A DNA stretch of 64,000 nucleotides from Branchiostoma floridae. Taxonomy: Eukaryota > Chordata > Leptocardii > Amphioxiformes > Branchiostomatidae. The stretch lies in NCBI RefSeq assembly GCF_000003815.2, contig NC_049981.1:15865859-15929858 (forward strand). Reading direction: 5' to 3'. Below the pieces are notes generated by a model, which did no database searches, was not told where the DNA came from, and saw only the letters and a program-made list of their open reading frames with translations. Positions 1 through 64,000 of this stretch are shown here, one piece after another (within the stretch, counting starts at the first letter, position 1; every line of letters begins with the position of its first letter). A program made the position numbers and the translations under genes.

Positions 1-1293
1 CAATGTTGTGATATTCTAGAGTACCACATACATGTTTATAACTTTGTTGTTATAGACATTCAAAAAATAATCATGCATTCTTACATGTTTTTGTAAGCTA
101 GTAATAATTTACTTGATGGACAGTCATTCAATAAGTATAACTAATAATATTTCAATGTGGTTCTTAAACATGAGTGAGATAGATTTGAATTTAAAAAGTC
201 ACTTCATGCACACGTAGCACTGTAGCAGTAACAAGACAATTTTGCCTTCATAGAGAGGTGGACTCTAACAAACAGCCCTTTTACTTGTTAAGTACCTGAC
301 AGTGCTTGGCCAAACCACATAACATCCCTGCATTTCAATATTTCATGAGGAATTTTGACACCTCCCAATGTGCCTGAGCAGCACAGGTTTCTTAATGAGG
401 GTTGACAAGTGTCAAATACCTCACTAGATGGGGTTAGCAGCATATGTATTTGATCAAATAACACTTCTCACTTCTCGCCATCATCATTTAGGCAAGGGGC
501 AACTCAAAGTGTCAGAATCTATAGGCAAAAGGGCTATATCACCAGTCATTTTAGGGTCCCTGGTTGCTTTATTTACGAGCATATCACATATTATTGGCAT
601 TTTTGATCTGACAAACAAAGGAAGCCATTTACAACCGCTTGACACAATGGCACCGTGCCCCGCGTAGCAGACGCTGCGTCTAAACCTACAGCTCGGGTGG
701 GAATTATTGTACGCTGGCGGATCTATCAGGCAGCGTAACGTGATTAACAGGAGCAGCGTCGTTGGTCGAAGGGTCAAGGGTTATCTAAACAGGAGCAAGC
801 TGCCAAGCTGTTTTAAACGGCGGCCCATTCACTAAGGGAACTGACATTCGAGCCAGGCAATATGTGTGAAATGTTAGGATTTCAATAACAATGTCCAGGG
901 CGGTGTACGATGGATGACAGGGCAGTGGAAGTTGATCTCTCACTCTTAAAGGTGGCCCTTTCGGGGTACGTAAAACACACAAATGCCGTCCTAGTAATGA
1001 AAATGTCGGGGGTGTAATATGTGTGAAATGCTAGGGCCTGAACAGAGGTGGCAGAGGGTAAAGTGAGGGTGTCGGAAGGTGGGATTATGTAGTCAAAAGG
1101 AGGGAGAGGAAATGTGTTCCTGAAACTTATGTGCCGTGTGACGTCTTGATGGGAACTATAACATACAAAACTCTTGTTGAAGGGTATTGGTCAATAAATG
1201 GTGGAAAGTTTACATGAAAAGGCAGAATTTGCAGTATTGTATGATGTTTTAAGAAACTCCCTGAGTGCTGAAAGAAAAAAAAGAAAGCAGGGT

Positions 1294-1635
1294 GAATGTA
1301 CTTTAGCACCAGGGACAGCAGTGTCAGTGTGAATGGCATTCAGTACCAGGGACAGCAATGTCAGTGTGAATGTACTTCAGCACCAGGGACAGAAGTGTCA
1401 GTGTGATTGTACTTCAGTAGCAGGGACAGCAGTGTCAGTGTGAATGTTGTTCAGCACCAGGGACAGCAGTGTCAGTTTGAAAGTCATTCAGTGCAAGGGA
1501 CAGCAGTGTCAGTATAAATGTCATTCAGTACCAGGGACAGCTGTGTGAGTGTGAATATCATTCAGCACCAGGGACAACAGTGTCAGTTTGAAAGTCATTC
1601 AGTACCAGGGACAGCAGTGTCAGTTTGAATTTACA
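1294..1635. repeat. 37-bp minisatellite, about nine copies
   Basis: A tandem array with a 37-bp period. The core 'CCAGGGACAGCAGTGTCAGT' recurs with units beginning near 1305, 1342, 1379, 1416, 1453, 1490, 1527, 1564 and 1601. Units differ by a few substitutions (CAGTACC versus CAGCACC; GTGTGAAT versus TTTGAAAG). There is no coding potential. Copy number is read directly from the regular spacing. Confidence 0.95.
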
Positions 1636-4600
1636 TATTACTTCAGAAAATCACTCTTTCATATTCTACTGGTTTACATTCAAAGGGTTGAAGACCTTTT
1701 ACTGACAACCAGAGTATATAAAAAAACTCAATAGAATAGTTTGCAGAGGAATTACAATATTGACAGATGAATTGGATCCTTGATTACAGCTAACCACATT
1801 GATCTTCTTCTATCATTACAGACAATGATTTATAAATCACAAAACATGTGCACTGAATTATGTCCAGACAGCTCTGTACAGGCATGTCATTCTGCTAATG
1901 TTTGATGGATTCATCACTTCTAATTGCTGCAATAATGTTTTCATGAAAGGACTCCAAACAAATGTAGAATGGTGTCAGCAGTTTTGATTTTACGATTTTG
2001 CATCCCAAAGATGCTGAACGGTGAAAAAATATCCACAAGACCCTTCCTGTTGTGAAACTCTATGGTATGATAGAACATGAATGATGAGCTCAACATACAC
2101 AATAATACAAATTATAGGAATTTAGATCAGTTTAAAAAAGTTGTGAAATATCCTTTCCAAAGAATGAAACTTGAAAAAAAAAACAGACAAAATAAAAGTT
2201 GGCACTGAGCAAAAAAAGAATGACACTGTGCCTCCCTAGCCTTTCAAAAGAAGAAGACTATTGAAAAGTTATATTGAAATGTTCTCCCTGCTGCCTAACC
2301 CTGTAAGCATTAAATAATGCCTTAAGCCTACTTAAGAGGGAATGCAGTTGCTCAGACAATTTTTTCACGCACCAATATTTTTCATAACAATTCTACATAC
2401 TTTTATTAGCAATTTTTTAGACCTCCCACATGCACATAGCTTTATACCTGTAGAGCCCTTAGTGTCAGGTGGATTGCTCTGCTATGGACAGAGAAGTGAC
2501 CTTCCATCCAACCTTCTATCAGAACAACATTTTCTGCTTGGTTACCTAATCAAACTGACATCTTGGGCTTAAGAAGTGAGGCGAATATGACCCGTGCTGC
2601 TAAAGCCATCAGCATTGATTAAAACGGCGTGGGGCGGCGTGAACAGCTTGTGTGTTTAGACTTGGGTGCGAAAAGCTGAGCTCTGATCGAATCTTGCTGT
2701 CGTGGTTTGGTGGGTGCTTCTAATGCTCGCTTAATCCCAAATCACACAGATTGGGCAGGCCACACCCAATCAAAAATTTGTTTTTGGTTCTACAATTTTT
2801 TGCAAAATAAAAAATTGACCAACAACATGTTAGACTCAGGTAACTGTTCTCATCAGTGAATCTTTAACTTCTTTTACTGTAAAAGTTACTAACATTGAAG
2901 AGGTTCTATCAACCTTTTTCACTGGTTTAGATGCTTTCCTTCCATGCAAAAATTTAATCTTCTATGCATGCATCTGTGTGTCTTGGCCATTTTGGAATTT
3001 GAAGTCAAACATATACAGTCTTCAAGTTGTCAAAGTTTTGGGTACTTCACATCTTCTATAGCTGTATTCATGAGCAGTTGCAAAAATCAAGTAAAGACAC
3101 AGAGGAACACCCCGTAACGTGCTAACTGCTTGTCAGTTGATTAAGACACTGCCTCAATCTCCCCCCAGTGTGTACTTTGTGCTGAGTAGTCATTGTCTAC
3201 CGGAAAAATCCTCAGCCCCATCCCATTGTGTCCAGATCGATCGTCCGTTTCACCTGTGTATTGTTGTGTCGTTCGAAATAATTGAGAAAAAGATGTTAAC
3301 GGTATCTCTCCATCTGCAGTGAATGTGCGAAGCCATCTGAATTATTACCTGGGCGCAGAAAGATAGCGTGCTCGGTCCCTGTGGAGGACTTAGCAAAACT
3401 TTTGTCCGAAACTTTTCATCACGGCAGAGTGCTATCGGAGTGAGTTCCATAATGTGGGTGTAGATTGGACAAGGTTGATGCCGTTATCGATTGCCAATGC
3501 GTCTCTTTCGGAGCGTAACTTCGCATAATCAGTTATGACAAAATGTTTCCTTCTCCCCGGTGACCTTCGCCGACCTTGAGGATCCTCGTGTAATTGGGAA
3601 GACCGTGGCGCTCACATCTACTACTTGACCTACGAAGGTTGTAAAGTGACACCCAAAACTTTTCTTCCCAGTGTTGTTCATTCCGTCTGTCAGAATGAGT
3701 ATCCGGGGATTGACCTCCGAACCCCTCAAGCCGAACAAATTAAAATTTATGGCCGTCATACCATATCTCCGACTCCTGTCTTCATTTGTCAAGCGGATGA
3801 TACAGTATAGGAAGTGACAAGGCAAAATATGAGCGGCTCGTTGCGCATGCAGTTTTCATTTTAGCGCTCTGGACAGTGGCATGAATTACGACATGCTCCC
3901 AAGCCATGCCGGCTGTTCAAACATGATGGTCAGTCTGGCAATCTACGTATGATCGTGTTGGCCGCGATACAGCCCCCCATCGTAATGGACAGGACACGTA
4001 AGACAGATTGAAGACTTCGAGGAGAAATTAATATGAGGAAGGCTTTCTTGTTACAGGGCACTTCTTGGTCGCAAGGGTTATTGAATAGACTGAAGTGTTA
4101 AGCTCGGCGCTTAATGGACAGTCCATAAATATTTCAGCAGTTCGTTCGCTCCTAATGAAAGGAACTGCCTCGCAATGAAATTGTACTCATTTAACCGCCG
4201 GCGAGAGAATATGTCGCTTTCTGCCCAAGGCAAAATGTGGAAAAAGTTTGTGTTCTACTTTAGACATGTCAAAGAGCAGACGTGTACAACACTTTGGACC
4301 TTATGCCCAGGAGTCTAATATAAACATGTTGCAGGTAATGTCATCTGACCTTTTGTCACTTGAAACCTGTCCACTCTCTCCCTCCCCAACTGACCGGCCT
4401 CCCACCACCAGATGGACACTGTGTGCACAGACTGGGATGGGGAGTTCATTGTGCAGTGTCCAGAATAATGTACCTGAATGTTTCCAGCTTCCAAATTTGC
4501 CTGGTGCAATGACTGATATCATAAATTGACCTTATGGCCCATAAAACCACCTCTTTATTCCCCCATAGTCCTTTACAGGGTGGACATTAAAAAGCCACCT

Positions 4601-5218
4601 CTCGTTGGCGTTTCAGCTCAGACCAAAATGCAACTTATGTCTACGTCGTACGGCGTAGTTTTGTCCCGTGTTCGAAGGCGGACGTTTTCGATTACGTATT
4701 CAGGACGACTGCAAGGGGCAGCACTGGTCAGCTTGGGCTATTTTAGATATTAATGCATATTCTGCCATATTATCCCTCTCAGTATTGCGCCCTTGGGATC
4801 GGAGTGATGGATGACCATCTCCTCTGTTAAGAATAGAGTTTAGGTATTACAGATGGGGATCGACGCACGATTGCGGCAACGCCGCATTCCGGGCACGTCC
4901 GATCCTCGCAGCGCTCGCCACGAAAGAAGACGGCCTGGAAAGAACCTTCTACTTTTGTACCCGGTCATCCTTTGCAAGTTGTTATTGCAAAATGAAACTT
5001 TATATACCCTTGAGTTGCAAGCTGTTGATTTAAAAGAGTTTTTTCACAGTCACTGTGGTCTCTATCTTACAGCAGAATACGACATAATTATAAGCATCAC
5101 AGATGAAGAGAGGGTACTTCCTTTTCCTGTCCTTTGTTGTTGTACATGCAGAATGAAGCTTTATAAACCAAAAACATGTTCTGTAAGCTTTAGTTTTTAC
5201 AGCAATTTACTTATGACT

Positions 5219-5316
5219 GATCTTCTTACATATGATTCCATTGTGCTTTATTGCATCAAAGCTTTTTGTCTATTGTGATCTTCTTACATATGACTATGAT
5301 GCCATTGTGCATTAGT
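5219..5316. repeat. short tandem duplication, 58-bp period
   Basis: The 17-mer starting GATCTTCTTACATATGA occurs at 5219 and 5277, and both are followed by a diverged CCATTGTGC block. It is a local duplication with no coding signal. Confidence 0.7.
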
Positions 5317-7815
5317 GGTTAGAAAGAATCTCAACCTTTCATGCACTGTCCTCCATTTGTGTTCTTGGCGCAGAATCAATCTTCGTAAAGTTAACTAAAA
5401 TTTTTCAGAAAGCAGCTCATTAGAGATTTTTTCACATAAAATTCTCCCTCTTTAATCTGAATGACACCATTAAAAGATGTCACACTTTTGTGATGTGCCT
5501 CCAATGCAGTCAATGTAAGTCTGATAACAGAGCATTACCTCACCCGCCGAAGGCAAGCAAGGAACACAACCAACCAAGAAGTGGGCGCTATATCTCCATG
5601 CCATCTTCCCATGTTACCTCTATTACTGTAAATAGCAGATTGTGCATATAGTGAGGAAGAGATATTAAAGTTAGGGCAATAATATGGTGTTCAAAACACA
5701 TTTAGTGTAGACGGGCTGTCTGCCTACGGTAGAGGGAGACTGATAAGAACAAAATCTGTCTGTTTTGGCCAGACATATGGCTGTTGTGGGATAGGTCCTA
5801 AGTTGGATATGATGAGGTTATATGGCATGAAGAGATGTATGCCACCCACTCTCTTTGTTGTGCATTTTTTGGCAGCCTAGCCATTAAATCACGGCACGGA
5901 TTGCTGTCAGGGTCCGAGAAAACTTTGGCGACGGCTTGGGAAATATTTCGTCCCCTCATTTGTTGATATAATAAAAAGCTGACGTGGGATCAATACCTCA
6001 TATAGGCAAAACAATATGATGCCCAGATTAGTTTTGGTAATTTGCGGCGGTCACGTTTGAAGTGTTTGGGTTCCGAGTCCAAATTTCAATTAAACGAACA
6101 GGTGTCACGGTGTACGCGATACGCTGCTCGGAATGGCAGGTGCCGCTCGTCCATCACTTCACGTTCGAGTCCCAGGCACGCGACAAATCATGGCAACTTT
6201 GGCCAATCGGTGACAGCTCGGTTCCAAAGGTTGAAATAGAGACATTCCTATTGTGAAAAAAATTGCAACATTCAGCACTTTTCTTTTCATGTTTGACTGA
6301 TGTATTTGCCCATTTTTTTAGTTGTTTGACAGACTTTTGATGATTTTTGCACAATCATGTGGTTGGTCCTATAAAAAATCTTTGATTGAACTTGATACAG
6401 TGTTTTATACAAAAACCACATCCTACAACGTTGGAGGCACAGAAAAGTGTGAGAAATCTGTTAACTTGAAAATATTTTTTTAAATCCTGCGTCCATGGAA
6501 TTCAGGAGGATTTTACTCAAAAAGATTACCAGCTAGTTATTACTAAATACTTTTTAGGACAGTCAAATTGGCCACAACATATCACCATCATAGTACCAAA
6601 ATATCTTAAAACTTAGATTAAGACACAATTATGTATGCTAAGTTACATAAATGAATAGGTTATGGGTTATAAAGAGTTGATGCACACTATGCTTTAAGTT
6701 TGAGGAATTGTTTTAAGACCTATTTTGCATGTCGATAATCCAGTCCAAAATCTCAATATGGACTCTGTATGTCCGAAGACTAAGCACTGAATATCTAACA
6801 AAGGCTTTTTATTTTTTACTGATAGGCTAGTTGAATTATGCAACAGATTTGCCAATATAACCACAAAGAATTTCATGAAATAGTCACAGAGTATTTGCCT
6901 TTCTATTCTAGATCAACTCTGGGTAAATTAGGATGAATTGAGACCACTTTCCAGCAGTGAAATAGCCAGTTGTTTAAAACTGTCCATGCAGTGGGATCCA
7001 AATGGCTATAAAGTCTGTGGAATGTTGTGCTATAACGTACGGTGGGTCATTTCGTAATCGACAGAAGATGACCAAAGCAATCCAATGAACTTACAATATT
7101 GGCGGCATTGCTTGACCGATCACTTAATCTATGCTAAAATGACTGCCGCTTTTGTAGCTACATACATAACAACTAATTAGAGCAGGATGGCTTGGAAGAT
7201 CTTTATTGCTACAGAGAAATAGGCTGACAAAGACGTTGTTCGCCATGGATGTGTTTATTGGCAGCATGAATCAAGGACGAAGCCTCCAATTTAGCTAAAA
7301 CAAGATTAATTACCATGAATGGCTGTTTAGGGAGAGATAAAACATCAGATGTGGGAATCTTATTCTTCAGGAAGAGTTAGGCAGCATTTTTTGGTGTAGA
7401 ACTCAGTTTAAAAACGACAAAAAAGGATTGTAAACAAAGGAATTTCAACACTTTTTTTGACAGCTTTGACTTCATAAGATGTTGATGTACCATGATTTTA
7501 TTTGTATTATTTGCAAGTCATTGCCAAAGAATTGTACAAAAGATACTGATATTGATTGATCTATCAACTATTCACAAAGACTGAATCAAGCCAGGACTAT
7601 ACCATGGAACAGGCAATTTGTTCTGACTGACACCTACGCTTACTACAAATGATGCCGATTTGTAACAGTTCATCTTTGATATGAGCTTTACTTGTGAATT
7701 ACTTTTAAAATTTGGTAAATTCCTCATTACGTTTTAACCCAGCCCTTAACATTTAAGCTTAAGACATTGCCTTTAGTTCTTACATGATTTACCATGCAGT
7801 TGAATTCTCAACATG

Positions 7816-8703
7816 TAACATCTACTATCATAATACCGGTACGTTTACGACGATTTCTCTAGCCATACTGATTTGACAAATTGTCAACGCATCATTTTCT
7901 CCAGTTACATGTTGCTGTTATAGGTTACCCTTGCCACTTCTTCTGTGTAACTTTTCTGCCACTCTTGTCCTGCTAAAAGCGTAATATCTGTAATTGTAAC
8001 ACGCCGCGGAATTACACGGCGAACGGGCGCGTGGTTGGGAGGGGGTACAAAATACCGGTAGGAAGAAACACGGCACAATTAACTGCCGCTATGTACATTT
8101 ATACATCCTCTGATGTTCCTTCCTTTTCTGTCAGTAAATGCATAAAACATAAACCTGCATGAGCATACAAAATTTCATGAGAAAACGGACGTATACTGTC
8201 AAGAATTTTCATTTAACTTCTGTCCGTCACAACCGCTATGACGTAACACTTCACTGCTAGCGTAGATATAAAAATGGCGGGAAAATGGCTGCGTACGTTC
8301 AATTTTGCCCATTCAGTCGTAGATCCTGGCTATTATGCAACGGTTCTTCATACTTTTACATGAGTTGTAGGTCACCAACAGAAATTCAAGATTGTTGTTG
8401 AATCATGTTCGTCTTGTGCCGTGAGCATGTGTAATTATGATCTATAAATTTGGCAATGAATGTGACAGTGTGTTCGTCCCACGACGAGCTGCCTACCCCG
8501 AAAAAGATACTGAAAACTTTTGGACTTGTTGTCTTCGAATGCATTGTTATCAATGCTTTGTAAATGATGTATTGGACACCTAGATGTCTGAAGTGTGCAC
8601 AGCTCAGAAATAACTATTGTTGCATGTGTAGATCTCTTTAAGTTCCAGTATTTTTAATCTACCGGTATAAGTCTTACTACCGGTATTATGCCAATGCATG
8701 TTA
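7816..8703 (+). mobile_element. ~890-bp TIR element, copy 1
   Basis: Non-autonomous DNA transposon with imperfect 26-bp terminal inverted repeats. The left end begins TAACAT and carries CATAATACCGGTA; the right end is its inverse, with TACCGGTATTATG and a terminal CATGTTA. About 19 of 26 positions match. The same element lies inverted at 14694-15588, and near-identity of the two copies stops close to these ends, which supports the boundaries. There is no convincing ORF. No clear target-site duplication was found, so the superfamily is left open. Confidence 0.75.
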
Positions 8704-8766
8704 TAATGTAGAATCAACTAAAAGGACTTTGATTCTGCCTGATCTTAATCTCAGCCCAGACAAAAT

Positions 8767-9848
8767 AACAGGGACCGCCCTAAAATGCTACGCTTTTTTA
8801 CGCGCTCGAACTCACGGAGCTCCATCACTAAGTTGCCAAAGAGTGGGCAAGTTTTGATCAATGAATTTTTAACACATTCACCTAAAGACCATACTTGGAT
8901 AAGGAATGCATTCATACCGTTCGTGAACCCTTCAACCTCCGCGTTACAACTGGCAAACGCTGAGGACGTTATCGTGAATATAAATTCCGATTTTGAGCTG
9001 CGTTAGACAGTGCGCCCTTACTTGTCATGCTTTTGTAATTTGCTCTCTTTGGAAGCTGGTGACCAATTTAGATAAACATAAATAAAAATTCAAATTTCAT
9101 GATATATTTAGCTTTCTTTTGACAGTAGAATTGTGATTGTGTGTGCTTCTTGTCTCCCGCAAGTAGGGCTGAATCTATCACAATCCAGGTCGTGTTTTAA
9201 TGGGAAATGGGCAAAATGCACTGAATGCGGCGGCCCGACTAACAAAATCATTACGAAAAACGTCAATGCCAAAATCACAAAAAAACTTGGTGTACGTATT
9301 GGGAAACATATTCGACATCACTCTGTGAAGTTTCATTTTTATAGACGCTGCGAATGATTTGTTAGAGTAACAAATCTTTGGGGCGTTCGCTAGTCTGCCA
9401 CCTTTGGGGCCACACTCCCTGGGGAAAACAACGGCGGTGATGCTTACGTTGTTTTTTATATGGCCGGTCTTCTACACAACAAACAATTGAAGACCCATAT
9501 TTGTAGTGTTTTTGTGAAGCTTTATTTCTTATGTGTATGACAGCTGTGTGGCTGTTTTGTACAGGTTGTATATTTAGGGACACGAGCCACCAAAACCTAG
9601 TAACAGGTGACCACAGTGATTTGGTGCTACCAACATTATTGTGAAAAGTCTGTCTTCAAAAATAAAAGGGAAGTGAATATGTGTAAGTATTTCTTAATGG
9701 AAAAAACAGCTGTTTGTTTGGACTTGGTTTATTTACCTTTCTAATCATCATAGTCAGTGGCAACAAACACAACATACTTATGCATCATAAGATAAGCAAA
9801 AAATCGGTGGCATCTTAGTTCAGGACGCATCTTAGGGCGGCCCCCGTT
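8767..9848. mobile_element. decayed hAT-like DNA transposon with ~21-bp TIRs
   Basis: Bounded by inverted repeats AACAGGGACCGCCCTAAAAT at the left and the inverse of AACGGGGGCCGCCCTAAGAT at the right, with a few mismatches. The CAGGG-type end is typical of hAT elements. An open frame near the left end (8785-9006) has a W-I-R-N-x-F motif followed by an acidic segment and S-D-F-E-L, which resembles the extreme C-terminus of SCAND3/ZBED5-type hAT transposases. Flanking bases do not give a clean 8-bp duplication, so the assignment is tentative. Confidence 0.5.
8785..9006 (+). pseudogene. possible hAT transposase C-terminal fragment
   Basis: A 73-residue open frame lying inside the TIR element. 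Residues 37-43 read HTWIRNAF, and the last 12 residues contain DVIVNINSDFEL. The spacing and residue types recall the W-(V/I)-x-N-P-F ... L-I-x-L-S-x-D-x-x-L end of domesticated hAT transposases (SCAND3/ZBED family). There is no upstream catalytic region, so at best this is a remnant. It could also be chance similarity. Confidence 0.3.
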
Positions 9849-12800
9849 ATATATGCCTTGTTTGATTCTGTTTGGTTTTAGTTGTGCAAAGGACCGCCAC
9901 TTTATTGTATGTTTCTAATTGACATAACTGTAGTCTTCAATCTGGAGAATACAGATGTCAAGCATAGAAATGATTATATGATATTTTTTTTCAGTTTCAG
10001 AGAATTTTCATGAGCTGGGCAAAATCTTTGCAGATTTGTCCTTAAATAAGAGTCTGGTTTAGAACTTAATGTTGCTTACCTACTACAATGTTTTTCCCTG
10101 TTTCATAACCCTGCAAAGGGAGAAAGAATACTAAGAATGTGTTAAAACTTCTCCCTAATACTTAATCCTTTAACCATCACAAATCTGGTGACAAATAGGC
10201 CACCTCAGTTGGCAGAAAGTTAATCACATTCTTAAGTTGCGTGGTTCGATGTAATGATGCTTACTTTGATTTCAGTGGCAAATTTAATCCACGTTCACGC
10301 CTGCACCAAGTGTCAAGTGGAATCCATGCTAAGGATTCCCCCGTAATCGGATCCGAGTCTCGGAGTACTGTCCAGTTCGCAGGTATTAGGGTGCGATCAA
10401 TTAATGTGGCGTGTTCATGTGTTGCTAAAAGTTTCCGACCCTAATGCTATTGATCCCTGCAGTTCTCCTATGTTAATTGCATTGATTTCTAGCGGGACCC
10501 TTGTTCCAGACATGTGTTCTAATTACCAATTAATTTGTTAACTCCATCTTACATGGAGGAGGTATTTTGTTGAGTGCATTTTTCATTAAGATGGAAAGAT
10601 GCTTCATAGATGTCAGGTTTCTTGACTATCTTACACTCAGTCTGGTAAAAAAAAATTAACATCCTTTTGTAGGAAAGAAGTCTGAGCTGTCTGTAAATGC
10701 CATGTTTTAGTTCTCAGATGTGTTTTTTAAGGAAAACCGCATGCTCTTACTAAAGAGCTATACAAAGTTAGAATTTTATGATAGAAACACAGGCAATTGG
10801 ATGAGGTGTGATATAGCTCAGATAAGATGAACTAATGAGCATACTAAATCATATCTGCGCTAACTATTAATCCCTAACTAGTCTTTATAGCTAAGACCCA
10901 AGGAAAATAAAACTGCCTAACTGGGATCAGACTGACGGTAACAAATGTGCAAAATTACTTCATTGCAGCATCCATGTCATATATGCGCTTACATATGATA
11001 CCCAACAGAGTTGTAAAACATTTGATAGTGTTTTAGACACTCCTGCTGAGATGATGGTTTCCATAACTGCAAAGCAGAATTGCATAAAAAGTCCTTCAAT
11101 GTAGGTCCCAGTATAGTAATAACATTAGTCATTTCAAATACTTTTTCCTTGGCTTAACTGATTGGGTTGAGTGTTTGCACATCAAAAAGAGGTACAAGAG
11201 TCCAACTTCCTGTGTATAGCAACTACTTGAAGACAAAACTGATTACAATGAACAGATGGTTGACAATACATGTATATAAAGTCAAAGCTGGTCAACATAT
11301 ACCATAGCCAGTGAAAGGAACCACAATGTCCAGGTGGTCCTTATACGGAGGTGCAGGTCACTGGAACAGACTTGACTGTAATTGGCTGATGTACATGTAG
11401 CTGTTGGTACTGAATAAAAACACTATCTTTTTGTTCTTTATAACCTCTCTAAAGTGTCCAAACTTTTTTAGATAGAATTTCACAATCATATTTGATGCTG
11501 CATTTTGCAGAGACTTAACTTTTGCCTTACCACATCATATAAGACATTTTGTTTTCATAACATCATTAACAAATGAACAGAAAAATAACTAAAAATAAAA
11601 TCACAGTACATTTTTTTCAAAGAATCACAGTGTGTGCCTCAATCAATTCTCCATACCAAAGCTACATTGTATAACCCTCTTACATGTCATAGACAGATGC
11701 CCAGCCATCTAGTGCCACTGTGTAATATCCATAGTCAATGATACCCATATTCAATGCAAAATACCAGGTCTCCCCCCACCATATAATAAGACCCATGACA
11801 AATTGCTGTCTTGGCCTTATGATCTCATGGACAGATAAAGTTGACCTCTGCCCTCGATGTCATTACTTACATGTTATTCTTTTGATTCCACTGGTCGATG
11901 TCTACACCCCTTTTTTATAAATCCGTACGATTGTCATTAACTTTCATCCGCAAGTTTCCCTCTCGTCCGACAAGGCGTAATAGTAGGTGTTGGTTTGGAA
12001 GGAAAAGGGGTAGCCAATTTGAGCCATCTGTTAGCCCTGCGATGTCACGGCCCGTAAAATTGAAGTATTTTGTTTGAAAAGCCGGGGCAAAGGTCGCCAC
12101 CCATCAACTTCGTTAGTTGACCGGGTAGAAAGGAGTAATTAAAGGTTAGGAGCAGCTCGGCAGGAGGGAGGGGGGAGGGCAAGCCGGGGGGATAATTTTC
12201 GAAAAACAACAGCGGCTTTTAGTTGGTTCCTTCCCGCCGAGATTGATAGGCCGGGGTTATTACATCTAGAACACGATGGTCACTGGATTCAAGCAATCCC
12301 CGAGGTCCCGGAGGTCGCAGCGAAGGTCACTCCATGCCGAGAAACCTTTTATAAGGAGATCAGGGCAGGAATTACTTTGGGTAACGAAGTTATGACTTTA
12401 TAAAATTCACCGGGCAATCGGAGTGACCGCTGGGGTGAGCAAATGGGTGCCCCTATTTGGGTACTGGGCAGTCAGGGTAACAATTGTAGTGGACCAGTAT
12501 TACATGTAATTGGAGTCTGACCTGCCCCCCTCCCACTGTCTGGGACCAGGATGTTTTTCTTCCCGTCTGTATGAAGTTGCTATTGTTTTTTATTGTTGTT
12601 TTATTTTTGCTTTTGTATTGATAGAAATTTAACTTCTAGTATTCCAAAAATCAAGAATATCGTTTTTTGTCAATTTACATGTAACGTTGGTGTCAAATTA
12701 TATTGCATCAAAACCATTAACTTAATTCTACGGTCTGCATAATGCATTGTTGTCATATGAAAGCTATTTCAAATAATTGCTTAAAACAGGTTATCGTCGT

Positions 12801-13648
12801 TCGTTAAGCATCATTTGTCAACAGGTTATTGTCATTCATGACATGAAAATGCAAAGAAAACGAGAATTCTAAACCGACACATTTTGTTCTGAGTTGACAT
12901 ACATGGTGCTGAAATGCCATCCAATGGGGAACCGAAGACTTGGAAAACTATTCTTACCAACCTTTTTGCTTCTTGCTCCTAACTATACCTACCTCAATCC
13001 TTTCATATTCATTAATAACTTCTAACACCACATATCAATTTTCCAAAGCAAAATCAAAAAGAAATTGAAAAAAAAGAGATACTGCTTGTATTTGTAGGGA
13101 AAAGGTAATGACATAATATTTCCAATAATTGTTGTTAGTTGATTACCGTATCATAAATATTTGAAATAAGAATTTGCTACCTACATTGAAAATTTGAAAA
13201 TTGTAACTTTTGGACCATTCTGATGAAAGTTTGTTCTACACACACTTGTTTGAGACTCAGAAGACATTATATAACAGGTAACTTGGGGAATTGGCATTTT
13301 TTTTAGTATCCCCTTGTACAGATGTATTGGTTAGTACATCCTTTTCTTAAGGTTAACAAGAAAGAGCAAGCTGGGAAGTTGTTTTGTTTTTGTTACAGCT
13401 TAATTAAGATCAGATCTTCGTCCCGACGGAAACTATTAGCGAAATTGAGGGCAGAGGGCAGATTTTTTACCGGTCAGTTAGACTTAAGGCCAGAGAGAGC
13501 ACAAAGTCATTGATTGTAAGTAGAAATGGTCTCCTTGTCTCCTGTAACTTGTAGAACTATCAACTAACTCCTGAAAACAGTTTTGGCAATTTTGTGGAAT
13601 TCAGTGTATTTAACTACAGCGTACTAACAATCTATAGGTCCCTTGGTG
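9849..13648. other. non-coding stretch
   Basis: No exon recognised. Short open frames lack family motifs. A CpG-richer patch lies at about 12.1-12.5 kb, without an associated start exon. A segment at 13397-13512 has a good acceptor (pyrimidine tract then CAG) and a GTAAGT donor, but all three frames contain stops. It could only be an untranslated exon. Confidence 0.4.
11321..11380. repeat. fragment of CAGTCAAACCTG-type element
   Basis: Contains 'CAGGTGGTCC' and ends in CAGACTTGACTGTA, matching the 3' end of the element at 28236-29070 (GGCCAGGTGGCC ... CAGGTTTGACTGTA). It is a truncated interspersed copy. Confidence 0.55.
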
Positions 13649-13995
13649 CAGGGCTCTAGCCAGCGTCCGTTTTTCCATCAATTGACGGAAATTTGCTGCG
13701 TCTGACGAAAAAATTTTAAAATCCGTCAACCTTGACAGACAAAAATCCTTGGTGGAAGCTACAGGCGGCTTGGGGACGCCGTCCACGGCCGTAAAAGCCA
13801 CACACTCTTTGTTTTGCTATTGTTATGATTGTTGATAATGTGTGTCTGCGCTCTTTTGCATACGATAATCTCATTAAAAACCCGTTTTTCCAGATCTCAG
13901 TTCAGTCTCTCTAACTCCTGGAATAGTGTTTTCGCGGTTTTCGCGACAATGGTAATTGGCTGACGGAAAAAAATTTCAAGCTGGCTAGAGCCCTG
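13649..13995. mobile_element. hAT-type MITE with perfect 8-bp TSD
   Basis: Starts CAGGGCTCTAGCCAGC and ends with the inverse GCTGGCTAGAGCCCTG. It is flanked on both sides by the identical octamer CCTTGGTG (13641-13648 and 13996-14003). An 8-bp duplication plus CAGGG ends is diagnostic of the hAT superfamily. The 347-bp interior carries additional partial inverted symmetry (TGACGGAAA-type motifs) and no transposase, so it is a non-autonomous copy. Confidence 0.92.
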
Positions 13996-14693
13996 CCTTG
14001 GTGTAACCTTTTTGGTTACAGCATACTCATCTGGTGAGTTTTAGAGTGAAATCTTCTTTCTGCTGCCTAGAATTGTTAACGTTACTCACTTTGTGCATAA
14101 GGTTACCTCGACAATCATCTGTCTTGTTTTCTTTACTGTAAGCAAACACATCTTTTTTACATTGCAGTAGTAATTTGAATTTATTTTCTTTAAATCCGAT
14201 GTAAAGAAATATACTTAAGACTGATTGCAATTACAGGAAGTTTCTATATGCTGTACGTACATGAAATTGTTTTGCATGCAAAAATTAAAGTCTTTCTTGG
14301 AGAATTTATTCCAGGCAATAAAGAACAGTTGGTATTGTTAAGCGGATTACTCAACATTTTGGGACAGTTACAAACTGGCTCTTGTTGGTATTTCAAAGGG
14401 TTCAGTTAGTGCTCCTTATTTCTATTATTGCTTAAAAGCCATTTGCAAATCGTTTTCACTTGATGGGCAGAAGGCACCATTTGCAAACTGACCACTTTTT
14501 ACCCCCTGCGGAATTCCGACAGACCATAAACGTTATTTTCATGAAAAATTGATGCCGTTTTGTCTCCTCCTCTTCGTAAAAGGCTTCGCGTTAAATCACT
14601 TCTCTTTGCTGGAAAGACACCGTTACAGACTGAATATGTCGATTTTTATGGAACAGCTTTGAACAACTTTTTCCCTATATTCAGATAAACATG

Positions 14694-15588
14694 TAACATG
14701 CATTGGCATAATACCGGTAGTAAGACTTATACCGGTAGATTAAAAATACTGGAACTTAAAGAGATCTACACATGCAACAATAGTTATTTCTGAGCTGTGC
14801 ACACTTCAGACATCTAGGTGTCCAATACATCATTTACAAAGCATCGATAACAATGCATTCGAAGACAACAAGGCCAAAAGTTTTCAGTATCTTTTTCGGG
14901 ATAGGCAGCTTGTCGTGGGACGAACACACTGCCACATTCATTGCCAAATTTATAGATCATAATTACACATGCTCACGGCACAAGACGAACATGATTCAAC
15001 AACAATCTTGAATTTCTGTTGGTGACCTACAACCCATGTAAAAGTGTGAAGAACCGTTGCATAATAGCCCGGATCTACGACTGAATGGACAAAATTGAAC
15101 GTACGCAGCCATTTTCCCGCCATTTTTATATCTACACTAGCAGTGAAGTGTTACGTCATAGCGGTTGTAACAGACAGAAGTTAAATGAAAATTCTTGACA
15201 GTATACGTCCGTTTTCTCATGAAATTTTGTATGCTCATGCAGGTTTATGTTTTATGCATTTACTGACAGAAAAGGAAGGAACATCAGAGGATGTATAAAT
15301 GTACATAGCGGCAGTTAATTGTGCCGTGTTTCTTCCTACCGGTATTTTTTACCCCCTCCCAACCACGCGCCCGTTCGCCGTGTAATTCCGCGGCGTGTTA
15401 CAATTACAATATTACGCTTTTAGCAGGACAAGAGTGGCAGAAAAGTTACACAGAAGAAGTGGCAAGGGTAACCTATAACTTACAGCAACATGTAACTGGA
15501 GAAAATGATGCGTTGACAATTTGTCAAATCAGTATGGCTAGAGAAATCGTCGTAAACGTACCGGTATTATATATGATAATAGATGTTA
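14694..15588 (-). mobile_element. ~890-bp TIR element, copy 2 (inverted)
   Basis: Reverse-complement copy of the element at 7816-8703, very similar along its whole length apart from substitutions and short indels. For example, the outer end reads ATATATAATACCGG here against ATAATACCGG in copy 1. The two copies form an inverted repeat with a ~6-kb loop. The open frame at 15321-15707 crosses the element edge and is not a gene. Confidence 0.75.
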
Positions 15589-18500
15589 CGCATGTATTGT
15601 ACCTTTCTACACAAGCTATTTCCAGATATAGGCTTTTGCCATCTCAGACTAGTTGTACACTTGTGTTTCCTATCTTCAAAGCTCTTTTCTCGTATGATTT
15701 CTTATAATCTTGCAGTTAATTTTATGTCTGACTAACATAATGAACAATTGTCGTGACAACTTCAAACAGCCATTATTACTGCTTGAAATTGAATGAAAAC
15801 ATCTAGTAAATGTATTTCACATAGAAAGTATGCAATCACGTAAACTATCTGTTTTTTGACCACTTGCTTCAAAGTATGATCATGCAGTGACTGACCACTA
15901 AAAATTGCCCTGACTCCACTCGGCCCCCCTCACGCTCACTGCACGATTAGCAACTCAGCACTGACCAGCCAATTTGTAGCCAGACATTTCAGACAAAAAT
16001 GAGTGATTAGCTGTCAATTTGTGCAGCCGTCTCAACCTCAGTCGTTAGCCCAACTGACCTAGTTGTTTTCTTCTCAACCCTGATTGGCTAATGAGATTTC
16101 TTCCGTTCTCTTTGTGAGTATATTCTGATATTCAATTCAATACATTTCTTATAAAAGAGCTTTACTGTAGAAAAGAGCTCTATGTTCAATGTCATACCAT
16201 GTTTAACATTATGACATATCAAATAATCTAAAAGTTTACTACATCCGTGAGATTTTATTTTATTTTCATCATTTTAATTGCTTTTATTCAGAGACAAGTA
16301 GAAGAATGCCGTGGACTGTTGGAAAGATTAGAAAGTGTAAGAAAACTTTAACATGTCATCATCCATGTATTAAAGATATGTAAAACTGCAACAGGTTTAC
16401 AAAATTATCTTTCTGAGTTAAATGTCTTGAAAGATAATTTGCATGTAATATGTCTTGAAATATAGTTTTTAAACTTGCACAATGACTAATTCAGATGTTT
16501 CTAGGTCAGACTATAAGGCAGTCAGTTTATTACATTTACATAGTGTTTCTGTCATTAATCATTCCTTATGCTATTTCATGCTACGGTAGCTTGACCACCA
16601 TTTTGACCATAATAAAACTGACCACCACAAAATTGACCAAACCATAAATTTCATTTACTTCTTATCAAAGACTAGCGGTAGATGCAAAAAAATTTCATCA
16701 CGTCAATTGTTACACTGTCATAATCACTTTTGAATTTTTTTGTGTATTTACGTATGTTTGTAAATTATGTTTATTAATATTGCACACACATTTAAATAAT
16801 ATATTCTGGATATAATATTGTACTGATGGTCCCTTCCCCTGTTTAATCATCAAAGAGGAAAGATTGAATTGATTAGAATGTCCTCAGGTCTTTTATACAC
16901 AGTGATAACCACATATGATGCACTGACCATTCATTGATATGCACATATATTATTGACACTTGAGTGATGATCAACTGGCCTTTGATATGTCCAGAGGTGT
17001 CCAGTTCTTGTTTTTTAATACATATCTGATGGAGGCTATAACAAACAGTTTGTCATGTAGGTAGTACCTTTTTAAACCTTCGCTGTTCAAACTTAACTTT
17101 AAGGTATGGTTGAAGAAGATTGTACATTTGTGTATTTGAAACTACCTTTTCTGTAGTGACTCAAAAGACTTTATTCACCTGTTTAAGGTACATCCAGTTT
17201 TTGTCAGTACCTGTCAACCACAAAGTTCTAAACCTTTTCTGACAGGTGGCAACCAGAGAAATAGCATCAAATTTGGCTCAGATTCGGCACGTCCTGCGGT
17301 GATTGTGCATCAGATGGTGTTTGGTCACTCATGAAGCCCTCCGAGAATTCCTTTCTGCTTCAAACGGTGATGAAAAATTGATGAAATCTTGCGTCTTCAT
17401 GCTTCATATCACCAACTAAGCCAGAAGTGATAGAGTTTATAGTCTTGGGTGAAGTATCACATGCAATTTGGTTGATACCGTTTGCACTTCTTCACAATTT
17501 GAGAGTAGCTCTTTTTAGAAATTTTACGAACAAACTTGGGTATGGAGTATAACACTATACCCAAACTTTGCAACTGTGGCTGTTTTAGGGCTAGGGTTAG
17601 GTATGTTTTTCACCGTAACAGCTTAAAACATATCTTAAAATGTTGTCTTTTATGTTGGCATATTTGATAAAGGATAGTGATTTTCTGCTTGTCATACATC
17701 ATTGCGTACAAGGCAAATACTTACCCAAAAAATTTGGATTTTATAGCCTGGGTCTACATGTAATCATCTTTGTCACAAGCCACTGACCGCTAGTGGACAC
17801 AGTGGACAGTCCAGCTCATGGTAGGCTGACCACTGGGTACTCTTTTATGCAGATGTGTCTTTTGTGTTTTAGATTACTTGTCATAGGCTAAAAGATAACA
17901 GCTTGTTTAAATTCTACCAATTACCTTACTATCATACTTCAATAAGATAATTACACAATAAAAGGGATTTTTTTGTTTTTAAAACAAACGGGTTAGAATA
18001 AAAATGCTTTTGGTATAGAATAAAAATGCAGGATAGCAAAATTTGTTCAAAATTATACTTATTATACATTGTAATGTAAACCTGTGTAGTTGAACTGTTA
18101 TTTTAAAGTGTGGTAAGTTTTTTGTGTGCTAAATTTGTGGGTATATACACAGAGAATGCTGAGTGATTCTGACAGGTCAAGATGACAGTCAATGATTAAT
18201 AATCAATGGATTGGCTGTAATCATTGTAATAAAATTAGTTACCAATTTGTCCAAAATTAATTGATGTAAAAAGTCCAATGATACAATAACTTTTATATGT
18301 TTGGAAGCATGTTCAGACTTGCTGTTCTATAAAATCGTCATGCAACTATTGTTAACATATTAGTTACTTTTCCAAAAAAGCAAAAGCATTGAAGTTAAAG
18401 TTTTAAGGCACCAGAAAACTTCCTTTCTTCCATGGAAACTTTAAACATCTCTTGAAAGATCTTTTAAAAATGCACCTTTCACCCTTATTACAACTCTATT

Positions 18501-20690
18501 TACAGTGCCTAAATTGTATATTTTATAACAAATGTCACTACAAAATGACAACTGAACATTGATTTAGTTAGTTCGAAAAAATTCAAAAGTTTCTGTTTTA
18601 AAAATAGGCGCGGGGGAAAAAGTCGTGAGAAGTGTTCAACAAAACCAGGGTGCAATTAAGGGCACTAAGCTTCATATGGAGTACCCGTAATAAGTGACCA
18701 CTGTAGAAACTGACCACTCAAACGTCCGCGGTCATTAGCGTCATTCCCCATTCCCATCACGTCCATCATTTATCGTAGGATATGCATGCAGCCAAGAGAG
18801 GGAGAGTACATGCTATGATGAATTTACAGGGGCCCCGCGTGGGGTTGTTTTATCGTGTCGCACAGACAGAGGCGTACACCAACACAAACATCATTAGATG
18901 TTGGAAACTAATCGTTCATTTGTTGGATTAATGTAACACGCATGCATAAAAGAATTTATTTGTGTTTTAAACTTACACGATATATTTTGGTGATGGTATT
19001 TTCAAACTAAGGTATGTTATAAAACTGTTACTTGTATGTAGACAGTAAAAAAAAAACTGTTTTAGACAACAATAGGCATAGGAAACTGTTCCTTATTTGT
19101 TTCAATTATACATGTTTGCATACAAATGTCTCATTATGACTGAATGAATTCTTATAGTGCTTGAAATGATTTCAAAAGAGATTTCAAAAGAAAACTTTGT
19201 TATGCAATGCTTCAATCATTAAAGTTAATAAAGTATTCATTGACAAGTTCATTGCCAAAAAGTACTGCAAAGGAAAAGTTTTTACATTAGCTCCTATTTG
19301 GGATGTTTTAGAATACCTAATTTATTGAATTTGGCAATGTTTCAACATGTATTTCTTCTGTGTTTCCAAAGGACAACAGTACAACACTTAAATATTTACC
19401 TTAATTAAGGAAAGGAACATCTTTATCAAAAAGCCTCTACCTGTAATTTTCCTTTCGTTATATAATAGAAGTCAGTGTAACAGTTATGATGTAGTACTGA
19501 ACAGTGTCATGAGACTTTGTTGGTAATCATATAAAACCAATATTGTATCCAATAAGGAAATCATTTATACATGTCCTCTGTGTACTGAATTACATTTGTT
19601 TTTTCTTTGCTTGCAGTTTCAAACAAAACTTTGATTTAGTGTATGTATGGAAGTCAAAGGCCTAGTATCTATGGCTAAGTTGTATGCCATATTCTTGATT
19701 TGAAAAATCTTGCAACACTCGCCTTTAATTTGGTACTAAAAAATAAGCCATGGCATGCACATACACACTTTTTAAGCTATGAAGCTTTAAGGTCAGCTTC
19801 CAAAAAAAAGTTATACAATGCAATGACTTTAAAGTCTTGCTTGTACATGGGTATCCTCCCTAACTCCATGAGTCATGTATAAGCAATAAAAAAAAGATTT
19901 TTGGTAATTTTTTGCCTAACTCATACATACATGTATACAGGCAAGCATGTATGGAGAAGCATTTTTACCTAACTACAAATTCTCTGCAGAAGCAACTGCG
20001 GAGTGACTTGAAAAGATGTTGATTACTGCCGATCTTGAAATGTTCATGGTTTTACAGTTTTTGTGGTGACCTCTCCTATGCATATTGACTACAATTGAAT
20101 ACGTTTTTAATGTAGATTACTACAGCACAACAAGTGCTGACAGATTGTTTCAACTGCAAACTTAAAACTGCAAAAATCTTTCATCTATCAGAAATAAAGT
20201 CCCTGCCAAAATAGATGAACCTACTAAAGTGGCAACAATGACAAAGCTATCAGCAACTAACGTGTAATCTTCAACTTGAGATGTTCCAATGATGTTTCAT
20301 CTTATCTATCCCTTATCATAACTACATGTATTTGACAGTTACGATACTACAAAAGACCTGGCAACCTGTTTTCTCCACCCTTTTTCATTTCTGTTGTTTT
20401 TAGCTCTTCATTTAGTATCATGCCTGTCCATTCTCTGGTTTTATTCTTTTCCATTCTTTCTTTCCCCCCTGGACAGTTCCTTGCATGACAGTTTCAGTCC
20501 CAGTGACTGTTCCACAGGGCTGTATCCGTTCAGTTTTTGTCTCTAAACCCTGGCAAGGTGGCTTCATTTGGACCAATGTTTTTCTTGACTCTACTCTACA
20601 TGTACATAATGTGCTGTCCTAATGAGAAATTCTCAAGAAATTCACAAACTTGTAACAAATCAGTGTTGACAATCATTCTCTTTATTGCAG
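15589..20690. other. introns of an unidentified + strand gene, plus repeats
   Basis: AT-rich sequence with no long open frame. Two short candidate exons (16292-16336, 17246-17298) are described in the gene entry. Several GTGACCAC / CTGACCAC motifs (about 15.88, 16.6, 17.8 and 18.7 kb) look like decayed pieces of the CAGTCAAACCTG-type repeat. Confidence 0.4.
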
Positions 20691-20753
20691 ATTGTTGAAG
20701 AAAATGACATCATCATGATTCTGTCACGATCCTCAGAAGTTGGAACAACATGA
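16292..20753 (+). CDS. 3' part of an unidentified gene (short coiled-coil-like exons)
   Basis: Candidate exons are 16292-16336 (phase 0 to 0), 17246-17298 (0 to 2) and a terminal exon starting at 20691. The first two read RQVEECRGLLERLES and VATREIASNLAQIRHVLR, polar and leucine-periodic as in a coiled coil. Each has a pyrimidine tract plus CAG acceptor. The donors are GTAAGA and GTGATT. The terminal exon follows CTTTATTGCAG. In phase 0 it reads IVEENDIIMILSRSSEVGTT and stops at 20753; in the phase carried over from 17298 it stops at 20718 after LLKKMTSS. Either the short tail is real or a further small exon is missing. An AATAAA about 120 bp downstream supports a gene end. Upstream exons and the start codon were not found. 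The family is not recognised. Confidence 0.42.
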
Positions 20754-20870
20754 ACATCAACTGACTGATCTACCTTGAATCCGATAAAGGCGGTACACGT
20801 GTTGACTCAGAGGCAAAATTAGTTTCCAAAGCAGATAAAAGTGGGGGAGATAGTCATATGATATAGTTTG

Positions 20871-20876
20871 AATAAA
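20871..20876 (+). promoter_or_regulatory. polyadenylation signal AATAAA
   Basis: A canonical hexamer about 120 bp after the second possible stop codon of the + strand gene. It is followed by a T/G-rich stretch containing TTGTGTC. Confidence 0.5.
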
Positions 20877-21616
20877 GAACAACATTGTGTCAGAAAAGCA
20901 GTATGATGTTAGTGAAGTTTATGATTTATTTGCAATGACAGAAAGCTTGTATACTAGGTATGTATATCCAAGAATAGTTTCTTCAGAACTTGAGAACCAG
21001 AAAATAAACATGATGTCGCCCAAAGTATCCATTATAACAGCTTGAGTGCCAACAAACATGGCATTGACACAGACTAGAAACTGCACTTACTGTGCACTTA
21101 CTGCACTTACTGATGAATGTAGTTAGAATAGTTAATCTGGAGTGTCCATCCATATTGTTTAACCACAATAAGCTGTCCTCACAATCTACAACATAACCAT
21201 TATGTATTGTACAAAACATTTTCATATAGCATATGGCATGCCTTATATTAGCTCTTAACTATGTCATAATACTTTTACAAAGCATTGCAACATCACAGAA
21301 TTCACTGATATTCCTCACAGGATATTAAACATATTAAACTTAACATTATAAAACAATAATTACCATGATTGCATCCATTAAATTTCCATCCAAAGAATAC
21401 TAATCAAAACATACATGTACATGTAATCTAACTGTTACAACATACAATTGGGAGATTCGTATTACTAAGTGCACAATACAATATAAATCAATTTGATGAA
21501 CATGTTATACTTTCAAATACAACCTTCTTCACCATCCTTTCCAGATTTCTGAAGCTTTCCACATCATAATGGTTACTTGGATTTACAGTATAACTTTTTT
21601 CTGAAGACAAAAAAAC

Positions 21617-21641
21617 TTTATTCAATATCCTATTCTTTATT
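21617..21641 (-). promoter_or_regulatory. paired AATAAA polyadenylation signals for the sialyltransferase
   Basis: Two AATAAA hexamers on the minus strand (21617-21622 and 21636-21641), 46-65 bp downstream of the sialyltransferase stop codon. They imply a very short 3' UTR. Confidence 0.55.
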
Positions 21642-21686
21642 GTGGCAACACAATTTTCTATATGTCAACATCATAAAGAAACAATA

Positions 21687-22047
21687 CTATAGGTTTGTTC
21701 TTATCTTTGGTGGTATTCTATACGGAAATGGCCCCACTTTTTCATATTTGTCGATATCCCATGAGCCCTGTGGGTCGCACTTTTTCGTTGTCAGCTTCAG
21801 GACACCTTTAGTATGGAGGTTTCTGAGGACCAAGTGTTCGGCGTCCATTTTGTGGACCTTACTGTAGGTCTGGTTGACATCCTTTGGTTCGTAGTAGTGG
21901 TAGGGGATGGGTTGCCCCTCCTCATCTTCATGGAAGGGGTAGAAGCCGTAGAGGTGGATCTCATCACAGATGGCCTGTGCCACAGTGTACATGAACACAC
22001 CGGAGGTCAGGCGGTAGGCCTTGAACTGGTGTTTCACTCTCCAGTAC
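21687..22047 (-). CDS. ST8SIA: ST8SIA last exon with motifs S, III and VS
   Basis: A 361-bp terminal exon after the acceptor TTTCACCACAG. It encodes motif S, the acceptor- and donor-binding region with LTSGVFMYT and CDEIHLYGF, then YHYYE, then HKMDAE with the catalytic His of motif VS, and a KLTTKKC C-terminus plus a tail rich in Pro and Lys. The stop is at 21687. Confidence 0.95.
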
Positions 22048-25000
22048 CTGTGGTGAAACAGAGAGGTAAAAGAAAGGGATATGTAAGGACTGTGGTTAGA
22101 GCTAAAATTTAAAGCTTCTGGGCTTTAATTCCTAGTAGGCCCCAATGTTGTGCCCTTTGGAAAGGCACTTTACACCTATTTCCTCACTCAGCCCAGATGG
22201 AAAGAAGTACCTATTGCTTGGAATAGGACATCCTCTTGGATGGGATGTAAAGCTGTGTGTGACTGTGAGGTGAGCCACACATCGAGCATGTTTAAGAAAC
22301 CCACCACACTTAACAAAAAGACTAGGGGTCCATCCAAGTGTGTCAGATGGTTTGGATATCATTCACTGTCTTTCATTTGACAAGAACCAGTTCTCAGATT
22401 TATTTTTCAATTGTTTAACTCCATTGGATGGCATTTCAGCACCAGGTAGTCCAGATTTTTTGCAATAACACTAGACTTAAACTTGTTCATTCAGTTGAGA
22501 TCTAAGGAAGATCTGTAAATCCCAGTTTTAGGAAGAAATACAGTTTTCTCTGTGCTTATAAAATCTGATATCCCCAAAATATAGCACTTCTAATATTAAC
22601 ATGAGACAGTACAGTTTAACTTAACAAAATAAGTTTAAGCAAATGGAGGCTGCAGTTCATAACACTATTGATAGGGGGCGCTGAAGAACAGTAGCAACAT
22701 CCTGAACAATGTTAATGTCCCACCCATTGATCCATTTCAGGGCGTTGCCCAGCCATGCCAACTTGACGTTGGTCTTGTTGCGGTTCTCCCAGAAGAAGTC
22801 GGTGAGGATGCGTACAGGGATGGCGTTGGTGTGATACGTGAAGACAGGCATCCAGAAGATGGCATCCCCCAGCGCCTGAACAAACTTCAGGAACTTCTGC
22901 CTCTCCTTTTCTGTGGCAAGGTACTTGAACCTACAACAGCGGGAGAGGTGGGGTAGATAATCATTGAAAATGTTCTGCAGAAAGTGGCAATGTGGAATAA
23001 AGTCATAAAAAATTAAATACATTGATATAGCCAAAATTCTTAGCAAAATCATGCATTTTTTTTCTTTGATACATATTTCAACAAACACAGATACAATGTT
23101 GTGACTGGTTGGCACAATCATTCAATTACATTTTGTGAACACTTTATCCAGGCGACATGCAGAATAGTGAACACTTCATTTTATCTACTTGACAGTTAAA
23201 AAACATTGTTTTCGGTTTGCACGGAGACATAAAATTCCAACATTGTAATCTTCTGTGAAGAACTTTTAGATAAATGTGTTTCTATCTTATTGTTGGAAAG
23301 TAAATAGGCAAGATATCAATGATGTCCAGAAGTGACAACTACTGTACATTGCTTTGTACAAACATCCAAGATGTATCCTGTACAAATGAATATGTGTAGC
23401 TAACATATTTTAGGTCTGGGCTCCAACCTTCAATTAATAAAAACAAACAACAATTTGAAAATGCAATACAATGTCCTTTCACATAGATAAGGGCCCACAT
23501 GATTGAATTGCAGCAATTCATAGGGAAAGTTTTAATTTCTATCCATGTAATTTATGACCACATTTTACATAGTTGTCTTCCTGACTTTAGCATAATGCAT
23601 ACTAAGCAGTCCTACTGAATTTAGCATTGTTAGGACACTCCCATGCTAAAACAAGTGAAATTTAAACTCACCTGTACTGGAGGATGCTGCCATTGAAGGT
23701 AGTAAAGTTAGTCTTGGTGCCCACATCTTTCTCATACCCTTGTGTTGGTGCAAAGTTGCAGCGGAACACAAAGTCTGCCTTGTTGATTTCATTCCCACAG
23801 CCGCTGTCCAACAGGATGCCACTGTTCCCGATCACAGCGCATTTCCGATGGTGCATGCCTTGGAGCGGTGACCTCTCCGGTAAGAGGTCATACAGCATCG
23901 GGGAGATGGAGAAGACGTAGTTCTCCGGAGACTGGTCAAAGTGCATGATGGTACCCGGTTGGACATCCTTTTTTGTCAGACTTATTCTTTTCACCACATT
24001 GAAGTACTTCCGAAGACCTTTCCTGTTAGGAGAAGATGATTTTCATTTGATTAATGCCATGAACAGGTAATAGAAATAAGTAAAGATTTTCCACAAAATG
24101 TTGTTTTTAACGTTCAGCCTACTAAAGTAGCCATTAATAGACTGCATGGATACAGTACCATTTAATGTTAGTTCAACTATATCTGTGATTTTGAGGAATA
24201 ATCTACATGTTGGTTTTAAAACTTAGGGATATCAAAATGATGGATGGTCATTTCAAACTGCAATGTTTTGAAAATATTGCAGTTTTGAACCAGCATCCAT
24301 CATTTTGATATCCTTGTTTTTGAAAACAACGAAATGGAAATAATTTTTTTTCTGTTGAACCACAAAATAGACAACTTTTTTTCTCTTCCAAGTTAGCTAA
24401 ATGTCCTCACAATTCTGCATGACATTGTGATTCATTTAGTTGTAGGTATTGTATGTATATTTCGTATGCAAAACATCTTTTTCTCAAGAAGATGCAAATA
24501 AATATCATATTGAAAACAGTAAAAGTCATCTTTTCTATAACTAAATATGAATTAAGTCATACCAATTGAATTCCATGGTTGTTGCATGTTTGCAAGAAAA
24601 TGATGGAGGGGTATATAGGCAAAATAAAAATAAAACAAAACAGGAATTCTGTCAGGTGATCTAAATGCAGCCACAGGGCCCGCCAAGCCCAGACTACTTA
24701 ACATTTCAAACAATGGATGTTGCATATTGATTGCATGAATGAATGGAAAAACTTCAACAGCTACGATCTATAGTTCCTGACAGCTGCTGGGAGAGTTTGA
24801 GAGTCATGGCTCATTATCCAGAATGATTCAAGTGTTGTTGTTCTGGACTATAGGGTGGCAAAATCAAGGAATGAAATAATGTAAATTGATATAATTGTGG
24901 TCCAAGCTATTCTTAGACTAGTTCTGAATAACTTAAAAACTATTTACAAGGAAGGACATGTATCTGTATTTTGGTTGCATAAGAAAGAATAATGATTGAA

Positions 25001-28000
25001 TATCAATTGCCAGTGATAAGTCTCCCTAACATTATTGCACACAAAAGAAGCTGTCACACTTATTTATTGGATTATGATTAGGCCTGGGATGACCTAGTGT
25101 GCTGATGGCAAAATGGGGACATTATCAGCTCTGGCTTTCTCTCCCATCGCTCGATGGATTCTTCATTTAGGGATCATCAAGTGTCTGGAGTGGTCTTATT
25201 TTTCACAGTTTTTGCAATATTTCATACACTCCATTCATGTCAGCATTTCCACTGCATTCCGGGAGTACTGTACGATAGGATTGTTCTAACAGCTTATAAC
25301 ACTGCAAAAAACTCCTTTGCCCTTCTACTAAATCATCTAAGTCCCTTGAAAAATGAATTCCCAACAAGAATGTTTTCTCACTTTGCGATGGCCACCTCTG
25401 TCATGTTGAGTGCCCAGGGAGGCTGTTTGGGGATTTTGGTGACCAGCAGACCCTCACTGGTCACTGTCTCATCAAAAGGGTCGCCATCGTACATTGACAG
25501 GTTCTGATTGGCCACAAGTGACTCGCCCTGGTCTTCCCCGAAGTCCGAGATGTTGAAGGCGGATTGAACTGTGAGGATGTCATCACTATGGCAATGTAGA
25601 CAACAGAAAGATGATTGGATAAGCAATCTTGATCATTCCTTTCCTTGTATGTTGAAAACTTATAATTAAGTAATGCCAGTTCACCTTTATCTGCAGGGTA
25701 ACCTCTATTGTTTTTCAAAACACTGCAGTTTTAAACTGTCCATCCCAAAGTACCTTGCTTTTTTAAACATTGACGGATATAAATTACCCTGTGGGCTGTG
25801 GACAAAGGTGAACTTGTCAACTTGTGGATTGCTCCATATTTTTATGAATAACCAAAAGATTTCATCTGATCATGGCATTTATTTGGCAACATGGCAAACT
25901 GGTATGAAGAAGGTCTAAGAGTTACAACTGAGAGAAAGTACACCAAGATGTCGAAACAGTACATAAATCGAAATATCTTCAAGATACATGTAGTACTTGG
26001 CATTCTCACCACATTAAAATGTACTTACAAGACATTGTCCTGTCATTGAAGTATAAATGGAAAATATTGCATTCAGTCCACTTTTCAATCTCATTATCTG
26101 ATGTTGGCATCATGGCCTGGTGAAGGTTGAATACCAAATTTGATACAAATAGTATGCATACTATTACTACCTGTCTCCGATGTATAGATGCTTTTGGATT
26201 TCTGGTTTCCTCTCTTCCTTGCTGATTTGTCTGAGGAGAAAATAATAGAAAGAAACAATTCAAACCTATAATTACATGTACATTTGTAATCATTATCAAG
26301 TCGTGTAGTCATAGTCATGTTTCCATTGACTCATGCAGCTGGTCAACAATTTGAAACAAAATTTTGCATGTTTCTGTTAATGTACATGTGTATACTATGT
26401 ACTAAAGAGAACTTTATATTGCACATTACTTTAATTTATGGTGGGAAATGGCATTTTTGCAGTCACTGTGTTAAACTCATGACAAGGTTTAAACAATTAC
26501 ACTATACTGTACAGTTTTACATCGGTACATTAATTGGCACTGTCATGTACAGAGGACAGGTTGCCACAATATCTGCAAATGAAACGAAGTTTCCAGATTC
26601 ACAGTGACACCTGCATGCTTTCTAAGGCTTAAAAAACAAGCTTGGTTTGGTTAATATACAATGATTGCACTTTTTCTTAGTGAATTAGATATAAAATTTG
26701 CTTTTGCTTTCAGTTTGTTTATTCTGCCAGGATATGTTACACTTTATTTCCACCAGGCCACATACATGTACATGTACAGTATATCTGCTACCTCCCAAGA
26801 ATGCATCTGATCAGGAAGAGATCTCCAATGCAAGATCCCCCAGTATAACAGTCACTCCTGCATCTATAATGTAAACCTTACAGATAGGGAGTGCTGCCCT
26901 AGAGATCTCTCAAAACACACTGTTTTTCAAAGTGGCAGAACTACATTTTTCATGTAACCCAGCAGATAAATGTGAGTAGAGGTTACATGTCCAATTTCTT
27001 ATCGTTTTTAGAACAGTACGTCAAATTGGACGTATGCATGTCTGGCTAAAAGCCTGACGTAACAAATGAGAAGACTGCAAATATACATCTCAAATATATT
27101 CCACCAGATTTGTTTCAAACATAAACTGAAAACAAAGCCCTGCACCTTTCTCCTTCTAGCATGCAAAAGTCCCCACAAAATACTAGTAACTGAATTTACA
27201 ACACTTACTTGCTACTAGTTAAAACGGTACATTTTATGTGACAGGACACTCAGGTTACTGCCATGTTCTTAGTCAAGGCCATGTCTTAATACAATTAAGT
27301 TTCTAACTTCTGAGAAATGCTCAAGACAAACATTCATTCAGACACCTTGACTTGAAGGAATAAGTGATTAGTAATAAGTGCATTAAGGGAATATGTGCTT
27401 TTGAGGCATATTCCCAATCCACCAGATTTCTTAATCCTCTTTTCAGTAATCCCCTGTCAGAACAATGGATTAGCACGCACAGAGTCTGACAATCATGACG
27501 TGCATGTATAATCTATGTAATGGAAAATCTGTCTGTCTCAACATATAGAGCCACAGAGACGTATTGTAAGGTTTGGTGAAGACCTGTCACTGCACTGTTT
27601 GTTGAACTTGAGCTATGAAATACCAATGGCTTAGACCCTTCTCACGGTATTAACAAGAAATTCATTGCTAATTAAGATGATGATAGTCCTTTAGAAAATG
27701 TTTAGTTCTGGCGCCACTGCTATGATTAAAGTCTATGCCGACTATACGACACAAAACGGTCACGGCAACACTTTACGTTTTTTACCTATTTTGATCAAAT
27801 TAGTTTTGCCGACAGTGTTTCCCTTTTGTGAACAGGAGACGAAAATGTGATCCAGTTAGTAAGAAAAGTCCTCCGTGTCTCTATCGTTTACCCACAGATC
27901 TTGTTGCCGTGGCTACAAAACAAACACAAAGCAAATTGAGCGGAAAGCACCTGATGTGATTAGTCTGAGCATTACAGGGAACATGTGTTGCCAAACCGCA

Positions 28001-31000
28001 CTGATTGATTTTACATGGTCAGGGCTTCACTGATACGGAATAAAGAATACAAAATGTATCGAGTGTATAAGGCCAAGGCTGCATGACACTTGGGCCTTTC
28101 ACCAACTTGACACCCATTGGTAGCTAATGTCCCAACACCCTTGTCAACTCGGCCCAACACACTAATCGACTTATCCAGGGATTTCTACCAGCAGAATTGG
28201 CAATTCTGCCAGTTTGCCATCCTTATGCTGACATACAGTCAAACCTGTCTGTAGCGACCACTGATAAAAGGGACTGGAGAAATGTGGCCACTATAGAGAA
28301 AATGCTGATATGATCAATTGACCACGAGCAATGAATGACACATGATTTCAGTGCCCACAAATCTTTCTCAAGTAACATTGTCTCGATCATCTTGGTAAAT
28401 TCGCCGACAAAGACTTGCACTCTAACATTCAAGGCACGCGTACCTTCCGTTACTGCCTAAATGACCCTGTCAGGAACTCCAAATCCTCGCAAGCTACGAT
28501 ATTAAACTCAGTCCAGGGTGAAATACGGTTGTTGTATGGTCACAATAGGCAGTGTTTCTGTATCTAAGGCCACACCAATTTAATTTCTTGGTTCACGGAT
28601 TTTTTCATAAAAAATATGGAGCGAGAGGGCGAAATAAAAATAAAAATTGTAAAATGGTTGGGGTAAAGGTAACTAAATCCAAAACATAAAGAAAAAAAGT
28701 TTTCAGCTTGAAAAAAGTACAAAAACACTATTTTTGTACAGTAACAGCACCTGTACCCACACTTTAAGGAGCTTATAATATAAAGGCCAATTTGCTACAC
28801 CAGAAAGTTGGTGAATGGTTTCATTAATGGTGAAAATTTGCTGAGTGGTAATTTTTATTTTTATTTTTTTTTCCCAAAAAATAGGAGCGAGCGAATCCGT
28901 GAACCAAGAAATTAAATCGGTGTGGCCTAAAGGATGGGAAAATGTGTGGCCATGGCCGCGTTGTACAGGTGGCCGCTATAGACTATAATGCTTAGGTCAA
29001 TGGGAAAAATCCAAGGGACCAACAAAAAGTGACCGCAATGGCCAGGTGGCCGCTAATACAGGTTTGACTGTACTCAACATGTAACGTTTACTTAGAATTT
29101 GACATTTTTAGGCTGAATGCCTCTCATACAGTGAGTGACAGTGAAATGTGATGTATTTGTGCTGACACAGTGGATTTACTTCAATGTTTAGAGCAGAAAT
29201 GGTCCATAACACTGAGTTTGTAAAGTCTAGGTATTGTTTACATGAGGGTGGATCATTAAACGAAGATGTGTACTTGTTGACACTATGTCTCCCCTGTTTA
29301 TATATAGTGTGAAGGCATGTTGGTCTAAGAGGAACAAATATCTGTCCACCTGACCCATTAAAGTTTGGGAACCATTTTGACCTCATTTCTACATCCACAA
29401 TTCTGTCAGTCTGCAAGCACCATTTTCCCTTGACTTTCTGCTACTCTTAAATATAGAAATTACTAATACACAGAAACAGCTGACACACTGACAGTAGTTT
29501 TAAATAGACTGTAGTTTGAGAGGTAACAAATTTAAAGCTATCTATATGTATAACGTTACCACTTTAAACTCACAAGCATCTCCAGAGGTTCCGCTGCAAT
29601 ACTGTACCAAGCTACTTGGGGGCACAAAATCTCATTTCAATGTGTCATCGAGACTATCCTGACATACCAAGTATCAGCACAATCCATCTTACAGCCCTCT
29701 TGGGTTATACTGTTTATCCACATACACCTGCATGCACACATAAACATGCAAATGGTACCAGACACCTATTTACCTTTTTGGTAAAGGTAGAAATGACCTA
29801 TATCATCAAAGTCAGACATACATGTTAATGTCACATAAAACTTGATGATTGTAGTCTTTTGTGTAACCAAAAGGCTTGCTAAGACGTTCAGCTAAGCAGG
29901 CCATTCACATACACAGGTGAATGGCCTGCTAACTGTTTGTTGTAAAATTCCTGCTTTACATCACCATTCACAATATATTATTTTCTCACCCACATACATT
30001 GTATCCTGCATTTAGACAAAACATCGTGAAAGTCAATGTTTCCCTCAATTATCGAAAGGAATTTAGGCACAACTCTGGAGCTCAACCACACCCAAACCAA
30101 TGCCAGAATCCTTTGTCATAATGTCATTACCTCTAACATAATCAGGAAATGGATTTGCTGAAGGTGCTTATTTTCTGAAGTAACCTGCTGTAACTCGTTC
30201 TCAAGGATTTTAAAACTCATAATTGGGTGATTTTTTGCACCTTTGTAAAGAATCTCATATTAACCTTATACAATTTGTAGACATGGAACCCCTGTAGTAT
30301 AAAACTTAAACGAAGCGACATTTGTTCTGTGGCACTTTACACATTACATATGGTGCATTGACAATTGTTCCACAGCAGCACCTGGTAAGAATTATTCAAC
30401 TGTCAAAACATTTGGTCAAATTCATTGATCACGAGATCATGAGATTTTTGCAAACAGATAAATAAAAGAAGAATTTGTTTTTGTGCTAATATTATACTCA
30501 ATTTAGTTCAATGCAGTTCTAATACTACAATCAATGTTAATATGCACGCCTTTTGAGAAAAAAAACATCCCCCCAATGAAAATGGAGTGAAATCTGCAAC
30601 ATCTATAGAATTCCAATGCTTAACAAATCATTAACAAAAAAATTAGCCAACACTTGTTAGACCTAATACCTTGGCAGGGGTAATAAGGAAAATGATATAC
30701 CCAGACTAAGAATACTTCAGGTACAAATAAGTAGCTTCCCAAAATTAGCAAAAGTAGGATTATCCATATAGCACTTTGGTAAACTTCAGCTTTCATGACA
30801 TAACCTTGGAAACTTGGATTACAGTCTAACCTGCACTACACCATAAGGACCACCTGGTTTTTGTGATCACTTTTTGGTGGTCCAATAGAATTTATTATAT
30901 ATCAAATTGTTTCTCCACTGACCTAAGGAATTGTCAACAATGACCACCTGTGTATTGTGTCCATAGAGTGGTCTGGATAGACAGGTTTAATGTTAATTCA

Positions 31001-34000
31001 ATCTTTTGATTAACACCAAAATCAAAGACATATCATCTTACACCTGAGAACTTTTCAACCAGGGGTTACTGCACTTTTTCAACCTTGAACTTTGAGGATA
31101 ATAGCCCTCAATTTTAATTGAAATGTTACATCATACTAAAGAACTGTCCCGTCGTCTCAACATTTACTCATCCACAGACCATTACCCGCTTCTCTCTCCA
31201 CAGGTGACATATTTGCACTACGCTGCTCACCTGTGTGCTGTCCTCATTAAGGTGTTCCCTGTCTAAACAGGCAAATCTGAAGGGTAAACTCTACACGACA
31301 TGAACCGCCATTGTCCAAACATCCCCCACTGTTCTGAACAGCACATAAGAAGCCCATATTTGTCATGTTAAGACAGTTGTTCAGACCAGTATTGTTTGGC
31401 AAGTACATACCTGTATGTGATTTAAATCATACGATACTGTTGTAATTGGGAGTAAATTTGTTAAAGGAAACATTTGATAGTTGTACATCAAGCTGAAACG
31501 ATACAAGTCATTGAAGGCAATCGGTATGAGGTTTTAATTGGGTAGCAATCATGCTCTGTTATATCTTCTTGAACATTGGAAATGCTACTTCTATGAGGAA
31601 AGTTGGAAACATTTTGGGAATAGGAATGATTATTGTAAGACTCTGGAAGGAAATACTGTCAATTCACACTCCCAATAGGTGCAGAAATATTTCATGAGGA
31701 AGATTTATTGTAATTATTTTCTCCTGATTTGGACTCATAATTGGTTTGAAAATATTCTGTATGTTTTATAATGCTCTAATTAGTTTGTTGCTTGCTGTAT
31801 ATGGTAGTCATCTAACAGTTAAATCAAAAAAAGAAAGTGTCACAATCACTGTAAGTCAAAATCATTCCATAAAAGCACTGTCGAAAGTCTTTCTCCCTGG
31901 AGAAAGCGTCATGGTTTGTAAAGATCAAACTGCCAGCTATCATCCATCCCTCAGAAACACTGACGAGTCATTCCTGCCTGAAGTCTCCCTCACTAATTGG
32001 TGATCTCTGCGCCTGTCACTGGACAATTGTGCAAGCAAAGCGACCCTATATTTGAGCATCTGTCAACTTGAATGAACTCGTTCAGCTGCTTTACTTTTGT
32101 TTACGTTACAAGCAGCTCGCTGAGGCACACAGACCAATTTCTTTTCCATCACCGCTATATATGGACATACCCAATTTGAATGAACTATTGGCATATGAGA
32201 TTGAATTTTTTTAAATGTGTGCTCTTGAAGAAAATGTCAGACATTGACAAGTTAGAGAGTTGAAAATGAAATGTTTTTATGAATCTGTTTCACTGTTACA
32301 GGGTCAATTGTGAATCGTTTTTTAACCATCCTAGTTCTCAGGACTATTCTTAAAACCTGGTGCTTATAAGCAATAGTAGGGTTAAGAATCACAATATGCT
32401 TTTTTCTTAAAATCTTCTATAAAGTCCTTTATTTTCTCAGAGATTTAATTTAGTGATGGAAGAAAGGAAATATTTCTATTATAGTTTGATTGACCTTTAC
32501 CTCTTCTGTCATGACCTTCAACAGTGGCCAGCAGGCCATTTTTAGTTTTTCATGAATAGATAAAATACGAGAAACAAAACAATTCATGACTTGACTGTTC
32601 ATTATCACAGTGGCTTGCCCTTTTCACTTTGATATCAATCAAAATTGTATTGAAATGTGTTGGGTATGTGAGTAACCTCACAGAGTGGAGCATGGGGCCA
32701 GTCCCTGATCTATAGACATTGGACAGGTTGGTTATGTATCTGTATACCCAAGTTCTTGTGGTTGATGTCATAGTTTATGAATAAATAATTTTATGCATAT
32801 ATCATCTTCATTAAGCAGAACACAATGCATTTGTCTAGCTATATATAGATTCCAAATTTTTAGGTTGATCATCTTGTCTCCACTGAAAATTGAAGCTTTA
32901 ATTGTTGTTTCAAGTTTCACAGCACATACATTAGTACATAATATACATGTAACAGCACATTTACAATTGCACAGATTTACACATTAAGTAACAAGCTTTG
33001 GCAATTCCCACTGGAACTTGATTTGCACTGCACTGCCATTGCTTTTTTTAATAGAATATGCTATATCATAGTAGATGCTGTTATTCAGAACAGATACAAC
33101 ATACATTTCCAATGATAAACCATCTGATGTTCAATATGATGATGAAAATTTAAATCAATTAACTGTAGTGAGTGGCTAAGATGAATTTCCCACAGAAAAA
33201 AATCCTAACCCAAAACTTTGATATCCCAACAAGTTTGGAATAGAGAACTACATTCAACATTCCTTCCTTGGAGGCTTTTAATGTTGCAAACAGATGTGTT
33301 CCCATTCTAAACACTCCTTTATACAGGAGCACCACTGGCAATCATAGGCTATTCATCAAACACAAAGCACCTGCTGAGATCTTCTGTAAGGACCCATCAT
33401 GGATTGAATGGTCCAAGTGTTTGGATTGGTCTCTTTGTAAAGGGGTGGGAGCTGTTATGATATAGCTGTACTCTTGATAAGCATGTTTTTGTAGTTACTG
33501 CTTTATTGATGTCTATTCTTTACCTAGTGTATACAGCTTACAAAATGTAACACTGTACTGCACAGTAAAATGGGGAACTCTTTCATTGTTTATATTTCCA
33601 AGCAAGCAGTTCTATGAACATGCCAAAGATACAAAATCATAACCCACTGAGAATATTGAATTTATCTTTAAAATATTTCCTTGAATACGTTTTTTGCAGT
33701 GCAATTCTAATGCTAATTGGAAATTCAGATTTGGGGCAGCACTTAGATTTTACCAACAAAACGTTGCTTCTTTTTGTGTTTAAAAAAGAAAACTGTTTGA
33801 TATGTCATTTTATAATTCTCTAAGTATTTATGATGTAACTGATTTTGTCTATGATAGATATTATGCAATTCAACTGAGATGTGAGTTTGAATATTGTTTG
33901 GTTGTAAAACTTAGTAACGTTAATGACTAGTCCATGTTATTCAAATGCACCATTCAATTAAACACTGTCATTATTATATGATATGATATGTTATGTTATG

Positions 34001-34294
34001 ATATGATATGAAATAAGATAAAATAACATCATTGGAATATATATCTTCTTTGTACACGCACGTACGAACTCACATTGAGATTTCAAATAGTTACCGTACG
34101 CAAATAGAATACATTACAGTGTCTGAATAGAAAATGTGCACATACCTTAATGTACCTCCTCCCAAAATTGCTTTCCCGCTTTTCTTCGATACCTTGTCGT
34201 TGTCATGGACTCTGTGCAGCATTGCCAGCAGACTCAGTAAGAAAACAGAGCCGACAAACACCGCTATGTACCGCAGCAACCCCCGCGGTGCCAT
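21687..34294 (-). CDS. ST8SIA: alpha-2,8-sialyltransferase, ST8SIA2/3/4-like
   Basis: Type II Golgi enzyme family that transfers sialic acid from CMP-Neu5Ac onto terminal sialic acids. Exons (5' to 3'): 34146-34294, an unresolved part, 26029-26116, 25382-25568, 23672-24022, 22724-22930 and 21687-22047. From 26116 onward all phases agree (0/1, 1/2, 2/2, 2/2, 2/stop). Sialylmotif L is in 23672-24022 (CAVIGNSGILLDSGCG ... RCNFAP ... DVGTKTNFTTFN). Motif S (LTSGVFMYTVAQAICDEIHL), the motif III-like HYYE and motif VS (HKMDAE, i.e. H-x4-E) are in the last exon. Exon 1 encodes a short cytosolic head and a hydrophobic anchor. The protein ends in a tail of about 30 residues past the conserved KKC. Exon 1 ends in phase 2 but 26029-26116 begins in phase 0, so one linking exon is missing or exon 26029 starts further upstream. 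Identity as ST8SIA is firm; the subfamily is an inference. Confidence 0.9.
22137..22350 (+). repeat. tRNA-derived SINE body fragment
   Basis: Contains the hallmark GTTGTGCCCTTTGGAAAGGC followed by TTTCCTCACTCAGCCC and a segment ending in GGGGTCCATC. The same order (GGGAAA...GC...TTTCCTCA... ...GGGGTTCATC) occurs at 57193-57450, which has a tRNA-like head. This copy lies in an ST8SIA intron and lacks a clear head. Confidence 0.65.
22724..22930 (-). CDS. ST8SIA: ST8SIA exon between motifs L and S
   Basis: A 207-bp exon (phase 2 to 2) from GTTGTAG to AATGG|GTGGGA. It starts FKYLATEKERQKFLKF, contains the conserved W-x-P (FWMPVF) and ends KWING, which splices to YWRVKHQF. The donor GTGGGA is weak, but in the unspliced frame a stop follows and the conserved join would be lost. 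Confidence 0.88.
23672..24022 (-). CDS. ST8SIA: ST8SIA exon with sialylmotif L
   Basis: A 351-bp exon (phase 2 to 2). The acceptor is TCCTAACAG and the donor CAG|GTGAGT. It carries the whole L motif, which binds the CMP-sialic acid donor, including the cysteine (RKCAVIGNSG) that in the family forms the disulfide to motif S. The core DSGCG and DVGTK match the ST8SIA2/4 type most closely. Confidence 0.95.
24227..24313. repeat. 87-nt near-perfect intronic hairpin
   Basis: Left arm GGATATCAAAATGATGGATG (24227-24246) pairs exactly with CATCCATCATTTTGATATCC (24294-24313). The pairing continues inward, with few mismatches, through CTGCAATGTTTT and AAAATATTGCAG. The stem is about 40 bp with a very small loop, within an ST8SIA intron. 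It could be a foldback MITE or a pre-miRNA-like transcript. Confidence 0.8.
25382..25568 (-). CDS. ST8SIA: ST8SIA stem-region exon
   Basis: A 187-bp exon (phase 1 to 2) between CTCACAG and AAA|GTGAGA. It encodes an acidic stem with three N-glycosylation sequons (NIS, NLS, NMT) ahead of the catalytic domain. It joins in frame to KGLRKYFNVV of the next exon. Confidence 0.8.
26029..26116 (-). CDS. ST8SIA: ST8SIA stem exon (5' boundary uncertain)
   Basis: Reads AMMPTSDNEIEKWTECNIFH followed by a short stretch ending in TMS. The donor is TCTT|GTAAGT and joins in phase to the exon at 25568. The acceptor TTCACCAG at 26117-26119 gives a phase-0 start. The same frame stays open upstream to another acceptor (TCCTCAG, exon start 26230), which would add a hydrophobic segment. 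A different 60-bp exon, 26171-26230, fits exon 1 in phase but cannot join this one. These alternatives cannot be settled from sequence alone. Confidence 0.6.
28236..29070. mobile_element. Tc1/mariner-like MITE (CAGTCAAACCTG ends), interrupted
   Basis: TIRs CAGTCAAACCTG (left) and CAGGTTTGACTG (right), flanked on both sides by TA, as for Tc1/mariner target sites. The interior has the repeated GTGGCCACTATAGA / GGTGGCCGCTATAGA motifs. It is split by a second MITE at 28568-28927. Without the insertion the element is about 475 bp. Related fragments occur at 11.3, 30.8 and 63.9 kb. Confidence 0.82.
28568..28927. mobile_element. Harbinger-like MITE nested in the mariner-like MITE
   Basis: Long TIRs start GGCCACACCAATTTAATTTC and end in the inverse, continuing through TTGGTTCACGGATT on each side. 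It is flanked by the trinucleotide TAA at both ends, the TWA duplication of PIF/Harbinger elements. The 360-bp interior has no transposase. Confidence 0.85.
29895..29930. repeat. perfect 14-bp stem hairpin
   Basis: AGCAGGCCATTCAC and its exact inverse GTGAATGGCCTGCT enclose an 8-nt loop. It lies in the first intron of ST8SIA. No neighbouring T-run suggests a terminator, and its role is unknown. Confidence 0.7.
30822..30992. repeat. decayed CAGTCAAACCTG-type MITE
   Basis: Starts CAGTCTAACCTG after TA and ends near CAGGTTTAATGTTA. The interior shows GGACCACCTGG and its partner motifs (GTGGTC, GTCCATAGAGTGG). It is a short diverged relative of the element at 28236-29070. Confidence 0.6.
33976..34010. 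repeat. pentanucleotide microsatellite (TATGA/TATGT)
   Basis: Seven 5-bp units of ATATG / TTATG in tandem, about 140 bp downstream of the ST8SIA exon 1 splice donor. Confidence 0.85.
34146..34294 (-). CDS. ST8SIA: ST8SIA first coding exon (signal anchor)
   Basis: The ATG at 34294 sits in a CpG-rich context. The translation begins MAPRGLLRYIAVFVGSVFLL, a basic head then a ~17-residue hydrophobic anchor, as expected of a Golgi type II enzyme, followed by a polar stem rich in Asp and Lys. The donor is AAG|GTATGT, leaving phase 2. That it belongs to this gene rests on the anchor topology and strand, since the splice link to the next exon is unresolved. Confidence 0.7.
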
Positions 34295-34460
34295 GGCTCA
34301 CTCCCCCCGAAGGACTGACAACCCGGGTGCGGTCCCCGTCCCTCTCACCTAGCGGTCCCGCTACACCGCCTCAGCCAATCACGACTTCTGTTTCACACGG
34401 CGCTGGTAGGTTGCACCAATCAGAGTAGGTGTTTCTCCTGTACCACCTGTTGGATTACAT
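34295..34460 (-). promoter_or_regulatory. putative ST8SIA promoter and 5' UTR
   Basis: A GC- and CpG-rich patch just upstream of the start codon in an otherwise AT-rich region. It contains two CCAAT-type motifs (CAGCCAATCACG at 34372-34383 and ACCAATCAG at 34417-34425) and no obvious TATA box, as expected of a CpG-type promoter. The transcription start is not determined. Confidence 0.5.
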
Positions 34461-36879
34461 AGGGCGCACCTGTTGGACGAGAAAAGTCATTGATAGTGAT
34501 TATTTTCTCTCTAATTTTCCCAAAAAAATTGTAATGTTTTTGCTTACAATATCGTCTATTCTTAGACTGTGTGTTTACATATTTATAAGAAAAGGTAACA
34601 AGCAATATCTACATTTAGTATAAACGATCTCACTCCTTCTGAAAGGAAATGTCCCCTCTTAGCTGTGCGCGATCGATGTAACACGTAAGCAATCTCCGTT
34701 TTAAATACTTACCCGTCGACCATGAGGTATTTGGCGTTAACATTTGACACAGAATAGCCCCCCTCCTCTCGAGCTTGTAAACTGATGATAAGATTTCAAG
34801 CATAGCATTATTTGCCTCTACGTACAGATTGCCCTACGTATGGCTGAGTTATTGAAATCGACCACAACAGCTACACGTAGGAAACAAAATGGACAGAACA
34901 TTACTGTACGGGTCAAAGACGTTTAAAATGCGGTTCCAAGACAAAGGCAACCATCTTAAGGTGTATGTGTTTTTTTATAGTGTTCAAATGTAAACTAGCT
35001 ATGGTCTCGGTCACAGTCGTCATATTACAGGTTAACAACAGCAAAATGAGGGTGTTCTTGAGAATTAGTGGATGTGTTTTACAAAATGTATCTGCCATGT
35101 GAGAGAAAAAAATAGCTTAGGGCCTTCTCGGCGGCTCGTCTTCTATCAGTCTCGCTTAAAATCTCAAGACAACAAAGATATACTTAGTATGGGTACCAAA
35201 CTGCGATCGCCTGGTAACAACGATTGAGGTGGGAATTATTCTCGGCATCTGGTTTAATCAAGACCGTCACGCCATGACGGGGGAAATGACTCAGTCGATA
35301 CGCAAGGTAACTGTTAGTCAAACAACTAGATAGATTTGGACACAGATGTTCTAGACAGCATCCACTATCTTCAGTTTGTGACACTGAATACTGTGGTGCT
35401 GTCTGAAACGTCTGACCGTTTCCAAAACTTTCGAGTTGCTTGAGCATCTGTTACTTGATCAACTTTTGTTTTTCCAATTACCGGGATGCTTGTCTTCATC
35501 GACGTACTCTGTCAATACGTATGAATGAAAAGTCGAACGAACATATGATGTTAACATCTCCTATTTGTAATAAAGAGGTTCTATTCTTCGATAATCATTT
35601 TTCTTGGGTCACGAGGGCGCAATTTATTGAAGAATTTTCTATGCCGTACTAACTTGCTTTTCTTAACCCCCATTCATAAACGATTGTTATGGGATGGAGT
35701 ATTGACGCTTGTCTAGTCACGTAAACCGTTAGTGCAATCGCGTAAAGGTCTTTCTCACCTATTTGTCATGAAAGAAAGGATTACCTATTTGCTAAAGTCT
35801 CTAGTAAACGGCTTTCCCTGACAAATTGAAATCCTCTTTCCCTTGTCCTATATGTATCATTTTTCGTTAGCGTCAAAACGAGTGCCCTATCTCCTAGATA
35901 TATGGTGAGAAATTCATGCTACAATTGGGAAAAATACAAGATCCAAGCCCTGACATACACACGCGCGCATAAACCGCTAGATTTTTGTACAAAATGGCTT
36001 ACCTGTTTTCACTTGTACAATCAGTATCAAAACTAGGAGTCACGTCACTGACATTCTTCCAAGACCTGAAACCATTGCACAGCTGAATTTGACGCACTCA
36101 ACTTAATGGGTAACACCACCGTGGGATTTACGCCTACAGTTTCTCTACAGTCTAGAGATTTGGTCGCTAGGATTCCACAAATTTTATCCCGTGCTAAACT
36201 GTAATAAGCGCAGACTTGTTCTCTCACACGAGTCTTTGTTGTGGAAAAAAACGCCCCGGAAAGAATGCGGCAATTATAGGAAATAATGCAGACGGGAGTC
36301 GTATTTCATCGCACGGCATATATGGCTGTACCATTAAAGGCATTCCGATAGGGGTGTATTCAAATAGATTTTAGTATGTTTCTGAAATGATGACAACAAA
36401 GTTGCCCGATATGTAAAGTTTGACATACGACGCAGCACATTCAATAGTATTGTGTATTAATAGTACAACGCGATTGGAATGTTTTTGGAGGGAAATGTCC
36501 ACTGACCCCTCTGTTCAGGATAGAATAGCCCCAATAGGCTTAGTAATAGTAAGAAGGGGTGAGAGCAGGTGAGAGCTAGCCGCATGTTTGTGAATCAAGG
36601 TCACTCTCTGTAAGTCCTTGTACCTTCGTGTTTAACTTAATCCTGTAAGAATGGCAGTGACATGGTCATATTTTGCCAACCTTAGCTTTCCGGGTCCGTT
36701 CGTATTGAAGTGGTTGAAATGGCAGCGAAAAGTGATAAATATTTACTGGTCAACAATTAACTTGTTATGTCGATTCAAACCTTACTTGCATGATAAAATT
36801 GGATACAATTCAACAGGAAAGCTACAATCCTAAAATGACGGGATATGAGATCTTCAAAAATAGAAACATTTACCTTTAG
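34461..36879. other. intergenic region, nothing recognised
   Basis: Between the sialyltransferase start and the left edge of the palindrome. Short open frames on both strands lack domains and acceptable splice context. Confidence 0.45.
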
Positions 36880-37037
36880 TTATCAACCTTGCCATTCGAA
36901 AGGATAGTAATTAGATCGCTATCCTGTTATTAACATTGATGGAAATGTAGCTTTCTGTCCAACAGACTTCCATCACTCACTAGATAAAAAACGGCGCCAC
37001 TCACAAAACAGCAACACAGAATTATAGCTACAACATA

Positions 37038-37043
37038 TTTATT
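37038..37043 (-). promoter_or_regulatory. polyadenylation signal of left WSC gene
   Basis: AATAAA on the minus strand, about 330 bp past the stop. It is conserved at the mirror position 47731-47736 of the right arm, which supports its use. Confidence 0.5.
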
Positions 37044-37370
37044 ATCGATCCATACATCACAGTATCTAAATGCAATCAAATCCATACTGATACGTCTGGC
37101 TTGAAACCCCGATTGAACAAGTCACAGAACACATAGGGATCGCATGCAAAATGTTTTTGCAGTTGTAGTTGTAGATTCTAGAGAGCGACATTGAATTGTA
37201 TTCAGTACATTTTTGTATCAAAACACACCTTCGATTGATAAGACAACAAAATTATCTCAGAGTAGAAATGGAAGTCAAAGAAAGACCTTTTCTGCTCTAA
37301 TCTTAAGACAAGTTTTAAGATGCTGCACCCACAACCCTTGCCTCTTTCATATTACACCATCTATCTGGCG

Positions 37371-39926
37371 TCAGTTGTCCACGTTGGTACCCATCATCCT
37401 CTTCGCGTTGTTCCGTAAGGCTGCCATCATGCTCTTCAACGTCAGCATTCGCTTTACTGCAGAAGGGCATAGAAATTTGTGATGTCAAACACAACATTAT
37501 ATAAAACTAGAAATGTTGATATACAATCTTCAAAATACAGATTCTGAAGTGACATTCATCTTTTACGTTAGTCAGTATACGTGAAACCTGTTTTTCATCC
37601 AGTTGCAGGGATGGCAGAAATTCCTCTTTAGATATTTGCTGCCATGGGCTCTTTCAACATAACGATACAAAGACAACGAGGCAACATGTGTATGTGGAAA
37701 GAAATATACAAAACTCATATATTTTATAACCAACATGGCAGACGTTTGATAGCGTCATGGTCGTGACGTACCTTGTCCGGTGCTCCACACGGTGACTGTC
37801 TGTTCGTTACCTCCACATTTTGATTTCAGATCTCCTGTGCAGCTGACGTCACACTGTGAGTCGGACACTAGGCTGAGGGTTTGCAGGTCCGCTGCCGTCA
37901 AACAGCTACAGAACTTGCCTTCGCCTGTCGCTGTTGGAGACAACATGACGAATATGATGAGAAAAATGAATACGCCGTACTTGTACTATCTTACGGCTTT
38001 AAATTAATACAGGGCCAGTCATGTAATTGATATTTATCCTAAAACTTACAGTATCTTATTAAATTCATTTTAGTCATACATCATATGGCTGATATTTTCT
38101 TGCCAACACAAGTAGTTTATTTGAACTGAAGTTCAAATCAAAGGCTTACACTAGAATCACAACAAGTTCAATAAGAATGAAAAGGCGCGTACCTGAGTAA
38201 GTCTTGCCCTGGGCAGCACAGTGTTGGACACAGTCTGTGTTGGTCATGTCCGGAGACGCCTGGTCGGCGGTGAGCGTGTCCTCACTTCCCGTGTGCGTGT
38301 AGCAACCTTTGTAGCTCTGGACGGAGGTCGTCAGCGTACGTTTTGCTGCAGCGCGAGGGGGATGAAAAGTTGTTATGTCATACACGGCATTATATAAAAA
38401 AGGAGAAGTTATTCTTCGAAATTGGGGAGGGGGATAAATGAAATTTACAATGTCATACATTAAGTTATATAAAACTAGAAATATCGATAAAAATCTTCAA
38501 AATACAGATTCTGAAGTGACATTCATCGTTCTTCAGGAGGTAGTACATTTGTATATGGTTTTCATCCAGTTGTAGAGATGACTGTCGCACTAATTGCAGT
38601 CCTTTGAACGTGACGGTCTAAGACAATGATGCAACATGTTCATGTGGGGAGAAAGATAAATAAAATATTTCATAACCAGACGTTTAATGACGCCATGGTC
38701 GTAACCTACCTTGTCCGGTGCTCCACACGGTGACTATCTGTTCGTTACCTCCACATTTTGATTTCAGATCTCCTGTGCAGCTGACGTCACACCGTGAGTT
38801 AGGCACTTGGCTGAGGATTTGCAGGTCTGCTGCCGTCAAACAGCTACAGAACTTGCCTTCGCCTGTCGCTGTTGGATAGACAACATAACGAATATGATTA
38901 GTAAAGTGCATACGCCGTGCTTGTACTAACTATCTGAACTTACGGTTATGCTGCAGGGCCAACTCAAGCTCATAAATTTAAATTCAAACTGAAAGTTACA
39001 GTATATTGTTTAAATCTATTGAGGGTCCGTAGTTAAAACACGAACATATAGTTGATATCTTCTTACCAATACAAGTAAAAGGAGTGTGCCTATCAACTGA
39101 AATTTTAAACATTCATTCCAGAAACGTATGTAATAATATTGTGCATGATAAAAACTCATTCAGTACATTTAGTATTTGTATCGCATTTGAATAGCATTAC
39201 AATAAAGAGTTTTCCAAAACCCAATAGAAGTCAAAAGGCGCGTACCTGAGTAAGTCTTGCCCTGGGCCGCACAGTGTTGGACACAGTCTGTGTTGGTCAT
39301 GTCCGGAGACGCCTGGTCGGCGGTGAGCGTGTCCTCACTTCCCGTGTACGTGTAGCAACCTTGGTAGCTCTGGGCGGAGCCTGATCCTGTGAACAAGGGC
39401 GGAAGATTGAATCATAATAGTGAGAATGTCAGAATGGTAAACTTCTAATATCACACTGTGCTTTGCCATGTTTTGTTATCTACGAAAAACGATGTCATAT
39501 TAAAAGTGGTCAACGACGATGGAAGAAGAAATACATTGCTACAGGGTTTTGTCAAACTTTTGCTCCAACTATAAGAGCAGTTGAAAAAGCCAACAAAACT
39601 CAATCTCCAAACGTTTACTGTCGAGAATACAACTTTCTTAACTCCACAAACCCCACTCATTGCAGAAAGATACTTCAGGAAACAAACCCATATTGTACTT
39701 CGTATAAGTTCTTGTTGTTTCAGTTTGCAATCAGCCCTCGGGCAAGAATACTCTTACAACATTCATGAACACTTGCAATTCATTTGACGCCCGACATGAA
39801 CTAAAACTGGTATCAATAAACACCGCAGCTTTATACTGATATCAGTTTGATAATATATTACAACAAGAAATCGGAACACAACTTACCGATAGCGAGCAGG
39901 AGGACGAATGTTGAAATTGCCACCAT
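37371..39926 (-). CDS. secreted protein with two WSC domains (left copy)
   Basis: Six exons: 39887-39926, 39246-39386, 38710-38868, 38193-38345, 37772-37930 and 37371-37456, giving 245 residues. All five introns are phase 1. The protein starts MVAISTFVLLLAIG (signal peptide), followed by two WSC domains (about residues 18-110 and 120-220) and a basic tail of about 28 residues ending GTNVDN. Each domain has YxGCY, MTNTDCVQHC, GKFCSC, CDVSC and KCGGN, the eight-cysteine WSC pattern, and each is split by an intron after GKTYS. WSC domains are putative carbohydrate-binding modules, so a secreted glycan binder is inferred. The exon 4 acceptor is CTGCAG with a poor pyrimidine tract. Confidence 0.88.
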
Positions 39927-40002
39927 CTTGAACAGGACCAACTGACGAGACTTGTCACCGACTCTTGTCAAGCAAGAAGTGACATAGCAGTTTTTGTCGT
40001 CT

Positions 40003-40010
40003 CTTTTAAA
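40003..40010 (-). promoter_or_regulatory. TATA-like element of left WSC gene
   Basis: TTTAAAAG on the minus strand, about 77 bp upstream of the ATG. It lies in a block (GGGTTTAAAAGAGACGAC) identical at 44474-44491 in the other arm. Its position fits a core promoter with a short 5' UTR. Confidence 0.45.
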
Positions 40011-40987
40011 CCCATCTGGTAAGAATTGTCTGACCACCGAATCGGACTTACCTTGCTGTCTACTAGTTGTCTGAATCAGGAATTGATATTTTTTTGTTAT
40101 GATGTAAATCAGAATGAAGGGGTTGTCTGTGAAAAGTACAATTATGAGAGACAGTGGATAACATTGCTTGATTGTTTTTCAAAAGGAACGGATTATTGTC
40201 ATGTCTGGTCAGAACTTTAATGTTGTCTGTGCAGTAGCAATGGATTTGCTGCTACATTTCTATACATGTATATGGCCGAGAGAGATACAATGTATTTATA
40301 TACACATTCAAAAAATGCATATATAACAGAGGTAGAACTTGTAGCAACGCAAAATACGTTTTTCCGTAAACTATTAGTAGAGTGGAATTCATTGCCCCCA
40401 GGTTCATGTACGATGTCGGCATGGTCATCCGGTAGCTTTGAGCAAGGAGATTTTATCTGATAAAAGCTCCTTGCTTTGAGCAACACTTAGTTAGATATGC
40501 GATGGTAGGTAGGACGCGTCGTTCTATAGACAACAACTGCCATCATATTGTATGGAGTTTTTCTATTTAGTGGTTTTCTCCCAGTAAGATCTGTTACTCG
40601 AAAGTTTTGACATCATTTGTCGTCACCCAGAGTCACAACGAGGGCTAAGTCGATGTACGTTGCTCAAATTCTCCCTATTGTGAAGCACAAGTAATTCCGG
40701 GGCGCTTTGTCTGAAATGACTAAGATATCCATTCCTTCACAACTTGCTCAGACGTAAACCATATTTCATCTGTTTCATTGAATCATTGTACATGTATTGG
40801 ACTAATTTTACTTGATTTTATCTTTTCTTGCTTCGGGCTATTTACAACTCGAATCTGAATTTTACTTGTAAAGAAGATACAACGTTACATTATAAACACA
40901 CATCAATTCCCAGATAGACAAAAATTGTTGATGTTACGTTTATGTTGTGATATGTCAGGATATGATTGGCATGATAATGGTATGTGC

Positions 40988-41043
40988 AGCAGCGTGCTGG
41001 GCCCATAACCCAGAGGTCGGTGGATCGAAACCACCCGCTGCTA
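40988..41043 (+). pseudogene. initiator tRNA-Met pseudogene, D-arm deleted
   Basis: Identical to the intact initiator tRNA at 42282-42353 except for a 16-bp deletion that removes the whole D arm. The break lies between two AGCGT repeats, suggesting slippage or short-repeat recombination. The anticodon arm (GGGCCCATAACCC), T arm and acceptor stem ends remain. It cannot fold as a cloverleaf. Confidence 0.93.
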
Positions 41044-41469
41044 GAAATTTTTTTTCTGCAATTACATGTATTTCCCCTATTTTCATAATGTCTATTACCA
41101 AGAAAAAATCACGTACTCCGACTTGATTTGTGGATAACACCCAATAGTATATATATTTTTGTATGTACATACGCATCTGAAATCTTACATATAGAGGTGA
41201 TCACGAAAGTTGCAAGGGAAATTGAACACATAGAACATGCAGACAATTGGTCATAGAATAAACGAAAATTTTATTAGCTTAATTTGAATAAATCATTATT
41301 TTAATGAATGAAGACTTTTATTGTACACTTTTGCCACACTTGGCTATGCACACGTCACTGTAAAACGTGTTGAAAGTTGATACATGAACAAAATATATAA
41401 AAATAATAATAAATAGTGCATAGACGAGTGCTTATAGTGTAAATAGTGTATGGTAAATAGTGTAAATTG

Positions 41470-42006
41470 TGCTTCACTAGAAGGTGCATTTGAGTCATGT
41501 CAAACAACTTATTCCTCGTTGTCAAGACTTTCGAGCAACGGGTATTCCTGGGAGTAAACCTCTAAAGGGGGGAAAGGCACCTCTGTTACTCCAGTATTCA
41601 AGAGAGGTAGGCAATGTAGGCAACAATTTTGTCTATCTGAGTAAAGGGCACTAAAACCAGATAGAAACCACTACAGGAAGATCCCAAGGTTTTAGATGAT
41701 CCAGCATGGCGCTGGTTAGGATGTGCCCCAGCACTTTGCTACAAACGCTTGTCAACGACACCGGACACTTAGTTGCCTGCATGCATCGTACTGCTCATCT
41801 GTCTTGAACACCGGAGTAACAAGGGCAGTTTTCACACAGATAGTAGAGTCCCAGTGTTGACCGACGACGGATTCGTCCTATGTGTTACCAGACGACGGAC
41901 ATGATAATGTACAGATGTGCTTTTAGAGGTTTACTCCCAGGAATATCTGTTACTCGAAAGTCTTGACAACGAGGGCTAACTTGTTTGACATATCAAATGC
42001 ACCTTC
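41470..42006 (-). mobile_element. reverse-transcriptase remnant, inverted pair member 1
   Basis: Reverse complement of about 42765-43290. On the minus strand it encodes pieces of a non-LTR reverse transcriptase (ALVTPVFKTDEQYDA), but the frame is broken after that point. It flanks the central tRNA-bearing spacer. Confidence 0.7.
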
Positions 42007-42764
42007 TATCCATTCCTTCACAACTTGCTCAGACGTAAACCATGTTTCACATCTGTTTCATTGGATCATTGTATTGGAACAGTTTTTACTTGATTTTATC
42101 TTTTCTTGCTTCGGGCTATTAACAGCTCGAATATGAATTTTACTTGTAAAGAAAATACAGCGTTTCATTATAAACACACATCGATTCCCAGATAGACAAA
42201 AATTGTTGATGTTACGTTTATGTTGTGATGATGTTATGCATATGACGTGTCGCGATATAATAGGCATGATATTGTACGTGCAGCAGCGTGGCGCAGCGGA
42301 AGCGTGCTGGGCCCATAACCCAGAGGTCGGTGGATCGAAACCACCCGCTGCTAGAAACTTTTTTCTTCAATTATTTTCCCTATTTTCATAATACATGTAT
42401 CTATTACCAAGAAAAATCTAACGTAGTCCTTCATGATTCTGACTCGGACATACGATATATACATATGATCGCACGCATAAGAAAAGATGTCTGAACTCTT
42501 ATGATATACTTATACAGGTGATCACGAAAGTCGCAAAGAAAATTGAACACACAGAACATGCAGATCACTGGCCATAAATGAATGAATTACTTTGATTCAC
42601 TTAATTTGAATAAATGAAGACTTTTATTGTGCACTTTTGCCACACTTTGCTATGCACACGTCACAGTAAAACATGAAATAGTTTTACGTCTGAGCAAGTT
42701 GTGAAGGAATGGATGTATAAGTCATTTCAAACAAAGCGCCACGGAATGATTTGTGCTTCACTAG
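42007..42764. other. palindrome spacer with a third tRNA repeat unit
   Basis: Direct repeat of the unit at about 40733-41365: CATTCCTTCACAACTTGCTC at the start, the tRNA in the middle, GATCACGAAAGTCGCAA and TTTTGCCACACTT...CACACGTCAC at the end. It also ends with a short inverted piece (42680-42750) matching 40684-40760. It sits near the centre of symmetry. Confidence 0.8.
42282..42353 (+). tRNA. tRNA-iMet: initiator tRNA-Met (CAT)
   Basis: 72 nt. The acceptor stem AGCAGCG/CGCTGCT begins with the A1:U72 pair of eukaryotic initiators. The A box is TGGCGCAGCGG, and the anticodon loop CCATAAC (anticodon CAT) sits on the GGG/CCC stem typical of initiators. The T loop is ATCGAAA in place of TTCGAAN. 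The discriminator base is A. Poly-T runs (ACTTTTTTC) follow, as a pol III stop. It is likely functional and lies at the centre of the palindrome. Confidence 0.97.
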
Positions 42765-43290
42765 AAGGTGCATTTGAGTCATGTCAAACAAGTTAGCCCT
42801 CGTTGTCAAGACTTTCGAGTAACAGATATTCCTGGGAGTAAACCTCTAAAAGCACATCTGTACATTATCATGTCCGTCGTCTGGTAACACATAGGACGAA
42901 TTCGTCGTCGGTCAACACTGGGACTCTACCATCTGTGTGAAAACTGCCCTTGTTACTCCGGTGTTCAAGACAGATGAGCAGTACGATGCAGTGCAGGCAA
43001 CTAAGTGTCCGGTGTCGTTGACAAGCGTTTGTAGCAAAGAGCTGGGGCACATCCTAACCAGCGCCATGCTGGATCATCTAAAACACCTTGGGATCTTCCT
43101 GTAGTGGTTTCTATCTGGTTTTAGTGCCCTTTACTCAGATAGACAAAATTGTTGCCTACATTGTGCCGCTCACCTCTCTTGAATACTGGAGTAACAGAGG
43201 TGCCTGTCTTCCTTTTAGAGGTTTACTCCCAGGAATACCCGTTGCTCGAAAGTCTTGACAACGAGGGCTAAGTTGTTTGACAATCATATC
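42765..43290 (+). mobile_element. reverse-transcriptase remnant, inverted pair member 2
   Basis: Plus-strand frame from about 42931 reads KTALVTPVFKTDEQYDA, then CPVSLTSVCSKELGHIL and SAMLDHLKHLGIF before a stop. This is the (V/L)TPVFKKG...RPVSLTS...K(V/L)LE region of the non-LTR reverse-transcriptase fingers. Only this fragment (about 60 codons) is left, so it is a fossil. It is the mirror image of 41470-42006. Confidence 0.75.
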
Positions 43291-43554
43291 CTGACACATA
43301 TCAACATCATTTATTCAAATTCAGTGAATCAAAGTTTCTTTAATGACACAGTTATCTGCATGTTCTATGTGTTCAATTTTCCTTGCAACTTTCGTGATCA
43401 CCTATATATGTAAGATTTCAGATGCGTATGTACATACAAAAATGTATATACTTTTGGGTGTTATCCACAAATCAAGTCGGAGTACGTGATTTTTTCTTGG
43501 TAATAGACATTATGAAAATGGGGGAAATACATGTAATTGCAGAAAAAAAGTTTA

Positions 43555-43626
43555 TAGCAGCGGGTGGTTTCGATCCACCGACCTCTGGGTTATGGGCCCA
43601 GCACGCTTCCGCTGCGCCACGCTGCT
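43555..43626 (-). tRNA. tRNA-iMet: initiator tRNA-Met (CAT), right-arm copy
   Basis: The minus strand is identical over 72 nt to the tRNA at 42282-42353, with the same A1:U72, GGG/CCC anticodon stem and ATCGAAA loop. On the minus strand it is followed by ATAAACTTTTTTTCTGC, a pol III terminator-type T run. It is the intact mirror partner of the damaged copy at 40988-41043. Confidence 0.97.
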
Positions 43627-44476
43627 GCACATACATTATCATGCCAATCATATCCTGACACATATCGACATCAAAACATAAACGTAACATCAACAATTTT
43701 TGTCTATCTGGGAATCGATGTGTTTTTATAATGAAACGCTTTTTTTTCTTTACGAGTAAAATTCAGATTCGAGCTGTAAATAGCCGGAAGCAAGAAAAGA
43801 TAAAATCAAGTAAAATTAGTGCAATACATGTACAATGATCCAATGAAACAGAGGAAATATGGTTTACGTCTGAGCAAGTTGTGAAGGAATGGATATCTTA
43901 GTCATTTCAGACAAAGCGCCCCGGAATTACTTGTGCTTCACAATAGGGAGAATTTGAGCAACGTACATCGACTTAGCCCTCGTTGTGACTCTGGGTGACG
44001 ACAAATGATGTCAAAACTTTCGAGTAACAGATCTTACTGGGAGAAAACCACTAAATAGAAAAACTACATACAATATGATGGCAGTAGTTGTCTATAGAAC
44101 GACGTGTCCTACCTACCATCGTTTATCTATAACTAAGTGTTGCTCAAAGCTACCTGATGACCATGCTGACAGTGTACATGTACCTGGGGGCAATCAATCT
44201 CTCGGCCATATATAGAAATGTAGCAGTAATTCCATTGCTACTGCACAGACAACATTAAATTTAAGTTCTGACCAGACACGACAATAATCCGTTCCCTTTG
44301 AAAAACAATCAAGCAATGTTATCCACTGTCCCTCATACTTGTACTTTTCACAGACAACGCCTTCATTTTGATTTACATTACAACAAAAATCATCAATTCC
44401 TGATTCAGACTACTTACCCACTATCAGACAGCAAAGTGAGTCCGATTCTGTGGACAGACAATTCTTACCACATGGG

Positions 44477-44484
44477 TTTAAAAG
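44477..44484 (+). promoter_or_regulatory. TATA-like element of right WSC gene
   Basis: TTTAAAAG about 87 bp upstream of the ATG, in a block identical to the left arm's upstream region. Confidence 0.45.
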
Positions 44485-44570
44485 AGACGACAAAAACTGT
44501 CAGTTCTTGCTTGACAAGAGTCGGTGACAAGTCTCGTCAGTTGGTCCTGTTCAAGATTTCAACAATTTCA

Positions 44571-46147
44571 ATGGCAATTTCAACATTCGTCCTCCTGCTC
44601 GCTATCGGTAAGTTGTGTTCCGGTTTCTTGTAGTAATATCTTATCAAACTGATATCGGTCTAGAGCTGCGGTGGTTATCAATACCAGCTTTAGTTTGTAT
44701 ATGTCGGGCGTCGAATGAATTGCAAGTTAAGTGTATAACGTATGATGCATGAATGTTGTAAGAGAGTTCTTGCCCGAGGGCTGATTGCAACTGAAACAGT
44801 GTATAGAAAAAGGATACAGAAGGTGCAAGATAACAATGGTGACAGGTGTAAAAGAAACTATTCCAACAAGAACTGCTACGAAATTCAGTATGGGTTTGTT
44901 TCCTGAAGTATCCTGAAGACTCTTTTTTAGTCTGGGTACCATCCGGAAAGAAGTTCTCTCCGGCGTTCATTATATACTATTTACAGTCGCTTCTAGCTCT
45001 GACGTTCATTATACACTATATACAGTCTATTCTCTGCTGGAAAGCAGAAGCGAACATAGGAGCGAACTACTATCCGGATGGTGCCCAGGCTAAATCTTTC
45101 TGCAATGAGTGGACAAAGTTGTCAGTTAACGTTTGGAGATTGTTATGAGTTTTGGTGGCACTTTGAACAGCTCTTATCCTCATACTAGTAGTTACAGAAA
45201 AAGTTTCACACAAAAAACTGTAGCAATGTATTTCATCTTCCATATCGTCGTTGGCCGTTTTAATATGACATCGACAACGACAACAAAACAAAACAGCACA
45301 GTGTGCTATTAGAAGTAAATCATTCTGACATGTCGCACGATTATGATTCAATCTCCTGCCCTTGTTCACAGGATCAGGCTCCGCCCAGAGCTACCAAGGT
45401 TGCTACACGTACACGGGAAGTGAGGACACGCTCACCGCCGACCAGGCGTCTCCGGACATGACCAACACAGACTGTGTCCAACACTGTGCGGCCCAGGGCA
45501 AGACTTACTCGGGTACGCGCCTTTTGACTTCTATTGGGTTTTGGGAAACTCTTTATCATACGATGATTCTCTACCACACGAATAGAATATGCACTGAAAT
45601 CTTATGTATGATGTAATGTAACGTTATATAATATGTGTGTGTACGTTTCAGGAATGAGGAAGCATTTGATTTAAATTTGGGTCTATATACATACTACTTG
45701 TATTGGTGAGAAAATATAATATGCTCTATATGTTCGTGTTATAACTACCCTGAATAGATTTATGCAAGATACTTTTAGGATAAAACTTATCAAAGAGCTT
45801 GAGTTGGCCCTGTAGCGAAGCCGTAAGTACAGATAGTTAGTACAAACACTGCGTTTGCACTTTACTAATCATATTCGTCATGTTGTCTCTCCAACAGCGA
45901 CAGGCGAAGGCAAGTTCTGTAGCTGTTTGACGGCAGCGGACCTGCAAATCCTCAGCCAAGTGCCTAACTCACGGTGTGACGTCAGCTGCACAGGAGATCT
46001 GAAATCAAAATGTGGAGGTAACGAACAGACAGTCACCGTGTGGAGCACCAGACAAGGTACGTTACGGATGTACAACGAATCTCTATTTTTCTCGTCACAT
46101 TATTAAACATGCCTGCCATGAAAAATGGAGGCATTACTCTGTGTCTG

Positions 46148-46215
<68 letters not shown>

Positions 46216-47381
46216 CCACATGCTGCAAATGTCTACGTATAAAGACAAAACTACTATATATAATCTGTACATTGGATGAAAAACGGATATAGCCTCCGGA
46301 CTTATGTCAAAGATCACTGTCACTTAGCAACACATACTTCTGCATTTTGAAGAATAACTTTTCTTGTTTTATATAATGCCATGCATGACATAACAACTTT
46401 CCATCCATCCCCGGCCCATTCAGCAGCAAAACGTACGCTGACGACCTCCGCCCAGAGCTACCAAGGTTGCTACACGTACACGGGAAGTGAGGACACGCTC
46501 ACCGCCGACCAGGCGTCTCCGGACATGACCAACACAGACTGTGTCCAACACTGTGCTGCCCAGGGCAAGACTTACTCAGGTACGCGCCTTTTTATTCCCA
46601 TTGACCATTTTTATGCGATTCTAGATTATACAAGCCTTTGGTTTGAACTTCGGTTTTGATAAACTACTTGTGTTGGTAAGAAAATATCAGCCATCTGATG
46701 TATGACTCAAAATAAATTTAACAAGATACTGTAACTTTTAGGACAGAACTGGCCCTGTAGCTACGCCGTAAGATAGTTAATACAAGCACGGCATATTCAC
46801 TTTACTAATCATATTCGTCATGTTTCTCCAACAGCGACAGGCGAAGGCAAGTTCTGTAGCTGTTTGACGGCAGCGGACCTGCAAAACCTCAGCCTAGTGT
46901 CCGACTCACAGTGTGACGTCAGCTGCACGGGGGATCTGAAATCAAAATGTGGAGGTAACGAAGAGACAGTCACCGTGTGGAGCACCGGACAAGGTACGTC
47001 ACGGCCATGGCGTCACATCAAACGTCCGCCATGTTGATTATCAAATATGTGATTTTGCTATATATCTGTCCACATTAAGATGTTGCCTCATTGTCTTTAT
47101 CATTTGTCTTTAATGCTTTCAAAGGAATGCAAATAGTGTTATAGTCAACTCTGCAACTAAACGAAAACCGGATATTACTTCCTGAATAGCGTGAACGATG
47201 AATGTCACTTCAGAAACTGTATTGATTGAAGATCAATATTTCTAGTATAATAGAACGTTATGTACGAAATCACAAATTTCCACCCTCCCTTTCTGCAGTA
47301 AAGCGTAGCTTGACGTTGAAGAGGATAGTGGCAGCCTTACTGGACAACGCGAAGAGGATGGGTACCAACGTGGACAACTGA
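44571..47381 (+). CDS. secreted protein with two WSC domains (right copy)
   Basis: Six exons: 44571-44607, 45372-45512, 45898-46056, 46427-46579, 46835-46993 and 47299-47381, giving 243 residues, with all introns phase 1. It has a signal peptide MAISTFVLLLAIG, two eight-cysteine WSC domains and a basic tail ending GTNVDN. It is nearly identical to the left copy in the domains (differences such as STRQG for STGQG), and the tail lacks one Met codon. The left copy's start ATG-GTG is replaced here by an inserted TTTCAACA-type duplication, so the next ATG is used. An upstream in-frame ATG at 44472 overlaps the TATA-like block and is judged non-coding. Exon 2 ends TCGG|GTACGC, a changed donor context (TCAG in the left copy) that still keeps GT. 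Confidence 0.87.
46150..46213. repeat. (TG)n microsatellite
   Basis: About 32 uninterrupted TG units in the intron after the first WSC domain of the right copy. The mirror intron in the left arm has no such run. Confidence 0.97.
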
Positions 47382-47730
47382 CGCCAGATAGATGGAGTAA
47401 TATGGAAGAGGCAAAGGTTGTGCGTGTAGCATTTTAAAACTTGCCTTAAGATTTAAACAGGAAAGCTCTTTCTTTGACTTCCATTTCTATAATGTTAACA
47501 TTTCGTCGTCTCATTAATCGAAGTTGTGCTTTGATGAAGGTTAAACATCCAGGCTCATGATACAAAAATGTATATATTGTATATTAAATACAATTCAATC
47601 TCTAGGGTACAATTACAACTGCAAAACATTTTGCATGTAATCGTTATGTGACTTGTTCAACCGGGTCAGATGTACTGCAATTGGTTTGATTGATTGATAT
47701 TCAAATACATACTGTGACATGTACACGGAT

Positions 47731-47736
47731 AATAAA
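47731..47736 (+). promoter_or_regulatory. polyadenylation signal of right WSC gene
   Basis: AATAAA 350 bp past the stop, mirrored by 37038-37043 in the left arm. Confidence 0.5.
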
Positions 47737-47880
47737 GATGTTGTAGTAAAGATACATAATTCTATGTTGTTGTTTTGTGAGTGGTATCGTTTTCGATGTA
47801 GTGAGTGATGGAAGTCTGTTAACAATGGGGTAGAGAACTACTTTTCCATCAATGATGTTAACAGGATAACAGGATAATGA

Positions 47881-49371
47881 TCTAATATCACCACATATAC
47901 CCCGTAGTCGTACTCTTTACCAACAACGTGTCGTCTGTACTTTGTAGCAATTATGCTTTCACGTGCTTGCAACGCATGAGGCAGTACGTACAAAGACAGC
48001 CCTTGTTCAGTTTCCTGTCAAACCCTTTATGTAGGATATGGACTTCTTTCTCTACGAATGGTAATTTTGTCGACTCTTACACAATCGTCCAAATGTCTGT
48101 AATACATAGTCATTTCAAGGTTCGTAGAAAAACTTCAATATGGCGTTTTTGATGGACAAATGTCTGATAGTACCGGTTTCTTGCTTCGACAGTTGTAAAA
48201 GTAAGGCCAGATGGAGCTGATTGATACATCATGACGTGTTTAATGACGCGTTTGTGTTATCATTGTATAGACCGTGAATGTTTGCTCATGAGCTAAAAGT
48301 TCCGTCTGAAAAGGTGGCAGTGAAAAGTTTTAAGGTGAACATCCGGGCACTTCATGCCCACGTCTCTGCTAATAAACCAATGGGCGAGCTTCTCCGTGAT
48401 GCAGCCGCGTACAGCACTCATAATGCAATCCCCTGTCTCGTCACTTAGTCATTGTTTTCATCCTCAAATTGGCATAAGGAAATTTCAGCCAAGATATCAA
48501 AGAATCTACAGCCTCAATTTATTCAACACGAATTAGGTGTAGAATAATACATGTATTATTGTTCAAGTTTAGCCACCGAACTCTATCCATCGAACATCAA
48601 AATCATATGAAAAATGTAGAATAGGCAGTTGAATGTATTTCTTAATGTAGTATCGTCGGTTGCGATTCTTGTCGAATGACGTGCACATTCCTTTCAATGG
48701 ACATTGTGTGCGATGCTTTCCCGTCCATATATGTTTGAAATATATAGTCTGTAAATATCAACACGCACTGCAATCAACAATGTAATTTTCTGTCTGCTTT
48801 GTCAGGTATTTCTACTTATCTCCACAACCGGTCCACTGATCACAAATAGCCTTCAGCAGGATCACTGGATATTAATCAGTCTACCGCTGTAAACTACCGA
48901 GAAGTTAACCACAGCTTCATGACTATCTCCCGAGCGTTTTCTTGTCGTTATAACTTGTGTCCTGCTCGTCAACGTTATTATATCACGCCAACGTTATCAT
49001 TTTTTTCGGATCACACACAAAAACTACTCGTCCAAATGTATGTCTTACATAGACAATGAAAATTCGTAGAAAAACTATTGAATATTCTGATAAGGCACCT
49101 ATACTTCCAGGCTTATTTAGGAAGCGTTTCATTCTGCGGAACCGGTGGAGACGGGAACGTCAGGACTGACTCTCATACCGCTCACCGACAACATCGTCCT
49201 GTTTTTCTTGCTGACAGCATCAAAGGTGAAACGTTTCCTATCGTCTTTACTTTACAGTCAAGAAATCATTCGCAATTTTTTCTCTTTCAAAGAACTTGCA
49301 GCCAAGTCGGGACACACGGAGGAATCTTTAATTTGATATTCCCGCACAAATATTGCTGACATATTGGGAAA
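47881..49371. other. intergenic region, nothing recognised
   Basis: Between the right edge of the palindrome and the LRR gene. Open frames are short and without motifs. Confidence 0.45.
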
Positions 49372-50367
49372 ATGCAGACCGTTATGTTGTCAGTATATGA
49401 AGGACTTCGGGTAAAGTCACAAAAACGAAGCAAACACAGTCGTCTGTGGCTCACTGCCGCTCTTTGTTTGGGTATTGCCTCTATGAGAGGACTCGCTTTC
49501 CCACAAGGCTGCACAATTTCAAAGGAAACGGACAAGCCGTTTCCATGGGTGAGGTTGAACTGTCGTAACTTAGAGTTAACAACATTTCCTCAAAGCGCAC
49601 CGGCTGATGTGAACCGTCTGGAACTTTCCTCCAACTGTATCAAAAACTTAACCGATGTTCCCGTATTGAAAAACCTATCTGCACTGGACTTAAAGTTTAA
49701 CCAAATTGGGACCGTTGACTGGGAAACTCTCCACAACCTTCCAAATCTGGAATACCTGTATTTGTCCTACAACCGAATCACACACGTCAGTTTAGATGTT
49801 GTCGTGAAGCAGTTGCCCAAATTGTTCCACGTTGGTCTGTCAAAAAACATGCTAGCGTCTTTCTCCTTACAAGAGCTGGGGTATCCATTCATAGGGAGCA
49901 CACCAATATTCGGCAACCCCCTCCACTGTGACTGTACAATGCTGTGGTTAATGGTCAAACATGAATGTCTGGTAGAACCGGCTGAATCACAGTTACGTTC
50001 AGCGGCCGACAGTTCTGGATCGGTTACCGCCCGGTGTGAAGTGTGTGATGCCTGCTTTCTGTCCTTCTATCCTGACCGTACTTTTAAATGCGCCAGCCCT
50101 GACTATCTAAAAGGAAAGTCCTTGTCAGAAGTCTCACGAAATCTGATGGGATGTGGAATGGAAAAAACACCAACAGGCCTAGGGTTCTCACCAGATGTCC
50201 CACACAAGACGACGCGTACGCTATTCCAGCGCACAAACGGCTCAGACAAAGAACCCTTGGTAGTTTCTTCGCCACCTGGCGACCTGTCATTGAATTCCGG
50301 ATGCACGCTCGATGTGGATGTGAGTGTGTACCGATATGCGTTTATCTCAAGCAGTCCCAACGATTAA
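49372..50367 (+). CDS. secreted leucine-rich-repeat protein, single exon
   Basis: 331 residues. A basic N-terminal stretch precedes a hydrophobic signal segment (about residues 25-43: LWLTAALCLGIASMRGLAF). An LRRNT-like part with C47 and C64 leads to about four LRRs (residues 80-180, LxxLxLxxNxI pattern: RLELSSNCI, ALDLKFNQI, YLYLSYNRI, HVGLSKNML). An LRRCT cap starts NPLHCDCTMLW and has further cysteines near 199, 222-228, 240 and 261. The remaining 70 residues are Ser/Thr/Pro-rich and lack a membrane segment. The ATG at 49372 has an A at -3 (GAAAATGC); Met5 is an alternative. GTGAGT near 50320 could be a donor to a further exon, so the tail may be incomplete. The particular LRR family was not recognised; extracellular binding is inferred. 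Confidence 0.8.
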   Translation: MQTVMLSVYEGLRVKSQKRSKHSRLWLTAALCLGIASMRGLAFPQGCTISKETDKPFPWVRLNCRNLELTTFPQSAPADVNRLELSSNCIKNLTDVPVLKNLSALDLKFNQIGTVDWETLHNLPNLEYLYLSYNRITHVSLDVVVKQLPKLFHVGLSKNMLASFSLQELGYPFIGSTPIFGNPLHCDCTMLWLMVKHECLVEPAESQLRSAADSSGSVTARCEVCDACFLSFYPDRTFKCASPDYLKGKSLSEVSRNLMGCGMEKTPTGLGFSPDVPHKTTRTLFQRTNGSDKEPLVVSSPPGDLSLNSGCTLDVDVSVYRYAFISSSPND

Positions 50368-50643
50368 AACAACTCCTTTTACAAGAATTTTTATGTAATG
50401 AATCTACCGTAGAAAATACCGCCTGATGAAAAGATGAACGGTATGTGTAGCCATCTAATACGGTGCAGGCAGTCTATCCGTTAAACCAAGCAATTAGTTT
50501 GAGTATAGAATAGATGTTGTTTCCCTTTCAATTTATTTATAAGTCTCATTTACCTTCTTTGTTCAGTATACAATAATGTATAATACGGTTCTACTTTAAT
50601 GTAAGTTCATCTGTGACGATAGTCAACATTATGTTACAATTTT

Positions 50644-50796
50644 AAGACTTTATATCCGTGCACAAAATAAAGCGCTTACAAACAAGCTTTCAATCAGTAC
50701 TCTGATCCTTCTGGCTATTTCAACTTGAGACGGATCAGAGGACTGATCGAAAGCTTGTTGGTAAGAGCTTTATTTTGTGCACGGATATCAAGTCTT
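50644..50796. repeat. ~150-bp inverted repeat abutting the assembly gap
   Basis: AAGACTTTATATCCGTGCAC (50644-50663) pairs with GTGCACGGATATCAAGTCTT (50777-50796). The match continues through AAAATAAAGC, AACAAGCTTTC and CTCTGATCC with few mismatches, around a short centre (GGCTATTTCAACTTGAGAC). The left arm carries AATAAA (50666-50671), a possible poly(A) signal of the LRR gene. The right arm ends exactly at the gap. Confidence 0.85.
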
Positions 50797-50896
50797 NNNN
50801 NNNNNNNNNNNNNNNNNNNNNNNNNNNNNNNNNNNNNNNNNNNNNNNNNNNNNNNNNNNNNNNNNNNNNNNNNNNNNNNNNNNNNNNNNNNNNNNN
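50797..50896. other. assembly gap (100 N)
   Basis: One hundred ambiguous bases, a nominal-size scaffold gap. It begins right after the inverted repeat. Confidence 1.
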
Positions 50897-51404
50897 ACCT
50901 ATAGCATGAATTTTGCTAGATACATGTAGCTCTTGTGATCGAGAAGAAATGATAGATTTTTGGTAGCTTTCTTTGCCACTCTGGTGTTTCATTGGCAGAC
51001 TTCAAAACCTGATAATTCATGAATGGATGAATCATACATTTCTAAATTTCAATTCTCCAAGGTATTTGTGAAAATTTGGCGTGTCATCTTAAGTTGAAAA
51101 AAATTATTTGTGTATCTTTACATGAAGAGGAAGTTGGGATAACTTATAACTGTTACATTACATTGCTTGTCAAGTAATAACTAGGAATAATATGAACAAT
51201 GTGGAAAAAGGGGACAGGTCAGCTTCTACTCTAAGAATGTCTTTGAATCTGACTTTTACTAGTACATTTTGTTTTAATACGGTGTGTTATGCACATCTGC
51301 TAGTGAGTGATGGTATATTTTTGTGGTTCTTAATTCCGTCAGACTTTTTTAGATTACATAGGAGTCTATAGCAAAATGGTATACGTGTAGGTGTTGAATC
51401 AAAC

Positions 51405-51717
51405 CTATATTTGAACGAAATCATCGTCTTTTTTCTTCACTCCAACTTTGGCATATATTACTTTTTTGAGCAAGTACTTCACCATTAGTGAAAACCAGTA
51501 GACATTTAGAATATCGAAGAAAATCCTTCCAAAGGTTCCAAGGTATACGAGATGCCAGGGAAAATTTTTCAAGGACCCATCTTTGTACCACATGTTCATG
51601 TTGTACCAGTAAGGAGGAATGATGGCCACACGGCACAGGAAGAAGACTCCAGTCATCAGCAGGCCAATGACGGTGTACAGTCGACCCTTCTTCTCGCCAA
51701 GTTGGTTTAACAGAGCC
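51405..51717 (-). CDS. terminal exon of a TLC-domain (TLCD4/TMEM56-like) membrane protein
   Basis: Follows an excellent acceptor (TTTCTTTCTTGCCCCGTACAG) and opens in phase 2. The exon encodes RALLNQLGEKKGRLYTVIGL, then a transmembrane stretch with FFLCRVAIIPPYWY, then a second one around FFDILNVYWFSLMVKYLL, ending in a lysine-rich cytosolic tail KKKDDDFVQI. The N-R-x-L-L ... G ... FFxxR ... P order is that of the C-terminal half of TLC domains (TRAM-LAG1-CLN8). The frame is also open upstream to an ATG at 51776, which would make a 123-residue protein. That reading puts the splice acceptor inside the coding sequence and is less likely. No earlier exons were found between here and the LINE, so the gene may be partial or have a long intron. 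Confidence 0.7.
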
Positions 51718-53369
51718 CTGTACGGGGCAAGAAAGAAAGACGTCAAAAGGCACAGCAAACCTCCTACCCAAGACATGGCGACAGGGACACGCGTACGACC
51801 AAAAACCTACGATGCTCTAACAAAATGAGCCTATCAGTTTTCCGCACAAAACTTTTTTTATATATTACGACAATAATAATATTAAGGAGGTTAATGGAGC
51901 TAATTTTCCAAACGCAAGTCAAAGTTCGGCGAGAGGCGGTTGAGAATTTTCGGTGCAACGGCGAAAAGGCCGAACGTAAGTGTGAAACTGCTCAAAGCGG
52001 CGACAAATATCCAAGACATCTCGTCCATCGTCGTTGTTGATGCTATATAGATGCTGGTTATAATAAGTGTATTACAATGGGTGAACTGAAGTTAAAGAGC
52101 TGAAGTTCATGAACCTTTTACAGCTTTTAAGAGTACGTATTGAGAGGCAGGTGCATATGTGTTCTGATACCACTGTGAAAACATCGATGTAAAACCAAGC
52201 AGATTCTTACTGAAACCGGTCGTAACTATGGACAATAACACCTGACAACGCTCTAATCATCTGTAATACACAACACAATACACGAACTAATTCCCAGAAT
52301 TTCAAGTAATCCTTTGTGTGTGAAAAAAGGTTCTGACTATTACTATCATTAAATCCAAAAGCAGTTGAGCTTTCACGGGGAACAATGAGGTCAAAGGTCG
52401 TGTTTATGGAAAGGTATCAATCTGTCGAGTCACAATGGAATAAACAAGTTAACAACAATCACAGTTCGTGATCAATTGCGACCTGGAAGGTACTCTCGAA
52501 GTGACTTTATCTAATTTTGGGCCAAACATGCCATGCATGGTTCCTTCACAAAGCGCTTCTAAAGAAAAAAAGAAATGTGGAATTTCTTTACATTTAGAAT
52601 TGAACAATTAAAGTCTTTTTATGTGATGTCTTAGTTCATGGCAATGAATGCTGCCCAAAGTTCTAGTTTCTGACATTACATAAGAAATGTTATGTTGTTA
52701 TGTTTAGAATCTTGAATTACTAATGACGATTTGTAACTAAGTAAATGTCACTTAAGTAATCATTCCGACAGCATTTTGCCCTGCAATACAGTATGGGATG
52801 TTTTAGGAATACTGATAATGATAATTGTGTATTGATTGCAGTTCCAATCTCCAAATACATTGCAGCGATGTAGCGCGCTAACTTGCGTATTCAGGCATTA
52901 AAACAAACACAACGGTATCGAAAACTAAACAGAGTAAAGTAAAATAATAAAAAAAGTAAGCTTAAAGTAGTAAAATTAACATTTTACAGGATGATTAACG
53001 TTCCCTTACAGATAATGACAACTGAAATAGTTACATGTATTACTGCAGAGTAGTAGTTGACAATAGTGATGGGGAATCTCAACTAGGGTTCAATTCGATT
53101 GTTTATTAAGAAGGGTTACAAAGACAGAGTATGGAACCGGGCTCATTTTATAACGATTTGTTCTGGCAAGAGGGATATCAAGTTGATTTGCTCCCCTCAG
53201 GCATCTTGTATGAATTTGAGAACGGGTAGGTTGCCGGAAAGTTGGGGGATTGAATGGAGACTGTAAATTTTACGCTAAGAGTTTCTCTTCTTTTCTCAGG
53301 GGATGGCAAATCTAATTGTGTAAGGGCGCTGTTGTAACTTAAGTACTGAGAGCAAAGAATTATTCTAAT
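51718..53369. other. non-coding stretch upstream of the TLC exon
   Basis: No exon recognised on either strand. The left target-site copy of the LINE (AAAGAATTATTCTAAT) is at 53354-53369. Confidence 0.45.
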
Positions 53370-53402
53370 ACCAAGGGAGTTTTAATCCTTTTTAAAAAGG
53401 AT

Positions 53403-53700
53403 TTGAATTATGAGATTCACAGAAAGACAGTTGATACTGAGGGGCGTTCGATCATTTTGGACATCTCTGTTGGAGATCTAAGGTTTTTTCTCGTAAACCT
53501 GTACGCACCCAATTCGGACAGTCCCGAATTCTTCGAAGGGATAGAATGCACTATTCAAAAATTAAAAGATGATAAAGATGTGGACAAAGAGCAGTTAAAT
53601 CCACAGACTAGCGAGGACAATATTGTTATAGTGGGTGATTTTAACACTGTTTTAGATGCGGGTATCGATCGGGCCGGAAAAAGAGGGCTCTGTTACCATC
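53403..53700 (+). pseudogene. LINE endonuclease C-terminal half
   Basis: Contains FFLVNLYAPNSDSPEFF and IVIVGDFNTVLDAGIDRAGK, the N-x-Y-A-P-N and G-D-F-N-x-x-x-D metal- and DNA-contact motifs of APE-type LINE endonucleases. The frame is open before the ATG back to the truncation point (KGVLILFKKDL). It loses frame just after KRG. Confidence 0.85.
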
Positions 53701-53785
53701 CCAGAGCGTTTTTTCTTGGAAAAAAAGACTGCGCAATGACAAAGAAAACGAAATTAATGTTGAAATAAACAAACTGAAGTCTCGA

Positions 53786-55395
53786 TTGGATGAAAACCCC
53801 TCCCCCTCTAAAGAATTTCTTGAATCTTATGAAAATAAACAAAAAGAACTTGAGGAGTTGAATCGTGAAAAAGCAGAACAATCAACTTTTCTAAAAAGAT
53901 GTCGTTGGATGGAGACTGGAGAAAAGTGTTCAAAACATTTCTTGAAACTAGTTCATAGGAACTATGTGAGAAAGAACATTTTAAAACTTCAAACTACAGA
54001 TATGCGTACCTTAACGGATCCCACATATATTCTACAAGCTGAAATAGAATACTTCTCTTCACTATATTCTTTTCATAATCATCCCATTCCACTTAAAGAA
54101 GAAACCTGTCAATCTTTTTTCCCGAAAGACTGCCAAAATCGGCTTTCAAATGAAGAAAGACAGCAGTGCGAGGGATTAATATCAGAAATAGAACTAAAAA
54201 ATGCGATCAAATCTTTTAAGAAAGAGAAATCCCCAGGACTTGATGGCATTCCGGTGGAATTTTATGAAGTATTTTTTGATGAAGTTAAAGAATCGATGTT
54301 ACAAAGCTTTAATTACGCCTATACATACGGAGAAATGTCCTCCACCCAGAAAGAAGGTTTAATCCCACTCCTTCTAAAAAAGATGCAAACGGGAAAGATA
54401 AAGAGCCATCTCTTTTATGTAACTGGCGTCCGCTGACCCTTTTGTCTTGTGACGTCCGAATTCTTTCTAAATGCCTTGCTTTAAGAGTTCGAAAAGTACT
54501 GGACAAACTAATTCATAATGACCAAAACGGGTTTATACAAGGCAGATATATAGGTGATGGAATCCGTAGAATTTTAGAAATAATGGAGATGTATGAGAAA
54601 GAAGAAAAACCTGGGCTCATTTTTGTAACTGACTACGAAAAAGCTTTCGACAGTATCAGGTGGGACTTTATCATTGAAGCATTGAAATTCTTTAACTTCG
54701 GAACGTTATTTATCAAATGGGTGAATGTAATGTATAGTAACATATCGAGCAGAATAATCAATTTCGGCCATCTGTCAGAACCTTTCAAACCCAAGAGAGG
54801 GGTGAGGCAGGGATGCCCCCTTTCCCCGCACTTATTCATTATTGCCGTTGATGAGTTATTAGCAATTAGGATCAGAGGGAACACACAGATAAGGGGGTTG
54901 GTAACGCAGGGGATAGAAACAAAGTTATCCCAATATGCGGACGATACTGATTTCACTCTAGAACCCACGTCATCTTCCCTATCAGCTTTGACGAACGATT
55001 TAGACTTGTTTTCTACGATATCTGGCCTCATTCCTAATTATGGTAAATGCATGATTGTTAGAATAGGATCTCTCAAAGACACAGACTTTCAGCTACCATG
55101 CCCATATCCGGTAGAATGGACAGATGGACCTTTTAACATGCTAGGAGTCCAAGTTCCATTTAATATGGATGAAATTGTACCTACCAATTTTGACCTTTGC
55201 CTCTCAAAACTGGATTCTGTATTACAACCCTGGAGGGGAAAGTTGTTAACAGTATACGGCAAAGTTACGATTGTGAATAGTTTAGTAGTCTCACTGTTTG
55301 CACATCTTTTTCTGACTCTCCCATCCCCACCTCAAGTATTTTTCCAATTGTATGAAAAGAAAATATTCAATTTTATTTGGAACAACGGTCCGTAA
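53786..55395 (+). pseudogene. LINE reverse transcriptase (frameshifted)
   Basis: Two frames, 53786-54436 and 54442-55395. The first has KSPGLDGIPVEFYEVFF. The second has DYEKAFDSIRWDF, GVRQGCPLSPHLFIIAVDEL and the catalytic QYADDTDF, followed by NDLDLFSTISGLIPNYGKC. The break near 54390-54440 separates KEGLIPLLLKK from the NWRPLTLLSCD segment. All catalytic aspartates are present but not in one frame. Confidence 0.92.
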
Positions 55396-55581
55396 AGAGT
55401 AAAACGAAAAGTTCTGTACAATACCTATCAATGTGGTGGATTGAAACTTATCAATTTATATGTATTTAATGCTAGTTTGAAGGCTTCTTGGATTCCAAAA
55501 CTTTAGTGTAATAGAGATTGGTTCTGTGCTAAGTTACTATCAAATACACATGTTATATTTTGTAAAGGGTTATTCCCTTTT

Positions 55582-56624
55582 ATGCAACTAGGCAATGATG
55601 ACAGGATAATTAATAGGATATTACAAGAGCAATTTCCAAATACTAGCCTATTTTTTCGAGATGCCATCTCAGCATGGTTAGCCTTCCAACATAATCCTCC
55701 GGATTTCGATTCGAATTCTTGGCAACAGCAAATGTTATGGTGCAATTCAATTTTTCAAATTGAAAGGAAACCAATTCTATGGCAGAACTTTGTTGAGAGC
55801 GGCATCATATTTGTTGAAGACTTGCTAGACACAAATGGGATACCCATGTCATATCACATATTAATTAAGACATATGGGAAGCTCTGCTCTGAATTTACAT
55901 ACAATGGGTTGATTTCTGTATTAGCGAGAGTGTGTCCGAGGCAAATTGGTAATAATTTCAATCACTTGCAAGTGTGCAGACCGCTCTTAAAAACTATGAA
56001 TGGTGTAAAGGAACAAAGATCAATAAGCAAATGTATGACTTCTTTATGGAAAGCAAAAGCCTTAAGATGAATCCAGAAAACACCATGTCTTACTGGGAAG
56101 ATGATTTTAACATTGCCCTCCCATGGAGACAAATATTTCAGTTACCCTACAAACTTACAATAGATTCCGCCAGCAGGATCTTCCAATTTAAACTCTTGCA
56201 TAGGTTTCTAGCTACAAACAGAATGTTGTATATTTGGAACATCAAAAGCAGTTCGAAATGTTCTCTATGCGGGGAGGATGACGAAACAGCGAAACATTTA
56301 TTTTGGAATTGTCACATTGTATTTTCATTTTGGAAAAAGGTTCAAATTTGGTATAATTCCATAACAGGACACTACCTAGATATAAACGACCCATTGAATG
56401 TATTACTCGGCGATTTATCAAGTGAAACACAAGTAATTGCTAATGTTATAATTCTATTGGGCAAAATATATAGCTATAAAAACCGGGAGACATCGAATCT
56501 ATCCATCCACATGTTTATTGCCTTCGTTAAATATGTACATAAAATGGAAAAAAAATTTGCAACAGCTAAAAACAAAATAAGTAAACATAACAAAAAGTGG
56601 GAACCCTTATACCAGTTTCTGTAA
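55582..56624 (+). pseudogene. LINE C-terminal domain with CCHC knuckle
   Basis: Two overlapping frames (55582-56070, 55974-56624). The second carries CSLCGEDDETAKHLFWNC, the C-x2-C-x8-H-x4-C knuckle found after the reverse transcriptase in Tx1/L1 and related LINEs. It ends at 56624, about 115 bp before the A tail. Confidence 0.88.
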
Positions 56625-57192
56625 TATCACTACCACAAGTACTTACCTGTCAGTGTATGTGCAAGGCAAGGCATGTGCACTTGCATGTTCTTGTTTAAGT
56701 TTTCTTGCATTGTATGTTTTTTTTGTTTATCTGAATAAAGTTTGAAAAAAAAAAAGAATTATTCTAATTCCTAGCTTCTCTCTACGCTCAATCTCCACTT
56801 AGCGTTATAATATGAGTGAAGTTAGGAAAACAAAGTTAACGTTAACGCACTGTAACTTGTGTAAGAGAATGTTTATAAAACGTACCTTCTGCAGATCTGT
56901 TGGTCACAAAATGGTGGTTTCTTACCAGCGACAGAGATACTTTGTACCCACACAAGATTGGTTAAACTGATAACTTGTTCAATCAAAAAGCCCAATCAAA
57001 ATGTATGTGGTTCAATTGAAATATAATAAGTTAGCAACCTTCAACAAAGTTAAACACCGTTGATTACAACGTAGTCTAGATATTTCCGGTTGAGAAATTA
57101 GTTACAGACACGGGTTGTTTTGATGATAGGCACGAATGAATAAGAACTGGCAAATGATTTATCAAGTTATCTAGTGATTAAACATGTTTGCA

Positions 57193-57450
57193 TCGCTGTG
57201 GCATAAAGGTAGGGTGATTGGCCCAGAAACCTGAGGTCCTGGGTTCGAGCCCGTTGACATGCCCCGGCATTATTGGGAAAAGAGCTTAACGCAAATTTCC
57301 TCACTTCACTCAAGTGAACACAAGTACCTAGCTTTGGCTACCGTTGTCCCTAGAATAAGACATCAAATGCAGTCCTTGTTTTTACACCTTTAGCACAAGG
57401 AACCTACCACACTTAATTGAAATAAGTAGGGGTTCATCGTCAATATACTG
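57193..57450 (+). mobile_element. tRNA-derived SINE
   Basis: The head has an A-box-like TGGCATAAAGGTAGG and a B box GGTTCGAGCCC (57242-57252) at tRNA spacing. It is followed by a tRNA-unrelated body (TTGGGAAAAGAGC, TTTCCTCACTTCACTC, ACACTTAATTGAAATAAGTA, GGGGTTCATC) shared with the fragments at 22.1 and 60.8 kb. There is no clean A-tail. Confidence 0.78.
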
Positions 57451-58141
57451 TGATGACACATTTTTATTGATATTACATTCAATTACCACTTTTAGGACAA
57501 TATTCATAAAGGAAATTACAGCAGAACATAAAATTAAAATAAATACAAAAAGCCAATTACTCTAAAAATGAAACATATTGAGGTTATACCCATAAAGAAA
57601 ACCAAACAACATGATATCTACAAACATATTGCACAACACCACACACGATGTAACATGTATGACTGTCAACACAAGAATACATATGGAATGTTACAATGCT
57701 CACTACTTAGTAAGATACTAAGTAAAGCATTTTTGTCACCATGCTTACAAGTATATTCTACAGGTATAGAGCTTCTCATCCAGAAATATGGTGTGTACAG
57801 TGTAACTTTGGAGCATAACCTTACACATTTAGTACAATTTCAATATCTGCCACATCTAAAATGATCTACTTTCCAGTCAACATCCTTAAGAAAACCAGGA
57901 AGTGACTAGAAAAACAATGGTGAGCTGTGAATCAAGTTTCTCATGCCATAAAATCTTTTATGACATGTCAAAATGTTTGACGAGGATTCCCTGTGTACAT
58001 GCATTTCAACTTGAAAGAGGTGCATCTGACTTACAGCAGAGCAAGTTGACCCAAGCACCCCAGGTTGCAGCTCAATTGTTCGGGATTTTTCCTTTCTCTA
58101 ACCTTAGATGTTACTGTGCGTTGCCTGCCAAGTAATGATTA

Positions 58142-58486
58142 GCCCACACCAATTCTATTTGTTGCTTCTCAGATTTAAAAAAAAAAGGACCGACAGGTCG
58201 AAAAAACAAGTTTTTTTTTTCAAAAGGTCTGGGGTGAAGATATATGGCTTAAACAAAACAAACAGCCTGAGGGGTTTGATGCGTTTTATGCAATGGATCG
58301 CTTCCTTCGATTTGTTACTGATGTTCTGAATAAAAGGCAATCTTTTGACTGAAATTATGTGTATGTGGCTCTGAATGGCAATATTTACAGCTTTGTGATA
58401 GCAAAACTTGTGTTGTTTTTTTTCTCTGAAAATGAAAAAAAATGCATAGGTGAATCCAAGAAGCAACAAATAAAATTGGTGTGGCC
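58142..58486. mobile_element. Harbinger-like MITE, second family member
   Basis: Ends GCCCACACCAATTCTATTTG and the inverse of GGCCACACCAATTTTATTTG, continuing TTGCTTCT on both sides. Flanked by TTA at both ends (58139-58141 and 58487-58489). The 345-bp interior includes inverted A/T-rich tracts. The terminal nonamer is shared with the element at 28568-28927, so it is the same family or superfamily. Confidence 0.87.
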
Positions 58487-59590
58487 TTATTATGATTTGA
58501 ATTCTGGCAGACATTTATAAAAGCCTCAAAAATCTGAATTGTGCACCTTATTTCTTGGTGAAGCACATACCTTACGGACCAACCCCTGTACAAGTACTAA
58601 GTACTTTTAATCATTACATGGCTGCAAATTCTAAGACTCTGAGGATGAAAATAGTGACTGGCAAAAGAAGTTCAAGCTAAATAAAGCCAAATGTATCAAC
58701 TATAGTCATATGCTGCTGAACACATATCAAATCATACAGATTGCACATCAAAGCATTTAAAGTTATTGCTAATAGCTAATAACATATTTACCATCAATAG
58801 AGTCACTACACTTCTATTGAGCTGATGACCACATACATGTACATTGTACAATATAGGTTACTACAATGTATGTATCTTATCAAACTTAAGCACCCTTACG
58901 TTAGTATAATGTTGTCAACGACTCTTGGTACAATAATGCACTTTCCTTCAACTAGTTCACTAAGAAGGAATGGCTAATAATGTGGTAATATCACTTTTAC
59001 AGATATTGGTTTTAAGACTACATTCTGGCAGAAATGCTAATTCTGCTAATACATAGAGAGACTGCAATCTCTGCGAGTAGATTCAGTGATTCTGACAGAT
59101 TTCAATCTCCACCATAATATACTCTGACTAAACTACAAGTTAGATGTCTAATTGTCCTTTGGACTGGATGCGAAGCCTTCTCTTTTATTCATGAAGTGTG
59201 CTTGGGTAGAAAAGCAGTACAGTAGCCTGGACTCCAGGCTTCTTAGCTTTGGTCTGCTCCCAATGGCTAAAACTCTGCTAACAGTTTACAGAGTCTGTTT
59301 ACAGAGAACTTCCTAAAATCAAACTTCCTTGTCACTGAAAGTTGTATGTTATCATACTACTGTACATTCATTATTAAGCTTGCAGCTCCAAAATTTCATG
59401 TCATGGGGTAAGTCAAGTGCATGTGGTATCAATGAGTCTGGAGATCTGGAAACAATTGCTGGCAGAAAAATGGAAATGCCAATTATATTGCAGGCTTGAT
59501 GTGTTCATGGTAGGGAAGGGACTGCAAAAACCACAAACTTGAAATACTGGAAATATTTGACGATTCTCAGTACTTGAAACTTGCTTCTCA

Positions 59591-64000
<4,410 letters not shown>

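Follow-up and report, generated by a model that had tools for sequence, protein, structure and literature searches.

A mirror-image pair of WSC-domain genes with alike exons and diverged introns in Branchiostoma floridae

Mirror-image gene pairs under conversion are already known. Palindromic orientation is seen in the Amy and Hsp70 pairs of Drosophila, and the concerted evolution of Amy is limited to the coding sequence (PMC3924832, excerpts). Hsp70Aa/Ab and Hsp70Ba/Bb are described there as mirror-image pairs homogenized by ectopic conversion (PMC3924832, excerpts), the process proposed here, but they encode an evolutionarily conserved protein family, whereas the WSC pair studied here has a dN/dS of ~0.5. 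The mammalian DDX19A/B, TUBG1/2 and BMP8A/B pairs are, as here, mosaics of concerted and divergent segments within one pair, although the conversion fragments detected in them also span introns, unlike here (PMC2720389, excerpts). The amphioxus VCBP2/5 cluster resembles the WSC locus in its many inverted repeats and its genes for chitin-binding-domain proteins; its inverted repeats are haplotype-dependent, and it concerns another family with a hyper-polymorphic exon, whereas the exons of the WSC locus are homogenized (PMC2632668, excerpts). The titles and abstract openings surveyed in the literature on WSC domains in amphioxus or Branchiostoma, and on palindromes or gene conversion in amphioxus, contain no such WSC locus.

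This work describes two divergent WSC genes of B. floridae, in which the layer added to the known pairs is the resemblance of both domains within a gene. Compared with Amy-p and Amy-d, which are amylase genes with support from several species, the locus has exons split by diverged introns, an internal domain duplication and alike non-coding DNA near its axis. It is a clear case, apparently outside insects, of alike exons with drifting introns, and it offers a built-in comparison of inverted with direct copies. Dating based on the exons would make such a pair seem young.

Organization of the locus and its genes

The window, which is the whole stretch of 64,000 nucleotides analyzed, corresponds to C3:15865859-15929858 in an assembly of 513 Mb and 431 contigs. 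It carries two divergent six-exon WSC genes, one per arm of ~5.1 kb, around a 0.75-kb center. The left arm (36880..42008, minus strand) and the right arm (42762..47880, plus strand) are defined by their inverted matches to each other and flank a central spacer (42009..42761, unstranded), which lacks a mirror partner in both the self-comparison and the arm-to-arm alignment (mirror identity 42-43%). Five collinear inverted matches, with axes at ~42.25-42.39 kb, pair 37217-38422 with 46344-47535, 38700-39571 with 45189-46066, 39716-40268 with 44207-44798, 40473-41296 with 43306-44150, and 41498-42008 with 42762-43282. In 100-column steps along the arm-to-arm alignment, the inner arm (right 42769-43282) is 92-100% identical and the stretch between right 43387 and 44147 is 91-100% identical, with variable values in the gene portions. 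Outside ~36.9 and ~47.9 kb, the mirror identity in this alignment equals the background (38-54%).

The initial annotation had reported an 11-kb palindrome at 36880-47880 and suggested a self dot-plot of 36-48 kb. The collinear matches and the background identity beyond both ends bear out this mirror arrangement and its coordinates. The word palindrome is apt for the mirror arms but not in the strict sense, given the unmirrored center of ~0.75 kb and arm segments that are 73.7-99.3% identical (intron 3, at 49.6%, apart). The retention of both genes, earlier regarded as remarkable, is less so given that a spacer lies between diverged arms and that palindromic pairs have been described in Drosophila (PMC3924832, excerpts).

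In the splice-site model, the right gene (plus strand) starts with exon 1 (44571..44607), which by eye encodes a signal-peptide-like start. Exons 2 (45372..45512) and 3 (45898..46056) encode the first and second half of WSC domain 1, exons 4 (46424..46579, with a tandem CAGCAG acceptor) and 5 (46835..46993) the two halves of WSC domain 2, all four with Pfam support, and exon 6 (47299..47381) encodes the tail and the stop, with an AATAAA ~350 bases downstream. Exons 1 to 6 of the left gene (minus strand) lie at 39887..39926, 39246..39386, 38710..38868, 38193..38345, 37772..37930 and 37371..37456; Pfam supports exons 2, 3 and 5, and exon 6 again holds the tail and the stop, with an AATAAA downstream. 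Left exon 4 was first modeled to 38348, where it is not preceded by an AG acceptor. A usable AG lies 3 bases inward, at the site that corresponds to the tandem CAGCAG of the right gene, and once the acceptor is shifted there, the introns of both genes are GT/AG. Both reading frames are intact (244 and 246 residues in the splice-site model) with two PF01822 stretches each, in agreement with the earlier description of two complete six-exon WSC genes as mirror images.

At matching places, both arms carry a TTTAAAAG box upstream and an AATAAA downstream; that the box is a promoter element is a guess. The promoters had been described as shared. The 4.6 kb between the two ATGs and the separate upstream region of each arm rule out a single bidirectional promoter for both genes; the promoters are duplicated instead.

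Each protein consists of the signal-peptide-like start (by eye), a pair of WSC domains and a short tail, and this small protein is probably secreted. With two PF01822 stretches each, the two proteins score 81.0 and 81.7 bits against a curated cutoff of 27.8 (E 7.5e-23 and 4.4e-23), and Pfam found no domains other than WSC in either protein. The WSC domain has eight cysteines, and eight were counted by eye on the translations in each of the four domains. Among solved sequences, Kremen-1 matches the right protein best (E 0.00058). Kremen carries further domains besides WSC, whereas only WSC was found here. The WSC family is associated with carbohydrate binding, which suggests a putative carbohydrate-binding role for the pair; among the matches listed, the literature on WSC function is fungal only.

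Divergence of exons and introns between the arms

Exons 2-5 carry 1, 3, 3 and 4 differences between the arms (11/615 bases), exon 1 differs at one of 37 bases and exon 6 at nine of 83. Besides indels, the arms differ at 83/493 aligned bases in intron 1, 83/365 in intron 2, 30/243 in intron 4 and 75/300 in intron 5 (79 in a separate alignment), which sums to 271/1401 (~19%). Intron 3 was excluded from this sum, as part of it is not alignable and its matching stretches are short (49.6% identity); it is partly unrelated between the arms, and its right copy holds a (TG)32 repeat. The 3' flank differs at 105 of 467 bases. The near-identical exons and indel-bearing introns noticed in the initial annotation are therefore real, and the comparison of exon with intron identity and of dN with dS that it recommended gives 11/615 against 271/1401 and a ratio of ~0.5.

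This ratio applies to exons 2-5, where synonymous differences occur at 4/139.7 sites (dS 0.029) and nonsynonymous differences at 7/475.3 sites (dN 0.015); 4/101 four-fold sites differ. In exon 6, dS and dN are both ~0.12, a ratio of ~1. The silent sites are homogeneous: their divergence is ~seven times below that of the introns (4/140 versus 271/1401; Fisher p 2.4e-8, with sites treated as independent).

Just outside the exons, differences amount to 2/34 on the 5' side and 0/30 on the 3' side for bases 1-10, and to 8/40 and 6/30 for bases 11-20 (exon 3 excluded from the 3' counts). They reach 7/79 and 7/55 for bases 21-40, and 23/156 and 32/116 for bases 41-80. Identity overruns some exon edges, and past exon 2 the arms share 32 unchanged bases. 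Non-coding DNA near the axis differs at 12/511 bases in the inner arm, 40/819 in the next arm segment and 45/846 in the 1 kb upstream. At 2-5% difference, it is as alike as the exons or slightly less, which goes against an exon-only pattern, as the exons are not the sole alike parts.

Gene conversion and alternative explanations

Only two alike copies were implied at first. Within each gene, however, exons 2-3 and 4-5 are duplicates, resulting in four alike WSC copies at the locus. Domain 1 and domain 2 are separated by a dS of 0.05-0.085 (three to five synonymous changes per ~62 sites), and the arms by 0.033, with two changes in each domain comparison. Between the two modules, corresponding introns share 66.8-78.1% identity (four comparisons: R2/R4, L2/L4, L3/L5 and R5/L3), and the partly unrelated right intron 3 reaches 57.6 and 60.9%. 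A match between the non-partners left exon 2 and right exon 4 is identical at 146 of 147 bases and takes in 13 intronic bases.

A 301-base DNA probe containing exon 3 has four matches in the assembly, all within the locus. The protein query against its own genome has 21 matches (48/48 candidates scored), of which nine are in the locus. The closest outside copies are two exons at C3:3.404-3.408 Mb that look like a single-WSC gene and are ~50-56% identical (54 and 56% in the search, 50.8 and 53.8% in alignments), and the other ten are 26-43% identical. Across the genome, at least 74 matches to PF01822 occur (150/263 candidates scored), and none of the 74 listed lies in this locus. With the nearest outside copy at ~50-56% identity, there is no support for an extensive set of close WSC copies as donors to the exons.

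The best explanation, which we hold to be probable, is an inverted duplication combined with non-allelic gene conversion of the WSC exons, both between arms and between domains. We infer conversion as the process and the following order of duplications. A two-exon WSC module would have been duplicated to form an ancestral gene whose small secreted product had two WSC domains, and this gene copied in inverted orientation into a divergent pair around a repeat cluster of tRNA-Met. From then on, divergence would have built up in the introns and 3' regions, whereas the WSC exons were presumably overwritten from arm to arm and from domain to domain. In the gene bodies, conversion would now stop near the exon edges because the diverged, indel-bearing introns have ceased to offer homology. 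The likeness of the near-axis non-coding DNA could stem from the same process or reflect younger DNA; more intense exchange there, or an inner repeat of more recent origin, may account for its high identity.

Several observations bear on this account. The 32 unchanged bases past exon 2 weakly support conversion. The likeness of the non-coding DNA near the axis counts against it. So do six of the 16 variable sites of the domain alignment, which distinguish the two domains in each arm, with a seventh that nearly does so; six of these seven fall at nucleotides 179-203. Since such sites persist in both arms, the two domains seem to retain some identity of their own. The GC3 of the exons (0.63-0.65) exceeds that of two further frames in the window (0.39 and 0.49) but is close to a third (0.61) and lower than in exon 6 (0.75), and so offers no clear indication of GC-biased conversion.

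Selection alone, meaning strong constraint on the WSC exons that acts on the protein as well as on silent sites through codon use and splicing signals, would need no conversion, and most identity steps do lie at or near exon edges, as expected from selection and thus to the detriment of conversion. The position of these steps also fits homology-limited conversion. Selection alone would also need silent sites that evolve ~seven times slower than introns, and it leaves aside the resemblance between the non-partners left exon 2 and right exon 4, which equals that of true partners. The dN/dS of ~0.5 in exons 2-5 and ~1 in exon 6 does not indicate strong protein constraint; with silent sites so far below the introns, purifying selection on the protein is insufficient by itself, and we regard selection alone as unlikely. 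Where the initial annotation offered selection or arm-to-arm conversion, the silent and intron counts thus speak for the latter, and protein selection alone falls short.

There is a slim chance that a single recent episode replaced the exon-bearing segments without continuing exchange. The equal, low silent distance in both arm-to-arm domain comparisons would suit such a transfer, but four separate exons among diverged introns need several events, and the homogeneity between domains is at another level. An assembly artifact, in which one arm is the inverted other haplotype or a fold-back read, as the initial annotation had feared, appears very unlikely and the least probable reading, because the introns differ at ~19% of bases, too much for a fold-back at near 100% identity, and part of intron 3 is unrelated; moreover, the flanks past the arms are unmirrored, identity varies strongly along the arms, all four exon-3 probe matches fall in the locus and no N occurs inside it, even though a self-inverted stretch of ~150 bases (50644-50796) on the same scaffold abuts the sole gap of the window (100 N, 50797-50896) and itself looks like a fold-back sequencing or assembly artifact.

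The tRNA-Met cluster at the axis and other features of the window

The tRNA-Met genes around the axis are absent from the initial annotation. ARAGORN and Rfam (RF00005) both call a tRNA-Met (CAT) in the center (42282..42353, plus strand) and another in the right arm (43555..43626, minus strand). Alignment places the left-arm partner of the latter at 40988..41043 (plus strand); its 5' part is shorter by 16 bases, and neither ARAGORN nor Rfam calls it. A tRNA-Met module thus occurs in three copies (40726-41366, 42007-42672 and 43307-43895), two with an intact tRNA and one broken. The central copy makes up most of the spacer and is in direct orientation relative to 40726-41366. The left tRNA has stayed broken despite an intact partner to copy from, which counts against conversion.

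In a more specific version of the conversion account, exons would be exchanged in exon-sized tracts among the four WSC copies, inverted and direct, and the tRNA-Met cluster at the axis would be a fragile site from which the inverted duplication arose and which continues to stimulate exchange. We consider this version unlikely; if true, the elevated identity around the axis would record exchange promoted by tRNA-Met. The inner arm (41.5-42.0 and 42.76-43.28 kb) gave the impression by eye of being reverse-transcriptase-like, a reading that was rejected; a stop-free piece of 39 residues had no Pfam match.

Elsewhere in the window, open frames at 54313-56621 match reverse transcriptase (PF00078) and zf-RVT (PF13966) and represent a retrotransposon. 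A 0.9-kb inverted repeat with arms ~6 kb apart (7815-8703 and 14694-15589, 97.4% identical) is possibly a mobile element. Two open frames at 21690-24042 (minus strand) match sialyltransferase family 29 (PF00777). A leucine-rich-repeat open frame of 335 residues (49360-50364) lies just before the gap, and an open frame with a TLC domain (PF03798; 51408-51806, minus strand) just past it. Finally, a tandem array at 1288-1630 comprises 9.3 copies of a 37-base unit.
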